Shown: positions 1 to 64,000 of the stretch, piece by piece
Layout of the letters: the number at the start of each line of letters is the position of its first letter
How positions within the stretch are numbered: the stretch's first letter is position 1
Source: a bacterium
GTDB lineage: Bacteria; Electryoneota; RPQS01
Length of the DNA: 64,000 nt
Direction of reading: 5' to 3'
NCBI GenBank assembly: GCA_023382385.1
Contig: JAHDVH010000002.1
Location: 820,219 to 884,218, forward strand
The notes under the pieces: model-generated
Seen by the model: only the letters and a program-made list of their open reading frames with translations
What the model was told of the DNA's origin: nothing
Database searches by the model: none
Translations under genes and position numbers: made by a program

Positions 1-146
1 AGATTCTTCAGAGATCCTCACTCAGACGTTACTCGTGCTTGTGCTTAGTCGGAATAGACACATGCCCTGTAGTGCCAGAGAAAAATCTGTTGGCTACTTG
101 TCTTGATGAACATCGTAACAGTTAGTAAACGTGAGGGAGATTAGTT

Positions 147-1694
147 ATGAAGAGAAGTTCAGGGATAGTTCTTCTACTCGCTTCATTATGCACAATTGCA
201 GTTGTGCAAGCAGAACCAAGTAGACCCGTTCCGATTCAAGGCCCGCCGCCTCCCGTGTCATTGTCCGTTGATCGGGATGCACGCGTTGCATTGCCCTGGG
301 TTGAGAATTTCGAGAACGGCGCACCGGGTTGGATTACGAGCGGTTTCTTTCATGTGATTGCCAATCCGCAAACCTATCAAGTGATGCACCCGACCATTAA
401 CCCCAATCTGGTTACGCTGCCGGACGCGGGGAACCTGCCCAGCGCGCACGGAGGTAACCACGCGCTCTGGTATGGAGAGATTGCCACGGGCACTTTTGTC
501 GGAGCAGATTTCGATCAAACTCAGCCGCTGCTATCCGGCGGAACTTCCCAACTACCCAACGCGGGCTGGGCTATAACCCCCGATCTGGATCTAAGCGGTC
601 TTACGGATGCTACTTTGACGTTCTGGACATTGTGGGAAGTTGAAGGAGTGGATATTCCGTGGTTCGACGTGATGTACATAGAAGCATCAACCGATGCGGG
701 AGCAAGTTGGTGGCCGGTTGGAGGCGGCCAACTCAATCCATTGAATGACGTCAACGCCAATGCAAACGTCGGATACAGTTCGGGTGGCCTCGGAATGCCT
801 CCGACATGGGTTCAGCATAGCTTCTCCCTCGCGGCCTTCTGCGGCGGCACTTGCTGGCTCCGCTTCCGCTTCGACACAGTTGACCAACTCTACAATGGCT
901 TCCGCGGCTGGTTTATAGATGACGTTAGAGTAGATGGTGCCGGTCAGTCCTCGGGACCGATCATCACAGACGTTGTTCCAAGCAGAGGCCAGATGGATGA
1001 CATCATCTACGTTCACGGTCAGAATTTCCAGGGCGGGGCAAGCATCACTCTGAGCGGTGTCGGCACCGAGTCTGCGGTGCTTTCCAATATCCTTGCGCAG
1101 TTTGTCGTGCCCGATCTGCCGGAAGGAGATTATGACGTCATGCTGATGAATCCGGACGGTCAATTCGATGTTTGCGCGGGATGCTTCGAGATATCTCCTG
1201 TGCAAGGGCCGTATATTGATTTCGTGGATCCGAACTGGGCCTACCCCGGTGTTCCGACTCCTCTGATCATCGAGGGACAGAACTTCGATCCTTCCGCGGT
1301 GGTGACGATTGGGGGAATACCGCCAACGGATGTGGTTGTTGTCACCCAAGAGCGCATTACATGTGTATCTCCCGGAACTCTGGGGATAGGATTTCACGCC
1401 GTGCGCGTGACCAATCCCGACGGACAATACGATCAGTGCACCGGCTGCTTTGAAGTGCGGATTCCAGAGTCGCCGACTGAACTGGTGATCAGTGTAGTAG
1501 GTAGCGACGTTCACTTGAATTGGCGTCCGGCTCCGTGGGAAGGCGCGGAATACAGAATCTACCGCGACTCGAATCCCGAAGGGCTGTTTACAACTTTGAT
1601 CGATGATGTGCCGGACACCTTCTGCGTCGACCATAACGTATTGAACGAACCCGAAGAGGGCTTCTTCTATATCGTCAGGGCGTACGTACCGTAG
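147..1694 (+). CDS. Secreted IPT/TIG and FnIII protein without T9SS domain
   Basis: A 515-aa exported protein. Residues 1-22 form a signal peptide ending VVQA. Residues ~50-260 are a Gly/Trp-rich beta-sandwich resembling the MAM-like or jelly-roll domains of large secreted proteins. Two IPT/TIG immunoglobulin-like domains follow (~267-350 and ~355-438); each ends in a C-x-G-C-F-E motif that could form a local disulfide. The last ~75 residues look like one FnIII domain. There is no PNPFN-type sorting domain, and the chain stops right after the FnIII strand (FFYIVRAYVP). An AGGGAGA ribosome site at 134-140 supports the start. A surface or extracellular adhesive role is inferred; no catalytic motif was seen. 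Confidence 0.8.
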   Translation: MKRSSGIVLLLASLCTIAVVQAEPSRPVPIQGPPPPVSLSVDRDARVALPWVENFENGAPGWITSGFFHVIANPQTYQVMHPTINPNLVTLPDAGNLPSAHGGNHALWYGEIATGTFVGADFDQTQPLLSGGTSQLPNAGWAITPDLDLSGLTDATLTFWTLWEVEGVDIPWFDVMYIEASTDAGASWWPVGGGQLNPLNDVNANANVGYSSGGLGMPPTWVQHSFSLAAFCGGTCWLRFRFDTVDQLYNGFRGWFIDDVRVDGAGQSSGPIITDVVPSRGQMDDIIYVHGQNFQGGASITLSGVGTESAVLSNILAQFVVPDLPEGDYDVMLMNPDGQFDVCAGCFEISPVQGPYIDFVDPNWAYPGVPTPLIIEGQNFDPSAVVTIGGIPPTDVVVVTQERITCVSPGTLGIGFHAVRVTNPDGQYDQCTGCFEVRIPESPTELVISVVGSDVHLNWRPAPWEGAEYRIYRDSNPEGLFTTLIDDVPDTFCVDHNVLNEPEEGFFYIVRAYVP

Positions 1695-1722
1695 CAGGTG
1701 AAAGATAAGAGATTTTGATACG

Positions 1723-1748
1723 AAGCCCCGCTCGATTGAGCGGGGCTT
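1723..1748. terminator. Bidirectional hairpin terminator
   Basis: A perfect 11-bp stem (1723-1733 with 1738-1748) closes a GATT loop. It lies between the convergent genes ending at 1694 (+) and 1777 (-), so it can serve both. A short T-rich stretch follows on the plus strand. Confidence 0.8.
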
Positions 1749-1776
1749 TCATTCTGATTGGGGATAGAGGAATCGC

Positions 1777-3339
1777 CTACTTCAAATGCAGCAGCTTTAC
1801 GCTTTGCGCGAAACCGCCGGCATTGAGTCGCGCAAAATAAAGACCGGTTGAGTGATTCCCGGCATTCCACATCACGGAATGCACACCGATGCTTTGCTGC
1901 TCGTCTACTAATGTTTCCACGAGTCGTCCCAGCACATCGTGGATATCCAAGCGAACGCGCTGCTCGCGGACCATTGCGTATTCAATAGTCACCGAGGAAT
2001 TGAAAGGATTGGGAGAAGCAAGAAGAGGAATGCCCGTTACCACTTCCGGCAGATCTGCTCCGATCCCCGCCGTTGTGTCCGTCAACCACGGAGCAAGTTG
2101 CACTGGTCCGGTTACCGTATCGCCTGCCCCATTCGGAGCTGCAAATTCATTGAACGGTCCGCTTGGATCACTCCAGTAATTGAATCGCGCATCGGTTTCC
2201 ACAGATCCGTCCAATGCATAGCCGCAATTCTCGAAGAAATTGTAGCGCATCGTATGCGGCATGGATTGCCATGGACCGCCGCTTCCGCCAATGGATGGGA
2301 GGCCATTTATGCTGTCGTGTACAAAGCGATTGTTCTCTATAAGTGCCGGATATCCGACGAACGGCCAAATATCATCAGCAGTTACGTGACCTGCACAATC
2401 AATGAAAGTGTTCCGTTGAATCCGAGCGCCATGAGTAACGGAAGCAGGGTAGTAGAGTAATCCGAGCGCGCCAGCGGCCATCAAACCGATACTTTGTCCC
2501 GTGCATCTGATGAAAACGTTGTCCGTGATACGAACGGAATCAGGAAGCTCTGAATCTATCCTGACAGCGTGGTTTCCGTAAGAACAATCAATAATCAAAT
2601 TATGCGAAAACTCAATCGACCCTCTGCCCAATGACACAGCAGTTTCGAAAGGGATTGTAACTGCCGGACCAAAAGTACAATTTGTGATTCTGTGCGAATC
2701 GCGGTTCGTGCCAAGCAGACTGTGACCATACACATCACTGAAATTGCACGAATCAATTTCAGATTTGCTCGCACTGACCAGACTGCGCGGGTCATGGTAC
2801 TCACCTCCCGAGAACTTGCACCTTTTCGCACGCAGCATGTTTCCGGCGCGTACGATTACCCCGGACAGTTCGACATTTCTGAAGACACAATCTTGCAAAT
2901 CTACTAATGCACCTATGCTGTCCTGCACTTGTAACAGCCACCGATAAGCAGAGTCTAATTGACAGTTCACAAGGGTTAGGTTGTCAGCCCAGCTCCTGAT
3001 ACAATAACGGTGTGAATTCATGAATCCGAAATTCTCGATGCGAACGTCTGAGAAGCGAGGCAATGCCAATGCGGCTGTCGTATCCGGCAGTTCAAGGTTG
3101 CTGGCATTCACAAATGGCCCACTCCAATTACCGGATATGGAATCAATTGCTCCAAGCATCGTGAAAGGTATTGCAGGCGCGATCAGCGCTTCCTCGTATG
3201 TCCCAAGTGCGACAAGGAGTGTATCGTTTACAAAGAGACTTTCAAGTCCCTCTTGAATGGTTCCAAATTGGGCTGGAACATATACTATCCGTGCAAACAG
3301 TGGTCCGCAAAGACATAATATGAACAGAAACTTTCCCAC
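1777..3339 (-). CDS. Right-handed beta-helix protein with T9SS sorting domain (cassette 1)
   Basis: A 520-aa exported protein. An N-terminal signal peptide (MGKFLFILCLCGPLFA) leads into a pectate-lyase-like parallel beta-helix with the family opening V-P-A-x-F-G-T-I-Q-E and G-T-Y-E-E. The helix runs to ~residue 425 and ends in the cap motif N-Y-W-S-D-P-S-G-P-F ... G-A-G-D-T ... P-W-L. Residues ~440-520 are a T9SS type A sorting domain with PNPFNSSVTIEYA. The start is GTG, only 7 nt after the stop of the small Cys-rich gene upstream and with no clear ribosome site, which suggests translational coupling. No polysaccharide-lyase catalytic set is evident, so the helix may be structural or binding rather than enzymatic. 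It belongs to the same family as the proteins at 15173, 48729 and 51248. Confidence 0.85.
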   Translation of the reverse strand: MGKFLFILCLCGPLFARIVYVPAQFGTIQEGLESLFVNDTLLVALGTYEEALIAPAIPFTMLGAIDSISGNWSGPFVNASNLELPDTTAALALPRFSDVRIENFGFMNSHRYCIRSWADNLTLVNCQLDSAYRWLLQVQDSIGALVDLQDCVFRNVELSGVIVRAGNMLRAKRCKFSGGEYHDPRSLVSASKSEIDSCNFSDVYGHSLLGTNRDSHRITNCTFGPAVTIPFETAVSLGRGSIEFSHNLIIDCSYGNHAVRIDSELPDSVRITDNVFIRCTGQSIGLMAAGALGLLYYPASVTHGARIQRNTFIDCAGHVTADDIWPFVGYPALIENNRFVHDSINGLPSIGGSGGPWQSMPHTMRYNFFENCGYALDGSVETDARFNYWSDPSGPFNEFAAPNGAGDTVTGPVQLAPWLTDTTAGIGADLPEVVTGIPLLASPNPFNSSVTIEYAMVREQRVRLDIHDVLGRLVETLVDEQQSIGVHSVMWNAGNHSTGLYFARLNAGGFAQSVKLLHLK

Positions 3340-3346
3340 AGTTCAG

Positions 3347-3844
3347 TTACGGACATCCCGTGCCAGTTGTTCCCCATTCGAGACACCCGTATGCCTTACA
3401 ATCCCCGGCAAGCTCCTCACAGCACGTCTCTTCGTCATTCTGCGTGCATGCGACAAGGCAGACATACATAATGTAATTGCCGGAAGAAATGCTGGTCGTA
3501 GTGGTCGTCCGATCACACACATTGCTTTCGCAATATTGCGTTCCAAGAGTGTTAACACTGGCAACCGGCGTTACTCCCGGCGGATTCGTATAAATACTCA
3601 CGCATGATGCACAATGTCCGCAATTCACATTGCCGCAATCAACCAGCGCCTTCAGTTTGTAAGTGTTTCCGCAATCCACATGAAACGAGTATGAAGTGCA
3701 ACCGACAAGAGTGTTACAGCCTGCCCCTGAACATTCGATATCCGTACCAATGACAAGTTTATTGCATCCCGGATCATCAGTTTGCGCTTTCACTATTGTG
3801 CAGAACAGCAACGGCAAAAGAGAAATTAACAGAACCTTCTTCAT
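3347..3844 (-). CDS. Small Cys-rich secreted protein (cassette 1)
   Basis: A 165-aa protein with a clear signal peptide (MKKVLLISLLPLLFCTIVKA, cleavage before QTDD). The mature part has about 18 cysteines, many in C-x2-C, C-x3-C or CC spacing, and a Thr-rich linker (TTTTTS). This fits an oxidised, disulfide-stabilised extracellular protein. No known family was recognised. A GGGGAGA ribosome site precedes the ATG. It is the first gene of a two-gene unit with the beta-helix protein at 1777-3339. Upstream on the minus strand, a TTGACA (complement of 3926-3931) is followed by a spacer containing a T7 run, but a convincing -10 box is missing. Confidence 0.75.
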   Translation of the reverse strand: MKKVLLISLLPLLFCTIVKAQTDDPGCNKLVIGTDIECSGAGCNTLVGCTSYSFHVDCGNTYKLKALVDCGNVNCGHCASCVSIYTNPPGVTPVASVNTLGTQYCESNVCDRTTTTTSISSGNYIMYVCLVACTQNDEETCCEELAGDCKAYGCLEWGTTGTGCP

Positions 3845-3968
3845 TGCAACTTCTCCCCTGGGTTATCTGCACCTCACCTTATGCTCGGCACCGGTTGCAG
3901 ACACTAAGTCAAAAAAAGAAAACTATGTCAAGCGTTTCGTAGATATTATAAAAGTCCCTCGCCTCCCC

Positions 3969-4003
3969 AGAATCCTGCCCGATCTGCAGGATTCTGTTTT
4001 TAT
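3969..4003 (+). terminator. Orphan intrinsic terminator upstream of groES
   Basis: A perfect 10-bp stem (3969-3978 with 3986-3995) is followed by GTTTTTATT, a textbook rho-independent terminator reading rightward. No plus-strand gene ends before it, since the nearest gene (3347-3844) points away. It may insulate groES or end a short unannotated RNA. Confidence 0.7.
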
Positions 4004-4028
4004 TAGAGTAAAGACTTAGTATAGGGTG

Positions 4029-4057
4029 TTGACTCGTGGGAACTTGGAGTGTATATT
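4029..4057 (+). promoter_or_regulatory. Sigma-70-type promoter of groESL
   Basis: TTGACT (4029-4034), a 17-bp spacer, then TATATT (4052-4057). The predicted transcription start (~4064) lies just before the CIRCE element, the usual arrangement for HrcA repression. The same hexamers and spacing recur at 6303 and 14636. Confidence 0.8.
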
Positions 4058-4067
4058 TGCGGTATAA

Positions 4068-4094
4068 TTAGCAGTCGCACGCGATGAGTGCTAA
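4068..4094 (+). promoter_or_regulatory. CIRCE operator (HrcA binding site)
   Basis: TTAGCAGTC (4068-4076), nine bases, then GAGTGCTAA (4086-4094). This matches the CIRCE consensus TTAGCACTC-N9-GAGTGCTAA with one mismatch in the left arm. It lies between the promoter and groES, so HrcA repression relieved on heat shock is expected. The hrcA gene is not in this window. Confidence 0.93.
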
Positions 4095-4149
4095 CAACAA
4101 ATTTCCCAATAACTTAATAGATGTCAACCAAACAGGGAGACCTAAAGTC

Positions 4150-4449
4150 ATGAAAATCAAGCCGATTGATGAGCGCGTCCTGATTAAGCCGCTCGAGAAG
4201 GAAGAAAAGACCGCCGGTGGAATCATTATCCCCGATACCGCTTCGAAGGACCGCCCGCAGATGGGTGAAATCGTGGCCTTGGGCGACGATGTGGAAATCG
4301 CTGATCGCAAGCAGAAGAAGATGTCCGAAATGCTCAAAGTTGGCGATACGATCGTCTACGCGCGCTACGGCGGCACGGAAGTCAAGCTCGATGACAAGGA
4401 ATACATGCTCATCAGCCGCAGCGACATCTTGGCAGTTGTCGTGAAGTAA
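4150..4449 (+). CDS. groES: Co-chaperonin GroES (Cpn10)
   Basis: A 99-aa lid protein of the GroEL chamber. The N-terminus has the family pattern I-K-P-I-D-E-R-V-L-I-K-P, and the mobile loop region carries E-K-T-A-G-G-I-I-I-P-D. The ATG at 4150 is chosen because AGGGAGA (4134-4140) sits at the right distance and the product matches the usual GroES length. The in-frame ATG at 4084 lies inside the CIRCE operator and is rejected. It forms an operon with groEL 77 nt downstream. Confidence 0.97.
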   Translation: MKIKPIDERVLIKPLEKEEKTAGGIIIPDTASKDRPQMGEIVALGDDVEIADRKQKKMSEMLKVGDTIVYARYGGTEVKLDDKEYMLISRSDILAVVVK

Positions 4450-4511
4450 GCCTGTTCTTGTTGCGGCCTTTAATTTGGCTGTCGAACTTGGCAACATCTC
4501 TTAACACTTAA

Positions 4512-6170
<1,659 letters not shown>

Positions 6171-6193
6171 GATCCATCTGCATTTCGCTCTCC

Positions 6194-6223
6194 AGCAGGG
6201 CGAGCCGAAAGGCTCGCCCTGCT
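6194..6223 (+). terminator. Terminator hairpin after groEL
   Basis: A perfect 13-bp stem (6194-6206 with 6211-6223) closed by a GAAA tetraloop, 24 nt after the groEL stop. No good T-tract follows. Confidence 0.75.
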
Positions 6224-6302
6224 CACAACACTTCCTCTCTCAGTCCCGCTCTCTCATCCCCCCCGATGCCATTCCCAAAACCGCGACTTCTCCGCTCCCC
6301 TC

Positions 6303-6331
6303 TTGACTCTTTTTTGAACAAATGTTATATT
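6303..6331 (+). promoter_or_regulatory. Sigma-70-type promoter of the DUF1579 gene
   Basis: TTGACT (6303-6308), a 17-bp spacer and TATATT (6326-6331), 38 nt before the start at 6370. The hexamers are identical to the groES promoter. Confidence 0.75.
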
Positions 6332-6369
6332 TATGAAAATTCACTATTACTCGCAAAGAAAGGTGTCCG

Positions 6370-6960
6370 ATGAGGAAGTTCAATCTATTTGTTCTTGCTG
6401 TATTTGTCTCTTGCCTTGGCACAGCCATCGCCCAAGAAGGAGGAATGTCGGAAGAGGAAATGATGAAGCGGTGGATGGAATTTGCGACCCCCAAAGCCGA
6501 GCATGCGGAGCTGGCGAAATTGGCAGGCGATTGGTCCGCCTCCATGAAGATGTGGATGGGTCCAAACGAAACCCCGACCGTGAGCACAGCCGAAGTCAAG
6601 AATGAGATGACGTTCGACGGCCGTGTTCTGACCAGTCACTATCACGGCGAGATGATGGGCGCACCTTTTCACGGCATGGGACAATTCGGCTACGCAACTT
6701 TCACGAAGAGTTACTGGCTGACATGGATGGACAATATGAGCACTGCTCTCACGTATGCCGAAGGCTCCTCGTCAGACGGTGGCAAGACTATCGTAATGAA
6801 CGGCTTGATGGATGAGCCGATCATGGGTGTGCAGGACAAACCCGTGCGATGGATCCACAAGGCCGTGAATGAGGATCAGTATATCTTCGAAGCGTGGGAC
6901 GAAATCGGCACTCCGCACGAATTCAAGGCGATGGAGATTACCTATACGCGCAAAAAATAA
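6370..6960 (+). CDS. Exported DUF1579 family protein
   Basis: A 196-aa protein with a signal peptide (cleavage after GTAIAQ, ~residue 22), then a DUF1579 beta-barrel-like domain. Family patterns seen are L-A-G-D-W near residue 57, F-D-G-R-V-L, a repeated MGxxPFHGMGxxGY-like segment, W-x-D-N-M-S-T and a C-terminal M-E-I-T-Y-T-R. The biochemical function of DUF1579 is unknown; ligand binding is a guess. GAAAGGTG precedes the ATG. The next gene is a paralogue without a signal peptide. Confidence 0.82.
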   Translation: MRKFNLFVLAVFVSCLGTAIAQEGGMSEEEMMKRWMEFATPKAEHAELAKLAGDWSASMKMWMGPNETPTVSTAEVKNEMTFDGRVLTSHYHGEMMGAPFHGMGQFGYATFTKSYWLTWMDNMSTALTYAEGSSSDGGKTIVMNGLMDEPIMGVQDKPVRWIHKAVNEDQYIFEAWDEIGTPHEFKAMEITYTRKK

Positions 6961-7056
6961 TCAGCGCAAAACGACAGACACACTGAGGACGGCAGGAGTA
7001 TCACTGCCGTTCTTTTGCCAGAGTAACTGAACATATCTTCAAGAAAGGGACCCCTG

Positions 7057-7551
7057 ATGACCGAACAAGAGATGATGGAAAATTGGATGCGCAATGCCGC
7101 GATAGGCCCGCAGCACGAAAAGCTGGCGAAGGAGGTCGGCGAATACGAAGTCAGTATGGTGGAGCGCGGCCAGCCGATGACCGGATATGCGAAGGTTGAA
7201 ATGATCCTTGACGGGCGCGTGCAGATTCAGCATTTCAGCATGGACTTTCAAGGCATGCCGTTCAAAGGATTCGGTATGACTGGGTTTGACAATTTCACAC
7301 AGCGCTATTGGTTCACGTGGAATGACAACATGTCCACAGGACTCTATTCTCTGTGGGGTGTTGCCGAAGACGGCGGCAAGCGTGTCGTTTTTGAAGGCAA
7401 GATGGACAAACCCGGCATGAATCTGAAGCAATGTGATACCAGGCACGTCTTCACATATCTGAGCGACGACGAGTTCAAGATGGAAGCATGGGATTTCCCC
7501 GGCACGCCGAGTGAGAAGAAGACGATGGAGATGACCTACAAGCGAAAGTAG
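7057..7551 (+). CDS. DUF1579 family protein without signal peptide
   Basis: A 164-aa paralogue of the preceding gene, sharing M-M-E-N-W-M, the L-D-G-R-V core, M-P-F-K-G-F-G, W-N-D-N-M-S-T-G and the terminal M-E-M-T-Y-K-R. It starts directly with the DUF1579 domain and has no export signal, so it is predicted cytoplasmic. AAAGGGA precedes the ATG. It is separated from the first copy by 96 nt and probably arose by tandem duplication followed by loss or gain of the signal peptide. Confidence 0.82.
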   Translation: MTEQEMMENWMRNAAIGPQHEKLAKEVGEYEVSMVERGQPMTGYAKVEMILDGRVQIQHFSMDFQGMPFKGFGMTGFDNFTQRYWFTWNDNMSTGLYSLWGVAEDGGKRVVFEGKMDKPGMNLKQCDTRHVFTYLSDDEFKMEAWDFPGTPSEKKTMEMTYKRK

Positions 7552-7577
7552 GTTAGTTCGCTCTACGGCAAAAGAAA

Positions 7578-7605
7578 GCGGGGCGAACCAATCGGTTCGC
7601 CCCGC
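7578..7605. terminator. Bidirectional hairpin terminator
   Basis: A perfect 12-bp stem (7578-7589 with 7594-7605) and an AATC loop between the convergent genes ending at 7551 (+) and 7662 (-). Confidence 0.75.
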
Positions 7606-7661
7606 ACGTCTGACCAGATAACATCCTTAGGCCGCGCAGGCCACGTGATGCACCCTCAACT

Positions 7662-9851
7662 TTACTTGAGCAGCATCAGCTTGTGCGTGCTGTGGAAGCT
7701 TCCCGCCTGAATGCGCGCGAAATACATTCCGGAAGGCAGTTCGCTGCCGCCGAATTGCACAGTGTGATAACCGGCCTGCAGACGGCCGAGGTTCATATCG
7801 CGGACAACCTGGCCGTTGATATTAAAGACGACGATGCGCGTCTCCGAAGCGTTTGGCACCGCAATCTTGAAGTTGGTCTGCGGGTTGAACGGATTGGGGA
7901 AGACCTTCACGCTGTATTCGGTCGGCAATGCGGCATTCTCGCCCACCGGCAACGGACCGCGAATCGTACCGCCCGACTGACCCGAACTCCAGCGTCCATC
8001 ACCGTCGCAGGTCGGGTGTGACAGCACAAAGCCGGTTACGGTTTCGGTTGCACCATATGAAGTGGTCGACGTGAAGATGATTGAGTCATTATCCACGGTA
8101 ACTGTCCAGCCGGTCGGCGCGGTGGCCGTCGTGCCTTCGCAGAAGTCGCGAATCACGACCGTGTTCAAGCAGCCGCTGTTAACCGTCATGGAGTAGGTCC
8201 AGTTCGGCGGTCCGGCAGTCACGAGCGTAAACGTAGCAGTTCCCGTTCCGGCGGCACGACGCGTTCCGGTGTTGCCGGTTGCAACGCTGCCAGCTCCGCA
8301 CTGATTGAATGCGACAACGGTGTAGGAATAGGTCACACCTGCAACTGCGGTAAAGTCATCATATAGCAGAACGCCACCGGCAACGGAGCCGATGGTGTTT
8401 CCATCACGGCGAATCTGGAACGAATCCGTTCCGGCCAAAGCCGCCCACGTGACACGAACTTTGTCGCACAACGTATCGGAGGCCACGATCGTCTGCACGT
8501 TGCCCGGTGCGGCAAGGCGTGTTCCCGGCACCGGCGTGGCCGGCTGAAGCGTTCCGTTTCCACAAGCGTTCACGGCACGAACTTGATATTGACCAACCTG
8601 TCCAGCTACGGGAGCGTGACAGAAGCTATAATTGGGACCACCTGTTGCGGGAACCGTTCCAACGGAAACATTTGAGCGCAGAATCTGGAAGCTAACCGCA
8701 TCGGGGCAATTCGCCGTCCACGTCACGCAAACTTCATCGCAATCATCACTCGTGGCAGCGATGTTGTTGATCGTGCACACCGGCGCGGCACCGGCACGAC
8801 CATTGTCACAGGCTCCCGTACCGGTGCTGCAGGTTGTGGAGTATCCGTAAACACAGTATGCAGCGACTCCCGCGAGCGGTGCATTATCCACAAATGTGCG
8901 CACCTGTCCGGCGCTGCCGCGGTTTAATGAGCCGATATGAACACCTTCGCGGAACACGCGGAAGGAGTCAAGACCGAGCACGGTATTCACAGACCAGCGG
9001 ACGTATACCGATCCGCAACTGTCATCGGTGGCCGACATGTTCTGCGGTGTCGGCGGAGTGACCAAGCTGCGGCCAGTGACTTCCATTGCAGTAGAAAATG
9101 CGGTATCCGCATCCTGACCCGTGCCGCAGATCCGATACGCACGACAACGGACCGGAATATCAATGCCGCCCGGATAGCCTGTTATGGTGTAGCTTGTGTT
9201 GGCTGCACCGGGAATGTACACATAGTCAGCACTATTAACCAACAAGCGGTAGCCGGCAACATTTTCGCCGCTGTGGGTCCAATTCACGAGAATTGAGTTA
9301 CACAGGTTCTGGGATGCCGTAAAATTGGATACCGGTGCCGGAGAGGGGCAGCCGCCACATGCACCAGCAACACAGGTGAACGGAATTTCTCCGGGACCTG
9401 TGCCGAAATAGACTTCTTGATAGCCGGTCTGAACACGGAACGTATCGCTCACCCAGTGAATGTCGCTGTTGTCAAGGCAGATTCGCAGGTAGAAGACGGG
9501 GTGACCAGTTCCATCGCCAGGATTCGGCGTGTTGGCGGCAAACACGAAATTCTCAGTGGCCGCAAACGTTCCGGGTGTTCCCAACTCTTGCATACCATTC
9601 AGCAGGAACTGATTGAAGTTCGCTTGCTGGAAACCGAAGCCTTCTTGGGGTTGAACGTCGCCGGGTCCAATCCCGTTTGCGGTGGAATCCCACCACACCT
9701 GAATCGTGGTTCCATCCGGCACCGGCGTTCCGCCGCCGCACGCATTCGTAATTACCTGAAATTCATCGAGGAACCAGACTTGAAATTGTGCATTCGCGGA
9801 GTTGACCACGAGCGCCAGGCAAACCATTAACAAAGCATATCTTAGACGCAT
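7662..9851 (-). CDS. Secreted multi-FnIII protein with T9SS sorting domain
   Basis: A 729-aa exported protein. The signal peptide ends NSANA (~residue 21). A beta-rich N-terminal domain runs to ~170. Four consecutive FnIII-like repeats (~172-545) follow, each with Cys in the early strand (pattern C-x2-V/I-x-V-x-W) and further Cys later, so intradomain disulfides are likely. A short beta domain (~546-640) precedes the T9SS domain (~650-729) with V-F-P-N-P-F-N-P-Q-T and terminal K-L-M-L-L-K. TAGGAG lies ahead of the ATG on the minus strand. A cell-surface or released adhesin or scaffold is inferred; no catalytic motif was found. Confidence 0.85.
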   Translation of the reverse strand: MRLRYALLMVCLALVVNSANAQFQVWFLDEFQVITNACGGGTPVPDGTTIQVWWDSTANGIGPGDVQPQEGFGFQQANFNQFLLNGMQELGTPGTFAATENFVFAANTPNPGDGTGHPVFYLRICLDNSDIHWVSDTFRVQTGYQEVYFGTGPGEIPFTCVAGACGGCPSPAPVSNFTASQNLCNSILVNWTHSGENVAGYRLLVNSADYVYIPGAANTSYTITGYPGGIDIPVRCRAYRICGTGQDADTAFSTAMEVTGRSLVTPPTPQNMSATDDSCGSVYVRWSVNTVLGLDSFRVFREGVHIGSLNRGSAGQVRTFVDNAPLAGVAAYCVYGYSTTCSTGTGACDNGRAGAAPVCTINNIAATSDDCDEVCVTWTANCPDAVSFQILRSNVSVGTVPATGGPNYSFCHAPVAGQVGQYQVRAVNACGNGTLQPATPVPGTRLAAPGNVQTIVASDTLCDKVRVTWAALAGTDSFQIRRDGNTIGSVAGGVLLYDDFTAVAGVTYSYTVVAFNQCGAGSVATGNTGTRRAAGTGTATFTLVTAGPPNWTYSMTVNSGCLNTVVIRDFCEGTTATAPTGWTVTVDNDSIIFTSTTSYGATETVTGFVLSHPTCDGDGRWSSGQSGGTIRGPLPVGENAALPTEYSVKVFPNPFNPQTNFKIAVPNASETRIVVFNINGQVVRDMNLGRLQAGYHTVQFGGSELPSGMYFARIQAGSFHSTHKLMLLK

Positions 9852-10046
9852 CTTTGACTCCTATAGGTCGTCACATGTTATGAGGATAATGCGCTAATTT
9901 AGAATATATCATTTGAAAAGTCAACTCTTAGCTACTCAATTTTCTGAAGTTAAGGTCCTGCAGGAGGGGGAGTGACAGCCCGAAAACATAGGAGTTTAGC
10001 CCAGGAAAACCGGTCAGGTCGATAATTATCAACGTGACAAACACAC

Positions 10047-11249
10047 TTAGTCGGCCGCAAACCTCTCTTTTGTCAGGCCTCGAACGATGAGAAAACCGGC
10101 CAAAGTCGCCTCAAGAAAGCCACCGCAAAACAGCACCATTGCATAAGCAGTTTCTGTGGGAGACCACATGGTGAACAGGGTTACAAGTGCACCCGAGACC
10201 AATGGCCCAAGCAGAAATCCCAGTGAACCCGCCGAGTTGAATCCGCCCATGGAAGTGGCGACATTGCCGTCCGGCGCCCGCGTGGCCGACAGCTGAAGTG
10301 TGGGAATAAACATCATGGCCGAAGCCGCGCCGAGCAGGAACATCCAGACCATCAGAAGCGGCGGTTCCACCCACCCGACTGTGGCAAAGAACAGTCCGTA
10401 GCAGAGCGAGCCCCACAGCAACAGCTGAGTCTGTGAAAAGCGACGCGACAAGACCACGACCGGACGGCAGAGCAGCCCCATCGTAAGCATGAAAGCCGCA
10501 ATGTATCCGCCGATTTGACTTGGCGTGAAATCAAATCGCAGTGAAGCATAAATCGGAAATGAAGCGACAAAAAAGCCGACCGTGAATCTATCCAAGAAGG
10601 CGAACAGATAGGGAAGCCGCAAGCGCGGCTCGGTTGCCAACAGCTTTAGAATCTCGCCGAGGCGATGTCGTCGCGCAAAAACTGTTTGAGGGACAGCGAG
10701 TACCAAGGAAGCGATGGCCACCACAAACATGATCAAGCCGCCCAATGAAAGCGAGTAGGTCGGCGACATTGCACCCAGCCAGCCGCCAATAGGCGAGCCA
10801 AGCGCGACACCAAACGTAATGGCCGCACCGACCCGACCCATCGCTGCGGAAAGGCCTTCGTCTCGGCGCGCTCCGGCGACGGCCAGAAGCAACGACAAAG
10901 TTCCGATATGAAACGCACCTTCGATAAACCGCAGAACGAGCAGAGTTGTAAAGTTGCTCACGTGCGGCATAATCAGGAAACAAAGCCCGTCGAGAACAGC
11001 CGCGATCGCAATGAACGTGCGCGGCCTGCCGTAACGGTCGGCAAGACTGCCGGCAATCGGAGCGAACAGGAAAGCGGCCAGCATGTTTGCCGCCAGGAAG
11101 ATGTGTGCCCAGAACTCCGAAACGCCGAAGCCGTCCATGACAAATGTTTTCAGGATTGGGACCACCCCCGTGACCGGAAGCATGGTCAGGAAGATCAGCC
11201 ACGGTTCGATGCGAAGTTGAGGTGCAGAGGGGTGATTACTTCGGGGCAC
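10047..11249 (-). CDS. Major facilitator superfamily transporter
   Basis: A 400-aa inner-membrane protein with about 12 hydrophobic segments and the MFS loop 2-3 signature G-S-L-A-D-R-Y-G-R-P-R (~residues 67-77). Length and layout match drug/metabolite MFS exporters of the MFS_1 type; the substrate cannot be told from sequence. The start codon is GTG with no obvious ribosome site. It is transcribed divergently from the htrA-type gene at 11620. Confidence 0.88.
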   Translation of the reverse strand: MPRSNHPSAPQLRIEPWLIFLTMLPVTGVVPILKTFVMDGFGVSEFWAHIFLAANMLAAFLFAPIAGSLADRYGRPRTFIAIAAVLDGLCFLIMPHVSNFTTLLVLRFIEGAFHIGTLSLLLAVAGARRDEGLSAAMGRVGAAITFGVALGSPIGGWLGAMSPTYSLSLGGLIMFVVAIASLVLAVPQTVFARRHRLGEILKLLATEPRLRLPYLFAFLDRFTVGFFVASFPIYASLRFDFTPSQIGGYIAAFMLTMGLLCRPVVVLSRRFSQTQLLLWGSLCYGLFFATVGWVEPPLLMVWMFLLGAASAMMFIPTLQLSATRAPDGNVATSMGGFNSAGSLGFLLGPLVSGALVTLFTMWSPTETAYAMVLFCGGFLEATLAGFLIVRGLTKERFAAD

Positions 11250-11565
11250 GTAACAGACTCAAGTTTGACCGATCAAAAAGCTGACTTCGTTCCAGAATAT
11301 CAGGCCGTATGGAATTGTATTGTGCACTGCGGACGACGCAACCGCATCACGAGAGACTGATCTCTTTTGCAGGGGGAGAGGCCTTGCGATTGTAAGCGCT
11401 TACAAGCATACTATTAAAATAAGGAATTGAAAAGCGATTTACAACTCCAGAACCACAGCAAGATCACATCAAAAACATATAAATCAAATACTTATTTAGT
11501 GTTTGGGAACTTGGGAACCGAACCGATTTGATATCGTATACTCCTTGAAACGCAATTGATGGGGC
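11250..11565. other. Divergent intergenic region (MFS / htrA)
   Basis: This region holds the upstream sequences of the divergent MFS and protease genes. It is AT-rich at 11400-11500. Near the htrA side there is a direct repeat GGGAACTT (11505-11512) / GGGAACC, and a TATACT box at 11537-11542. GGAACTT resembles the -35 of sigma-E-type (ECF) promoters, but a matching -10 at the usual distance was not found. No gene is seen. Confidence 0.35.
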
Positions 11566-11619
11566 ATGTTGTATGCCTCGCATTTTGACAAGAAACCACC
11601 CAAAACAATTGAAAAGACC

Positions 11620-13119
11620 ATGAAAAAACTGGGATGGCTTGGTGCAAGCCTCGTATTAGCGGGAATCGTGGCTGGCGTGCTGTTTACAGCCCAAATGGGG
11701 ATTCAAACCCCAGCCGTGGCGGTTGAGGACGTTGCTCCTCGCGTAAATGCCGAATTTGCGCAGTACAATAACCTGATTAACGACCATGGCGAAAGCCCGT
11801 TCGTTGCTGTTGCCGAGCGTGTCGGACCAACGGTCGTCTACATATCATCGGATAAAGTGGTCCGCCGCCGCGATTCGATGCAGGACTTCTTCGACAACTC
11901 TCCCTTCTTTGAGTTCTTCCACAAGGATATGCGCGAGCCGAACCGCGAGTTTCACGCTCCTTCCACCGGGTCGGGCATGATTATTAGTCGTGACGGCTAC
12001 ATCCTGACCAACAATCATGTGGTGGACAACGCGGACAAAGTAACGGTAAAGACTCAGAACGGCAAGGAGTATGAGGCCAAGATTATCGGAGTTGATCCGG
12101 AAACGGATGTTGCGGTGATAAAAGTGGATCACAATTTTGAGTCCAATGAAGTCGCTCTCATCGGCAACTCGGATCAGCTGCGGGTGGGTGACTGGGCGAT
12201 TGCCATGGGGAACCCGCTTGGCTTGGATTGGACTCTGACGGTGGGTATCATCTCAGCTCGTGGACGTAACAACTTAGCTATCTCAGGCGGCGGTCCGAGC
12301 TATCAGGACTTCATTCAGACCGACGCTTCAATTAACTTCGGCAACAGCGGCGGCCCGCTCTGCAACATTCACGGTGAAGTCATCGGCGTGAACACGGCCA
12401 TCAATCCGTCGGGTCAAGGTATTGGATTCGCCATACCGATCAACATGGCCATGAAGGTCGTGGATCAATTGCGCGCGCATGGCAAGGTCGCGCGTGGATA
12501 TCTTGGCATGCTGCCGCGCGAGTTAACGGCCGATCTGCGTTCTGCGACTGGTGTGAGCAAAGATCAGGAAGGCGTGTTTGTGGAGCGAGTCGATCCCAAT
12601 ACACCGGCGTCCGATGGCGGACTTGAAGCTGGCGATGTGATTACCGAGTTCGACGGCAAGACGATCAATGATGTCCAGAAGTTTCGCATGGCAGTCGCGG
12701 ATGTGCCGCCGGGCAAGAACGTGCGCGCGAGAATAATTCGCGACGGAAAGACCAAGAATCTCGAGTTCGTGCTGGGTGATCGCGCACAGTTGGCGACGTT
12801 CCTCGGACAGGAGAAAGAGGCACCCGCACCATCTACCAATTGGCTGGGTATTGACGTCGGAGAAATCAACGAGTCGATGGCGCGCGCGCTGCGGCTTGAC
12901 GGCACATATGGTGTGATCATCAACGAAATTGAGAAAGACAGTCCGGCCAAGCAGAAGCTGCGTGCGGGCGACGTGATTATCGAAATTGACCGCAAGCCGG
13001 TGGACGATGTGCGCGCCTTCAAAGAGATTGCCGCAAGTCTACGCAATTCGAACAAAGCGGTGCTCTTCAGAATCGTTCGCGAAGGCGTTAAGACCTTCGA
13101 GGCAGTGGAAGTGAACTAA
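11620..13119 (+). CDS. degP: Periplasmic serine protease DegP/HtrA with two PDZ domains
   Basis: A 499-aa envelope quality-control protease. A hydrophobic N-terminal segment (MKKLGWLGASLVLAGIVAGV) acts as signal or anchor. The chymotrypsin-like domain contains His133 (TNNHVVDN), Asp163 (PETDVAVIKV) and Ser243 (GNSGGPL), with the triad spacing of DegP proteins. PDZ domains follow at ~300-390 and ~405-499. The ATG at 11620 is preferred because the signal sequence starts there; an in-frame ATG at 11566 would add 18 residues. It degrades or refolds misfolded exported proteins, which makes sense in a genome with many secreted proteins. It is followed by a strong terminator. Confidence 0.95.
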   Translation: MKKLGWLGASLVLAGIVAGVLFTAQMGIQTPAVAVEDVAPRVNAEFAQYNNLINDHGESPFVAVAERVGPTVVYISSDKVVRRRDSMQDFFDNSPFFEFFHKDMREPNREFHAPSTGSGMIISRDGYILTNNHVVDNADKVTVKTQNGKEYEAKIIGVDPETDVAVIKVDHNFESNEVALIGNSDQLRVGDWAIAMGNPLGLDWTLTVGIISARGRNNLAISGGGPSYQDFIQTDASINFGNSGGPLCNIHGEVIGVNTAINPSGQGIGFAIPINMAMKVVDQLRAHGKVARGYLGMLPRELTADLRSATGVSKDQEGVFVERVDPNTPASDGGLEAGDVITEFDGKTINDVQKFRMAVADVPPGKNVRARIIRDGKTKNLEFVLGDRAQLATFLGQEKEAPAPSTNWLGIDVGEINESMARALRLDGTYGVIINEIEKDSPAKQKLRAGDVIIEIDRKPVDDVRAFKEIAASLRNSNKAVLFRIVREGVKTFEAVEVN

Positions 13120-13140
13120 GAAACCTTCTTGAACCTCCAG

Positions 13141-13174
13141 CACTCCCCGGTCAGCTTGGAATGGCCGGGGAGTG
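13141..13174 (+). terminator. Terminator of htrA
   Basis: A perfect 10-bp stem (13141-13150 with 13165-13174), 21 nt after the protease stop, followed by a short T-rich tail. Confidence 0.8.
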
Positions 13175-13201
13175 TTGTTACCTCCTATATCCTCTTCCTC
13201 T

Positions 13202-14092
13202 ATGCTCATCTATACCTTCTCCGCACCTTTTTCATTCGAACGCACAGCGGCTTACATCGGCCGATTTGAAAACTCTCAGACGCACGCCGTGTCTGGCGAG
13301 CAATTTTGTCAGGTGCTTTCAGATGATAAAGGCTACTATCTTGTCGAGGTGAAGCCGTGGGGGAAGAGTTCGGTTCAGGTCTGCGTGGTTGTGGGGGAGG
13401 AGACGGACTCGCGGCGTGTTCAGATCCGCCGCTATCTCGATCGCACATTTGGGAGCGATGACGAGTTATTACGCTTTTACGCGTTCGCCAAACCGGACGC
13501 GTATTTGTCAAAATGGACGAATGACTTTCGCGGACTGAGGTTGGTCGGCATTCACAGCCTTTGGGAATGCCTCTCGTGGTCCATCATTGGGCAGCAGGTT
13601 TCCGTGGCCTCCGCCTTTGCCACGCGATCGCGTTTGGCGCAGCATTGCGAGGCAGTTGTTGCATGGCAAGGCAAGGATTATGAGGGATTTCCTACGCCAG
13701 AAGCGGTGCTGAGCTTAACGCCTGCTGAACTGCGTGCCTGCGGGTTGTCCGCGATGAAAGGAGAGTATCTTCAGGGTCTTGCGCAGGAACTTTGTCTCGA
13801 CTATCTTAATGAATCCTTACTCAGCAGTTCTGACCCAAGCAAAATTCGCGAACGACTGCTTGAGATTCGCGGGATCGGGCCTTGGTCAGTAGAATATGCA
13901 ATGATGCGCGTGCACGGTGACCCCGATGCCTGTCCTCTCGAGGACATCGGGCTGCGCAATGCGCTCGCTCGCGAATACGGATTAGGCAAACAAGCGACAC
14001 TTGAAGAGACTCGCCGCATCACGGACACGTGGCGGCCTTATCGAGGTTACGCAACATTTTATATATGGTTCACGTTGCTGAACACCCCATAG
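13202..14092 (+). CDS. alkA: DNA-3-methyladenine glycosylase II (AlkA-like)
   Basis: A 296-aa base-excision enzyme that removes alkylated purines. An N-terminal ~115-residue beta domain is followed by the HhH-GPD domain: W-S-I-I-G-Q-Q-V-S near residue 130, hairpin I-R-G-I-G-P-W-S-V-E-Y near 225-235, and a catalytic Asp at 248 (PLEDIGLRNAL, aligning with Asp238 of E. coli AlkA). ATG 13202 is chosen because the alternative GTG at 13172 lies inside the htrA terminator. The gene overlaps the methyltransferase gene downstream, forming an alkylation-repair operon. Confidence 0.9.
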   Translation: MLIYTFSAPFSFERTAAYIGRFENSQTHAVSGEQFCQVLSDDKGYYLVEVKPWGKSSVQVCVVVGEETDSRRVQIRRYLDRTFGSDDELLRFYAFAKPDAYLSKWTNDFRGLRLVGIHSLWECLSWSIIGQQVSVASAFATRSRLAQHCEAVVAWQGKDYEGFPTPEAVLSLTPAELRACGLSAMKGEYLQGLAQELCLDYLNESLLSSSDPSKIRERLLEIRGIGPWSVEYAMMRVHGDPDACPLEDIGLRNALAREYGLGKQATLEETRRITDTWRPYRGYATFYIWFTLLNTP

Positions 14093-14577
14093 TCGAGACG
14101 GCATCCGAACTCTATTGGACGGATTTGAAAACGCCGCTGGGCCGCATGCGCCTCACCGCGAGTGCCTATGGTCTGATGCGTGCGGAGTTCATGGACGACC
14201 CTCGCGATGCAGCCGGCGAGTGCGTGGAAACAAAACTTCTTCAGCTTGCGCGCAAGGAGCTGACCGAGTATTTTGCGGGATACCGAACGCACTTTGATGT
14301 GCCGCTGGACTTGCGCGGAACCGAGTTTCAGTTGGAAGTGTGGCGCGAATTGCGGCTGATCCCCTACGGCACGACGATAACCTATGGTGAAATTGCCAAG
14401 CATTTGCTATTGCCGAATGCGTCGCGTGCGGTAGGAGTTGCGAACGGACAGAATCCTGTGGCCGTGATTGTTCCGTGTCATCGCGTATTAGGACAGAAAA
14501 ATCAGTTAACGGGTTATGCCGGAGGTATAGATCGCAAAAGCTGGCTGCTCAGACATGAGTGCAGCACGCTGGTGTAG
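14065..14577 (+). CDS. ogt: Methylated-DNA-protein-cysteine methyltransferase (Ogt/MGMT)
   Basis: A 170-aa suicide repair protein that takes O6-alkyl groups from guanine onto its own cysteine. The active site V-P-C-H-R-V is present with Cys138. Upstream are the helix-turn-helix pieces F-Q-L-E-V-W-R-E-L and Y-G-E-I-A-K-H; downstream is the conserved L-T-G-Y-A-G-G. ATG 14065 lies 28 nt inside the alkA end in another frame, so the two genes are probably translationally coupled. An earlier GTG (14029) would add 12 residues of poor quality. No adaptive Ada domain is present. Confidence 0.93.
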   Translation: MVHVAEHPIVETASELYWTDLKTPLGRMRLTASAYGLMRAEFMDDPRDAAGECVETKLLQLARKELTEYFAGYRTHFDVPLDLRGTEFQLEVWRELRLIPYGTTITYGEIAKHLLLPNASRAVGVANGQNPVAVIVPCHRVLGQKNQLTGYAGGIDRKSWLLRHECSTLV

Positions 14578-14635
14578 CGTGTAAGGTAAAGAAAATTTAG
14601 GCTTGCGCATCACAAGTGCGCAAAATTATTCGCTC

Positions 14636-14664
14636 TTGACTGAACTTCCGATCGCATGTATATT
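14636..14664 (+). promoter_or_regulatory. Promoter of cassette 2
   Basis: TTGACT (14636-14641), a 17-bp spacer and TATATT (14659-14664) with TG directly before the -10. It lies 51 nt upstream of the start at 14716 and uses the same hexamers as the groES promoter. Confidence 0.78.
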
Positions 14665-14715
14665 ACAGTAGACCCTGCAACTGCAGGGCGACAACACAAA
14701 CAAAAGAGGTGTGTC

Positions 14716-15123
14716 ATGCGGAACAAAAGACGTAAGTTCAGGGGGGGGCGGAAGTTAGCGCTGATATTGGTGCTCTTTCTTGCAGTTGGAGCTAAGGCGC
14801 TGAACGTGGTAAACACGCATACTTCATCCGGATCGCTATCAAAGAGCATTACGGTCACTACTGCCGGAACCTACAAACACGATGCACTTGCGCCTGCGCA
14901 AGGATATCTCTACAGCGAAATAGAGAACCGCACGGCGATTCCTTCTGATGACATTTACGTGGAAAATGGCGAGTGTGTCAGTCATTCCGTTTATCTGGAG
15001 CAAACGGACGAACGTACTTTTTACAATCTTAACTCAACTGCCACGATTACGAGTGGCACAGCAAAATCGCAGGTACGGTCACAGGAGATAGTAACAATCT
15101 GCCCATCGGGCGGCGGAAGTTAA
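14716..15123 (+). CDS. Small exported protein of cassette 2
   Basis: A 135-aa protein of unknown family. A very basic N-terminus (MRNKRRKFRGGRK) leads into a hydrophobic stretch (LALILVLFLAVGAKA), a signal peptide. The mature part is Ser/Thr-rich and beta-prone with only two cysteines (NGEC and TIC) that could pair. It ends in a Gly/Ser tail (CPSGGGS). AGAGGTG precedes the ATG. It sits before a beta-helix T9SS gene like three other small exported proteins here, but unlike them it is not cysteine-rich, so common ancestry is uncertain. Confidence 0.65.
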   Translation: MRNKRRKFRGGRKLALILVLFLAVGAKALNVVNTHTSSGSLSKSITVTTAGTYKHDALAPAQGYLYSEIENRTAIPSDDIYVENGECVSHSVYLEQTDERTFYNLNSTATITSGTAKSQVRSQEIVTICPSGGGS

Positions 15124-15134
15124 CCGCAAACTTA

Positions 15135-15164
15135 GAAGCGGTCGAGTGCAAGCTCGACCGCTTC
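15135..15164 (+). terminator. Hairpin directly before the beta-helix start (cassette 2)
   Basis: A perfect 12-bp stem (15135-15146 with 15153-15164) with a 6-nt loop, ending only 8 nt before the ATG at 15173. No T-tract follows. It sits where a ribosome site should be, so it could be an attenuator or a translation-limiting structure rather than a plain terminator. Confidence 0.55.
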
Positions 15165-15172
15165 CTTGCATT

Positions 15173-16807
15173 ATGAGACACCTTGTCTTGCTTCTCTTGT
15201 CGGCACAAGTTATGGCCGGCATTATCCCGATTACGCCTGCACAGAGCATTGAAGACGCGATGCTTTTCTCTGACACGGGCGACACGGTTTTGCTTGCAGA
15301 TGGTCTCTATTCAGAGTCCGTGTTTATCACAGGGAAGAAGATCACGGTTGGAAGCCAGTTCTTGCTGGATGGGGATACGGCTCACATTTCGGCGACTATT
15401 GTTGAACGTGATCTCGTACATCCTGATACGCAATCCTGCTTCATTATCGTGGACTGTCCGGACACGGTTCGATTAGTGGGGCTTACGATTCGGAACGGGT
15501 TGGGGACTATGTGGTCGGAAGAAAATGCGTACGCAGGAGGCTGCGTTTACAGTCTGCTCTCAAAGGTAATCATTGAGCATTGCACGATTCGCTCTGGAAC
15601 TGCCGCTTTCGGGGGAGGCATCTTCACGTTTAGGCGTGCCAATCAGTCGGTGAATAGCCTATCTCTGCGCAACTGCGTTGTCACGAATTGCGCGTCGGAT
15701 TACTGGGGCGGTGGGGTATATGCAAACCGATGCACCCTTGAAGTCCGTAACAGTACCGTTCGTAATTGTTTTAGTCTGTCGCAATCTGGAGGGGGCATCA
15801 GCGCACCCGCGCCTGCTGCTATCATTGAAAACTGTACTTTTGATAGTTGCGCAGGAATTGTTGGTGGTGTTGATCTTGGCGTCGGGAGCGCAATTGTACG
15901 AGGATGCACTTTCACTAACAATACAGCAACGCTAATTAGGTACTCTGCGCATTTGGGGGGCGGGGGAGGATTCCGGAGAATTGAGGGCAACTATTTCGGT
16001 CCCACTCTGTCAAATACGGTAGGAGTACGATTCTGCTGTGACACCGAAGACTCCGTTTTCTTTGTCGGCAACATATTGGAGTACAACGAAGCGACAGTGC
16101 GAACCGGAAGTCTATATTCTGCGGGAGTGGCGGGAGAGATATCGCACAACATTTTCAGGTGGAACATTGGATCGTTGGGCAGTCAGATTTATTGTTTTCA
16201 AGGCACAACTGTAGACATCCATCACAACGTGTTTGAAGGCAACATAAGCCTTGATCCGAGTTTTCCGAGCGTCTTGCTGACTGGACCCAACGCACGGCAG
16301 CAGTTTCATGACAACATTTTGGTGGGGAACAGCGGAGGGACAATCGACTATAACGATACGTATCACACCACAATTGACGCACGCAACAACTGGTGGGGTC
16401 ATGCGAGCGGACCTTATCATCCAACTCAGAATCCGGGCGGTCAGGGGGATACTCTGCTTTCGGACAGCGTGCTCTTTGATCCGTGGCTGATGTTTCCACC
16501 GGACACGTCTTCGTCGAGCGTAGGGCGGCCATTGCCAGTCTCGCCGGTAAACTGGGAACTACTGATTGTCTATCCTAACCCATTCAACAGCGAACTGTCA
16601 ATTTCCATAGCGGGGATCATGGGGCAAGGGTTTTCCTTGAAGCTCTATGATACGCTTGGCCGCGAGGTTGCCACGCTTCGCGAAGGAAGAGGGCACGGGA
16701 CAACACTCCACTACAGCGCACCTCCGACACTCGCTGCAGGTGTTTATTTTCTGTGCGCGGCGGAAGGCAACTTTGTTGAAACTCGAAAAGTCGTGTTCCT
16801 GAAGTGA
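15173..16807 (+). CDS. Right-handed beta-helix protein with T9SS sorting domain (cassette 2)
   Basis: A 544-aa exported protein with signal peptide MRHLVLLLLSAQVMAG. The beta-helix begins with I-T-P-A-Q-S-I-E-D-A and G-D-T-V-L-L-A-D-G-L-Y-S-E-S, with Asn- and Cys-rich rungs (for example C-V-V-T-N-C) to ~residue 430. The helix closes with N-N-W-W-G-H-A-S-G-P-Y ... N-P-G-G-Q-G-D-T ... P-W-L. The C-terminal ~80 residues form a T9SS domain with Y-P-N-P-F-N-S-E-L, ending K-V-V-F-L-K. ATG 15173 starts the signal peptide; no ribosome site is visible and a hairpin precedes it. The sorting domain is more divergent than in the other three cassettes. Confidence 0.83.
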   Translation: MRHLVLLLLSAQVMAGIIPITPAQSIEDAMLFSDTGDTVLLADGLYSESVFITGKKITVGSQFLLDGDTAHISATIVERDLVHPDTQSCFIIVDCPDTVRLVGLTIRNGLGTMWSEENAYAGGCVYSLLSKVIIEHCTIRSGTAAFGGGIFTFRRANQSVNSLSLRNCVVTNCASDYWGGGVYANRCTLEVRNSTVRNCFSLSQSGGGISAPAPAAIIENCTFDSCAGIVGGVDLGVGSAIVRGCTFTNNTATLIRYSAHLGGGGGFRRIEGNYFGPTLSNTVGVRFCCDTEDSVFFVGNILEYNEATVRTGSLYSAGVAGEISHNIFRWNIGSLGSQIYCFQGTTVDIHHNVFEGNISLDPSFPSVLLTGPNARQQFHDNILVGNSGGTIDYNDTYHTTIDARNNWWGHASGPYHPTQNPGGQGDTLLSDSVLFDPWLMFPPDTSSSSVGRPLPVSPVNWELLIVYPNPFNSELSISIAGIMGQGFSLKLYDTLGREVATLREGRGHGTTLHYSAPPTLAAGVYFLCAAEGNFVETRKVVFLK

Positions 16808-16830
16808 AGCACTTGCCACGAAAAGAAGTC

Positions 16831-16855
16831 GCGGCCCATCGATTGGATGGGCCGC
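16831..16855. terminator. Bidirectional hairpin terminator
   Basis: A perfect 10-bp stem (16831-16840 with 16846-16855) followed by TTCGTTT, between the convergent genes ending at 16807 (+) and 16916 (-). Confidence 0.75.
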
Positions 16856-16915
16856 TTCGTTTATACGATAGTCGAACGACAATACTCTACTACAGCGCAG
16901 AGCAAGTCGGTAAGT

Positions 16916-17578
16916 TTACGCTCCCGTCTGCCTTTTCAGTCTTGCCGGCCACAGAAACAATCTGGGTTCAATCCGTGTTTGAATCTTGTGGCCACTAAAT
17001 TCTGCGAGCCTCTCGACTTCATCTGCCGTTCGAGCATTGCTGACAAATACGAAAAGTATGTCTGTGAGCGGCAATGCGCCTTTTATCAGCACTTCCGCCT
17101 GCGGGTGAGTAGGTTCGGAACTTTGCAATCCGAGGCGCGTCCACTTCTCAACGTGGTCTGCAAACATTGCCTGCAAACCAACTACTCTAGTCTGCACATG
17201 CCTTCCGTTTTCCTGTGCGGCAGATACCGCGGAGAAAAGCGTATCCTCCCTCTCAAGCAACTTCAAATCCAAAGCAAGATGCACCCACTCCACAGGCCAA
17301 GCGGATTTTGAGCGTGCATAGAGAAGTTCATAATTGGGAACCGTCAGTGCGCAGTTGATATAATCGAGGCCGACCGCGAATTGCTCGAAGCGACGCGGAT
17401 CGTGCAACAACCGCTCAGCATTCGCCCCAAGTCTCGTCCGCAGTCCGCGCGCGGTGTCTACGAATCCGTCCCGAAAAATCTGCGGGAGATTAATCGTGAT
17501 ATGCGTGCTGTGCAGTAGCCATCTAAGGCTTCGCTTGCGCAGTTCGCGCGAGATGGTCGGTCTTCCGAACGGCCACAT
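16916..17578 (-). CDS. DarT-like ADP-ribosyltransferase domain protein
   Basis: A 220-aa protein resembling the DarT (formerly DUF4433) family, which ADP-ribosylates thymidine in single-stranded DNA. Matching segments, from memory of the family: L-H-S-T-H-I near 22-27 with N-L-P-Q-I-F-R-D-G at 30-38; D-Y-I-N-C at 72-76 followed by P-N and L-L-Y; W-V-H-L-A-L near 98; L-F-S near 114; and H-P-Q-A-E-V-L-I at 158-165, where Glu162 would be catalytic. The ATG shares its A with the last base of the upstream MFS stop (TGATG), so translation is coupled. No DarG-like macrodomain antitoxin gene is adjacent. The substrate could be something other than DNA. Confidence 0.62.
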   Translation of the reverse strand: MWPFGRPTISRELRKRSLRWLLHSTHITINLPQIFRDGFVDTARGLRTRLGANAERLLHDPRRFEQFAVGLDYINCALTVPNYELLYARSKSAWPVEWVHLALDLKLLEREDTLFSAVSAAQENGRHVQTRVVGLQAMFADHVEKWTRLGLQSSEPTHPQAEVLIKGALPLTDILFVFVSNARTADEVERLAEFSGHKIQTRIEPRLFLWPARLKRQTGA

Positions 17579-18792
17579 CACACGGCGCGCAATCGTCGAT
17601 AGTGTGTAACGGTGTAAACGGCCACAAGCAGGCATATGACACTGGCGGAGGCCAGCGCGACACGTGCACTGAAGATGTCCGCCACCACGCCCAGCAGGAA
17701 TGCGCCGATGGGACCGAAACCCAGAAATGCCGACGTATAAAACCCCAACACGCGCCCGCGCAAGTGATCCGGCGTGAGCATCTGCAGAAGTGTGTTCGTC
17801 GAGGCGAGAATTGAGATACCGGAGAAACCGGTCATCAACATGGCAATCACAGAGACTTCGAATTGCTGTGAGAGGGAGAAGATGAGCACTCCCAAAGCCA
17901 TGCCGACCATTCCCATCATCACAACCCATCCACGTTTGGTGTCGCGGCTCATGGAGGCCTGCCAGAGTCCACCGAGCAGCGCGCCGATTCCCGCAGCAGA
18001 CATCAGAATCCCCAGTCCTGAAGCTCCCTGGCCAAGTACGAGATCGGCAACCATCGGCAACAGGGTGTTATAAGAGAAGCCGAAGATTGCAAAGATAATC
18101 ACATTGCGAATCAACACGCGCTGCACAGGCGCTCCGACGATGAAGCAATAGGCGTCGCGCAATTGCTTGAAGATAGGCTCACGGAGGTCACCGGTTGGCG
18201 GCGGCAAATTGCGCATCAGCGACAACGTGACAACTAATGAGAAGTAAGACAGCGCGTTGACCAGAAAACAGACGCCCTCACCAAAGAGCGGCACAAGCAA
18301 TCCGGCAAGTGAAGGGCCGACAAACCGTGCGCCATTGAACGTCGAAGAGTTCAGTGCTACCGCGTTGCCGATGTCTTCCTTTCCGACAAGATCACCGACG
18401 AATGCGAGCCTCGCCGGCGCGTCAATGGCAAGGAACACGCCTGAAATCGTCGCGAGGATGAGAATATGCCATTCGTTGACGACTCCAGTGAACGTCAGGA
18501 ATGCGAGGATAAGCGCAGAAATTGCGAGTCCGGTTTGCGTAATGTAGAGCACGAACCTCTTCGGTGAGCGGTCCACCAATACCCCGCCCACAGAGCCGAG
18601 CACAAGTGAGGGCAACTGCGACATCGCAGCGATGATCCCGAGCCAGAGTGGTGACTCGGTTATCCGCCAGACCAACCAACCCTGTGCAAGCGTCTGCATC
18701 CACGTGCCGACAATCGAGAGCGCAAACCCTGTCCAGAAGAGCCGGTAGTTGCGATGGCGAAACGCGCGGAATGTCTCCCGAGGTGAGTTCAC
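17578..18792 (-). CDS. MFS exporter, MFS_3/EntS-like
   Basis: A 404-aa inner-membrane transporter with ~12 hydrophobic segments. The N-terminal pattern F-R-H-R-N-Y-R-L-F-W and G-T-W-M-Q-T-L-A-Q-G-W-L-V is typical of the MFS_3 (EntS-like) group, which includes siderophore and drug exporters. The loop signature G-G-V-L-V-D-R is at ~70. It overlaps the upstream 549-aa gene by 4 nt (ATGA) and the DarT-like gene downstream by 1 nt, so the three are cotranslated. The substrate is unknown. Confidence 0.88.
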   Translation of the reverse strand: MNSPRETFRAFRHRNYRLFWTGFALSIVGTWMQTLAQGWLVWRITESPLWLGIIAAMSQLPSLVLGSVGGVLVDRSPKRFVLYITQTGLAISALILAFLTFTGVVNEWHILILATISGVFLAIDAPARLAFVGDLVGKEDIGNAVALNSSTFNGARFVGPSLAGLLVPLFGEGVCFLVNALSYFSLVVTLSLMRNLPPPTGDLREPIFKQLRDAYCFIVGAPVQRVLIRNVIIFAIFGFSYNTLLPMVADLVLGQGASGLGILMSAAGIGALLGGLWQASMSRDTKRGWVVMMGMVGMALGVLIFSLSQQFEVSVIAMLMTGFSGISILASTNTLLQMLTPDHLRGRVLGFYTSAFLGFGPIGAFLLGVVADIFSARVALASASVICLLVAVYTVTHYRRLRAV

Positions 18793-20438
18793 CGGAGTTT
18801 CTGAGCTTCCCGTTCGAGTGCATCAAAATAGCCATTCAGAGCGCAAGCATGCCGCAGGTACTCTGCTTCACGCGGACCGCCTTTGCCACGTGCCATTGCG
18901 AGCCAAGTCCGCTTCTGCTGAGCGGACCAACTTTCGGAATCCGGCAGCGCAAGCAGCAATGAGCCGTGCTGAGCCACCCATTTGCGTTCGCTGGTCGTCA
19001 TGCCGGGCAACGCAAAACCGAGCCGCTCTTCGACTGCCCTCAGAACGCGCTTCTCAAACCCGCTGTCACGTGGGGCGAAAGTTGTTAACGCAAGCGAAGC
19101 CAGCAGTGAAACGGAATCCAGCGGATATTCGCGGTAGAGTGCAGGATCCTGTCCATTCAGACCCATCACAACGTCAGCTTCGGCAAGCTGTTTAAGAGTC
19201 TTCCTGGGCGTTCGATAGCCTTTAGTTCGGGCGATGCGCTTGCGCTCAGCATCTGCAACCCTTCGCAGTTTAGCATCGGTCGAACGCAATCCAAGTTTAT
19301 CGTAAAACCAGTAAGCCCCTGAACCGACAGCCTCGTCGTTCTCATACCCGATCTGATAGCGGCGGGCGATGACCCAAGGCGCGGGACAAAAGGCGCGTGC
19401 CGCACGAATGAGTGAAGCATAAACCCAGGCCGCCTCACCTCCGCGAAACGTGTCGAAGATATTAAGCGCAATTTCCAGCCGTGCCGGATGCATACCACCA
19501 CCACCATAGCTGATCGGTACGCCGTTCTTGAGCATCAAGAATCCCCAGCCCGCCTCCTGTGGAAGCCTCCACTCGAGCTGGTTGAACCAAACCAGTAGTG
19601 ATGCGCCGCGCTCAAGCTGTATCTCGTACAACTCCTCTGGATTCCCGTGCGTTGCGCCGTAGTATTCGCGTAATCGAACAGTCAATGTGCCATGCACGAG
19701 ATTCAGAAGCTCCTGTCCGCGTCGCCGCGGAACCGGCTGCGGCAGCTCGAGGGGCTTTCGGATCTCCGCAGCGAAGTCAAAGGTGAACTTGTCCTGCGGC
19801 CAGATCCAGAGGGTATTGGGCCTGGGTTCAGCAGTCAGCGTTCGCGAGGGTCCCTTCGGGTCAAGCGTCATCGCGAGCATGAGACTTGCCTCATTATAGA
19901 GGTGATCTGCCACCTGTTCGGGAAAAGCATGCCGGAATCGCTCGAGCAAGAGCGACAGCGTACTCCGTTCCCCCGCGACTTTTTGCAGAATCTCGCGCAC
20001 GGTAAGCGTCTCCGAGTCTGCCGCATCGGCCTCAACACTCTCCAGCAGCAACCAAAGCAAACCGGCCAAGGGATCGCTTTCCCGCGATTCATAATCCTCC
20101 CAATCGAGGTCTACAAGATCCTTAAGACGAGTGCTAAGAACCTGAGCGTTACCAAAGTCAAAAGCGTAGTAGAGCATTGTGCCGACCACACCCGTTTGTG
20201 CGAGTTCTTCAGCGAGCTCGGGAGTGATACGCGCATGGAAGTGCGAGAGCTCACGATCCGCAAAACGCCGCACGGCTTCGCTGACAGGATAGGCTTTGTA
20301 AAAGAGCAACTGGTCGTGATAAGCAAGCAACGACTTAGCGGAATACCGGGCGGTGCTGAGTGCACGCAGCAGCTCGAGCGTTTCGTCCGCCGAAGGTCGG
20401 GCAGTAAGTTTCTTGAGTAGAGATTGGGCGGTCATCAT
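18789..20438 (-). CDS. Conserved protein of unknown function, 549 aa
   Basis: A predicted cytoplasmic protein with no signal peptide and no transmembrane segment. The N-terminal ~220 residues are helical. The middle (~265-400) contains a beta-rich region with G-G-G-G-M-H-P-A and a segment Y-Q-I-G-Y-E-N-D-E-A-V-G-S-G-A-Y-W-F-Y followed by K-L-G-L-R-S. That resembles the end of GNAT-type acetyltransferases (N-x-x-A ... W-F-Y-x-K-L-G-F), so an acyltransferase-like fold is possible but unproven. The C-terminal third is helical. It is the first gene of the coupled operon with the MFS exporter and the DarT-like protein. Confidence 0.7.
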   Translation of the reverse strand: MMTAQSLLKKLTARPSADETLELLRALSTARYSAKSLLAYHDQLLFYKAYPVSEAVRRFADRELSHFHARITPELAEELAQTGVVGTMLYYAFDFGNAQVLSTRLKDLVDLDWEDYESRESDPLAGLLWLLLESVEADAADSETLTVREILQKVAGERSTLSLLLERFRHAFPEQVADHLYNEASLMLAMTLDPKGPSRTLTAEPRPNTLWIWPQDKFTFDFAAEIRKPLELPQPVPRRRGQELLNLVHGTLTVRLREYYGATHGNPEELYEIQLERGASLLVWFNQLEWRLPQEAGWGFLMLKNGVPISYGGGGMHPARLEIALNIFDTFRGGEAAWVYASLIRAARAFCPAPWVIARRYQIGYENDEAVGSGAYWFYDKLGLRSTDAKLRRVADAERKRIARTKGYRTPRKTLKQLAEADVVMGLNGQDPALYREYPLDSVSLLASLALTTFAPRDSGFEKRVLRAVEERLGFALPGMTTSERKWVAQHGSLLLALPDSESWSAQQKRTWLAMARGKGGPREAEYLRHACALNGYFDALEREAQKLR

Positions 20439-20497
20439 AGAGCCCTTACCGTTTAAATATCGAATAACACAACAGACAATTTACCACGCCATACCAC

Positions 20498-20533
20498 AAA
20501 AAACAAACGGCCCGGAGAGTTCCGGACCGTTTG
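20498..20533 (-). terminator. Rho-independent terminator of the H1-like gene
   Basis: A 13-bp stem with one G-U pair (20504-20516 with 20521-20533), followed on the minus strand by TTTGTTTTTTG. It lies 24 nt past the stop of the Lys/Ala-rich gene. Confidence 0.85.
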
Positions 20534-20557
20534 CATATCGTAGCCTGAAGAAACCGA

Positions 20558-20866
20558 TTACATCGGCATCGGGGCGGCCTTCTTGGCCTTCTTGCGGCGC
20601 TTCGGAGCCTTCTTCGCCGTTGCTTTCTTGGTGGCCTTCTTGGCAGCTTTCTTCTTGGTGGCCTTCTTGGCGGCTTTCTTCTTGGTTGCTTTCTTCTTCG
20701 TCGCCTTCTTCGCGGCCTTCTTAGTTGCTTTCTTCTTGGTCGCTTTCTTCTTGGTCGCCTTCTTGGCCGTGGCCTTCTTGGCGGCTTTCTTCTTGGTGGC
20801 CTTCTTCTTGGCCGTGGCCTTCTTGGTGGCCTTCTTCTTGGTTGCCTTCTTCTTGGCAGGACTCAT
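20558..20866 (-). CDS. Histone H1-like Lys/Ala-rich DNA-binding protein
   Basis: A 102-aa protein made almost entirely of KKATKK/KKAAKK-type repeats, like the C-terminal domain of eukaryotic H1 and the bacterial HctB/AlgP-type nucleoid proteins. It ends [15 protein letters not shown]. The start at 20866 (MSPAKKK) has a good GAAGGAGA ribosome site; an upstream in-frame ATG at 20983 adds non-repetitive sequence and is rejected. It is expected to bind DNA non-specifically and condense or modulate it. The repetitive DNA makes length variation between strains likely. Confidence 0.85.
20590..20857. repeat. Lys/Ala codon repeat tract
   Basis: Imperfect tandem repeats of 12-18 nt built from GCC/TTC/TTG/GTG-type units encode KKATKK blocks of the H1-like protein. 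This is a coding repeat, not an intergenic array. Confidence 0.75.
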
Positions 20867-21394
20867 TCGGATTTCTCCTTCGCTGAATGATCGGGCAGAG
20901 ACTCGTTCGAGAACAGGATGTTTGATGTCCAGACAGGAAGCGGATGCGCTGCCCGAGATTCGCAGGCCTCCTGCTCTGTGCAACGCGGCAATCCGTGCGG
21001 CGAATTACCGAATTGTACCGGCGGCTTCTCGAAAGATGAGTCGCACAGTATCTATGATCGCGTCCCTGAAAGCGGGACGTTCATCGCGTTCCAGAACGGG
21101 TTGGATTCATTAGAATCAACGACCCGTGAGGGGAATCGTGACCATTTCGTGCCAAGCTATAGCAACAAATGGGCCGATTTTCAGCAAAGATAAGCAGATG
21201 ACCAGTGTTCAGCACCGATTCATGTACTGTTTGAGCCTGCTGTTGGCTCGGTCGAACACAACGTAAAACTTTTAGGTAAAAAGATTTACGAAGTCCATAA
21301 AGAACAGGGCCTCGATTTCCGATGAAGTCCGTGCGAAGTCAGAACTAAATTCGCAGAAACCTGCATGCTCATACTTTCGAGTTACTCTGAGCGG
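20867..21394. other. Intergenic region without recognisable gene
   Basis: About 530 nt between the H1-like gene start and the small gene ending at 21395, both minus strand. It contains a short hairpin (21061-21066 with 21074-21079) and a small palindrome GATTC-N4-GAATC (21104-21117). An open frame on the plus strand at 20918-21193 has no family resemblance or ribosome site. It should include the H1-like promoter, but no clear hexamers were found. Confidence 0.4.
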
Positions 21395-21757
21395 CTATCG
21401 TTTCCGCTTTGCATCGCGGGCAGCGCGTTTTTCAGCTTTGAGCTTCGCGCGAAATTCTTTTTGCCGAGCTTGCTCGACTTCATCCCGCGCTTCAATCAGG
21501 TCGGCGAGATAGCCAAGCGTTTCCCGCCGCTCCAAAGCCTGCTGCAGGAGATCGTACTCGCGGAGCGTGAACCACGTCCTGAGCATGGGGGCGAAGAAGA
21601 GCATGACCTGCGAGCCGATAAAATTGACGGGCCGCAGGGACTCCAGAAAAAGCACGGCGGGCAGTGCGAATCCCAAAGTCACCACTTTATCGGCAAGCTT
21701 GGCAAACAACTCAAGCTGTTCGGGACTCAGATAGTCCGGAGCCGTGATCTCCTTCAC
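21395..21757 (-). CDS. Small protein of unknown function with basic tail
   Basis: A 120-aa protein. Residues ~20-60 are hydrophobic enough for one or two membrane-associated helices. The rest is a charged helix ending in a Lys/Arg/Ala-rich tail (AEKRAARDAKRKR), likely coiled coil. No family was recognised. It overlaps the preceding PH-like gene by 4 nt (ATGA), so the two are translationally coupled and probably act together at the membrane. Confidence 0.65.
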   Translation of the reverse strand: MKEITAPDYLSPEQLELFAKLADKVVTLGFALPAVLFLESLRPVNFIGSQVMLFFAPMLRTWFTLREYDLLQQALERRETLGYLADLIEARDEVEQARQKEFRAKLKAEKRAARDAKRKR

Positions 21758-22182
21758 TTCGCGGACCTCGTCTCGTCGATTCGCTGCCGGATATACTTTA
21801 GAACTGCGTCACGCTCAGGAGGTTCCATCAGCAGCATCCCGCGATGTCCGTCGAGGCGGGATCGTTCCGCAAATGGCGAGACGAACAGGCCGTTCGGATC
21901 AAGTTCAACGCGTCCCAATTCCCGGAAAGTCTTGCGGCGTTTCCAGTACCAGCGCTTGAGTTCGATAGCGTCATCCGTGATCGTGAAGCGAGTCGGAATC
22001 CAATATGCGCTGAGCGATCCCAGCAAAAACACAAGGGAAAAGAATGCCCAGATCGCGCTGTCCAAAGCTTTCATGATTCCGTAGGGAACAAGAATCACGG
22101 CAAGGAGAAAGACCACGCGGCGGTATCCGCCCCGCTTCGGAGGATGCACTGTCCATTCAAAGATCGTTTGATTCGAGGGCAT
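21754..22182 (-). CDS. Membrane protein with bacterial PH-like (YdbS-type) layout
   Basis: A 142-aa protein with two hydrophobic segments (~22-42 and ~45-62), then a cytoplasmic beta domain (T-R-F-T-I-T-D-D-A-I-E-L, followed by R-W-Y-W-K-R-R-K). This two-TM plus PH-like arrangement recalls the YdbS/YdbT (DUF304, bPH) family; the match is structural and tentative. It lies 71 nt after polA on the same strand and is coupled to the small gene downstream. Confidence 0.6.
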   Translation of the reverse strand: MPSNQTIFEWTVHPPKRGGYRRVVFLLAVILVPYGIMKALDSAIWAFFSLVFLLGSLSAYWIPTRFTITDDAIELKRWYWKRRKTFRELGRVELDPNGLFVSPFAERSRLDGHRGMLLMEPPERDAVLKYIRQRIDETRSAK

Positions 22183-22253
22183 ACCTTACCCAACCCACGA
22201 CGCGAAAATATAACTCATCAATTTTGAAAACGCAAGTGCTTATCAGAAAAAAG

Positions 22254-25007
22254 TTACGAATGTGCCGCCAACCAATTAGCCCCGCTACCCACCTCAACCT
22301 CGATTGGAACCCTGAGTGGCATCGCTCCGGACATCTCTTGACGCACGAGTTTCTCGAGTTTCTCGAGTTCGGAATCGGGAGCTTCAAAGACGAGTTCATC
22401 ATGCACTTGCAGCAGCATCCGAGCGGCAAACTTTTCCACTTTTAGCCGCTTTGCGATTCGAATCATGGCAATTTTAATCATGTCAGCGGCACTGCCTTGG
22501 ACCGGAGTATTGATCGCAATGCGCTCCGCGAACTCCCGAACCTGCCGATTCGCGGCCTTGATATCGGGGATCTGGCGTCGTCGGCCCAGCAGCGTCTCAA
22601 CGTAGCCCAGATCGCGGCAACGCTCGATAGTTTCCTGCATGAAGCGCTTGACGCCGGGGTAAAGTTTGAAATACTGTTCGCGGAAATCCTTGGCTTCTGC
22701 GCGCGGAATGCCGAGCTGCTCAGACAACCCGAAATCGGTTTGACCGTAGATGATACCGAAGTTCACGGTCTTGGCCGCACGGCGCATCTCCGGATTGACT
22801 TCAGAGAGCGGAACTCCGTGTATCTTGGCCGCAGTCTCCCGATGAATGTCTCCGCCGCTCTGGAACGCTTCCAAAAGAGACTCGTCGTTGGAAAGGTGGG
22901 CCATGATGCGCAACTCAATTTGGCCGTAGTCCGCTGATAGAATCTTCCAACCGTCTTGACCGGGAATGAATGCTTCACGAATTCTGCGGCCGACTTCTGT
23001 GCGTATGGGGATGTTCTGCAGATTGGGATTGTTGGAAGAGAGTCGTCCGGTTGCAGCAATCGTCTGACTGAAAGTCGTGTGCACACGTCCGGTATATGGA
23101 TGCACGAGTTGCGGCAGCGAGTCTACATAGGTTCCCTTTAGCTTCGACAACGTGCGATACTCCAGCAGCTTCGCAGGGAGTTCGTGCCTCGGTGCCAGTG
23201 TCGTCAGTGTGTCCACATCCGTTGAGGGACCGGTCTTGGTTTTCTTCTGGACGGGCAGCCCGAGCTTTTCAAACAGGATGACCGCAAGCTGCTTGGGAGA
23301 GTTCAGATTGAAGGACTCGCCGGCCAGAATGTGGCACTCCTGCTCGATGCGGACGAGGTCGCGGTCGAGCTCCTTGGACATCCCCTCAAGCAGGTCCGAA
23401 TCGAGTCGGACACCGGCAAATTCCATATCTCTGAGCACCGGAAGAAGCGGCATCTCAAGCTCATCAAACAGCTTCTTCTGGCTTTCGAGCAGGGGTTCAA
23501 GGACATGAACGAGCCTGAGAGCATAGTCGGCGTCTTCGCACGCATAGTCGGCAATTTTTTCCAGATCGACATCAAGCATCGAGCTCTGTTGCTTGCCTGA
23601 TCCGATCAAATCGGAGGTTGGAATCTTGGAAAGTTTCAGAAAATCGCGCGTCAGTTCATCAATCCCGAGCGAGCGGCTGCCCGGGTTGAGGAGGTAGGCC
23701 GCGATCATGGTGTCAAAAGAAAGAGAGGCAACCTCGATTCCATAAGAGAGGTAGACCAGAGCATCATATTTGATATTTTGACCTGCTTTGGGGACTTCGG
23801 GGTCCTCAAGAAGATCGGCCGCAAGTTCGAGGTAAGCTGCAAGTGAACCTTCTGCCTCACTCCCGAAGCGCACGAATTGACGGGAACCTGTGGGCCTGCC
23901 CTCGAAGTGAGCAAGAGAGATGTAGTATGCCTCTCCCTCCACAACCGAGTAGCTTGCACCGACGATTTCTGCGAACATCGGATCGGCACTGGTAGTCTCA
24001 ACGTCGAAGGAGAGAAGCGCCTTCGCTTCCTTCCATTGCGTGACGAGCTTCTTGAATTCCTCTGCGGTGCGGACGATCTGGTATTTACGTTTCGCAGCAG
24101 TTCTTGTGTCCGCCGTCACGGAACCTGCCGGGGCGGACGCACGCAGTCGATCCAGTACCCGATACAACTCAAGATCGGTGAGCAGGCGCTCGATTTCCGC
24201 GTTATAGATCGGCCGCACAGTGAGATCTTCCACGTCCATATCGATGGGTGCGTTGCAGTCAATCGTGACAAGCTCACGTGACAGGCGCGCCGACTCGGCG
24301 TGCTCGAGGAGCGCATCGCGCAGCTTCGAGGCTTTCATTTCCGGAGCGGCCTTGAGAACTTCGTCAACCGAGCCGTAGTCTCGGACGAGCTTCACTGCCG
24401 TTTTCGGTCCGACCCCTGCCACTCCGGGGACATTATCTGAAGAGTCACCCATCAATGCAAGCACATCCACGACGCGTTCGGGAGGCACACCAAAATTCTC
24501 TTCGACATCGGCCGGAGACCAGATAAGCACCCCGTCGGGTTTAGGATTGTACAGCTTGATGCGTTCGGAGACCAATTGCTGATAGTCCTTGTCGCCGGTC
24601 ACCATATAGACGTCAAACCCCTCGGCTTCGGCGCGCTTCGCGAGCGTCCCAATCACATCATCGGCCTCCCAACCGGGAAGCGCAAGAATCTTTATTCCGG
24701 TTGCCACCAAGACCTGATCAAGTCTCCCTAATTGGTCTACCAGCTCCTCCGGCATCTTCTGACGCGTCGCCTTATACTCAGTATAGGCCTTATGGCGGAA
24801 GGTGGGTTCGGCAGTATCAAAAACAATTGCCAAGTGGGTCGGCTGCTCTTTCTCGATTAGCGAGATCAAGGTATTCAGAAAGCCGAAGATGGCTGATGTG
24901 ATTTCGCCTCGTGAGTTAACCAGCGGATTGCGCAGAAAGGCGAAATGGGCGCGGTACATCAGAGCCGATCCGTCAATCAGGAAAAGGGTATGTTCACGGT
25001 CAGCCAT
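22254..25007 (-). CDS. polA: DNA polymerase I
   Basis: A 917-aa replication/repair polymerase, the usual full length. Domains: 5' nuclease (~1-290; L-F-L-I-D-G-S-A-L-M-Y-R-A); 3'-5' proofreading exonuclease with its acidic residues kept (F-D-V-E-T-T-S, N-I-K-Y-D-A-L, Y-A-C-E-D-A-D); and the Klenow-type polymerase with D-Y-G-Q-I-E-L-R-I (motif A), N-F-G-I-I-Y-G (motif B) and Q-V-H-D-E-L-V (motif C). ATG 25007 (MADREHTLFLIDG) with AAGG upstream is preferred over a TTG 36 nt earlier. It is divergent from the DUF3467 gene. Confidence 0.97.
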   Translation of the reverse strand: MADREHTLFLIDGSALMYRAHFAFLRNPLVNSRGEITSAIFGFLNTLISLIEKEQPTHLAIVFDTAEPTFRHKAYTEYKATRQKMPEELVDQLGRLDQVLVATGIKILALPGWEADDVIGTLAKRAEAEGFDVYMVTGDKDYQQLVSERIKLYNPKPDGVLIWSPADVEENFGVPPERVVDVLALMGDSSDNVPGVAGVGPKTAVKLVRDYGSVDEVLKAAPEMKASKLRDALLEHAESARLSRELVTIDCNAPIDMDVEDLTVRPIYNAEIERLLTDLELYRVLDRLRASAPAGSVTADTRTAAKRKYQIVRTAEEFKKLVTQWKEAKALLSFDVETTSADPMFAEIVGASYSVVEGEAYYISLAHFEGRPTGSRQFVRFGSEAEGSLAAYLELAADLLEDPEVPKAGQNIKYDALVYLSYGIEVASLSFDTMIAAYLLNPGSRSLGIDELTRDFLKLSKIPTSDLIGSGKQQSSMLDVDLEKIADYACEDADYALRLVHVLEPLLESQKKLFDELEMPLLPVLRDMEFAGVRLDSDLLEGMSKELDRDLVRIEQECHILAGESFNLNSPKQLAVILFEKLGLPVQKKTKTGPSTDVDTLTTLAPRHELPAKLLEYRTLSKLKGTYVDSLPQLVHPYTGRVHTTFSQTIAATGRLSSNNPNLQNIPIRTEVGRRIREAFIPGQDGWKILSADYGQIELRIMAHLSNDESLLEAFQSGGDIHRETAAKIHGVPLSEVNPEMRRAAKTVNFGIIYGQTDFGLSEQLGIPRAEAKDFREQYFKLYPGVKRFMQETIERCRDLGYVETLLGRRRQIPDIKAANRQVREFAERIAINTPVQGSAADMIKIAMIRIAKRLKVEKFAARMLLQVHDELVFEAPDSELEKLEKLVRQEMSGAMPLRVPIEVEVGSGANWLAAHS

Positions 25008-25102
25008 TTCGTGGACCTTGCGGGCTTGACTTTTTGCTGACAAAGCCCCTCATTAAAGCTCCGGTACTCATTCGAACAGTATATTCTACAAAAGGATAAC
25101 CC

Positions 25103-25435
25103 ATGTCAGACCAGCCGGGCCCGCGCCCTCATCAAATTAACGTATCCCTGGACGAGAAAGTGGCCGAGGGGACCTATTCAAACCTCGCCCTGATTTCGCA
25201 CAGTCCTGCCGAGTTTTTCCTCGATTTTGCCCGGATGGTTCCGGGAACACCGAAAGCCTCAGTGCACGCGCGAATTATCATGACTCCGTCGCATTGCAAG
25301 TTTCTGCTGAATGCGCTGAAGGAGAACATTGAACGCTTCGAAAAGCAGTTTGGAGAAATCAAGCTGCAAGGTGGGCCGTCACAGCCGGGCAGCCAATTCG
25401 GGTTCCGAACCGGCAACGAACCGGATATCAAGTAA
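25103..25435 (+). CDS. DUF3467 family protein
   Basis: A 110-aa protein matching the DUF3467 pattern: an acidic-hydrophobic start (I-N-V-S-L-D-E-K-V-A-E-G-T-Y-S-N), S-P-A-E-F-F-L-D-F, and A-R-I-I-M-T-P-x-H-x-K-F-L. The family is small, cytoplasmic, common in FCB bacteria and of unknown function. AAAGGA precedes the ATG. It is divergent from polA; a lipoprotein gene follows. Confidence 0.85.
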   Translation: MSDQPGPRPHQINVSLDEKVAEGTYSNLALISHSPAEFFLDFARMVPGTPKASVHARIIMTPSHCKFLLNALKENIERFEKQFGEIKLQGGPSQPGSQFGFRTGNEPDIK

Positions 25436-25506
25436 CTTTTGCACTTTTCAGCAAGGGCAAACGGACCTGCTGGAAGTAGTAACGGCTTCACTCTCTGGAG
25501 GGAAAC

Positions 25507-26937
25507 ATGTCTCGCATCATCGCACTGCTTGCCATCATCGCCGTACTTACTCTGTCGTGTGACGAGGAGAAGAACCCGCAACCAACTCCTCCGACTGCGC
25601 CCAATCTGCTCGCTGCGATCGAGATAACACACAGCTCTGTGCGAATGACATGGAACGACCGCTCAAACAACGAGGAGCGTTTTGAGGTTGAGAAGTCGAC
25701 AGGAACAACATGGGAACTTGCGGAGACTGTCGGCGCGAATGTCACCGAAGCCTATGTTGGCGGATTGAACGCCGGAACGCCTTATCAGTTCCGCGTCTTC
25801 GCCGTGAACAACGCAGGTCGCAGCGATGCGTCCAATACGATCAACGTCAATACGCAATCCGTCAATCCGCCGCCAGCCCCCACGAACGTGCAGGCTAATG
25901 CCCTCGCCCCGTACGTCGTGCGCGTCACGTGGAATGACACCGCGCCGAACCCTGTCGTGTTTGTTATCGACCGCAGAACTATTGAAACAGATTGGACACG
26001 CGTAGGCGAAGCGCCGGACAACGCGACATCCTTTAATGATTCAACCTGCCTTGCCCTAACCACCTACTACTATCGAGTTGGTGCGCGGGCCGGGTCGTTG
26101 TTGACGATGTCCGCTGATTCGGCGCAGGTAACAACCCCGGCAGTCGGCACGCCGGCGCCGCCCTCAAACCTCCAGGCAGAAGTCATCTTGGGCACCGGAG
26201 TGCGTCTTTCTTGGACAGACAACTCCGTGGTCGAGACGTCATTCCAAATCGGCCGCAACATTTCCGGTCAGCCGTTCGGCGTAATTGATACCGTACCGGC
26301 CAACACGACCGTCTATTTCGACTCACTAGGCGACGCCATGGCCTTGTATAACTACGGGGTTCGCGCCGCGAACGAGGTCGGTGCGTCAGGCTGGTCGAAT
26401 TACGTCCAGGCTAATTACGTGTTCTGTTCGGAAGGCGCGATTCCCATTTGCCTCGGATACTTCTGGACGTATGAGGTAGATCCTCCAAGTGGTACCAACT
26501 ATCGGGTCATGCGCCGAATTCCCCGCGCAGAGTTCAACGATGGTTTAGACTACTATCTTGTGGTGCAGAACTATTGGCCTGATTCGGCCGGGACGGACTC
26601 GCTCTACTATTGGCGTAATCGAAACGACGGACTCTATCAGGATGAGTTTCCGTTTGATGCGACTCCGGCAGATTTACTTTTGCGAGTTCCGGCATCTTCA
26701 GGATTCTGGAGCTTCAACGGAGATAGCGTCATCGTGACGACAAGCAACGTCACGGTGATTGTCGCTGGTAGAGTCTTCTCGGGCGTGACCATCTATCAGA
26801 GATTTATTCGGGGCACCAACCGCAGCATCAAGTATTACCTTAAGACGGGGGACATCGGGATTATCAAAGAGGAGGAAATCGAGGGGTCCGTCATTCGAAC
26901 GACACGTGAGATCGTTGACTGGCATACCGGTAATTAA
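25507..26937 (+). CDS. Lipoprotein with three FnIII domains
   Basis: A 476-aa protein whose signal peptide ends in a lipobox (L-T-L-S-C, Cys18) followed by acidic residues (CDEEK), like the lipoprotein export signals of Bacteroidetes, so surface exposure is possible. A Pro/Thr linker leads to three FnIII domains (~30-115, ~120-205, ~215-305; each with a W-N-D or W-T-D strand). A C-terminal beta-rich domain of ~165 residues, unknown, follows. A GGAGGG ribosome site is present. Binding to carbohydrate or protein at the surface is inferred. Confidence 0.8.
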   Translation: MSRIIALLAIIAVLTLSCDEEKNPQPTPPTAPNLLAAIEITHSSVRMTWNDRSNNEERFEVEKSTGTTWELAETVGANVTEAYVGGLNAGTPYQFRVFAVNNAGRSDASNTINVNTQSVNPPPAPTNVQANALAPYVVRVTWNDTAPNPVVFVIDRRTIETDWTRVGEAPDNATSFNDSTCLALTTYYYRVGARAGSLLTMSADSAQVTTPAVGTPAPPSNLQAEVILGTGVRLSWTDNSVVETSFQIGRNISGQPFGVIDTVPANTTVYFDSLGDAMALYNYGVRAANEVGASGWSNYVQANYVFCSEGAIPICLGYFWTYEVDPPSGTNYRVMRRIPRAEFNDGLDYYLVVQNYWPDSAGTDSLYYWRNRNDGLYQDEFPFDATPADLLLRVPASSGFWSFNGDSVIVTTSNVTVIVAGRVFSGVTIYQRFIRGTNRSIKYYLKTGDIGIIKEEEIEGSVIRTTREIVDWHTGN

Positions 26938-26990
26938 ACAGCAAGCGTCTCGCCGCGCGAAGGAGAGCGGGGCGTGGAGCGGATCGAAGG

Positions 26991-27893
26991 TTACCCCGCC
27001 ATCCTTATAATAGAAAATCCGCCTTCAATTGGTCCGCCTTCGGGTTCGACGATTCGCAGCGGCAGGTTTCGTAAAGTGATTTCCTCTTCGAGCAGTGGTT
27101 TGAGAATGTCTCTCCGTTCCCATAATCCTCCGGTCACTGCGAGCGGAAGCACATGCATACTTTGCGGCATATCTTCAAGCAAGCGTTCGACCTGGTCAAT
27201 CAACTCAAGTGCTGCAAACTCCAGGATTCCGCCGACTTCGGGCTGCTCGTCGGCAAATTGAAAAACGATAGGCGCAAGCTCAGCCCAGCGGGTTGGGCCG
27301 AAATCCTCACGGTAGACCTTCGTGATGATCTCAGAACTCGATCCGATTTGGAGTTTTTCGAGAATTGCGGCATGGAAAGGGGAAAGCTCTGCGCGCTCGC
27401 TTTCGCGCAAACACAGCCTGAGTGCTTCGCGGCCAATCCACGCGCCGCTTCCTTCATCACCCAGAAGGGGACCCCAGCCACCCGCGCGGAAGAACTCATG
27501 GCCCTGCGGGTTTTGATAGAAAGCAATCGAACCCGTGCCGATAATCAGAAGTATCCCGTGCTCTCCTTTATAAAAGGCTCCTGCGTAAGCCAAGTGTGCG
27601 TCGGTCACGATATGCACTCTGCTTTCCGGCCAGTACTCTCTCGCGACCGTGTTAGCGATCTCCAGCTCGCGCGCACGACCGACTCCGGCAAGTCCGAGCA
27701 CGACTTCTTTACATGAATGAGCGTCCGGACACATTTTGAGTAAGTCTGCAAGGGCACTGCGCAACCCCTCCGGCCCATGCCTCGCGACATTTGAAGGCCC
27801 GGCCTCCGCAGAACACAGCAGGCGCCCGTCAGCCGTGATGAGCCAGCCGCTGGAGTGTGTTCCTCCGCCATCAACGATGAGGTAATTGTCCAT
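26991..27893 (-). CDS. BadF/BcrA-type ATPase, N-acetylglucosamine kinase-like
   Basis: A 300-aa member of the ASKHA sugar-kinase superfamily. Seen: phosphate-1 motif V-D-G-G-G-T-H-S-S near residue 10, the conserved A-G-x-x-N near 35, phosphate-2-like G-T-G-S-I-A-F near 118, and G-D-E-G-S-G-A-W-I-G at ~145 typical of GlcNAc kinases. It probably phosphorylates N-acetylglucosamine or a related amino sugar from cell-wall turnover or chitin. The two-component dehydratase activators of the same superfamily are a less likely alternative. Confidence 0.82.
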   Translation of the reverse strand: MDNYLIVDGGGTHSSGWLITADGRLLCSAEAGPSNVARHGPEGLRSALADLLKMCPDAHSCKEVVLGLAGVGRARELEIANTVAREYWPESRVHIVTDAHLAYAGAFYKGEHGILLIIGTGSIAFYQNPQGHEFFRAGGWGPLLGDEGSGAWIGREALRLCLRESERAELSPFHAAILEKLQIGSSSEIITKVYREDFGPTRWAELAPIVFQFADEQPEVGGILEFAALELIDQVERLLEDMPQSMHVLPLAVTGGLWERRDILKPLLEEEITLRNLPLRIVEPEGGPIEGGFSIIRMAG

Positions 27894-27932
27894 ATCGGAT
27901 AAGTTAACTCTTTCCTTTATATATGCAACTCA

Positions 27933-27963
27933 AAAGGCCGGAGCACTCAGCTCCGGCCTTTTC
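27933..27963 (-). terminator. Terminator of the GyrI-like gene
   Basis: A perfect 13-bp stem (27933-27945 with 27951-27963) that starts with AAAA and ends with TTTT, so it can terminate in both directions. It lies between the gene stop at 28026 and the kinase start at 27893. Confidence 0.8.
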
Positions 27964-28025
27964 CTTTCCAACAACCGCCGCAACATCAGGGACAATCAAA
28001 TCTTAGCCGCATGACAAAGACGTGA

Positions 28026-28676
28026 TTACTCCTTGCCTCCCTCCATCTGCGCTTGCTTCTTCATCGCCGGCCAGACAATTTCGCACAGCCAGTCTTCGGC
28101 TTTCTTGGAGTCCATATTGAACTTATGATAGACCTCCATCGGCGCGCCAGCCCACTCAAGGTTGTTTGCCTCGGCAAACTTCATGAGTCCCTCCCATGCA
28201 TTCATAGAGGAATTGGGATGACCTTCATACGTGCAGGAGACAACCTGCATCTCCGGCATTTGTTCGATCGTCACATTTACAGTCGGTTCATTGTCTGCTG
28301 CGATGGGAAAGCACCACTTCGACGTCAACGAGCCTGCGGCGGTAGACGACGGATCTTCATACCACACGGAGAACATAGGGCCTGCGGGTTGAATGGACTT
28401 TTCGGCCATGTAGTCCATCAAACGCTTGACGCCGTTCGCTGCCATAGCCTCGATGGCTCCTTCATAGTCTTTTTCGCCCCAGCCGCCCTCGGGGGCTAAG
28501 TCGGCTGCACGCAAATACGCTGATGCAACGATCATCGCGGGCCTGGTAACATACTCAGGACCTCTGGTGATCTTGGCGGTGCCTTCAAAACCCGGTAATA
28601 CCACATCATCGGCGGCAAAAGCAAATGAACATATGCAGAACGACAAAACGACTGCTGCGAGACCGAAGTTCTTCAT
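28026..28676 (-). CDS. Exported GyrI-like (SOUL-type) effector-binding domain protein
   Basis: A 216-aa protein with a signal peptide (cleavage after SFAFA, ~residue 18). The mature part has the twofold repeat of the GyrI-like/AraC effector-binding fold: a segment with M-I-V-A-S-A-Y and P-M-F-S-V-W-Y-E-D, and a second with V-V-S-C-T-Y-E-G-H-P and M-E-V-Y-H-K-F. Such domains bind small hydrophobic or cationic ligands. An exported version without a DNA-binding domain suggests periplasmic binding or scavenging. ATG 28676 with AGAGGGAG is chosen over an upstream start that would mask the signal peptide. Confidence 0.72.
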   Translation of the reverse strand: MKNFGLAAVVLSFCICSFAFAADDVVLPGFEGTAKITRGPEYVTRPAMIVASAYLRAADLAPEGGWGEKDYEGAIEAMAANGVKRLMDYMAEKSIQPAGPMFSVWYEDPSSTAAGSLTSKWCFPIAADNEPTVNVTIEQMPEMQVVSCTYEGHPNSSMNAWEGLMKFAEANNLEWAGAPMEVYHKFNMDSKKAEDWLCEIVWPAMKKQAQMEGGKE

Positions 28677-28853
28677 AACTCCCTCTTTGATTTCTGACTT
28701 TCGTTTATTCAAGAAACGTCTGCGATGTGTGACAAATCGAATATTTGACTCAATCCTCTCGCGAGAGACTTCCGGAGTCACTTAGACATGCCAAGTGATG
28801 ACAGCGACGAGAATTCGCGGCGTGACAACCCAGCATTCGTCAAAGATAGGTTT

Positions 28854-29933
28854 CTATCGAGTCAACTCATCCAAAACCACGCGATCCGCCTTAGGAAATG
28901 CGTAGTTGGAAAGTTCGGATGGCCGCACCCATTTTGCATCCGCGGCATGAAGCAGCTTCAGCTTTCCACCGATATGTTCACACTCAAAACAGTGCAAGGT
29001 AATTCTGAAGTGCGTATAGGCATGCTTGACACTGGCGATTAGTTCGCCAACTTGGACATGGATGGCCAGTTCTTCGAGCATTTCACGCCGTACACACTCT
29101 TCCAGCGTTTCGCCATGCTCTTTCTTGCCTCCGGGAAACTCCCAGAGTCCGCCAAGCATCCCATGTTCAGGCCGCTTGGTAATCAGGATTCGTCCGTTCT
29201 TGCGTACGATAGCCGCCCCAATATCATAATGCGGCGTTGCGGCTCTTGCCCGTCTGCGCGGCAGGACGGTCACGTCGTCCAGAGTCTTCCGCGCAATACA
29301 GACTCGTTTGAGCGGACACTCAGAACACAACGCCTCGCGCGGTCTGCAGACCGTCGCTCCGAGTTCCATGAGAGATTCATTCAGGTCACCCGGCGCGAAG
29401 CCAGACCTGACCGCCGCTTGCATCCACGATTCAGCAGCAGCCTTCAATCTGGCATTGACTTCGCGCTCCGTGATCAGTCCCCCTTCACCTGTCACACGAG
29501 CCATCACACGCTCGACATTGCCGTCCATGACGGGAGTAGCTTCGCCGAAAGCCAGCGACGCGATGGCCGCGGAGGTGTAAGAGCCAATCCCGGGAAGTTT
29601 CTTAAGCTCCGCGCTTGACCTCGGAAGCTTTCCCCCCATACCCAAAACCTGTTTGGCTGCCTTGTGGAGGTTGCGTGCGCGAGCATAGTAGCCGCAGCCC
29701 TCCCACATCTTCAAAACCTCGTCGAGCGGCGCGTTTGCGAGCGCTTCCACAGTCGGAAATGTCCTGATAAACCGTTGGAAATACGGTTCGACCGTTGTGA
29801 CTTGCGTCTGCTGCAGCAGAATCTCGCTCACCCATATTTTGTATGGGTCGCGTGTCTTTCGCCACGGCATCGCACGTTTATTGCGCGCGAACCAGTCAAT
29901 CAGTCCGCGAATTGTGCCTACACTAACTTTCAA
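28854..29933 (-). CDS. mutY: A/G-specific adenine glycosylase MutY
   Basis: A 359-aa repair enzyme that removes adenine mispaired with 8-oxoguanine. Catalytic Glu in S-E-I-L-L-Q-Q-T-Q-V (~residue 36), hairpin L-P-G-I-G-S-Y-T, catalytic Asp in M-D-G-N-V-E-R-V, and the 4Fe-4S cysteines C-x6-C-x2-C-x5-C near 190-210. The C-terminal MutT/NUDIX-like domain (G-G-L-W-E-F-P-G-G-K) senses 8-oxoG. The start is TTG with AAAGG six bases ahead. Confidence 0.95.
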   Translation of the reverse strand: MKVSVGTIRGLIDWFARNKRAMPWRKTRDPYKIWVSEILLQQTQVTTVEPYFQRFIRTFPTVEALANAPLDEVLKMWEGCGYYARARNLHKAAKQVLGMGGKLPRSSAELKKLPGIGSYTSAAIASLAFGEATPVMDGNVERVMARVTGEGGLITEREVNARLKAAAESWMQAAVRSGFAPGDLNESLMELGATVCRPREALCSECPLKRVCIARKTLDDVTVLPRRRARAATPHYDIGAAIVRKNGRILITKRPEHGMLGGLWEFPGGKKEHGETLEECVRREMLEELAIHVQVGELIASVKHAYTHFRITLHCFECEHIGGKLKLLHAADAKWVRPSELSNYAFPKADRVVLDELTR

Positions 29934-30057
29934 ATGATACCTTTGAAGTCACAAACGTGCAGACACTGGGCGGCGCAGCACACGAGAACAGATTTGTAGA
30001 TGGAGAGAAGGGGAAAGAGAAACCGCTCACAACAATAGTTGCGAGCGGCATGCGAGA

Positions 30058-30603
30058 TCAATTAGATGACGGCTTGCCCATATCCAATTCCAACAACAAA
30101 CTCACCGTGTCGGAGACTGGTTCAATCCGTTTTTTTTTATTTGGGTCGTCCGTCAACCACCAAGCCTGCACCGTTTCCGAACCGTCAAGCCAGATCCGCA
30201 TCAACCGGCGATTGGTGACGACCAGCACCGATTTGCCTTCTTTGGAATTCAGGACACGGTAGCGGTCCCAAAGCAGGTATCCCCCGCCGACCAAGCAGAG
30301 CCCCAGCCAGCCGAGCATGACGGAGAACCCCAAAACAGGACGCTGATTGGCAAGTGCTGCTCCGACGATCAAACAGAAGGGTGTGAACAGCATCATCGTT
30401 TTAAGCACAACATACTGGCCAAGTCTCTTCTGCCTGCGCGGCAGGGGCCAGTCTTGAATGGAGGCCACCTGCTCTGACTTCCCTAAATTCTGGAACAGCA
30501 AGTCCAATAGTTCACCAGCGTCCTGATGGACAGCCATGAACGTCTTGTGGCTGAGTTCGCCGCGCGAATAGCGCTTCAGGGTGTCGAGGTCGAGAGATTT
30601 CAC
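30058..30603 (-). CDS. Membrane protein of unknown function
   Basis: A ~181-aa protein with two hydrophobic segments (~66-84 and ~90-110) and a soluble C-terminal domain with S-V-L-V-V-T-N-R-R-L, a PH-like strand pattern. The start is uncertain: the promoter at 30641-30669 would start transcription near 30634, and the first in-frame start after it is GTG 30603, with no clear ribosome site. The longer open frame up to 30747 would then be untranslated. A run of nine A on the coding strand encodes KKK near the C-terminus. Confidence 0.55.
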   Translation of the reverse strand: MKSLDLDTLKRYSRGELSHKTFMAVHQDAGELLDLLFQNLGKSEQVASIQDWPLPRRQKRLGQYVVLKTMMLFTPFCLIVGAALANQRPVLGFSVMLGWLGLCLVGGGYLLWDRYRVLNSKEGKSVLVVTNRRLMRIWLDGSETVQAWWLTDDPNKKKRIEPVSDTVSLLLELDMGKPSSN

Positions 30604-30640
30604 GTTAGGCCGGTGGTCGGTCTCATCCTGTTGTTTTGAC

Positions 30641-30669
30641 AATATAATAAAGGTTGCCTGCCCTCGCAA
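30641..30669 (-). promoter_or_regulatory. Promoter of the membrane protein gene
   Basis: On the minus strand: TTGCGA (complement of 30664-30669), a 17-bp spacer and TATATT (complement of 30641-30646). Confidence 0.6.
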
Positions 30670-30804
30670 GCAGAGTGCACTGCGTAGATTGCGAAGAGCA
30701 CCGCCTGGGCTTTCCGATTTCTGCCTCCAAAGCGGTTGCGGACGCAAGCGGAAAACCTTATATTTAACTCAACTTAGCATTATAAAGATTCCGCAGGAGC
30801 CTGC

Positions 30805-31224
30805 TTGGGCAGACGGATTGGCATCATATTATGGCTCGTCCTTGTCGTGACGGGAGGCAGCCAAGCACAGGAGCTGCCCGATTCGCTAGCGAAGCATGAC
30901 TCGGTTCTTGTCGTAAAGCAAAGTTTTGATACAACTTACGTAATACCTGCGGGTCCAATAGCTGGCGGTTTCACGGACGACAGCCGCATTCAGGTGATAG
31001 ACACGGTCGCTGGTTGGGCAAGGATTTTGGTCGAAGGTTGGGTACCGGTATCCAAGGTTCTTGGGAGGATGTCCGCAACGATCCCGGATGTTTCTCAGAA
31101 GTCCAAACCGGACAAACCTGCGAAAGCCGAACGCCCGCAATGTGCCGCCCAGACGAGCAAAGGAAAGCAGTGCAGCCGCAAGTCGATTGTCGGCTCAAAG
31201 TATTGCTGGCAACACTCACAGTGA
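30805..31224 (+). CDS. Exported protein with C-terminal DUF5763-like Cys/His motif
   Basis: A 139-aa protein with signal peptide MGRRIGIILWLVLVVTG up to SQAQ. The middle (~25-95) is beta-rich, SH3-like (V-A-G-W-A-R-I-L-V-E-G-W-V). A Lys/Pro linker leads to C-A-A-Q-T-S-K-G-K-Q-C-S-R-K ... Y-C-W-Q-H, a pattern like DUF5763 that may hold one zinc. TTG 30805 is favoured by AGGAG at 30795-30799 and because it starts the signal peptide. The Cys/His motif is usually intracellular, so its presence on an exported protein is odd. It overlaps the next gene by 4 nt. Confidence 0.7.
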   Translation: MGRRIGIILWLVLVVTGGSQAQELPDSLAKHDSVLVVKQSFDTTYVIPAGPIAGGFTDDSRIQVIDTVAGWARILVEGWVPVSKVLGRMSATIPDVSQKSKPDKPAKAERPQCAAQTSKGKQCSRKSIVGSKYCWQHSQ

Positions 31225-31832
31225 AAGTCGTGCCTTGCATAGTTTTTACGGTCGCATTGCTGTCGGCAGTTAGTACTGCGCAGCCACCGGCCAAGATCGC
31301 CACGGACTACGAGTGGCAGCTTGCCCAGCCGGGCCGCACGCTGTTTCGCGACAAGTTGCCGGTCGGGCAGATTGCGCTCGTTTCAGGCCGCAAGGAAAAA
31401 GTCACCGGCGAGCTGCTGCAAATCCTGACGGACATTGCTTTCACTCCGGGTGACACCGTGCGCCATTTCGCGGCTACGATTCGTGTGTTTGAAGGAGAGC
31501 GCATCTATAGCGAAGTCGTTGTCGATGCCAATGAGTTGGCGGAATTGATCAAGGCCGCTCGCTACATCGTGCAAACTGCTGCGGACATCGCTTCAACAGC
31601 CCGCTCCGAAACGGACATCACTTTCCATACGAGAGCGGGGTTCAGTCTGGAGTTTCGGCAAGTCGGGACGGAGCAACTCTTGCAATTTGCTGTTCCCGAT
31701 CCGCTTTCGGACGGTGAAATTATTCGCGTGCTATCAACAGACCAACTAAGACTCTTTTCCGACTTGCTTGACCTGACCATCTTTGAATTGAATCGTCAAG
31801 GGGCAGGAATCAAAGTCGCAAAACTCAAATAA
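31221..31832 (+). CDS. Exported protein of unknown function coupled to DUF5763-like gene
   Basis: A 203-aa protein. The start is taken as GTG 31221 inside a GTGA overlap with the previous stop, because a signal peptide begins there (VKVVPCIVFTVALLSAVSTA). The mature part alternates beta strands (I-A-L-V-S-G-R-K-E-K, H-F-A-A-T-I-R-V-F) and ends in a helix. No family was recognised. Coupling to the DUF5763-like protein suggests a joint periplasmic role. Confidence 0.62.
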   Translation: MKVVPCIVFTVALLSAVSTAQPPAKIATDYEWQLAQPGRTLFRDKLPVGQIALVSGRKEKVTGELLQILTDIAFTPGDTVRHFAATIRVFEGERIYSEVVVDANELAELIKAARYIVQTAADIASTARSETDITFHTRAGFSLEFRQVGTEQLLQFAVPDPLSDGEIIRVLSTDQLRLFSDLLDLTIFELNRQGAGIKVAKLK

Positions 31833-31888
31833 CTTCCTTCGAGACGGATACCGGATTCGCCTCATAAATCCATTTTAGTGTTATCAAA

Positions 31889-32476
31889 GTGCGCTACTCA
31901 GATCTTGTCTTAAAAACCTCCAGCTTGTCGCTTGGCAAGCATCTCATTGCAGAACTCGAAACCGGAGCCGTACTAATTCACAACACAGGTGCGCGCCATC
32001 ATTATATGACGGCTCGTGACGAGTATCGACTCATCGTGGAAACCGGCGGGAAGTCGTTCACGCCGCGGCATAGCGACTTTCTGAGCGACTACCTGCTCAA
32101 GTGTGATTGCCGTCCCGAATTGCGCCTGTCACTTTCCGAGGCATGTGATGCGCTATGCAATGGAGCGGGTCCATCAGAGCTTATCGCATCCAAGAATCTG
32201 CCGAAGTTCTTTTCAGAAACTGGCAATGACACCTGGACCTACCAGACGAGTTTCTATCAAAGCGGCGGACTGTCGACCGAGCTCTTCCTTTATGGACTGC
32301 AGGGCTTGATTCGCACGTATGACCTTAATGACCCCACCGTAAATGCACCAGAGGCCTTTCGCAAGGCATTCCTGGAACTGCAATCCGGTGCTGGAGTGCC
32401 CGAAGTTTCGCAGCGGTTGCGCCCGCAGGTTCGAGCAGGTAAACGATACTTCGACGGCCTCGAGCGGACTGCCTGA
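31889..32476 (+). CDS. Protein of unknown function, 195 aa
   Basis: A predicted cytoplasmic protein with a GTG start and no signal peptide. A beta-rich N-terminus (~1-60, with H-H-Y-M-T-A-R-D-E-Y) is followed by a mostly helical C-terminal half. No motif was recognised. It lies 56 nt after the previous gene on the same strand. Confidence 0.55.
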   Translation: MRYSDLVLKTSSLSLGKHLIAELETGAVLIHNTGARHHYMTARDEYRLIVETGGKSFTPRHSDFLSDYLLKCDCRPELRLSLSEACDALCNGAGPSELIASKNLPKFFSETGNDTWTYQTSFYQSGGLSTELFLYGLQGLIRTYDLNDPTVNAPEAFRKAFLELQSGAGVPEVSQRLRPQVRAGKRYFDGLERTA

Positions 32477-32534
32477 ATTCTCTGCATTTTGTTTCGAATT
32501 GTTTCTGTGAACTATCGGTATCGGAGCTTCGGCC

Positions 32535-33698
32535 GTGTCTGAAGTACTCCTCCAATGCGTCTTCTGGATTTCCGCCGGATTGATGGTGTTCACGTTTCTG
32601 GGTTACCCGTTAACTCTCAAGCTTTTTCGCAAACCGTACGTTAATCCTCCGCAGATGCCGGAAACAGACTGGCCCCGAGTGGCCGTCATGATACCTGCGT
32701 ACAATGAGGAAGCGGTCATCGGCCGCAAGGTTCAGAACTGCCTCGATCAAGACTATCCAACTGACAAGTTGACCGTCTATGTTGGTTCGGATGGTTCCAC
32801 CGACAAGACGGATGATATTGTCCAGTCGATAACTGATCCTCGCGCAAAGCTTGTTCGTCTGGGTGGCCGTAACGGCAAGCCGCTGGTCTTGAATCAGCTC
32901 TTTGAAATCGCGCACGATGCAGATATCGTCGTCATCAGCGACGCAAACATTTTGTGGGATAGACAGGCACTCAAAATGGCGTGTCGGCACTTCGCCGATG
33001 ACAAAGTTGGTGTTGTTTCTGCTGGGCGTTATGCGCAGAGTGAGCGTGACGACGAGCTTGCCCTCGAAGAGCAACACTACACCGCGCACGAAAACAGACT
33101 CAAGACCCTCGAAAGCCACATAGGCGGCATGTCCGGCGGACTCGGAATGCTGTTGGCGATTCGCCGCGAATTGTATCGGCCGTTTCCACCCGGTTCGGCC
33201 AATGATGATACGACGCCGATGATTTGGGCGGTATTGGCAGGTAAGCGAGCGGTCTGGGAAATGGAATCCAAGGCTTTTGAACGTTCGGGGCAGTCGTTTC
33301 GCGAAGAGTTCCGCCGCCGGATTCGTATAGGTGTGGGGAATTATCAGACGCTTTTCCGCTACTTGGATATACTGCATCCACGTTACGGCATTGCAGCTTA
33401 CACGTTCTTTGCCCACAAAGTCATTCGCTGGCTGTTTCCGTTCTTGATGCTTATCGCGCTGGTCGCGAATGCTTTGCTTATTCAAAGTCCGCTGTATCGC
33501 GTGCTACTGTATGGACAGCTTGCGCTCTACGGAACCGCTTTGTTCGGTGCAGTCTTAGTGGCTTTACAAGTACGCGTGCCTCCGATTACGTCGCTCTTTC
33601 ACTTTGTTGCGATGAACATTGCACTCCTGATAGGATTCTTCCGCTACCTGAAACAAGGCAACCGCCGGTTTGTTTGGGAACCCACCGCTCGCACATGA
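32535..33698 (+). CDS. Membrane family 2 glycosyltransferase
   Basis: A 387-aa processive-type GT2. One N-terminal membrane segment (~5-27), then the GT-A domain: A-V-M-I-P-A-Y-N-E-E (~50-60), Y-V-G-S-D-G-S-T-D-K-T (~82-92), S-D-A-N-I-L-W-D as the metal-binding D-x-N/D (~135) and the acceptor loop near R-R-R-I-R-I-G-V-G-N-Y-Q. Three C-terminal membrane segments (~298-375) follow. The layout matches cellulose/hyaluronan-synthase-like enzymes making an extracellular glycan. It overlaps the dCMP deaminase gene by 4 nt. Confidence 0.88.
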   Translation: MSEVLLQCVFWISAGLMVFTFLGYPLTLKLFRKPYVNPPQMPETDWPRVAVMIPAYNEEAVIGRKVQNCLDQDYPTDKLTVYVGSDGSTDKTDDIVQSITDPRAKLVRLGGRNGKPLVLNQLFEIAHDADIVVISDANILWDRQALKMACRHFADDKVGVVSAGRYAQSERDDELALEEQHYTAHENRLKTLESHIGGMSGGLGMLLAIRRELYRPFPPGSANDDTTPMIWAVLAGKRAVWEMESKAFERSGQSFREEFRRRIRIGVGNYQTLFRYLDILHPRYGIAAYTFFAHKVIRWLFPFLMLIALVANALLIQSPLYRVLLYGQLALYGTALFGAVLVALQVRVPPITSLFHFVAMNIALLIGFFRYLKQGNRRFVWEPTART

Positions 33699-34234
33699 TA
33701 CAGAAAAAAGACCGCATTTCCTGGGACGAATACTTCTACAATATCGTCAATCTCGTATCCATGCGTTCGGCGTGTCTGCGCCGCGCGGTTGGTGCGCTTA
33801 TCGTTCGCAACAATCAGATCCTCGCGTCAGGGTATAACGGCCCGCCTGCCGGTCACCCGCACCCTGAAGAGCTCGGGGGCTGTGAGCGCGATATTGAAGG
33901 TATCAAGTCCGGCGAGCGGCTCGAGCTGTGTGTCTGTTTGCATGCGGAACAGAATGCCCTCTTGCAATGTGCCCGAAATGGCGTGTCTGTGGAAGGGGCA
34001 GACATATATGTAACCGTGTTCCCTTGCCCTATCTGTGCGCGCATGATTGCCAATTCGGGCATCAAACATGTGAAGGTTTTCGGCAGCTATCCCGGCGAAG
34101 ATCGCAGCCGAAGGGTGCTGGAGAACGTTGGTATAAAAGTTGAACTGCTGGATGTCAGCGGTTTTCGCGCGCCGCTGTCGGGTCCGCAAGGTTGGGAAAC
34201 CGAAGCAGAGAAGCTGGAAAAAAAGAACCACTAA
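33695..34234 (+). CDS. Deoxycytidylate (dCMP) deaminase family protein
   Basis: A 179-aa zinc deaminase that converts dCMP to dUMP for thymidylate synthesis, ComEB-like. Zinc motifs: C-L-H-A-E-Q-N-A-L-L and F-P-C-P-I-C-A-R-M; the nucleotide loop S-G-Y-N-G-P-P-A-G is present. ATG 33695 sits in an ATGA overlap with the glycosyltransferase stop, so it is translationally coupled to an unrelated function. Family members usually run 140-190 aa, which fits. Confidence 0.93.
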   Translation: MIQKKDRISWDEYFYNIVNLVSMRSACLRRAVGALIVRNNQILASGYNGPPAGHPHPEELGGCERDIEGIKSGERLELCVCLHAEQNALLQCARNGVSVEGADIYVTVFPCPICARMIANSGIKHVKVFGSYPGEDRSRRVLENVGIKVELLDVSGFRAPLSGPQGWETEAEKLEKKNH

Positions 34235-34295
34235 TCCGTTAGCGGCAATCGCGAGCCGACCCGCTGAAAAACTCACAAAACTGGGGAGAAACCAG

Positions 34296-35660
34296 ATGAA
34301 GCATTTGAAGACTGGAGTGACACGTTGGTTTGTAATTAGCGCCATGCTGGTTGCCGTTGCTCTGTTCGCAGGCTGTGACAAGGATGATGATGATGAGAAC
34401 ACACAACATGGACCTCCGCCGTCATCGTCATACGATGCTTCTGTAGCGATCGGCTGGTCGGATTTTGTCTATCGGATGGTCAAGTCTGAGGCAATCGGCC
34501 CGTGTCCTGCGTCGCGCGCTTACGGCTACTTGGGTGTCGCAATTTACGAAGGAGTCGTGCAGGGCGATCCGACACGCGTGTCACTTGGCAATCAACTCAT
34601 CGAGTTAGGTGCTCTCCCCGCGCGGTCGGCAGGACAGGAGTATCACTGGCCAACGGTTATGAATGCGGCGGTAGGACGCGTGGTCGAGACTCTGTTCGCT
34701 GCGAGTTCGCAGGCGACACGCGACTCAATTGCCGCCTATGAAGCATTCTGGAGTGCCACCTTCGAGTCCACCGTGAGTGCCGATGTTTTCGCGGCATCGC
34801 AGAGTTTCGGGAATCAGATTGGCACGGCTCTGAGCGAGTGGAGTGCAACGGATGGTTTCTTCACGCAGGTGGGTGCCAACTGCACATTCACAAGTCCGGA
34901 TGGCCCCCAATACTGGGTACCGACACCGCCGCAGTTTGCTCCTCCGCATGAACCCTGCTGGGGTTCGCTCCGCACATTTGTTGTGGGACGCAACGGAGGT
35001 TCATTGGAATGTGATCCTCCACCTCCACCAGCTTGGTCAACCGATCCCACGTCCGAAATGTATCAGGCTGCGTATGAAGTTGTGACCACACAACAAAGTG
35101 AGACGGCACAGGATAGTGCGATTGCCGCATTTTGGGCGGACGTTCCAGGAGTAACCGGCGCACCGGCTGGACATTGGTACGCGATTGCAGGTGACCTGTG
35201 CGTGCAATACGACATGAACCTGGCAGAGGCCGCCGAGTGCTATGCACGTGCAGCGATCGCGTTGCATGATGCCTTTATTCAGTGCTGGAAAGCCAAGTAT
35301 GATTGGTGGTTGCTCCGTCCAGTGACGTATATTCAGCGGTATATTGATCCCGATTGGAACCCGTCATGGCCGACACCTCCCTTCCCAGAGTACACAAGCG
35401 GGCATTCGAGCGGTTCAGGAGCAACCTCTCGTGCACTGGAAGGCATGATGGGTGGTTCGTGTCCCTTCGATGATGACACACACGTCAACCGTGGTTTCGG
35501 TGTCTGGCACTACAACTCCCTTGCAGAGGCTGCAGAGGAAGCGGCAAACTCACGTCTGCTTGGCGGAATTCATTACACGTTTGGCAACACTGCTGGACTT
35601 GTTTCCGGCCGCTGTGTTGGAGATCAGGTCAACGCTTTGACTTTCCGCGCTAATTCGTGA
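34296..35660 (+). CDS. Vanadium-haloperoxidase-like PAP2 surface lipoprotein, copy 1
   Basis: A 454-aa lipoprotein of the PAP2/vanadium haloperoxidase superfamily. The signal peptide ends L-F-A-G-C, followed by DKDDDDEN, which resembles the K-(D/E) surface export signal of Bacteroidetes lipoproteins. Predicted vanadate/phosphate site: R in L-R-P-V-T-Y-I, S-G-H in Y-T-S-G-H-S-S and R ... H in S-R-L-L-G-G-I-H-Y. GGGGAGA supports ATG 34296. Known relatives oxidise halides or hydrolyse phosphates; which activity applies cannot be told. A paralogue follows directly. Confidence 0.85.
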   Translation: MKHLKTGVTRWFVISAMLVAVALFAGCDKDDDDENTQHGPPPSSSYDASVAIGWSDFVYRMVKSEAIGPCPASRAYGYLGVAIYEGVVQGDPTRVSLGNQLIELGALPARSAGQEYHWPTVMNAAVGRVVETLFAASSQATRDSIAAYEAFWSATFESTVSADVFAASQSFGNQIGTALSEWSATDGFFTQVGANCTFTSPDGPQYWVPTPPQFAPPHEPCWGSLRTFVVGRNGGSLECDPPPPPAWSTDPTSEMYQAAYEVVTTQQSETAQDSAIAAFWADVPGVTGAPAGHWYAIAGDLCVQYDMNLAEAAECYARAAIALHDAFIQCWKAKYDWWLLRPVTYIQRYIDPDWNPSWPTPPFPEYTSGHSSGSGATSRALEGMMGGSCPFDDDTHVNRGFGVWHYNSLAEAAEEAANSRLLGGIHYTFGNTAGLVSGRCVGDQVNALTFRANS

Positions 35661-35726
35661 AATCGGGATACATCTATTAGCTTAACTGGTTTGTGAACAA
35701 TGTCACCCGAACGGGGAGAACGATCG

Positions 35727-37085
35727 ATGAAAAGATGGAGATCAGCTATGTGCAGGTGGTTGACACTCTGTACCATGATAGCATTTGTCGGTGTATTCGC
35801 GGGCTGCGACAAGGATGACGATGATGACGACAATAATCCGCAGCCGACACTATCGAAGACTGCCGATTATTCAGATGACGTTGCCAATGTGTGGATTCAA
35901 ACCTCACGATTGATGGTGAAGAATGCCAGCATGACACCGCCGGTCGCCGCTCGTGCCTACGGTTACCTCGGTCAAGTCATTTATGAATCTGTGGTCAACG
36001 GAATGCCGGAGCACATTTCGCTCTACGGCCAGATCAACGGAATGCCGCAGGTACCCGCCTCAAATCCCGCACTGGAATATCATTGGCCCTCTGTCGTGAA
36101 CAAGGGCTCTTATGACATCATCGAGTATCTTTTTTCAAGTGCAGCACCCGAAGTGCAGGCGCTTGCCACGTCGTTGTACACGGAACTTCACGACGCCTAC
36201 GCTTTGACCATTCCGGCGGACGTTCTCGAACGTTCTGAAACCTACGGACATCTGGTTGCCAACATCATCAAGATCTGTGCTGATCAAGATGGCTACGCGG
36301 CCAATCACAATTGCTCCTACACTGTGCCGACCGGCCCGGGATTGTGGGTTCCGACTCCTCCGGCCTTCGTGCAGAATCCGCTCGAACCCTGCTGGGGAAA
36401 TCAGCGTCCATTCGTTTTGGATGATGCCGGTGTGGATTGTTTCCCGTCTCCGCCGCCACCGTATTCGGAAGATCCGTCTTCTCAGTTCTACATCGAGATG
36501 ATGGAAGTGTATGACGTTGTACAGGCCGCCGATCCCGATCAGCTCGCGAGTGCCCGATTCTGGGCAGATGGCGGCGGTACTCCAACACCTCCGGGCCACT
36601 GGCTGAATATCGTAAACATCGTTCTGAACATGCAGAATGCCAATCTGGCGCAAGCTGCGGAGATATATTGCAAAGTTGGACTTGCCGTGAACGATGCGTT
36701 CATTTCCTGCTGGCGCAGCAAGTATGAATACAACTACCCTCGACCAATCTCCGTGATTCGCGACTTGGTGCCCGGTGCGGCAGGATGGTTGTCCCCGATT
36801 GTGACACCGCCTTTCCCCGAGTGTACCAGTGGCCACTCGACACAGAGCGGTGCGGTTTATGTTGTGCTCGAGGATTTCTTCGGTAATGTGACATTTACCG
36901 ACACAACCGCCAGTGCGACCTACCCGCCGCGCACGTTCAACAGCTTTGAAGACGCAGCTTGGGATGCCGCCTACTCCCGACTCTATGGCGGAATCCACTT
37001 CCGGACGGCTTGCGAAGTTGGCGTGACACAAGGAGAGTGCATCGGGCAGGCTGTGCTTGCTCTGCGATTCCGAGCCAACTCGTAA
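35727..37085 (+). CDS. Vanadium-haloperoxidase-like PAP2 surface lipoprotein, copy 2
   Basis: A 452-aa tandem paralogue of the preceding gene. Lipobox F-A-G-C is followed by DKDDDDDDNN. Active-site equivalents: P-R-P-I-S-V-I, C-T-S-G-H-S-T and S-R-L-Y-G-G-I-H-F. Both copies share A-R-A-Y-G-Y-L-G, E-Y-H-W-P and the end R-F-R-A-N-S (copy 1: T-F-R-A-N-S). GGGGAGA precedes ATG 35727. The 66-nt gap and same direction imply one operon; a terminator follows. Confidence 0.85.
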   Translation: MKRWRSAMCRWLTLCTMIAFVGVFAGCDKDDDDDDNNPQPTLSKTADYSDDVANVWIQTSRLMVKNASMTPPVAARAYGYLGQVIYESVVNGMPEHISLYGQINGMPQVPASNPALEYHWPSVVNKGSYDIIEYLFSSAAPEVQALATSLYTELHDAYALTIPADVLERSETYGHLVANIIKICADQDGYAANHNCSYTVPTGPGLWVPTPPAFVQNPLEPCWGNQRPFVLDDAGVDCFPSPPPPYSEDPSSQFYIEMMEVYDVVQAADPDQLASARFWADGGGTPTPPGHWLNIVNIVLNMQNANLAQAAEIYCKVGLAVNDAFISCWRSKYEYNYPRPISVIRDLVPGAAGWLSPIVTPPFPECTSGHSTQSGAVYVVLEDFFGNVTFTDTTASATYPPRTFNSFEDAAWDAAYSRLYGGIHFRTACEVGVTQGECIGQAVLALRFRANS

Positions 37086-37107
37086 ACTGGAATGATAGTT
37101 GTTTGTT

Positions 37108-37134
37108 AGGGCCGCCGAGTGCGGCCCTTTTCTT
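37108..37134 (+). terminator. Terminator after haloperoxidase pair
   Basis: An 8-bp GC-rich stem (37108-37115 with 37121-37128) with loop CGAGT, followed by TTTTCTT. Confidence 0.85.
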
Positions 37135-37437
37135 ATGTAACCTCCTCCCATAACTTCCCTTCGGTAAAATCTTTATTCATCTCAAGAAAACGTTGGTCAG
37201 TGTATCAAAGTGTATGGTTCACAGACAATCTTGGTGTTAGTTATTTGCATATTATATAATAATTAACAGGGCATTTTGCGCAAGTGAAACCATTTGAGCT
37301 GAACTATGTTCAGTCGCAGCCGAGAATTGCGCACAAAAGCCACATGTAAATCCGTCTTAATTCATCATTGACTATTTATACTGATTGAGGTAACTTACAT
37401 TAATCGGTTCGATAAGCTGAAAGCAAGGAGCATCAGA
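37135..37437 (+). promoter_or_regulatory. AT-rich leader/promoter region of the 2431-aa protein gene
   Basis: A long AT-rich region with no gene. TTGGTG (37231-37236), an 18-bp spacer and TATAAT (37255-37260) form a plausible promoter. A TTGACT at 37368-37373 closer to the gene lacks a good -10. AAGGAG (37425-37430) is a strong ribosome site for ATG 37438. An untranslated leader near 170 nt would leave room for regulation. Confidence 0.5.
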
Positions 37438-40400
37438 ATGAATCACCGGAACACCATTTGGAAGGGGCTGTTAGCCTGTGCAGTGCTAATGGCGATGGTC
37501 ACGACCGCCTTCGCAGTGACGGAAGCGGATGTCGTGCGCTTGAAGAACAAGTTAACCAGCGGGGAAACGCTGACTAAAGCAGAGTCCCTGCTTGCGCTTG
37601 AAGCAGAAGAAGTTTTTGGAAGCAAGATACTGGGCGACTCTCCGTTTCAGTCGCCGCGCCAGCCACGCCAGCCGCTTGATGACTATGTCTTTGAGACGGT
37701 GGCGTACGAGTGGATTGACATCACAGGCAACGGAACGCCTGCGGGGATAACAGGTGATGACCAAAACGTCGGGCCGTTTAACCTTGGTTTCACATTCTCA
37801 TTCTACGAACAATCGTATACGTCAGTCAGAATGTGCTCGAACGGTTGGGCATCATTTACGAGCACCACCGCGGAGTACTTTAACGGATCAATACCGTCAA
37901 CGGCAACTCCCAATGGTGCGCTGTATCCGTTCTGGGACGACCTGTATCCACCTTCGGGCGGAACATTCTTCTATTATGCGGATGCGGCAAATCAGCGTTT
38001 CATCATGAGCTGGATTAACGTGCCGCATATCGGTTCGACAACGGAGCTTTACTCGTTTCAGATTGTTTTGTACGCCAACGGTAACATCCGGTATAACTAT
38101 CAGACCGTCTTTGTCGGCGGCACGTACGGGAACACGACATGTACGGTAGGCATTGAAAACGCCGCCGGTACGGACGCATTGCAGGTTTGTTACGACGGCA
38201 ATGGCACGCTGCCGACCAGTCAGACCTCTTTCTTGATTTCTCAGCCTGATGGCGTGCCGAACCCGCCGACCAACGTCACGGCGACACCGAGTGGCAACAC
38301 GGTCGTCTTCACGTGGGTGGACCCCACGCACGACACCAACGGCAATCCGTTGACTCCGAGCGGCATTCAGATTTGGATGGGTCCGGTAGGAACGGGCACC
38401 TTGCTGGCAACTGTGGCCCCCGGTGTTCAGACCTACACAGCCACGAACTTGCAGGCCGGTAACTACACATTCAATTTGCGCGCAGCCGCCGGTCAATATT
38501 TTAGCGGTGCGGTAACAGTGAACGCAGTTGTGGGCAACCCGTCCTATTTTTCCGACTTTGAAGCAGATAACGGCGAACTGGTTTCCAGCGGAGGTTGGGA
38601 ATGGGGCGCGCCTTCCGGAGTTGGTCCGGCCGGAGCCTACAGCGGTCAAAACTGCTGGGGAACCATTATCGCCGGAAACTATGCCAACTCTGCTTGCTAC
38701 TATCTCGATATCGATCAGGAATTGACCGTCTCATCGGATGCGGCGACTCTTGAGTTTCGCATGTGGCTGAATGCCGAGACGAGTTGGGACGGTATCAACA
38801 TCAAGGTCAGCACGGATGGTGGTCAGAACTGGGTGATTGTTCAGGATGTTGCTCCCGTATACAGTCAGGCTACAACGGTGGGTAATGCGAACTGCCATGC
38901 TCAGGAGCCCGGCTGGTCAGGCAATCAGTCGGCTGCCGGATGGCGTCTGATGGTTGTGCAATTAGGTCAATTCGCGGGCACCACGCCGATTATTCGTTTC
39001 AGCTTTGGTTCAGACGCATCCGTGCAGTATCCTGGTGTATACATCGACGATGTCATTCTCTGGGGATTCGGCGAACCTGAGTTTGCCACAGTGTCCGGAA
39101 CGGTATCGCTCGATGGCGGCGCGGGAACGATAACGTCTGTGACTGTGTCTGCCAATGGAATTGGCAACCCGACGACCAATCCTGCCGCCAATGGCAGCTA
39201 TACGTTGACAAACGTCTTGACGGGTAATCGCCGCATTTCTGGCGCGCTGGCCGGTTATAACACCGCTCGTCAGGATATCGTGCTCACAGCAGGCGGCGCC
39301 ACGAACGTCAATTTAACACTCGTTCGTTTGAACCCGCCTGTCCCGACGAATCTTGTCGGTTCGGCCAATAATCAGACTGGTGTAGTGACTCTCGATTGGG
39401 ATAATTCCACAGATCCGTTGGTGGATGACTATCCAGTCTATCGTCGTTTGCAAGGTGATCAGGACTGGGTGCTGCAAGGTACGCCGACAACATCGTCTTT
39501 TGAACAGACGCTGCCTGGTCCCGGTATCTATCAGTTTGCGGTGGCGGCACGCGATATCCACGTCTCCACTCCGGTGGTGTCCGATCTTTCTCCGTCCATC
39601 AACGTGCTTTACGGCAATTTGCCTGTCACATCGATTGGGTGGAGCGGCAACTATGACGACCGGATTCGCTTGAATTGGCTGGAGCCGGGCATCGCGGAAG
39701 GTCAGGAAATTTTCTACGACGATGGAACATCGGAAACGTGGTTCCGCGTCGCGACCCCGAACGGCCCGAATGACTACTTCTGCGTGCGCATGACACCGCC
39801 TGCCGATGCGACGTATCCGCTGATGCTCTATGCAGCGAATATCTACATGGAACGGGAAGATCCAATTCCCTTGGTGGCTCTCTGTCGTCCCAATGCATCC
39901 AATACCGGTGCAGACTTGAACAACCCGCTCTTCTCTTGGACAAACATCGGCGCGGATGCAACACCGGGTTGGCTGTTCGCCGAAACCGATGGCTCCGTGT
40001 TCCTCTCTGCGCCGGGTGATTTCTACATTGTCATTCAGTTCCCGCCGGGAGGCACCGGACCGGGTTGCGGATCAGATAATAGCGCACCGGATCTCCGCTC
40101 TTACTGGTCAAACACCTATCCGACGTGGAACCTGTGGACATCCAACGACTGGATGATGCGCGCGTGGGTTGGTGGTCCGCCGCCGCAAGGCCTTGCTGGT
40201 GGCGATGGCGGCATCGAACTTGTACAGATTGACGGTCGTGGCGGCTACGCCGAAGACCGCATTCCATCGAGAATGACGGCCACTTTGCCGCCGCTCGATG
40301 AATCGCGTGCCACAAAGGTTGAATACGTCGCACGTGCGGCATATGATAGTCAGTCCGGTTTCGAGAATCCGCTGGATCAGTGGTTTGCACCTTACAGCCG

Positions 40401-43400
40401 CGCTCCGCAAGTGTTGTTGCGCGTGGATCGTCGTGGCGGCAATGCGCTTGATGAGCTATTGAGCTATAACATCTACCGCAATGCTGTTCAAGTAGGCAAC
40501 GTACTGGCTCCCACGACCACCTACATGGATATCGGCGTGGTTGAGAATACGCCGTATCAGTATTATGTCACGGCAGTTTATGATAACGGCGAATCCGGTC
40601 CATCTCCGACCGTAACCGCGATGTGTAACATGCCGCCCGCAGCACCCACGAACTTGACAGCCGAACCGCAAGGCTCCACGCAAATGGTGCTGTCATGGGT
40701 GGCTCCGACCACGAACGGCGATGCGACACCGTTGGTCGACCTCGCGGGATATAACGTCTATCGTTCCGGTGTGTTGGCCGGTTCGACTGCAGCGGGAGTC
40801 ACAACCTTCACAGACACTCCGCCCAATCCGCAGTTCTTCTATACATGGACAGTCAAAGCTATCGACGAAGTGCCGAATGAGTCGGCTCCGTCCAACGGCG
40901 CAACCGCCGCTGTGCTTAGTCCGTGGGAAATCGTGGACTACGAGTGGATCGACATCGTCGGTGTCGGCACAGTCATTGTCAACGGCGACGATATTAACTC
41001 CGGCATGATGCCGCTGCCGTGGAACTTTGAATTCTACGGAACCAACTACACGCAATTCAGCGTTTGCTCAAACGGATTCCTATCCTTCACAGGCACGTCT
41101 GCCAGCTTGGGCAACGGTGCGATACCGAGCACTGCTGAACCGAACGGGGCAATCTATCCGTTCTGGGACGACTTGAATCCCGGCGCGGGCGGTGACGTCT
41201 ACATGTACAACGACGTCAACAACGAGCGCATGATTATCGCGTGGGTTGATGTTCCGCACTATGGAAACAACAATCTTTACACGTTCCAGGTGATTCTGGA
41301 GCCACCGACGTCCATTACGCTGCAGTACATGTCCATGTCGGATATCAGCAGTGGAACAGTTGGTGTTGAGAATGCCGCCGGCACCGAAGCGATCATGCTC
41401 TTCAACAACGGCACGAGTCCGTTTGGCTGGTCGCCGACGAACCAGTCTGCTGTGGCGTTCTGGGCACCCGAACCGACGTACGGTCCGATTTCCGGTACAG
41501 TAACGTTGGATGGCGGCACAGGAAACGTAACGCAGGTGCTCGTTCGTGCCAGCGGTCGCGGGACGCCGACAACGAATCCCAACGCGCAAGGTCAGTATAC
41601 CTTGGCACAAGTGGCAACTGGTAATCGCACCGTGACAGGTTCGCTCACCGGTTACAACACGACGACTGTTGCAGTTCCGAATCACACGGAAGGCGGCACC
41701 ACGGGCGTGAACATCACGTTGCGCCGTGCGAATCCGCCCGTCCCAACTGGTCTTGTCGGCTCGGTGAACAGTGCAACGGGTGTTGTGAATCTGGATTGGG
41801 ATAACTCGACCGATCCGTTGGTGGATGACTATCCGGTCTACCGCCGTCTGCAAGGTGAGCAAAACTGGGTTCTGCAAGGCACCCCGACGCAGTCACAGTT
41901 CACGCAAACCTTGACGGCCAGCGGAATCTATCAATACGCCGTCGCTGCTCGCGATAACAACGCATCAACGCCGGTCGTTTCGGACTTGACAAATCCTGTA
42001 ACGTTGCTCTACGGCGAACTTCCACCGACGGGCTTGGCCGCGAACGGAAACTACGACGACCGCATAGTGCTCTCGTGGTTCGCCCCCGGCACACCGCCTG
42101 AATTTGAATTGTCTTACGACGACGGTACGAACGAAGTGCAGGGTATCGCATGGTGGGGCGGCAGCCCGACCTTCGGTTGGATGGCTACGAAGTTCCAGGC
42201 TACTGCCGGTAACGTCACTGTCACACGCATCAAGCCGTTCTGGAGTGCCGATGCGCAAGTTCCGCAGAATGTGCCGGTGGAAGTCGCGGTGTTTGCAGAC
42301 AATGCCGGAGTTCCCACTTTTACTCCTCTGGGAGTAACGAACTTCCTGAAGAATGGAGTTGGCGCTTTCCAGGATGTTGAACTCACGACTCCGGTGACTA
42401 TACCGAGTCCTGTTTTCTGGGTTGGCGTTCGCCAGATTGGCGCCAACGCTTTGGGCTTGGGCGGCGATAACGACACTCCGTTTATCAACAACACCTTTAA
42501 GTACAGCTTCGATGGCACGGCCTGGACGGCGTTTGAACCCGGCCTGCTGACGATTCCCATGCTGCGCTGCTATGCGATTGGTCAGTTCGGCGGTTTGATG
42601 GAACTTTCGCCCGCACCGATAAGTGTGTCTGCAGAAGACCTTGCGGTTCGTACGGAAGTTGTAAAGTCAAACCAGAACGTCACAGTGACGACGCACGTAG
42701 ATGAAATGAGCATGACCACGTCCTGCGAAGTGACTCCGCTTGCGGAATTGCAGGCTCGCGGTGCCCGCGCGGTCATGCCGCACTTCCCGACGATTGCTCC
42801 GCGCATCTCGGATGAACGAGGTGGCCGCACGCCTCGCAGTCTGGATGATGTAACGAACTATCGCGTCTATCGCGGTGGCACGCAGATCGCTCAGGTTCCG
42901 GCCACTGTGTTGACCTACACCGACTTGAACCGCATCGAGAACACGCCGTATCAGTATTATGTCACGGCGCTGTATGATAACGGTCAGGAATCCGGTCCGA
43001 CGCTGACGGTCACGGCGATGTGCAACATGGCGCCGAACGCTCCGTCCGGTCTGGTTGCCAATCCGCTTGGCACTACGCAAATGGCACTGGCATGGGTTGC
43101 GCCCAACACGAACGCCGACGGAACGCCTTTGGTTGACCTTGCAGGCTTCCGCATCTACCGTGATGGCAATCAAGTGGGTACGACCGCTCCCGGCGTGACA
43201 ACCTACATTGACTCGCCGCCGGACAATCAGACCTTCTACACATGGACCATCAGAGCCATTGACGAAGTCCCGAACGTCTCTAACCCGTCCAACTCGGCCA
43301 TCGGTGCGATTGTCAGCCCGTGGGAAGTCGCGGACTACGAATGGATTGACATCACCGGCAACGGTACACCTGCCGGAATCACCGGCGACGATCAGACGGT

Positions 43401-44733
43401 CGGGCCGTTCCCGCTCGGTTTCAACTTCGAGTACTTCGGTCAGACCTACAGCAGCATCAGAATGTGTTCGAACGGTTTTGCCTCCTTTACCAGCACGGCA
43501 GCGACTTTCACGAATGCCACAATTCCGACCGCTGCTGAGCCTAACACCGTGTTGTGCCCGTTCTGGGATGACTTGTATCCACCCACAGGCGGCGGTCAAT
43601 ACCTCTACTACTCGGATGCCGCGAACGGTCGCTTCATCATGAGCTGGATTAACGTACCGCACATTTCGAGTTCGACTGCGCGCTACACCTTCCAGATAGT
43701 ACTTGAGGCGGGCGGCGGAATCTACTTCAACTATCAATTGGTCGCCAGCGATGCTCCGGGCGTCACGAGTATGACGATTGGTGTCGAGAATGAAACAGGA
43801 ACCGACGGTATTCTGTTGAACTTCAACGGTGCCGGTCCGTTCACGCCGGCCAACCTGACGTCCGTGTCCTTCTGGGCAGGTCCGTCAGGAGAAATCAATG
43901 GTATCGTCCGCGAGTTTGGTTCCAACGCTCCTATTGCCAACTGTGAAGTCTGGATCGAAGAGATTTCCGAGTTCACGTTGACCGATGCACAAGGTAACTT
44001 TGTCATCTCGGTCGACCCGGGCACCTACACCGTCCGCGCTCACAAACTGGGTTACTGCGATCAGGTTGCTCAGAACGTCGTCGTTGAAGACGGTGGCGCA
44101 ACAACGCGTACCTTCAGCATGCGTCAACCTAACGCAACGTTTAACGTAAGCTCGCTGAACATTTTCGCGACCTTCGGTCAGAACGGCGTGTCCGGAATGG
44201 AAATTACGAACCCGACGCAGGGTGCCATGACTTGTGATGTCACCTATTCTATTACAAGTGATGAGAATTGGCTGGTCGCAACACCTGCACAAGGCACCAT
44301 CGCTGTCAATGGCACGCAATTCATTACCGTCACGGCCAACGTGGCCGCCTTCCCGGTTGGGGAGTATACGGCGAATTTGACGATTGATCACAACGACACC
44401 GGAAGCCCGTATGAAGTTCCGGTGACAGTGGTCGTCTCGCTGACTGCAAACGAGACGTCTGTGCTGCCGACCGAGTTTGCGTTGAACGCGAACTATCCGA
44501 ATCCCTTCAATCCGTCCACGTCGTTGAATTTCGATGTGCCGAATGAAGCTCACGTTCAATTGATTGTTTACAATGTGCGCGGTCAGGAAGTCGCTCGTCC
44601 GCTCGACGCGACGGTTCAGGCCGGCCGCCACACGGTTACCTTCAATGCTGACAACCTGCCGACGGGTATGTATCTTGTGAAGATGACTGCGCCGAATTTT
44701 GATGCGGTGCAGAAGATTGTCCTGCTGAAGTAA
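37438..44733 (+). CDS. Giant secreted multidomain protein with T9SS sorting domain
   Basis: A 2431-aa exported protein. Signal peptide 1-27 (ends TTAFA). A beta module beginning D/Y-E-W-I-D-I occurs three times (~91, ~1168, ~1967); each has C-S-N-G-F/W-x-S-F and P-F-W-D-D-L. Between them are FnIII domains, a MAM/jelly-roll-like domain (~372-545) and two carboxypeptidase-regulatory-like domains (~550, ~1350). A further regulatory-like domain (~2155-2235) and an Ig-like domain precede the T9SS domain (~2342-2431; N-Y-P-N-P-F-N-P-S-T, ending K-I-V-L-L-K). Residues ~550-1350 and ~1350-2150 are tandem copies. A large surface or released adhesin or matrix protein is inferred; no protease motif was found. 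Confidence 0.85.
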   Translation: MNHRNTIWKGLLACAVLMAMVTTAFAVTEADVVRLKNKLTSGETLTKAESLLALEAEEVFGSKILGDSPFQSPRQPRQPLDDYVFETVAYEWIDITGNGTPAGITGDDQNVGPFNLGFTFSFYEQSYTSVRMCSNGWASFTSTTAEYFNGSIPSTATPNGALYPFWDDLYPPSGGTFFYYADAANQRFIMSWINVPHIGSTTELYSFQIVLYANGNIRYNYQTVFVGGTYGNTTCTVGIENAAGTDALQVCYDGNGTLPTSQTSFLISQPDGVPNPPTNVTATPSGNTVVFTWVDPTHDTNGNPLTPSGIQIWMGPVGTGTLLATVAPGVQTYTATNLQAGNYTFNLRAAAGQYFSGAVTVNAVVGNPSYFSDFEADNGELVSSGGWEWGAPSGVGPAGAYSGQNCWGTIIAGNYANSACYYLDIDQELTVSSDAATLEFRMWLNAETSWDGINIKVSTDGGQNWVIVQDVAPVYSQATTVGNANCHAQEPGWSGNQSAAGWRLMVVQLGQFAGTTPIIRFSFGSDASVQYPGVYIDDVILWGFGEPEFATVSGTVSLDGGAGTITSVTVSANGIGNPTTNPAANGSYTLTNVLTGNRRISGALAGYNTARQDIVLTAGGATNVNLTLVRLNPPVPTNLVGSANNQTGVVTLDWDNSTDPLVDDYPVYRRLQGDQDWVLQGTPTTSSFEQTLPGPGIYQFAVAARDIHVSTPVVSDLSPSINVLYGNLPVTSIGWSGNYDDRIRLNWLEPGIAEGQEIFYDDGTSETWFRVATPNGPNDYFCVRMTPPADATYPLMLYAANIYMEREDPIPLVALCRPNASNTGADLNNPLFSWTNIGADATPGWLFAETDGSVFLSAPGDFYIVIQFPPGGTGPGCGSDNSAPDLRSYWSNTYPTWNLWTSNDWMMRAWVGGPPPQGLAGGDGGIELVQIDGRGGYAEDRIPSRMTATLPPLDESRATKVEYVARAAYDSQSGFENPLDQWFAPYSRAPQVLLRVDRRGGNALDELLSYNIYRNAVQVGNVLAPTTTYMDIGVVENTPYQYYVTAVYDNGESGPSPTVTAMCNMPPAAPTNLTAEPQGSTQMVLSWVAPTTNGDATPLVDLAGYNVYRSGVLAGSTAAGVTTFTDTPPNPQFFYTWTVKAIDEVPNESAPSNGATAAVLSPWEIVDYEWIDIVGVGTVIVNGDDINSGMMPLPWNFEFYGTNYTQFSVCSNGFLSFTGTSASLGNGAIPSTAEPNGAIYPFWDDLNPGAGGDVYMYNDVNNERMIIAWVDVPHYGNNNLYTFQVILEPPTSITLQYMSMSDISSGTVGVENAAGTEAIMLFNNGTSPFGWSPTNQSAVAFWAPEPTYGPISGTVTLDGGTGNVTQVLVRASGRGTPTTNPNAQGQYTLAQVATGNRTVTGSLTGYNTTTVAVPNHTEGGTTGVNITLRRANPPVPTGLVGSVNSATGVVNLDWDNSTDPLVDDYPVYRRLQGEQNWVLQGTPTQSQFTQTLTASGIYQYAVAARDNNASTPVVSDLTNPVTLLYGELPPTGLAANGNYDDRIVLSWFAPGTPPEFELSYDDGTNEVQGIAWWGGSPTFGWMATKFQATAGNVTVTRIKPFWSADAQVPQNVPVEVAVFADNAGVPTFTPLGVTNFLKNGVGAFQDVELTTPVTIPSPVFWVGVRQIGANALGLGGDNDTPFINNTFKYSFDGTAWTAFEPGLLTIPMLRCYAIGQFGGLMELSPAPISVSAEDLAVRTEVVKSNQNVTVTTHVDEMSMTTSCEVTPLAELQARGARAVMPHFPTIAPRISDERGGRTPRSLDDVTNYRVYRGGTQIAQVPATVLTYTDLNRIENTPYQYYVTALYDNGQESGPTLTVTAMCNMAPNAPSGLVANPLGTTQMALAWVAPNTNADGTPLVDLAGFRIYRDGNQVGTTAPGVTTYIDSPPDNQTFYTWTIRAIDEVPNVSNPSNSAIGAIVSPWEVADYEWIDITGNGTPAGITGDDQTVGPFPLGFNFEYFGQTYSSIRMCSNGFASFTSTAATFTNATIPTAAEPNTVLCPFWDDLYPPTGGGQYLYYSDAANGRFIMSWINVPHISSSTARYTFQIVLEAGGGIYFNYQLVASDAPGVTSMTIGVENETGTDGILLNFNGAGPFTPANLTSVSFWAGPSGEINGIVREFGSNAPIANCEVWIEEISEFTLTDAQGNFVISVDPGTYTVRAHKLGYCDQVAQNVVVEDGGATTRTFSMRQPNATFNVSSLNIFATFGQNGVSGMEITNPTQGAMTCDVTYSITSDENWLVATPAQGTIAVNGTQFITVTANVAAFPVGEYTANLTIDHNDTGSPYEVPVTVVVSLTANETSVLPTEFALNANYPNPFNPSTSLNFDVPNEAHVQLIVYNVRGQEVARPLDATVQAGRHTVTFNADNLPTGMYLVKMTAPNFDAVQKIVLLK
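39087..43870 (+). repeat. Internal 2.4-kb tandem duplication in the giant gene
   Basis: Matching landmarks recur at a constant offset of about 2.4 kb: the regulatory-like domain start at 39087 and 41488, the FnIII stretch encoding D-W-D-N-S-T-D-P-L-V-D-D-Y at 39402 and 41799, and the D-Y-E-W-I-D-I module at ~40935 and ~43331. The copies differ by many substitutions and local indels, so the duplication is not recent. Confidence 0.8.
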
Positions 44734-44756
44734 GCAGTTATAGAGCCTGCACGACG

Positions 44757-44790
44757 AAGCCCCCGCTCATCCGAGCGGGGGCTTTTCTTG
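44757..44790. terminator. Strong terminator after the giant gene
   Basis: A perfect 12-bp stem (44757-44768 with 44773-44784), ATCC loop, then TTCTTGTTC on the plus strand. It may serve the convergent RNase gene too. Confidence 0.88.
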
Positions 44791-44851
44791 TTCTACAAAA
44801 TCAAGTGAGTGGGGCAGGGCGAACAGTAGTCCCTCAATAACGATGCGTCTT

Positions 44852-46261
44852 CTACAACGTAAAGCTTTCTCCGCGCTGCGGAATGTTCACTTCCAACTGA
44901 TCGTTGTCGTACAGAAGCCGGTCACGAAGAGAAACGGCTTGATCGTGTTCGCCGTGCACCAGAAACACTTTTCGTAGCCCGGCTAAGTTTCCTGCGAACG
45001 CGTGCAGTTCTTTGGCGTCCGCATGCGCGCTGAATTCGTTGATGGTGATCACCTCCGCCTTCACGTCGTACCACTCGTTGAACAATCGCACTTGCGGTTC
45101 CCTCTCGACCAGCCGCCGTCCCAAGGTGTGTTCCGCTTGAAAGCCGATCATCATGATGATGTTGCGTTCATCGCTGATAGTATTGCGCAGATGGTGCCGA
45201 ATACGTCCGCCTTCCAACATGCCCGATGACGCAATGACGATGAACGGCCCCTCTTTGTCGTTCAGCTGCATGGACTCACGCACAGTCCTCGTATAGAGGA
45301 TGCGTTCATCCACCAATGGATAATCGCCCGGATCTGGAAAGTCCTGCTTGGACTCCTTGTCGTACTGCTCGCGATGCTTACGATAGACTGCCGTCATGTT
45401 GATTCCGAGCGGGCTGTCCACGTAAATTGGAATTTCGGGGATCGACCCTTCATCGTGCATCCGGTGCAATACGTAGATCAACTCCTGTGTGCGTCCCAAA
45501 GCGAACGCCGGAATCACTACCTTGCCCTTGCGGTCCGTTGCGCGTTGAATAGCCTTCTGCAGCTTCTCATAGGCCAGTTCGCGCGGCTTGTGGACGCGGT
45601 TCCCATAGGTTGACTCCAGCAGTAGCACGGGAGACTGCTCGTCACAATACTCAGGATCCTTGAGGATTGGCGTATGAAACCGCCCCACATCACCGGAAAA
45701 TGCAACTCGCTCAGGACCCGCTTCACCGTCAAATTCAAGCATCACCCACGCAGAACCCAGGATGTGCCCCGCATTGAACATCTTCAAGCGGACTCCGGGA
45801 ACAATAGTCTGCCACTTTCCATTCAAAGGTTTGGCGTAAGGCGACTCTTGGAACTTCGACATTGTCGCGGGTACGTCGTCAACTTCGTACAGAGGTTCAG
45901 CGGGATGTTCAACTGGAATACGCTCCTTCTCCAACCAGCGGCGGTCGCTCTCCTGAATAGATGCACTGTCTTTCAGAATGTATTCCGCAATTTCTATAGT
46001 CGGAGAAGTTGCAAAGATGGGACCCTTATATCCGCGATTGACTAATAACGGAAGCAGGCCGCAATGATCCAGGTGCGCGTGCGACAGGACTACTGCGTCC
46101 ACATGTGACAATTCCTCAGGCATGCCCCAGTTTAGTTCAAGAGCTTCCTTGCGCCGTCCTTGAAACATGCCGCAATCGAGCAGAATACGCTTGCCGCCAG
46201 CTTCAACAAGATGTTTTGTGCCTGTGACGCCGCCGGCGGCTCCGTGGAATGTGATCTTCAT
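44852..46261 (-). CDS. Metallo-beta-lactamase/beta-CASP ribonuclease
   Basis: A 469-aa member of the CPSF73/YSH1-like beta-CASP family of RNA-processing nucleases. Metal ligands: S-H-A-H-L-D-H-C-G (~60-68), His in F-N-A-G-H-I-L-G, Asp in F-S-G-D-V-G-R, and C-terminal motifs E-F-S-A-H-A-D and L-V-H-G-E. The beta-CASP insert has S-S-G-M-L-E-G-G-R. Cytoplasmic RNA maturation or turnover is expected. AAGG lies ahead of the ATG. Confidence 0.92.
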   Translation of the reverse strand: MKITFHGAAGGVTGTKHLVEAGGKRILLDCGMFQGRRKEALELNWGMPEELSHVDAVVLSHAHLDHCGLLPLLVNRGYKGPIFATSPTIEIAEYILKDSASIQESDRRWLEKERIPVEHPAEPLYEVDDVPATMSKFQESPYAKPLNGKWQTIVPGVRLKMFNAGHILGSAWVMLEFDGEAGPERVAFSGDVGRFHTPILKDPEYCDEQSPVLLLESTYGNRVHKPRELAYEKLQKAIQRATDRKGKVVIPAFALGRTQELIYVLHRMHDEGSIPEIPIYVDSPLGINMTAVYRKHREQYDKESKQDFPDPGDYPLVDERILYTRTVRESMQLNDKEGPFIVIASSGMLEGGRIRHHLRNTISDERNIIMMIGFQAEHTLGRRLVEREPQVRLFNEWYDVKAEVITINEFSAHADAKELHAFAGNLAGLRKVFLVHGEHDQAVSLRDRLLYDNDQLEVNIPQRGESFTL

Positions 46262-46310
46262 GACCGACCTTCTGTGAAGAGGAGATGATCTCTTGGTTCA
46301 AGATAGCCAA

Positions 46311-46342
46311 ACAAAACGCGCCCGTCAAGTGACGGACGCGTT
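46311..46342 (-). terminator. Terminator of the fasciclin operon
   Basis: Stem arms 46315-46326 and 46331-46342 pair at 11 of 12 positions with an AAGT loop; the minus strand continues TTTTGTTT. It lies past the fasciclin stop at 46476. Confidence 0.75.
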
Positions 46343-46475
46343 ATAGAAAGAGATTGACGGGTGCCCGGCCGATTCCGGCAGGGGAGACTCCGCGTTCGGA
46401 CAGGCAATCCCCGTCAAATCCCGCAGATAGTCGCTGACACGTTATATTCCTATGTGCGCGAAAGTGATGCGATGC

Positions 46476-47000
46476 TTACTTGGGCAGTATCACCGTGTCG
46501 ATGACATGAATGATGCCGTTTGAGCACTGAATGTCGGTGGCGATCACCGTAGCATTGTCAACCATCACAGCGCCGTCCCTGACTGTAACCTTGAAGCTCT
46601 GGCCGTTGACCGTTGCTGCATCCTTCCCTGCAAGCTTCAGCGCATCCGCGGCAGTTACTGTCCCCGAAACGACATGATAAGTCAGTACGGAAGCAAGCTT
46701 GGCCTTGTCTGCCAGCAGTGCCTCGAGCGTTCCCTTTGGAAGCTTGGCAAAGGCCGCGTCGTTAGGGGCGAAAACCGTAAACGGTCCCGGTCCTTGCAGT
46801 GTCTCGACCAAACCCGCGGCTTGAACCGCAGAGACGAGTGTGTTGAAACTTCCTGCGCTGATCGCCGTGGCGACAATATCCTGCTGTGCGGCATTCTTGG
46901 TCAGAGCGGCTCCTGTGTGCGCCTTCTTGTCGCCTGCTGTGGCAAGTGCCGTCATGAGTAGCAGCGAAGAAGCTGCGATCAGAGTAATGAATCGATTCAT
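46476..47000 (-). CDS. Secreted fasciclin (FAS1) domain protein
   Basis: A 174-aa exported protein: signal peptide ([22 protein letters not shown]) and one FAS1 domain (~35-174). The H1 motif [13 protein letters not shown], the L-T-Y-H-V-V-S-G segment and the H2 end [12 protein letters not shown] are present. FAS1 proteins mediate adhesion or bind hydrophobic ligands. ATG 47000 with AGAAGGA is chosen. It follows the DUF378 gene by 47 nt. Confidence 0.92.
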
Positions 47001-47047
47001 GGTTGTGTCCTTCTTGCGTGAGTTATCTGGAATAAGGTTGAGCAAAC

Positions 47048-47233
47048 TTAAGATTTGATTCGGAACGCCTGGTAGACAGCCGATAGCCCCACCAGACTAT
47101 AGACGGTTCGCGAAAGTCCGGTCATGTTTCCGAATAGTGTCGCAACAAGGTCGAAGTTGGCGAGTCCGACAAGGCCCCAGTTCAAGCCTCCGACAATGAC
47201 GAGAATCTTGGTAAGGATGTTGACGAATTGCAT
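47048..47233 (-). CDS. DUF378 small membrane protein
   Basis: A 61-aa protein with two membrane segments. The DUF378 signature G-G-L-N-W-G-L-V-G is in the first and [10 protein letters not shown] in the second. AAGGGG precedes the ATG. Function is unknown; it is in an operon with the fasciclin gene and divergent from the XRE-cupin regulator. Confidence 0.9.
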
Positions 47234-47307
47234 GGTTTCCCCTTTTTTGGGTTAGATTGACTAAGTCGGTTACAAGGTCAGCTTTGAGATATTGTCACGT
47301 CAGGGTC

Positions 47308-47336
47308 TTGACAACAGCTTCAAAGTGACTTACATT
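47308..47336 (+). promoter_or_regulatory. Promoter of the XRE-cupin regulator
   Basis: TTGACA (47308-47313), a 17-bp spacer, TACATT (47331-47336). Confidence 0.72.
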
Positions 47337-47403
47337 AAAAAAACTTTGAATGAATAGAGAATGTTTCCGTGGTTTCAAATTCGATGTCATAGGAATTAAA
47401 AAC

Positions 47404-48030
47404 ATGCGCAACAATGTTCCCCGCAATGAAAAGACAAGCCCCGAGGCCATTGATACGCTGACTCCCTACCTCGCGCAGTACACTTTAGGCGAGAAGATTC
47501 GCCGGCTAAGGCTTAGAAAAAGCATGGGCTTAGTCGAATTGGGGAGGCACACCGGCCTTTCCGCAGCCATGCTTTCCAAGCTTGAGAACAATCACGTTGT
47601 CCCGACTCTACAGACCCTCTCTCGGATCGCACTTGTCTTCTCGGTAGGATTGGATCACTTCTTCGCCGACCCGTCCAAGCACCAGACAATTGCCATTACG
47701 CGTGCATCCGAACGCATGCAGTTCGACGAGAAGCTGGACACCAAGGAAGTGCTGTATAGTTTCGAGTGTTTGGACTATTCGGCAACTGATCGAAAGTCCA
47801 ATGAGTATCTTGCGACGATCAAGCGTCACGAAGACGGCACGCTTCCGCAGCACACGCATGAAGGTCACGAGTTCATCTATGTGTTGTCCGGCACACTCGG
47901 GCTGCAAGTGGAAGGCGAAGAGATTACACTCCACAAAGCTGACACCGCCTACTTCAACGCGCGGCTGCCGCACGGGTATCGCAGTATCGGCGAATCAGAC
48001 TGCAAAGCCATCGTTGTCACCGTGCCGTAA
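47404..48030 (+). CDS. XRE-family regulator with C-terminal cupin
   Basis: A 208-aa cytoplasmic transcription factor. The helix-turn-helix spans ~27-85 (L-G-E-K-I-R-R-L-R ... S-A-A-M-L-S-K-L-E-N-N). The cupin-2 domain (~125-205) has H-T-H-E-G-H-E-F-I-Y-V-L-S-G, with metal-ligand-type His and Glu, and binds a small effector. Family members control amino-acid, polyamine or stress genes. ATG 47404 with AGGA is preferred; an ATG at 47350 sits only ~7 nt after the expected transcription start. It may control the divergent DUF378-fasciclin operon. Confidence 0.9.
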   Translation: MRNNVPRNEKTSPEAIDTLTPYLAQYTLGEKIRRLRLRKSMGLVELGRHTGLSAAMLSKLENNHVVPTLQTLSRIALVFSVGLDHFFADPSKHQTIAITRASERMQFDEKLDTKEVLYSFECLDYSATDRKSNEYLATIKRHEDGTLPQHTHEGHEFIYVLSGTLGLQVEGEEITLHKADTAYFNARLPHGYRSIGESDCKAIVVTVP

Positions 48031-48086
48031 CTCAATGCAACGTGCGAGCGGTATCGCTCTTGGTAGCACGAACGCACAGATAAGCA

Positions 48087-48114
48087 AGGCGGTCCATCGG
48101 GCCGCCTGAATTTT
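48087..48114 (+). terminator. Terminator of the XRE-cupin gene
   Basis: A 9-bp stem with one G-U pair (48087-48095 with 48099-48107), followed by GAATTTT. Confidence 0.65.
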
Positions 48115-48185
48115 ACACGCTCGTTATATCAAACTGTTTATTGGGAACTTCCTCCTGTGAAGCAATTCACGATAGCAATCCCCTA

Positions 48186-48216
48186 TTGACAATTGTTTTT
48201 TTTTTTTTGATATAAT
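48186..48216 (+). promoter_or_regulatory. Cassette 3 promoter with T13 tract in the spacer
   Basis: Perfect TTGACA (48186-48191) and perfect TATAAT (48211-48216), separated by 19 bp that include 13 consecutive T (48196-48208). Loss of two T would give the optimal 17-bp spacing, so slippage could alter promoter strength. Confidence 0.72.
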
Positions 48217-48273
48217 TACGGCAACCCGACCTGGCTTAAACTCCGGCACCACTCAATCCCCAAGGAGGTTGCA

Positions 48274-48717
48274 ATGAAGAAGTCACTGTATGTGCTAATG
48301 CCCTTGATTATGGCTACTACACTGCTAACAATTCGGCAACTTAATGCGTGCACTGCCCCCACTGTGTCAGAGCAGAAAGCGTCTTTTACATGCGATGGAA
48401 ACTGCCGATTTGACGCAATTGAAGCGTTCTGGACTTGTACGGCGAATAGCGGAAGTTACAAGGTTCATGTTGGAGTTTCTGAAGCAGGCGCCGGTGGCAC
48501 TTTTGTCGTGAAACTGTGGGATACGACTCCTCATCCGGATAATGAGATTCTATCGCAAACCTTTAGTGCAACAGGCAACTGCGCGAGCGGCGACTTTTCC
48601 GTCAATCTAATCAATGGACATGAATACCGGCTGTATGTTGACGGAGCAAGTGGAATTGGTTGCAATGAAGGCGAGCAGGCCTGGGCAAAGATGTGCTACA
48701 CTTGCCCCGCAAACTGA
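48274..48717 (+). CDS. Small Cys-containing exported protein (cassette 3)
   Basis: A 147-aa protein with signal peptide MKKSLYVLMPLIMATTLL up to RQLNA. The mature part has 8 Cys, a Gly-rich centre and beta strands (K-V-H-V-G-V, F-V-V-K-L-W-D-T), like a small beta-sandwich (C-terminal pattern Y-R-L-Y-V-D-G-A). L-N-A-C could be a poor lipobox. A strong AAGGAGG ribosome site is present. It lies 11 nt before the beta-helix gene. No known family was recognised. Confidence 0.75.
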   Translation: MKKSLYVLMPLIMATTLLTIRQLNACTAPTVSEQKASFTCDGNCRFDAIEAFWTCTANSGSYKVHVGVSEAGAGGTFVVKLWDTTPHPDNEILSQTFSATGNCASGDFSVNLINGHEYRLYVDGASGIGCNEGEQAWAKMCYTCPAN

Positions 48718-48728
48718 AAGATCAAGAG

Positions 48729-50363
48729 ATGCGTTTCTTAAGCGGCATAGCGGTTATTGCTATACTCTTAAGTGAAAGCTTACACTCCGAGGGAGCGATT
48801 ATCAGAGTTCCTGAAGATGCCGTAACTATACAGGAGGCTTTCGACCAATCAAGCATAAGCGACACAATCCTGCTATCAAATACCTATTACCATGAAACTG
48901 TTCGTGTTCCTCTTGGCCTTCGAACACTCGCAAGTAACTTCATCTATTCGAACGATCAGAACGATATAAGCACGACAATCATCCAACCCGGTGACACGGT
49001 GACTTCCGATACGTCTTGTTGCCTTGTGCTGATGCAGGGTTGCAGTCTGGAAGTTATCGGAATCAGCTTCAAGTTTGGGAAAGGCGTTCGCCAATCAAAC
49101 GGCCGCTATGAGGGAGGCGCGATTTACGCTGAGTCATCTTTTCTTCGCATCTCCGACTGCTCATTCAGCAATTGTTTCGCAGATTTCGGAATCTGTATCT
49201 GGATACGTGGAGGTTCAGCGTTATCCGTCTATCGCACCCGTTTCACGACAAATGGCAGGATTACAGGAAGTTCTTATCCCCAAGCCTGCATACGAGCGAC
49301 GGACACCCAACTCACTGTTGGCAATTGTCGTTTTGATAACAATTTAGTAGTTAGCGCACCAGCAATTGTCTTGACTTTCGGATCGGCGCAGATCCTCGAT
49401 TCTGTTGTGGATTCAAATCTAACAACCAATTCATTTCTCCCGGCCATTACGGCGGATGACGCCGATTTGGTTGTCCGTGGAACCATTTTCAGGGAGAATG
49501 TAAACCTACATGGATTCGCGAACACAGCAATCAGCTCGGATACACGCAATGTTGTCATTGAAGGGTGTTCATTCTACTCGAACAGAGGTGGAAGTGTGCT
49601 CTCGCTTTGGGGAGACTCCGCACGTGTAGAGAACTGTCTGTTTGAGTCGAATGTTGCATCCATAAGGGGCACGGCCGGAATTTCGTTTGGTTACGGCGCC
49701 TACCAGGTATCCAATTGCACTTTTCGCGACAACACCGCGGAGGGTTGGGCGGTGCTGACGACCAATGGGACTACAACTGTAGCTGATTGCGAGTTCACAG
49801 GCAATGTATCGCAGTTAGACTCTGTCGGGTTAATGACAAGCCTCTACGATTCAATCATCCTTAGAGACTGCTCATTTCAAGGCAATACACCGTGCGCATT
49901 CTCGACAAATCAATGGTTTGAAGGCTTCATTGATGCGCGAAACTGCTATTGGGGTGCGGAGAGCGGTCCGTTTCATAGCCTTCTTAATCCCGATGGAGAG
50001 GGTGATACGATTCTCGGTAATGATGTCTTGTTTGTCCCTTGGCTCGAGAGTCAACCCAATGTGGTTGAAGAGCGAATAACTCCCGCAGTTAGTGGATTCG
50101 AGATCAATTCTGTCTATCCCAATCCCTTCAACTCTTCTGTAACCATTGAATATGCTTTGACTCGCGAGCAGGTCGTTCTGCTCGAAGTCTTCGACGTTCT
50201 GGGCCGCAAGGTCGAAACACTGCTTCACACCACACAGGCTCCCGGCGTGCATTCCGTGCTCTGGAATGCGGAGCATCAAGCGACAGGCCTCTACCTCGCC
50301 CGACTCTCTTCATCCATCACGGTTCCAACGTCTCAATCCGTCAAACTTCTCCTGCTAAAGTAA
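48729..50363 (+). CDS. Right-handed beta-helix protein with T9SS sorting domain (cassette 3)
   Basis: A 544-aa exported protein; signal peptide MRFLSGIAVIAILLSESLHS. The beta-helix opens with R-V-P-E-D-A-V-T-I-Q-E-A and carries many short rungs with N/S and Cys, ending in N-C-Y-W-G-A-E-S-G-P-F ... G-E-G-D-T ... P-W-L. The T9SS domain (~460-544) has PNPFNSSVTIEYALTREQ and ends K-L-L-L-L-K. Its coding DNA is almost identical to that of the cassette 4 protein. ATG 48729 starts the signal peptide. Confidence 0.85.
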   Translation: MRFLSGIAVIAILLSESLHSEGAIIRVPEDAVTIQEAFDQSSISDTILLSNTYYHETVRVPLGLRTLASNFIYSNDQNDISTTIIQPGDTVTSDTSCCLVLMQGCSLEVIGISFKFGKGVRQSNGRYEGGAIYAESSFLRISDCSFSNCFADFGICIWIRGGSALSVYRTRFTTNGRITGSSYPQACIRATDTQLTVGNCRFDNNLVVSAPAIVLTFGSAQILDSVVDSNLTTNSFLPAITADDADLVVRGTIFRENVNLHGFANTAISSDTRNVVIEGCSFYSNRGGSVLSLWGDSARVENCLFESNVASIRGTAGISFGYGAYQVSNCTFRDNTAEGWAVLTTNGTTTVADCEFTGNVSQLDSVGLMTSLYDSIILRDCSFQGNTPCAFSTNQWFEGFIDARNCYWGAESGPFHSLLNPDGEGDTILGNDVLFVPWLESQPNVVEERITPAVSGFEINSVYPNPFNSSVTIEYALTREQVVLLEVFDVLGRKVETLLHTTQAPGVHSVLWNAEHQATGLYLARLSSSITVPTSQSVKLLLLK

Positions 50364-50390
50364 ACTGTAGTTCAAACTGTCTTCAAAGAA

Positions 50391-50420
50391 AAGCCCCGCT
50401 TGTCGAAACAAGCGGGGCTT
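50391..50420. terminator. Terminator after cassette 3
   Basis: A perfect 13-bp stem (50391-50403 with 50408-50420), CGAA loop. The identical element recurs at 52889-52918. Confidence 0.85.
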
Positions 50421-50441
50421 CACATGCGTTCTTAGCGGAGA

Positions 50442-50692
50442 TTACGAATTGACCGCAACCACCACATAGTAGAACCTGTCTCCGATATTCAGCACACCGG
50501 GATCGGTGTATGACGTAGGGTGAGGCAAGAATTGGCGTTCCGGCAGTATCCAGAGGGCGCGTGTAATCATGCAAGTCCTGCGGATCCGTGACCAACGCCA
50601 GCAAGCCCGGCAAACCCTGACCGCCCACGGTATCAAGACTCGAAACCTCGATCCAGAATTCGCCTTGCAGTCTCTTCAGTGCAGCAACACTG
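50442..50692 (-). pseudogene. Remnant of the 3' end of the gene at 52940-55558
   Basis: On the minus strand this encodes, in one frame, S-V-A-A-L-K-R-L-Q-G-E-F-W-I-E-V and the following ~45 residues up to I-L-A-S-P. After an internal deletion of about 68 codons and a frameshift, it encodes T-S-Y-T-D-P-G-V-L-N and the C-terminal end V-V-V-A-V-N-S in another frame. It lacks the first ~700 codons and cannot encode a functional protein. It is a by-product of the duplication around cassette 4. Confidence 0.88.
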
Positions 50693-50759
50693 GACTCATG
50701 CCAGCTTTCTGATTTCAGAGTACTTCTGCTGTGAATTTCTTCATGATTGTGAAATGGTC

Positions 50760-50788
50760 TTGACATTCTCCGTTTACTTTGATATGCT
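50760..50788 (+). promoter_or_regulatory. Promoter of cassette 4
   Basis: TTGACA (50760-50765), a 17-bp spacer, TATGCT (50783-50788), 57 nt before the ATG at 50845. It lies just beyond the end of the duplicated segment, so cassette 4 carries its own promoter. Confidence 0.65.
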
Positions 50789-50844
50789 TTTAGCGACAGC
50801 GAACTCCGCGAATCAATCGATAATCAAGCTTTTTAGGGGCTGAA

Positions 50845-51246
50845 ATGCAGGGACTTACATTGGTACTGGCAATTTGCTCATTCCTTGCAACGAGCAACGC
50901 ACAAACATTCTGCGTTACAGCCACAGGTACGTGCTGCGTTGAAGACTACACGATAGTGTCCGATACGACGATCGTTCAGATTAACGATCTTGCTATGACA
51001 TTTGATGCAGGAAGCGCAAATCATCGTCTGCACATTGTGCTTCAAATTGACGGCTTTGATCAGGAATCGTGGACAGTCTGCGGATGCGGCGAGCGAGAAG
51101 TACAAGTTGACCCAATTGGTCCGAATCACGTGGTTTCTCTGAAAGCTCGATGTACAGGCTGTGACTCCCCTTGCAGTGCTGGTGAAGGCAAGGCCTCCGT
51201 TTATGCGCCTGCCTCAAGCGTCACTTGCAAACTTCCGTGCAATTAG
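50845..51246 (+). CDS. Small Cys-rich secreted protein (cassette 4)
   Basis: A 133-aa protein with signal peptide MQGLTLVLAICSFLATSNA. The mature part has 10 Cys (T-C-C, V-C-G-C-G, C-T-G-C-D-S-P-C, a C-K-L-P-C end) and beta strands in between, suggesting a compact disulfide-bonded domain. AGGGG precedes the ATG. The next gene starts 1 nt after its stop. No family was recognised; it shares position and Cys-richness, but little obvious sequence, with the small proteins at 3347 and 48274. Confidence 0.75.
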   Translation: MQGLTLVLAICSFLATSNAQTFCVTATGTCCVEDYTIVSDTTIVQINDLAMTFDAGSANHRLHIVLQIDGFDQESWTVCGCGEREVQVDPIGPNHVVSLKARCTGCDSPCSAGEGKASVYAPASSVTCKLPCN

Positions 51247-51247
51247 C

Positions 51248-52861
51248 ATGTGTAGGATTATGCTTCTTGCAGTCCTCGTGCTCGCAGGAACAGGAACAGC
51301 CGAGTTGCGCGTCGTGCCCAGGGATTACTCTACTATTCAATTGGCAGTTGATCTGACTGCGGCGGGTGACACAGTACTTGTTCTCCGAGGCACGTATACA
51401 GAATCAGTGGACGTGCCGTGCCGAAGCATCGTTATCGCAAGTGAGTTTCTGATTACCGGTGACTCAAGCGACATTGCTGCCTGTATCTGGCGTGCCCATT
51501 CCGGGCAGCGCCACGTACTGGCAACAGAGTGTGCATTTGAAGTCAGCATAGACATCCTCGGCTTCACGTTTTCCGGAGAATTGACGGGAGGCGGACTGGA
51601 GATGATCAGGAATCAGGTTGAAGTCGCTGACTGTATATTTGATAGTTGTGTCGCCACGAATGGTGCAGCCATCAGAGCTGCAAAGTCCAATCTACAGATC
51701 GAACGATGCACGTTCAGTCACTGCTGGGCTGCCTCGAACGGCGCGATTGCTTATCTTGACAGCGTGAGATGCAACTTGGTCGATTGTGTTGTCTATGGAT
51801 CCGGCGTTGGTAACCCGACCCGCGCGTTGTTTCGATTCCGACATCGTTCTGCTTATCTGAATGACCTGGTGATCAGAAACTGCGTCCTGCCGGACGAGCG
51901 GGTGCTGATTGATCTCTCCGGCACCGTTGATACTGTTTGGGCTTGCTCTTGCTCCATTGACAGCAACACCTTTGCCTATGGCTTCGTTCAAAGCGATGGA
52001 CTTTGTCATGTCTTGACTCTGGAGCGGTGTAACTTCAGCACCAACACAATCCGGCGGAGTATTCTGCATGACGTGGTCATGGAAGTCGGTGAGGTTTCTG
52101 TAACCGAATCCATCTTTGAGCGAAACAACGCTGCACCGAATTTTGGTGGCGTATCCGCGATGTTTGTAAGCGGCGGGCGCTATGCCGACTTCCGGTTTTG
52201 GAGAAATCTCTTTCACGAAAATCATTGGAACGACGAGACCTGTCTCAATATCGATTTGGTGGGCGCTGAACGTGTCAGTCGTAATTACTTCATAGGTAAC
52301 TCCTCAGTGTCCGTGGTCTTCGTCCCTTGCGTCACTTACGTGAATGGCAATGCAGAAGGCTCATTCATCCATAACGTGTTTCAAGGGAATCTTATGTCCT
52401 CAATGGAGGCACACACAAGCCCGCCGCCTGCGCGCGCTATTGAAAACTTTTGGGGCGACGCTTCCGGACCATTCAATGCAGAACAGAATCCCGCGGGACT
52501 CGGCGACACAGTCGGCACAAACATAGATTTCATCCCGTGGTCAATAGACACGTTGTTCTTGTCTGCGAATTCTTCTTCTGGACTTCCGACCGCCTTTGCG
52601 ATGGGCTATCCCTATCCCAATCCGTTCAATTCTTCTGTAACCATTGAATATGCCTTGACGCGCGAGCAGGTCGTTCTGCTCGAAGTCTTCGACGTTCTGG
52701 GCCGCAAGGTCGAAACACTGCTTCACACCACACAGGCTCCCGGCGTGTATGCCGTGCTCTGGAATGCGGAGCACCAAGCGACAGGCTTCTACTTCGCCCG
52801 ACTCTCTTCATCCGTCACGGCTCAAACATCTCAATCCGTCAAACTTCTCTTGCTAAAGTAA
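51248..52861 (+). CDS. Right-handed beta-helix protein with T9SS sorting domain (cassette 4)
   Basis: A 537-aa exported protein, signal peptide MCRIMLLAVLVLAGTGTA. The beta-helix opens V-P-R-D-Y-S-T-I-Q-L-A-V and G-D-T-V-L-V-L-R-G-T-Y-T-E-S, and ends N-F-W-G-D-A-S-G-P-F ... G-L-G-D-T ... P-W. The T9SS domain has PNPFNSSVTIEYALTREQ and ends K-L-L-L-L-K. The helix part differs strongly from cassette 3 while the sorting-domain DNA is nearly identical. ATG 51248 lies 1 nt after the previous stop without its own ribosome site, implying coupling. Confidence 0.85.
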   Translation: MCRIMLLAVLVLAGTGTAELRVVPRDYSTIQLAVDLTAAGDTVLVLRGTYTESVDVPCRSIVIASEFLITGDSSDIAACIWRAHSGQRHVLATECAFEVSIDILGFTFSGELTGGGLEMIRNQVEVADCIFDSCVATNGAAIRAAKSNLQIERCTFSHCWAASNGAIAYLDSVRCNLVDCVVYGSGVGNPTRALFRFRHRSAYLNDLVIRNCVLPDERVLIDLSGTVDTVWACSCSIDSNTFAYGFVQSDGLCHVLTLERCNFSTNTIRRSILHDVVMEVGEVSVTESIFERNNAAPNFGGVSAMFVSGGRYADFRFWRNLFHENHWNDETCLNIDLVGAERVSRNYFIGNSSVSVVFVPCVTYVNGNAEGSFIHNVFQGNLMSSMEAHTSPPPARAIENFWGDASGPFNAEQNPAGLGDTVGTNIDFIPWSIDTLFLSANSSSGLPTAFAMGYPYPNPFNSSVTIEYALTREQVVLLEVFDVLGRKVETLLHTTQAPGVYAVLWNAEHQATGFYFARLSSSVTAQTSQSVKLLLLK

Positions 52862-53402
52862 ACTGTAGTTCAAACACATTGCAAAGAAAAGCCCCGCTTG
52901 TCGAAACAAGCGGGGCTTCACATGCGTTCTTAGTGAAGATTACGAATTGACCGCAACCACCACGTAGTAGAACCTGTCTCCGACATTCAGTACACCGGGA
53001 TCGGTGTATGACGTAGTCGGAATCGGTACCGGCGTCAGCAACGTCTGCAGCGGCGTATTGAAATCATTCGAACGATACACCAAATATCCGTCAGCACGAT
53101 TTGTTGCGCTCCAGCGCAGAATTGCGTCGTTGGTAACTCCGTCACGCAGAATTGTGAGGTCGATAACGGGATCGGGCCATGTTGTGGGGACGATTGTCGT
53201 TTCCACACAGTAACGGCTCGGCGAAGCAAGAATTGGCGTTCCCGCAATATCCAGACGGCGCGTGTAACTATGCAAGTCCGTCGTGTCCTGCGGATCCGTG
53301 ACCAGCGCCAGCAAGCCCGGCAAACCCTGACCGCCCACTGTATCCAGACTCGAGACCTCGATCCAGAATTCGCCTTGCAGTCTCTTCAGTGCGGCAACAC
53401 TG
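52612..53402. repeat. Segmental duplication, right copy
   Basis: Near-identical partner of 50114-50692. It spans the sorting-domain coding end of cassette 4, the terminator and the intact 3' end of the minus-strand gene at 52940. Confidence 0.9.
52889..52918. terminator. Bidirectional terminator after cassette 4
   Basis: A perfect 13-bp stem (52889-52901 with 52906-52918), CGAA loop, between the convergent genes ending at 52861 and 52940. It is identical to the hairpin at 50391-50420. Confidence 0.85.
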
Positions 53403-55558
53403 CTTAAGTCAACCTGCCACCAGCGATTCAACAACGAATCGCCGCCAAACGGCGAGACAGTCTCATTGGTGTCGATCTCTTCTTCGTAGACATACAGAAG
53501 TTCACCTGGAGTTCTGTTGTCAGGTCCTGGTCCATAGAACTTGAGCTGGCAGCGTGCCGTTCCGTCCGGCAGAGAGTTAATGTCTTCCGGATCCCAGTTC
53601 CACATGACCTGCACCTTGTTGATATCCACGGTATCCGCGTCTGCGGCCGGAACACCGTCCGCCAGCGGTGTGTAACGCACAAGGCGCGGATTGGTTAGCA
53701 CCACGCTGTAATCACGCATGTGATACGCCAGCTCGTACGTTCCGGCAGGCTGTACATCTACAGCCATGTTATAAAGGGCGTTCAGCGGAACGTTGATCGG
53801 CGAACGTGTCGTGTCATTGGTGCGATCCTGCTCACCCGGATAGACCGAAGCCACACGAAGGCGATACGAACCGACAGCATCCGGAATCCACGTGACGGGA
53901 ATAGTGACAAACTCGTTCGTGGCCAGCGTAGCCGTCGTCTGCTTCAGCGAGTCGGTGCCCTGATTCGTGCCGTTGGGACGTGTATACAGTTGGCGATAGC
54001 GCAACGCGTTGCCGATATTGCTGCTGCCTTCATTCACATACTCGAATGACCACGTCCGTGACAGGCCGACGGTCACCGGGAACGGGACCACCATCTTGCG
54101 CGTGGCCGCGTCAATCGCGAAAGCGCGCGTGGCAACGAGGTGAATGTAGTCAACGTGCAATCCGCTGCCGATTCCACCGTCATCGTTGCAGTCGGTTTCC
54201 AGGCGGAACTGCAGCAGCACCGTTTGCTCTCCCCACCGCGTGAGATCAATGTCAACCTGTGTGCCGCCGGTGGTCAAACCGCGGCTGCGGCGGACCCATC
54301 CGTTCAGCGAGTTGCCCGCATCCGGATGTGTCTCGCTGTTGTTGTACGCATAGTCGTAAACCACACGTGTCCAGGTTGCTCCGTTATCTGTGGAAATATA
54401 GATGGAGTAAAGATCATCCAGAGAGCTGTCGTTGTTTCCATCAGCATCCGGCAAATCGCACCAGACATAATATGCGAGCACCAACTTCTGGAATGCGTTG
54501 GGATCTGCGCCCGGTCGTGCCGTGTCCGGCAATACGATCGGCGGAGATGTCAGCGCGGTATTCAACCCGGCGATGCCGCGATGCTCGGCATTCCACGACC
54601 ACACTTGATCGGGGCAGCCGACCATTCCTGTTGGTGCGGTAGAATCCTCATACACCCATGTATTGCCGATTCCGCCGCCCTCCACGGCATAGGTCGTCCA
54701 GCCGGTCGCATCGCCGTCGTTCGACAATAAGTTGCCGCCGCTGTGTGATACGCGAATTGAATCCACGATCAGGCCGTAGTAGGATGAATCATCCACCGCG
54801 CTGAAACCCGGATCGGAATAGAAGCTGTAACGGAACTTCACATTCGACTGTCCTGCGTAGGCGTCGAGATTCGCGGTAATCACAGTATATGCATTCGCGT
54901 TGGCCGTGCCGCCCCATGCCGGAATGTTCGGCCCAAGGCACCACTGCTCGCCGAACGCGTAACAGCTCTGGCCTGTGAAAGCAAGCGACAAACCAGTGGT
55001 AACGACTGACCACGTTGCGCCGCCGTCCGTGGAAATCTGCAGATTCCAACCGTCCCACATGTCGTATCCCGCCGGCTCTCCGCCCGGATCCTCAATCTTC
55101 CAACGGGCTTTGAACGCCAGCGTAATCGGCGCGCTTGCGCCGCTGAGATTGACAACCGGTGATTCGAGGTGCTGTTGCCATGCGTTGTCGTAGCCGCCGG
55201 GGGCAACGAGGTTATCCGTCATCGCGGCATTGCCAACCCACCATGCGGGCGCATTGGGATCGCCGATCGGCACGTTGTCTACATGCCAGTAGGGGGGTTG
55301 CGAAGCCGTTAAGTCACTTGACGTCCATACTGGCCCTGCTTCAAATGTCTGCAATACAATCGTGGTATCAAAAGCGTCCAGAGAATTTCCGGGACGACGA
55401 GCGAACAATTCCTGAATGGGAATCTCAATTTCCTCCCAGCCGTCGTTCCACGAAACGGCGGGAGAGTTGGCAGGCGTGACCATGAGATTCGTGCCGGCAA
55501 ATGCAATTGCCGCGATTCCTGCGATCAGCGCCAGACGAAATCCAATTTTGCTGACCAT
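52940..55558 (-). CDS. Large secreted MAM/jelly-roll and FnIII protein without T9SS domain
   Basis: An 872-aa exported protein. The signal peptide (MVSKIGFRLALIAGIAAIAFA) is supported by CGGAG upstream; longer in-frame starts are rejected. Two or three MAM/jelly-roll-like domains (~75-290, ~300-490) carry the D-G-G-A-T-W-S and S-T-D-N-G-A-T-W-T motifs seen in secreted protease accessory domains. A middle CARDB-like region (~490-600) and a C-terminal FnIII follow. The chain ends after F-Y-Y-V-V-V-A-V-N-S with no sorting domain, like the protein at 147. Its 3' end is duplicated as a remnant at 50442-50692. Confidence 0.82.
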   Translation of the reverse strand: MVSKIGFRLALIAGIAAIAFAGTNLMVTPANSPAVSWNDGWEEIEIPIQELFARRPGNSLDAFDTTIVLQTFEAGPVWTSSDLTASQPPYWHVDNVPIGDPNAPAWWVGNAAMTDNLVAPGGYDNAWQQHLESPVVNLSGASAPITLAFKARWKIEDPGGEPAGYDMWDGWNLQISTDGGATWSVVTTGLSLAFTGQSCYAFGEQWCLGPNIPAWGGTANANAYTVITANLDAYAGQSNVKFRYSFYSDPGFSAVDDSSYYGLIVDSIRVSHSGGNLLSNDGDATGWTTYAVEGGGIGNTWVYEDSTAPTGMVGCPDQVWSWNAEHRGIAGLNTALTSPPIVLPDTARPGADPNAFQKLVLAYYVWCDLPDADGNNDSSLDDLYSIYISTDNGATWTRVVYDYAYNNSETHPDAGNSLNGWVRRSRGLTTGGTQVDIDLTRWGEQTVLLQFRLETDCNDDGGIGSGLHVDYIHLVATRAFAIDAATRKMVVPFPVTVGLSRTWSFEYVNEGSSNIGNALRYRQLYTRPNGTNQGTDSLKQTTATLATNEFVTIPVTWIPDAVGSYRLRVASVYPGEQDRTNDTTRSPINVPLNALYNMAVDVQPAGTYELAYHMRDYSVVLTNPRLVRYTPLADGVPAADADTVDINKVQVMWNWDPEDINSLPDGTARCQLKFYGPGPDNRTPGELLYVYEEEIDTNETVSPFGGDSLLNRWWQVDLSSVAALKRLQGEFWIEVSSLDTVGGQGLPGLLALVTDPQDTTDLHSYTRRLDIAGTPILASPSRYCVETTIVPTTWPDPVIDLTILRDGVTNDAILRWSATNRADGYLVYRSNDFNTPLQTLLTPVPIPTTSYTDPGVLNVGDRFYYVVVAVNS

Positions 55559-55626
55559 ACTTTGCTCCGGAATAGGTTGTTTATCCTTAGGTTGGGACCC
55601 GGTTACCCCAAGGTGACCGGAAACGA

Positions 55627-55661
55627 AAACGGGCACAAGAGGCGTTCTCTTCTGCCCGTTT
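55627..55661 (-). terminator. Hairpin terminator after the 595-aa gene
   Basis: A 9-bp arm (55627-55635 with 55653-55661), one mismatch, then a 5-bp inner stem (55637-55641 with 55647-55651). It lies downstream of the minus-strand gene stop at 55770. Confidence 0.65.
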
Positions 55662-55769
55662 CTGGAGGTTCGGAAGACGTTGGGCGGACAGACCACATCG
55701 CTGCGATCTGCCCGCCACAATTTAGAGTTTACGGCTTTACAACTGCCAGAAAGACGGGCGAAGTAGAAA

Positions 55770-57557
55770 CTACTTCATCAACACCATCTTCTGGGTGGCG
55801 GTGAAGCCGTTCACCGTCAACTTGTACAGATACATACCGGTGGCCAGACCAGAAGCGTCAAACTCGACGCTGTGCTGACCGGCATCCTGCAAGCCATTCA
55901 CCACCGTGGCGACTTCGCGGCCATCCACCGAGAAGACCTTCAGGCTGACCTGACCGGCTTCGCGGAGTGCGTACTCAATCGTCGTGTTCGGGTTGAACGG
56001 GTTCGGGTAGTTCTGCATCAATGCATACTCGGTCACGAGTCCGGCGCCTGCTTGCGGCGTCGCATAGACCGTCGAACCGAACAGCGTCATGCCGCCATTC
56101 AGATCAACTGCCGTCAGCTGATAGCCGTAGTTCGTGCCGTTCACGACATCGCGATCCACAAACGTGTAGCGATGGCCGCTGGGGCTGTCGCCTTGACCCG
56201 CTACTTGAGCAATCTCAACGCCGTTGCGCGTGAGCACGTAGTAGTCAATTTCGCTCTCTGCGTTCGTGCGCCAGTTCAATGTCACCATGCCGTCGCCGGC
56301 GATGGCGTCAAAGCTCGTGATTTCCACGGCCAGAATGTTGTCGCCAGCAAACGTCACATCCACCGGGCAGCAGCAATTGCGCGTGTCAATGTAGAGGTAA
56401 TACGTATCGGGGAACCAGCAGCCGAAGTCATTAGGATCGCCGTTGCCAGTCCAATTGTAGGTCTGGCTTCCACCAAGCGGCGGGAAGGCCGGCTGACCGG
56501 CATCGAGATAGCCAAAGCTGTCGAACAGCCACGAGCGAATACGGAACCATTCCGCACAGGTCGAAGACGGAGCGATCGTGATGTAGAAGCACGTCGGATC
56601 ATTCACGGACGTCCACGACAGCACGACGTCGCCGCCGCGGCCGGTGAACGATGAGGGTCCAAGCGCCGTGTTCTGATCATAGTCGCTGCAATAGTCGCAC
56701 AGGTCAATCGTGCGCGACCAGATCGGCGAATCAATAATGATCGGATTCGTGTCGTCGTCGCCCGGATAGTTGCGTACGCACGGCTCGCATGTCAGCGGTG
56801 CGCAGCTTGTCACACCGGCTTCACCGTTCACAGCAGCCAGAATGGCGCCCACCGGCAAACCACCCGACGACCAGTCGGTGTTGTTATTGAACCAGCAGTA
56901 GTCCGGCGTGCCGGTAAACCACCAATACACCCAAGCCTTGCAGTTCGCCAACGCTTCGCGCTGCCAGTAAGGAGCCGGAGCATTGCCCGCGCCTGTCCAT
57001 GAATCAATCACGAAGTGCACGAAGAACCCGTTCTCCACGCAAACGTCCAGCGGGATGTTCAATTCAATCAAACCCGTGCCGTCTGGATCGTCAATCTCTT
57101 CTTGGGTGAGATCATACGTGAACATTCCTGCCGAACCGAGCTGAGCGCCGCCCGGACCCTTGCATTCACGCGGAACGCCGGGGCTGGCCGCATCTTCCGG
57201 ACAGGTAACAAACACGCGGCCCGTAATCGTGCCGGGTCCCGTGTTGCTGAAAATGACCAGTGTCAGATCCACAGATGTAATGTGGAAAGGATATATTGCC
57301 GGAGTGCAATTGCCGTCAGTCGCGGGATCAAAGTACTCGGCAATGTCTTCGCCCGGATCCCAACCGAAGCTGCCGTACGGCGTGCCCGTGAAGTGGTTCA
57401 GCACACAGGTGCCGGACCGCGGGGTCGGGTTGTCAGGGAGAGTGATCACAGGACGCAACGTGGGCAACAACTCACGCGCGTTTATGACCTCTGTGGCTTG
57501 AGCAATCGCGCTCAGGCCCAAAATCATCAAGACACACAAAATCAAAGTCTTACGCAT
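55770..57557 (-). CDS. Secreted protein with T9SS sorting domain, 595 aa
   Basis: An exported protein with signal peptide MRKTLILCVLMILGLSAIAQA. The N-terminal domain (~30-260) is beta-rich with Cys (C-V-L-N-H-F-T-G-T-P). A C-x2-C region follows (L-T-C-E-P-C-V-R-N-Y-P-G-D-D), then a ~150-aa beta domain, an FnIII-like domain (~425-505), and the T9SS domain (~515-595; N-Y-P-N-P-F-N-P-N-T, ending K-M-V-L-M-K). GAGG precedes the ATG. No enzyme motif was seen. A terminator separates it from the 872-aa gene downstream. Confidence 0.82.
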   Translation of the reverse strand: MRKTLILCVLMILGLSAIAQATEVINARELLPTLRPVITLPDNPTPRSGTCVLNHFTGTPYGSFGWDPGEDIAEYFDPATDGNCTPAIYPFHITSVDLTLVIFSNTGPGTITGRVFVTCPEDAASPGVPRECKGPGGAQLGSAGMFTYDLTQEEIDDPDGTGLIELNIPLDVCVENGFFVHFVIDSWTGAGNAPAPYWQREALANCKAWVYWWFTGTPDYCWFNNNTDWSSGGLPVGAILAAVNGEAGVTSCAPLTCEPCVRNYPGDDDTNPIIIDSPIWSRTIDLCDYCSDYDQNTALGPSSFTGRGGDVVLSWTSVNDPTCFYITIAPSSTCAEWFRIRSWLFDSFGYLDAGQPAFPPLGGSQTYNWTGNGDPNDFGCWFPDTYYLYIDTRNCCCPVDVTFAGDNILAVEITSFDAIAGDGMVTLNWRTNAESEIDYYVLTRNGVEIAQVAGQGDSPSGHRYTFVDRDVVNGTNYGYQLTAVDLNGGMTLFGSTVYATPQAGAGLVTEYALMQNYPNPFNPNTTIEYALREAGQVSLKVFSVDGREVATVVNGLQDAGQHSVEFDASGLATGMYLYKLTVNGFTATQKMVLMK

Positions 57558-57838
57558 ACCGGGACCTCATAGGTTAAGAGGGTTTATCGTTTCACCAAAA
57601 TCGGTTGTTTAAACATTTCCAGTACCCACGCATAAGGTATATTAAGACTATCTATTCGTCAATACTTTGAGCCATACTGACCAAAAAAGTTATGGCCAAG
57701 CACATGTCTATTGCAAGCGGTTGCTTAACTCTTAACTTTCATGTTTGCTGAAGTAACATCGTTATGTCACAAAGTCTCATTATATACTTGACCCCCCGCA
57801 AGAGGCATGCGCATTTTGTTCTACTCTCCTGACCCACT

Positions 57839-59320
57839 ATGAGCACCCAACAATCTGACAAAAATTTGTTGCACTCCTTCCGTTTGCGCACCGTGAATTC
57901 CCAGTCACAGCAGCAGGGGAGTTTCGTACTCTATTGGATGCTTGCCCAGCGCCGAGTGACCCACAACTTCGCTCTTGAACAGGCAGTGAACTGGGCAAAA
58001 CAGCTCGGCAAACCCCTGCTGATTCTCGAGTCCGTAACTCTGGTCTACGACTACGCGAGTCCACGGCAGCACGTCTTTCTGCTGCAGGGCATGGCCGACA
58101 ATCAAGCGCGCCTCGCGCGCAAGCCCGTAACCTATTTCCCCTTCGTTGAAAACATTCCCGGCCAACGCGCAGACCTTTTGAAAGCGCTGGCGGAACAGGC
58201 GTGCGTCGTAATTGTGGATGATTTCCCGATGGCGATGCATCAGGAATTGATTGCCAACGCGGGCCTCGAGTTCCCCTGCAGGCTCGAAGCTGTGGACTCC
58301 TGCGGGCTGTTGCCGCTGCGCGCCGCCGAGGTAACCTTTCCTTCGGCTTTCGCTTTCCGCAGGCATCTTCAAAAAAACCTTCGTCCTCATCTTGAGCACT
58401 TCCCGCTGTCCGATCCGCTCGCACGAGTCACGCTTCCCTCGCTGAAGCTCGACGCGCGTATAACCTCGCTTTGGCCGCCCGCCGATCCTCAGAAGCTCTT
58501 AGCCGATCATACTTGGATGAGCGACCTCCCGCTGTTGCACGATGTCCCGCCCGTTCCAACTGCAGGCGGCACTTCCACAGCGGAAAAAAACCTGCGCGAG
58601 TTTCTGTCACACAAGCTCTCCCGCTATGCGACAGAGCGCAGCCAGCCCGGGGAGGACTGGTCCAGCGGCCTTAGCCCCTACTTGCACTTCGGTCACATCT
58701 CCGTGCATCAGGTCTTCTCCGAGCTTGCCAAACAGGAAGGGTGGAGCAGCAACCACCTCGCGGACAACGTCGCCGGTAAGAAGGAGGGTTGGTGGGGGAT
58801 GAGTGCCAATGCTGAGAGCTTTCTCGATGAGCTCGTTACGTGGCGCGAAGTCGGCTACAACTTCAATCACTTGCGCGACGACTACAAAGACTTCTCGTCG
58901 CTGCCCCCGTGGGCGCTGAAGACGCTGAACGAGCATCGCAAAGACAAACGAACGTGGACCTACACCAAAGAGCAATTTGAACAGGCCGCCACGCACGATC
59001 CGCTCTGGAATGCCGCGCAGCGGCAACTCCTGACCGAGGGCCGCATTCACAACTATCTGCGCATGCTGTGGGGCAAGAAGATTCTCGAATGGTCCGCGTC
59101 ACCCGAAGCTGCGCTCGAAGTCATGATCGAACTCAATGACAAGTGGGCGCTCGATGGCCGCGACCCCAATTCCTACTCTGGAATTCTTTGGTGTCTGGGC
59201 CGTTATGACCGCCCGTGGTTTCCCGAGCGCCCCGTTTTCGGGCAGGTGCGCTACATGAGCAGCGAGAACACCGCCCGTAAATTCAACGTCAAGAGTTACC
59301 TCGAAAAATACTCCCCGTAG
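57839..59320 (+). CDS. phrB: Class II CPD photolyase
   Basis: A 493-aa light-driven repair flavoenzyme that splits cyclobutane pyrimidine dimers. The N-terminal alpha/beta domain starts G-S-F-V-L-Y-W-M-L-A-Q-R-R. The FAD-binding helical domain has W-W-G-M-S, E-L-V-T-W-R-E, G-Y-N-F-N, H-N-Y-L-R-M-L-W-G-K-K and D-G-R-D-P-N-S-Y-S-G, all characteristic of class II photolyases. Length fits. The organism or its relatives are probably exposed to sunlight, at least at times. Confidence 0.94.
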   Translation: MSTQQSDKNLLHSFRLRTVNSQSQQQGSFVLYWMLAQRRVTHNFALEQAVNWAKQLGKPLLILESVTLVYDYASPRQHVFLLQGMADNQARLARKPVTYFPFVENIPGQRADLLKALAEQACVVIVDDFPMAMHQELIANAGLEFPCRLEAVDSCGLLPLRAAEVTFPSAFAFRRHLQKNLRPHLEHFPLSDPLARVTLPSLKLDARITSLWPPADPQKLLADHTWMSDLPLLHDVPPVPTAGGTSTAEKNLREFLSHKLSRYATERSQPGEDWSSGLSPYLHFGHISVHQVFSELAKQEGWSSNHLADNVAGKKEGWWGMSANAESFLDELVTWREVGYNFNHLRDDYKDFSSLPPWALKTLNEHRKDKRTWTYTKEQFEQAATHDPLWNAAQRQLLTEGRIHNYLRMLWGKKILEWSASPEAALEVMIELNDKWALDGRDPNSYSGILWCLGRYDRPWFPERPVFGQVRYMSSENTARKFNVKSYLEKYSP

Positions 59321-59331
59321 CCAAACACAAA

Positions 59332-59355
59332 AGCCGCGCTTCTCACGCGGCTCTT
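59332..59355. terminator. Weak hairpin between convergent genes
   Basis: A 7-bp stem (59332-59338 with 59346-59352) and CTT after it, 11 nt past the photolyase stop. Confidence 0.45.
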
Positions 59356-59525
59356 GAACTCACTTCTTCCTGCGTCTCACCCCATCGAGACAGGAATCCT
59401 ACCTTCAACCTCCTAACCTCAATTTGCCCAAATGTTTACAACATTTTTACAAAAATCACTTGACTTTTCGTAAATATTGTATTATATTAGCACCATGATT
59501 TTGAAACAACCCCCCAATCCCCAAC

Positions 59526-60521
59526 CTACCAGTTCTGCCATAATTTAGGCTCTTCGCGCCAGCCCGCCACGTAAGCCGAAACCTTCCAAACCCCGAAATG
59601 CCCGTCCGCATCTTTGGGCCGCATCTTCAAAATTCGAATACCGACCGTCTGCTCTCCCTTCTGCATGTAGTCCGTCGCGTCTATCTGATGCGGCAGCACA
59701 ATGTCCCCCGGACACCACCCGCTCCGCGAAAAATCCGATGACCACCAGCCATCCGTCCAGCGCGCGCAGTACGGATTAAACTCCCGCATCTTCCGGCAGT
59801 CCTCCCGCCACGGGCGAAACCGTTCGATGACCACATCGTTCACCGAAATCACGTTCGCCTTCGACACAAATTCATCCTCATCCCGACCGTCCGTGCAGTG
59901 TCCTGTGGACGTGTAGTAAATCACCGCGTAAGCGAATGAATCCGGGATCGTCACTCGCGCCGAGACTCCGTCGGGCATCTTCTCCTGCGTGAACGAATCC
60001 TCGTAGTAGATCGGCGCGACAAAATCCGGCATCTGTGCCGTCGTATCCGGTATGTATTCGAGCGCAAAGTCAAGCTCCCACCCGGGACTCGTCCACGTGT
60101 CCACCGATGCGCGCAGCGTTCTCCTGCCCTGCAATACCGGAGCAAGCTGTGTCACGTCCGCTTCGTGCGAAGTCTCGCCACCGAAAGACGTGATGAATCT
60201 CAGCACCTCAAGCTCCGCTGAGTCACCAAACACCAGTCGGATATTCCCCCCGCGATCATAGCGATCCGCCACCGTCCGCTCATCCACCGGTACCGGATGC
60301 AACCATAGTTTTGCCAGAATGCGCGTAGGCTGAGAAATCGTCGGCAGCGTGACAGTCTTTTCGACGACCCGTCCGTTATCCAGTGCCGTTTCTCCCTGCT
60401 TCAGAAACTTCCCCGAACTGTCGGGCGAAAAATGCAGAGCCGTGCGCTCAAACAGAGCAACACTTTTCGGCTGGCTCAGACAAACACCCGTCACAAACAG
60501 AATTGAAAGAAGGTAAATCAT
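59526..60521 (-). CDS. PNGase F-like secreted protein
   Basis: A 331-aa exported protein with signal peptide MIYLLSILFVTGVCLS. The C-terminal half resembles the peptide-N-glycosidase F C-domain: T-G-H followed by an acidic cluster (D-E-D-E-F), V-N-D-V-V, R-E-D-C and S-G-W-C-P-G-D, compared with T-G-H ... C-A-E-F-C ... R-A-G-W-C-P-G in PNGase F. The N-terminal half (~20-190) is beta-rich. It may cleave N-linked glycans or share only the jelly-roll fold; the E-F position is kept, but active-site residues need alignment. ATG 60521 starts the signal peptide; a GTG 42 nt upstream is less likely. Confidence 0.68.
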   Translation of the reverse strand: MIYLLSILFVTGVCLSQPKSVALFERTALHFSPDSSGKFLKQGETALDNGRVVEKTVTLPTISQPTRILAKLWLHPVPVDERTVADRYDRGGNIRLVFGDSAELEVLRFITSFGGETSHEADVTQLAPVLQGRRTLRASVDTWTSPGWELDFALEYIPDTTAQMPDFVAPIYYEDSFTQEKMPDGVSARVTIPDSFAYAVIYYTSTGHCTDGRDEDEFVSKANVISVNDVVIERFRPWREDCRKMREFNPYCARWTDGWWSSDFSRSGWCPGDIVLPHQIDATDYMQKGEQTVGIRILKMRPKDADGHFGVWKVSAYVAGWREEPKLWQNW

Positions 60522-60764
60522 GGTCTGCAGAAGTTGGTGAAAATGAATACTCCATGATAGCACAATTCCCCCGAAATCAAAAGCCGCAATCCGTTCTAAG
60601 TATAGTGTCTCAATTGCGCCGAAGGCTCTGGCAGAAAGTGCCCACTATGTTCGGAAAACAAACAACAAATTCAATAAAAACAATAACCCAAATCACAACC
60701 TCTGCTGGTATACTCCTTGCTAAATGTTATGCAGATATTCCCCACTGCATTAACACTTTAGGCT

Positions 60765-63700
60765 ATGGCCACCGCATATTCATTCCGCAAATCGCCTTTC
60801 GAGACTCTCAAAGAGCGCCGCGAACGGCTGTTCACTTCGCGCGCAGGCGCATCGCCCTTCCTTGGAAACGACCACGCAGCCCCTGCCGGACTTCACAAGC
60901 TTGCGACGTCCAAACTCAAGCGCAATGCGCGCGTGCTGATCCTCGGCAACGGCAGATGTCAACTCGCTTCGGACCTTGCGAAGCTCGGACACCGTGTCAC
61001 TCTCACAGACTGCTCACCGCAGGCTCTTGCGACCACCGAAGAAGTCCGCCGCAGCTTGTCCCGCACCGAAGCGGAACTCGTCTCCGCCAAGCTCATCGAG
61101 TGCGGTCGTCTGCCTTTTACCGACGCGTCATTTGACAGCATCATCGTGACGGGCGTGTTGAGTCAGCTTGGAAGTCCCACTCCCTTGTTGAAAGAGTGCT
61201 CGCGTCTGCTGAATAGCAACGGACAGTTCCTGATTGCCGTCCCCGATAACTTGAGTGGCTACCATTCGGAATTTGTCACGTTGTGGACGGCCGACTCGCT
61301 CTCGACTGCGCTCTCCCCGTTCTTTGAGGAGCACGACGTTACCACACAGGACGGCACGCTGCTCGCCTGCGCGGCCAATAGCACGTCGGTCAAACACCCG
61401 GTCATCTACGCCATGATGAACATCCGCAATGAAGACCGCTGGCTGCGCGCCGTGCTCGACAATGCCGCACGCGTCTGCGACGGAGTCATCGTCTACGACG
61501 ACGGTTCGACCGACAAAACACCCGACATCTGCAAAGCGCATCCTGCGGTCGTAGCCTATCAGCGCGGCGAAGAAACCGAAACCGACAAGGCCCGCGATAA
61601 GAATCGCATGTATGCGATGGCCTGCGAACTGAAATCGGATTGGATGCTCTGCATTGACGGCGACGAACTGCTCGAACCGACCGCACCGCGCCGCATCTTC
61701 GAGGCAATCAAGACCTGCCCCGCCAACGTGTCGCAGATTGATTTCGAGTTTCTCTACCTCTGGAACGACCACCAGCACTATCGCACCGACGGCATCTACA
61801 CGGGAATCTATCATCCCTGTCTGTTCCGTCCGGTTTCGCAAACGTGGGACGAACTTGAATTTGCACCGACCGCGCACGCCGGAAATCTGCACTGCGAACG
61901 CGTCCCGCAGAATCTCGCCGGAGAGCGCATCCGCGCCGACATCAAAATTGAGCACCTGGGCTACATGTTTCCTGAAGACCGCTTGCGGAAATATCAGTGG
62001 AACAAAAGCAAAGATGTTACGCACGCCAAGCAAGGCTATTACGAACATCTGCTCGACCAGCCGCACATGACGCTCGCACCGTGGGACGGCCGGCCGGATT
62101 CAATCATACGGGGGAACCGCAAGGTGGAAAAGCAGACGCTTAAACCGGATTACTACTACGCCAACGCGCGCCGCAATCTTGCTGAACGCGTTCCGAAAGA
62201 CGCCCGCAATGTGCTCGACGTCGGCTGCGGCAACGGCGCGACCGGAAAACTGATTGCCCAACTCACCGGCGCCCGCGTGACCGGCATTGAAATTCATCCC
62301 GAAGTCGCGCAAGTCGCGCGGCAGGTGCTCGATGATGTGCATGTGCTCGACGTTGAAGCCGACCCGCTGCCGTTTGCTCCCAGACAGTTCGACTGCATTC
62401 TCTGCGGCGACGTGCTGGAGCACCTGATTGATCCTTGGAACGCGCTGAAAAAGCTGCTCGTTCACCTGAAACCGACGGGCTGCATCATCGCCAGTCTGCC
62501 CAATGTGCGCAACCTCGGTGTGATTGCCAAACTCCTTGAAGGCTCGTGGAACTATCAGGAGTACGGCATTCTCGACAGCACGCACCTCCGCTTCTTCGCG
62601 AAACAGGATATGCAGCGACTCTTTGCTCAAGCCGGACTGCGCGCGGAACTCGTCGAAGTTGTCCGCGACCCGTTGTTCGAACGTCAAATGCAGAACCCCG
62701 CTCAGGAAGTGCGCACTCTGGATATGGGCGGACTTGTGCTGCGCGACGTCTCTCCGCAGGACTTGGACGAATTGACTGCACAGCAATTCATCTTCGTGGC
62801 CAAACCCGACGCCGCCGTCCTGCCGAAACCAAAACCCGAAGTCTCCGTCGTGATTCCCGTGTATAACAATTTGCCCTACACGAAGTCCTGCCTCGACTCC
62901 CTGTTCAACACAGCCGAGCGGACGCCTCACGAAATCATCGTCGTCGACGACGGCTCCACCGACGGCACGGCGGACTATCTGGCAACGCTCGGGGACAAGA
63001 TTCGCGTCGTGTCACACGACCGCAATTACGGATTCGCGCGTTCGTGCAATGACGGAGCGCGCGCATCTGTCGGACAACTTGTTGTCTTCCTCAATAACGA
63101 CACCGAAGTTCTGCCGAACTGGCTGGACGCGATGGTCACGACGATATCAGCGGATCGCAGCATCGGCATCGTCGGCAATCTGCAAATCTTCCCGCAGTCG
63201 AAACTGGTGCAACAGGCGGGTATCGTCTGCGACGAGCGCAAGCACGTGCACAGCATCTACAACAACCAGCTTCCGGCCGACCATCCGGTCGTGCAGAAGC
63301 CGCGCGAGTTTCAGTTCATCGCCGGCAGCTGTCTAATGATTTGGCGGCAGCTATTCATGGAAGTCGGCGGCTTTGATGAAAGCTTCAAGAATTCATGCGA
63401 GGACATCGACCTGTGTTTGCGCGTCACGCAGACCCGCCGCAAGGTCTGGTATTGCCCGCAGAGCCGCATCTATCACCATGAATCCAAATCCGTCTCCGGC
63501 CACGACAAGAACGGCGCGAACTACCGTCTGCTGCTCTCGCGCTGGCAGGACCTGATGATTGCCGACGCGGACCACTACTATCTTGAAGACGGTTTCATGC
63601 GGCTGAGCGATGGCCGAATCGTTCCTTTGGACAAACAGGAAGACCCCTCACCTATGGCCTCTGACACGCGCATCGCACTGCTCACCACCTATCATCAACG

Positions 63701-64000
63701 CTGCGGCTTGGCAATCTATGCCGAGCAGCTTTGCGAAGCTCTGACAAACAATGGCGAGACGGTGCTGATTCTTGCGGAAAAAACCACAGAACTTACGGCG
63801 GCGGATTTGCCGAATGTCGTTCGTTGCTGGTCACGCGACAAAGACGGCGGCCGCGAAATCCTGCAGCAACTGCTCACACACAAGATTCAAGTGCTGCACG
63901 TCAATCACGGCGGCATCTTCGCGCTGGACGGCTGGCTGCTCGATGTGTTGAAACAGGCTCGTGCGCACAACATTCGCGTCGTGACAACGTTCCATTCGAC
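60765..64000 (+). CDS. Multidomain methyltransferase/glycosyltransferase fusion (3' end beyond window)
   Basis: An uninterrupted frame of at least 1078 codons runs off the right edge. Domains: class I SAM methyltransferase-like (~55-180; V-L-I-L-G-N-G-R-C); GT2 (~211-425; N-I-R-N-E-D-R-W, V-Y-D-D-G-S-T-D-K-T, C-I-D-G-D-E-L); a second methyltransferase (~470-640; V-L-D-V-G-C-G-N-G-A-T-G, G-D-V-L-E-H-L); a second GT2 of rhamnosyltransferase type (~692-930; V-V-I-P-V-Y-N-N, V-V-D-D-G-S-T-D-G, F-L-N-N-D-T-E-V, C-E-D-I-D-L-C-L-R); and the start of a GT-B (GT4-like) domain from ~969. It is cytoplasmic and likely builds and methylates a surface glycan. An extended -10 (TGGTATACT, 60706-60714) lies upstream; the ribosome site is weak. 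Confidence 0.85.
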   Translation, partial: MATAYSFRKSPFETLKERRERLFTSRAGASPFLGNDHAAPAGLHKLATSKLKRNARVLILGNGRCQLASDLAKLGHRVTLTDCSPQALATTEEVRRSLSRTEAELVSAKLIECGRLPFTDASFDSIIVTGVLSQLGSPTPLLKECSRLLNSNGQFLIAVPDNLSGYHSEFVTLWTADSLSTALSPFFEEHDVTTQDGTLLACAANSTSVKHPVIYAMMNIRNEDRWLRAVLDNAARVCDGVIVYDDGSTDKTPDICKAHPAVVAYQRGEETETDKARDKNRMYAMACELKSDWMLCIDGDELLEPTAPRRIFEAIKTCPANVSQIDFEFLYLWNDHQHYRTDGIYTGIYHPCLFRPVSQTWDELEFAPTAHAGNLHCERVPQNLAGERIRADIKIEHLGYMFPEDRLRKYQWNKSKDVTHAKQGYYEHLLDQPHMTLAPWDGRPDSIIRGNRKVEKQTLKPDYYYANARRNLAERVPKDARNVLDVGCGNGATGKLIAQLTGARVTGIEIHPEVAQVARQVLDDVHVLDVEADPLPFAPRQFDCILCGDVLEHLIDPWNALKKLLVHLKPTGCIIASLPNVRNLGVIAKLLEGSWNYQEYGILDSTHLRFFAKQDMQRLFAQAGLRAELVEVVRDPLFERQMQNPAQEVRTLDMGGLVLRDVSPQDLDELTAQQFIFVAKPDAAVLPKPKPEVSVVIPVYNNLPYTKSCLDSLFNTAERTPHEIIVVDDGSTDGTADYLATLGDKIRVVSHDRNYGFARSCNDGARASVGQLVVFLNNDTEVLPNWLDAMVTTISADRSIGIVGNLQIFPQSKLVQQAGIVCDERKHVHSIYNNQLPADHPVVQKPREFQFIAGSCLMIWRQLFMEVGGFDESFKNSCEDIDLCLRVTQTRRKVWYCPQSRIYHHESKSVSGHDKNGANYRLLLSRWQDLMIADADHYYLEDGFMRLSDGRIVPLDKQEDPSPMASDTRIALLTTYHQRCGLAIYAEQLCEALTNNGETVLILAEKTTELTAADLPNVVRCWSRDKDGGREILQQLLTHKIQVLHVNHGGIFALDGWLLDVLKQARAHNIRVVTTFHS

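What the first reader, a model, noticed from the sequence alone, without database searches (positions are those of the whole stretch)
48274..52861. Repeated two-gene module: small exported protein plus beta-helix T9SS protein (four copies in the window)
Four loci (3844-1777 minus, 14716-16807, 48274-50363, 50845-52861) have the same design. A short signal-peptide protein (133-165 aa) is followed within 7, 49, 11 and 1 nt by a 520-544 aa right-handed beta-helix protein with a conserved helix cap (N-x-W-x-x-x-S-G-P ... G-D-T ... P-W) and a T9SS sorting domain. Three small partners are rich in cysteine (about 18, 8 and 10); the fourth has two. The partners differ greatly in sequence while gene order and coupling are kept, as expected for a diversifying partner/effector set such as toxin-carrier, adhesin-cap or secreted ligand pairs. 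I know of no described system with this design; function is inferred only from architecture.
Basis: partly seen in the sequence, partly recalled or inferred. Interest (0 to 1): 0.78.

Follow-up and report, generated by a model that had tools for sequence, protein, structure and literature searches.

The report
Paired small-protein and beta-helix surface modules
In an uncultured bacterial lineage, a family of surface-displayed beta-helix proteins is almost always encoded together with a small exported partner that has duplicated and diverged in step with it, which points to an undescribed two-part cell-surface complex.

Summary
Confirmed, and larger than reported. The four window modules are real. 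The window's genome holds 15 capped beta-helix genes (one a pseudogene) and all 15 have a small-protein gene directly upstream. Among 110 other type IX (T9SS) cargo genes only 4 have any such ORF (Fisher p about 3e-15, computed as 14/14 against 4/110). Across the GTDB family my count is 64 of 69; outside it, 0 of 18 fetched loci. The small proteins form four types (A-D; the window holds one of each), with no Pfam, NCBIfam or PADLOC match. Models of A and C are beta-sandwiches resembling CBM6/PPC jelly rolls. Partners diverge in step with the beta-helix bodies (r 0.84-0.93; nearest body has the same partner type in 49/49), whereas the T9SS tails are decoupled and near-identical in tandem copies. 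Type-C operons carry a strong hairpin between the genes, as in operons that set subunit ratios. The 'conserved helix cap' is generic across phyla. Most likely: a heteromeric surface binding complex, a T9SS-anchored beta-helix scaffold plus a small jelly-roll subunit. Interaction, partner export and ligand are inferred. Nothing supports a toxin. Small A also precedes two other T9SS genes and stands alone in one genome.

The parts
3347..3844 (-). Module 1 small exported protein, type A (165 aa, 19 Cys)
   Evidence: 67% identical to a protein of the same-genus genome G001; AF2 model pLDDT 84.9
1777..3339 (-). Module 1 beta-helix protein with T9SS CTD (520 aa)
   Evidence: PF13229 45 bits, TIGR04183 26 bits
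14716..15123 (+). Module 2 small exported protein, type C (135 aa, 2 Cys)
   Evidence: AF2 model pLDDT 84.6
15124..15172 (+). Module 2 intergenic stem-loop (13 bp stem) between small gene and beta-helix gene
   Evidence: MFE -36.9 kcal/mol, z -4.5; equivalent hairpins in most type-C junctions
15173..16807 (+). Module 2 beta-helix protein with T9SS CTD (544 aa)
48186..48216 (+). Promoter-like TTGACA-19 nt-TATAAT upstream of module 3
   Evidence: read by eye; the 19-nt spacer lies outside the scan, so unscored
48274..48717 (+). Module 3 small exported protein, type D (147 aa, 8 Cys), with ribosome-binding site AAGGAGG
48729..50363 (+). Module 3 beta-helix protein with T9SS CTD (544 aa)
   Evidence: PF13229 59 bits, TIGR04183 28.6 bits
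50114..50413 (+). Module 3 T9SS-tail DNA, 94% identical to the module 4 tail (52612-52911) although the bodies are unrelated at DNA level
   Evidence: family D2
50383..50766 (-). Decayed duplicate of the 3' end of the convergent 926-aa gene (52940-55720), left between modules 3 and 4
   Evidence: (D5 96%, D8 84%)
50760..50788 (+). Promoter-like TTGACA-17-TATGCT (extended -10) upstream of module 4
   Evidence: the number of promoter-like sites in the region is near the shuffled expectation
50845..51246 (+). Module 4 small exported protein, type B (133 aa, 11 Cys)
51248..52861 (+). Module 4 beta-helix protein with T9SS CTD (537 aa)
   Evidence: TIGR04183 27 bits; aligns to the beta-helix profile over model positions 2-427 (the protein was one row of that profile)

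Best explanation
Each module is an operon for a two-subunit cell-surface complex. The large protein is a non-catalytic right-handed beta-helix with its own Sec signal, exported and anchored through its C-terminal T9SS domain. The small protein, with its own Sec signal and no T9SS signal, is a beta-sandwich (CBM/PPC-like jelly roll, often disulfide-rich) that pairs with the beta-helix, most likely in the periplasm before or during export, and is displayed with it as a ligand-binding or capping subunit. Translation of closely spaced or overlapping genes (A, B, D) or an intergenic stem-loop (type C) sets the ratio. The lineage uses the set as a repertoire of surface binding proteins: modules duplicate as units, body and partner diverge together, and the T9SS tails are homogenised or exchanged separately. 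Shown: pairing, close spacing, co-divergence, tail decoupling, predicted folds of types A and C, presence of a SprA-type translocon. Inferred: co-transcription, physical interaction, route of the small protein across the outer membrane, and the ligand.
For: Pairing: 15/15 capped beta-helix genes in the genome (one a pseudogene) against 4/110 other T9SS genes; 64/69 in the GTDB family (hand count); 0/18 outside. Orientation is invariant (small first) and gaps mostly -40 to +75 nt, many overlapping. Co-divergence: small vs body r 0.90 in 12 pairs, 0.88 in the genome, 0.93 in G001, 0.84 over 54 pairs; nearest body carries the same small type 49/49. Body vs tail r only 0.19 in the genome. Small types: AF2 beta-sandwiches matching CBM6, PPC/collagen-binding and subtilase jelly-roll domains; A-B and A-D profile homology about 96% probability. 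Only one charged body residue is conserved at 90% or more across 47 beta-helix proteins, an N-terminal Asp; the other two such residues lie in the linker and tail. SprA translocon present, E 2.7e-38. Type-C stem-loops with z down to -5.4; such stem-loops set subunit ratios of heteromultimeric complexes in Clostridium (PMC4423207).
Against: Small A also sits upstream of two T9SS proteins that are not beta-helices (an S8 subtilase and an Omp28-like protein) and stands alone as four tandem genes plus one more in G008. Five of 69 beta-helix genes lack a partner (G004 x3, G009, G001). Co-divergence of adjacent genes is also expected from duplication of the gene pair without any contact. Foldseek TM-scores are modest (0.3-0.6). 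No case of a CTD-less subunit exported with a T9SS cargo was found in the papers searched.
Confidence: 0.5

Rival explanations
1. The small protein is a dedicated periplasmic folding or capping chaperone for its beta-helix and is not displayed with it.
For: Upstream position and tight coupling let it be made first; type-matched co-divergence 49/49; lack of any T9SS signal on the small protein.
Against: A chaperone would be expected to be conserved and substoichiometric or generic; instead there are four very different types with up to 25 cysteines, and type-C hairpins suggest that the small product may be made in excess. Beta-helix genes in other lineages manage without it.
Confidence: 0.2
2. 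Two independent secreted proteins are simply co-regulated and co-duplicated; there is no physical complex.
For: Small A occurs with other T9SS cargo and alone; some beta-helix genes have no partner.
Against: The association survives many duplications and rearrangements and holds in 64/69 cases with fixed order, while the tails of the same proteins are decoupled.
Confidence: 0.2
3. The module is a polysaccharide-degrading pair: the beta-helix is a lyase or esterase and the small protein its detached carbohydrate-binding module.
For: Beta-helix profile matches PL6 alginate lyases and pectinesterases in the PDB (E 2e-12 to 1e-3); small-protein models resemble CBM6.
Against: No catalytic-type charged residues are conserved along the helix across the family; the matches may reflect the common helix turns only.
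Confidence: 0.07
4. Toxin-carrier or toxin-immunity module, as suggested by the first reader.
For: Fast divergence, tandem arrays, duplication through a shared 3' end.
Against: No toxin, immunity or defence family; the small protein is a signal-peptide-bearing beta-sandwich; the variable part is the body plus partner, with no separable toxin tip.
Confidence: 0.03

Closest known systems
T9SS type A cargo proteins (TIGR04183 / PF18962), e.g. gingipains and RemA/RemZ adhesins
   Same: Sec signal plus C-terminal type A sorting domain; large repertoire per genome (127 hits)
   Different: Nearly every capped beta-helix cargo here has a small CTD-less partner gene upstream, not described in the T9SS papers searched
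Right-handed parallel beta-helix proteins (PF13229 Beta_helix, NosD-like; PL6 lyases)
   Same: Same repeat fold and the generic W-G-x-x-S-G-P/G-D/P-W end motif
   Different: No conserved catalytic residues; paired with a co-diverging small protein only in this lineage, as far as tested
PPC domains and CBM6/CBM35 jelly rolls
   Same: Predicted beta-sandwich, matched by Foldseek
   Different: No sequence match to any Pfam family; encoded as a separate, often cysteine-rich protein rather than as a domain of the enzyme
Selective RNA processing and stabilisation operons (cip-cel, Clostridium cellulolyticum; PMC4423207)
   Same: Strong intergenic stem-loop after the first cistron (type C)
   Different: Unrelated genes and lineage; processing not shown

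Membership tests
T9SS type A cargo (large protein) | N-terminal Sec signal and C-terminal TIGR04183/PF18962 domain above cut-off | tested here: met
   for all four; signal peptides by a hydrophobicity scan only
T9SS type A cargo (large protein) | T9SS translocon encoded in the same genome | tested here: met
   SprA_N PF14349 E 2.7e-38, 2108-aa frame
T9SS type A cargo (small protein) | C-terminal sorting domain | tested here: not met
   no family match at E up to 1
Right-handed beta-helix (PF13229) | profile match above cut-off | tested here: met
   three of four above cut-off; the fourth aligns over the whole module profile, of which it is a row
PPC / CBM6 domains (small protein) | sequence-profile match to a Pfam PPC or CBM family | tested here: not met
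   none in 28 type A and 9 type C members
PPC / CBM6 domains (small protein) | jelly-roll beta-sandwich fold | tested here: inconclusive
   AF2 pLDDT 85; best matches E 1.6e-4 and 4.3e-4, TM 0.3-0.6; types B and D not modelled
Polysaccharide lyase PL6 | conserved catalytic residues in the helix | tested here: not met
   no charged residue in the central helix conserved at 90% over 47 members; PL6 residues not mapped one by one
Polymorphic toxin / immunity systems | toxin domain with adjacent immunity gene | tested here: not met
   no toxin, immunity or defence family
SRPS operon | stable intergenic stem-loop after the first cistron | tested here: met
   type C only: 9 of the 10 family junctions folded have a long stem (8 of them with z below -2), plus the G025 junction
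SRPS operon | RNA cleavage at the stem-loop and skewed transcript ratio | not testable with these tools
   no RNA data

The most novel reading that the evidence does not exclude
A heteromeric T9SS cargo system: a CTD-less, often cysteine-rich jelly-roll subunit is carried across the outer membrane on a beta-helix that bears the export signal, and the lineage diversifies a repertoire of such matched pairs while exchanging a common T9SS tail, much as other bacteria diversify adhesins.
Probability: 0.3. Interest if true: 0.8.

Novelty: new variant of a known kind. Interest (0 to 1): 0.6.

Why it matters
T9SS is thought to recognise single polypeptides by their own CTD. A lineage that has built about 15 to 25 matched small/large pairs per genome gives a natural test of whether folded heteromeric complexes can be exported by one partner's CTD, and of how a surface-protein repertoire can diversify as co-evolving pairs while its export tail is shared and exchanged. 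It also adds several uncharacterised exported protein families to a phylum without well-studied cultured members.

Tried and rejected
(1) Split-gene artefact: rejected, both products have their own start and signal-peptide-like N-terminus. (2) Small protein as lipoprotein: residues before the first Cys do not look like a lipobox in the sequences seen (read; not run through a predictor). (3) Cap motif as a module signature: rejected, generic across phyla. (4) Domain fusion as proof of contact: longer beta-helix proteins of other families (G015, G020, G027) have extra domains, but none looks like the small protein. (5) Inter-chain disulfide idea: beta-helix cysteine number does not follow small-protein cysteine number. 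(6) PDB sequence search with small A gave only zinc-finger hits at E above 0.03, taken as cysteine-composition noise. (7) genome-contig scan with small A found nothing; with the type-C beta-helix it named mostly distant relatives. (9) A first version of the pair table gave G002:C2 the wrong beta-helix; corrected before the figures.
Full report
WHAT IS THERE. The four pairs exist as described. Each has a 133-165 aa ORF with a hydrophobic N-terminus (in module 3 with a good ribosome-binding site, AAGGAGG), and a 520-544 aa beta-helix gene 7, 49, 11 or 1 nt downstream. Every large protein has a T9SS type A sorting domain above cut-off. No small protein matches Pfam, NCBIfam or PADLOC. The genome (G000, 2.9 Mb, 7 contigs) has 127 T9SS sorting-domain hits and a SprA-type translocon.

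IS IT MORE THAN CHANCE. I took the stretches around 124 of the 127 T9SS genes and looked upstream of each. Fourteen encode the capped 512-579 aa beta-helix. Thirteen have a small ORF directly upstream (twelve; C1:841713 by the profile and). The fourteenth (C2:420189) has a type C copy with a broken N-terminal frame. A fifteenth pair at C2:490-492k is a pseudogene in both members. Of the 110 other T9SS genes four have any ORF of this size with a signal-like N-terminus at that distance, and two of those four are themselves small type A. Fisher's test on 14/14 against 4/110 gives p about 3e-15, and 13/14 gives 2e-13.

THE SMALL PROTEINS. They fall into four main types plus a few unplaced. Type A has 15-25 Cys, B mostly 9-13 (6 in the G005 member), C 2-6, D 4-8. 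The window has one of each: A at 3347-3844, C at 14716-15123, D at 48274-48717, B at 50845-51246. Profile comparison links A with B and A with D at about 96% probability; C stays apart by sequence (signal peptides were included, so these values are somewhat generous). AlphaFold2 models of A (28 sequences) and C (9 sequences) both have mean pLDDT 85 and eight strands. Foldseek matches both to jelly-roll beta-sandwiches: CBM6 and CBM BT0996-C, collagenase PPC and collagen-binding domains (TM up to 0.60) for A; the jelly-roll domain of the Tk-SP subtilase (TM 0.51) and CBMs for C. These are fold resemblances; no sequence membership was found.

DISTRIBUTION. Small A occurs in 6 of 11 genomes of the same GTDB family and in none of the other 28 genomes held for the phylum; C in 7 and B in 3 family genomes, none elsewhere. 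For the type D protein every match with E below 0.001 lies directly upstream of a beta-helix gene. Counting all assessable capped beta-helix genes in the family by hand gives 64 of 69 with a small partner, a few of them with broken frames. The five without are three in G004, one in G009 and one in G001. Related beta-helix genes occur widely outside, and in 18 assessable loci from other lineages none has such an ORF. Two distant members of the phylum, G025 and G019, have possible pairs.

CO-DIVERGENCE. Similarity among small proteins follows similarity among beta-helix bodies: Pearson r 0.90 for 12 pairs in the genome; 0.88 for 13, 0.93 in G001 (19 pairs) and 0.84 over 54 pairs, all beyond every permutation. 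The nearest body always has the same small type (49/49, chance 0.32). The T9SS tails behave differently: body-tail r is 0.19 in G000 (not significant), 0.50 over all pairs, and in neighbouring tandem modules tails are near-identical while bodies differ (G001:C19, G001:C5, window modules 3 and 4). In the window the module 3 and 4 tails share 300 nt at 94%, followed by a decayed duplicate of the end of the convergent 926-aa gene. I read this as the trace of a duplication or unequal exchange through the shared 3' end that put two very different body/partner cassettes side by side. Because genes duplicated together also diverge together, the correlation shows inheritance as a unit; by itself it does not prove contact.

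LOCUS COMPARISON. In the same-genus genome G001 genes near the window modules are 66-83% identical in protein sequence, whereas the module 2 beta-helix is 45% and the module 1 pair is 57% (beta-helix) and 67% (small). At the XRE-cupin regulator preceding modules 3 and 4, G001 has neither module. So modules tend to evolve faster than their surroundings and come and go. The type D module is missing from G001 but present in four other family genomes.

OPERON FEATURES. In type C junctions a long G+C-rich stem-loop with unrelated sequence from genome to genome sits between the small stop codon and the beta-helix start, in 9 of 10 family junctions folded and in the distant G025 pair; z-scores are mostly -2.4 to -5.4, one is -1.3. 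Two type-C junctions with short gaps (G000:C2:420189, G001:C10:157277) have none. Most lack a T-run. Such stem-loops set subunit ratios of heteromultimeric complexes in Clostridium (PMC4423207). This supports co-transcription and controlled stoichiometry, but no RNA data exist here.

MECHANISM. Best reading: a two-subunit surface complex with a T9SS-anchored beta-helix scaffold and a jelly-roll ligand-binding or capping subunit (confidence 0.5 for the whole statement; physical pairing alone perhaps 0.7). The beta-helix family shows no conserved catalytic set, although its profile matches PL6 lyases and pectinesterases, which share the fold. How a protein without a T9SS signal would reach the surface is open; riding on its partner is the most interesting possibility and was not found in the T9SS papers searched (absence from an open-access library is weak evidence).

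LIMITS. Signal peptides were judged by a simple hydrophobicity scan. Small types B and D were not modelled.

Noticed in passing
L209 (G008:C5:732547-734678) and L210 (G008:C10:433051): Four tandem type-A small genes without any T9SS gene directly downstream, next to prephenate-dehydrogenase-like genes, and one more solitary copy: the small family can exist without the beta-helix.
   Followed up: partly
G000:C5:72059-75645 (L371) and G000:C2:607653-610169 (L372): Type-A small gene directly upstream of an S8 subtilase and of an Omp28-like protein, both with T9SS tails: partner switch away from the beta-helix.
   Followed up: partly
window 50383-50766: Decayed copy of the 3' end of the 926-aa gene at 52940-55720, a scar of the duplication that placed modules 3 and 4 in tandem.
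   Followed up: yes
G000:C2:490248-491992: A type-A module in decay: a stop codon in both the small gene and the beta-helix gene.
   Followed up: no
window 20558-20983 (-): Lysine/alanine-rich tandem-repeat ORF (repeat spacing 12 and 15 nt), possibly a histone H1-like protein.
   Followed up: no
window 37438-44733: 2431-aa T9SS protein with internal repeats about 2.4 kb apart (families D3, D4, D7, D9).
   Followed up: no
G009:C176:4481-4568: A type-C-like beta-helix gene with a strong intergenic hairpin but an unrelated 189-aa ORF upstream where the small gene is expected.
   Followed up: partly
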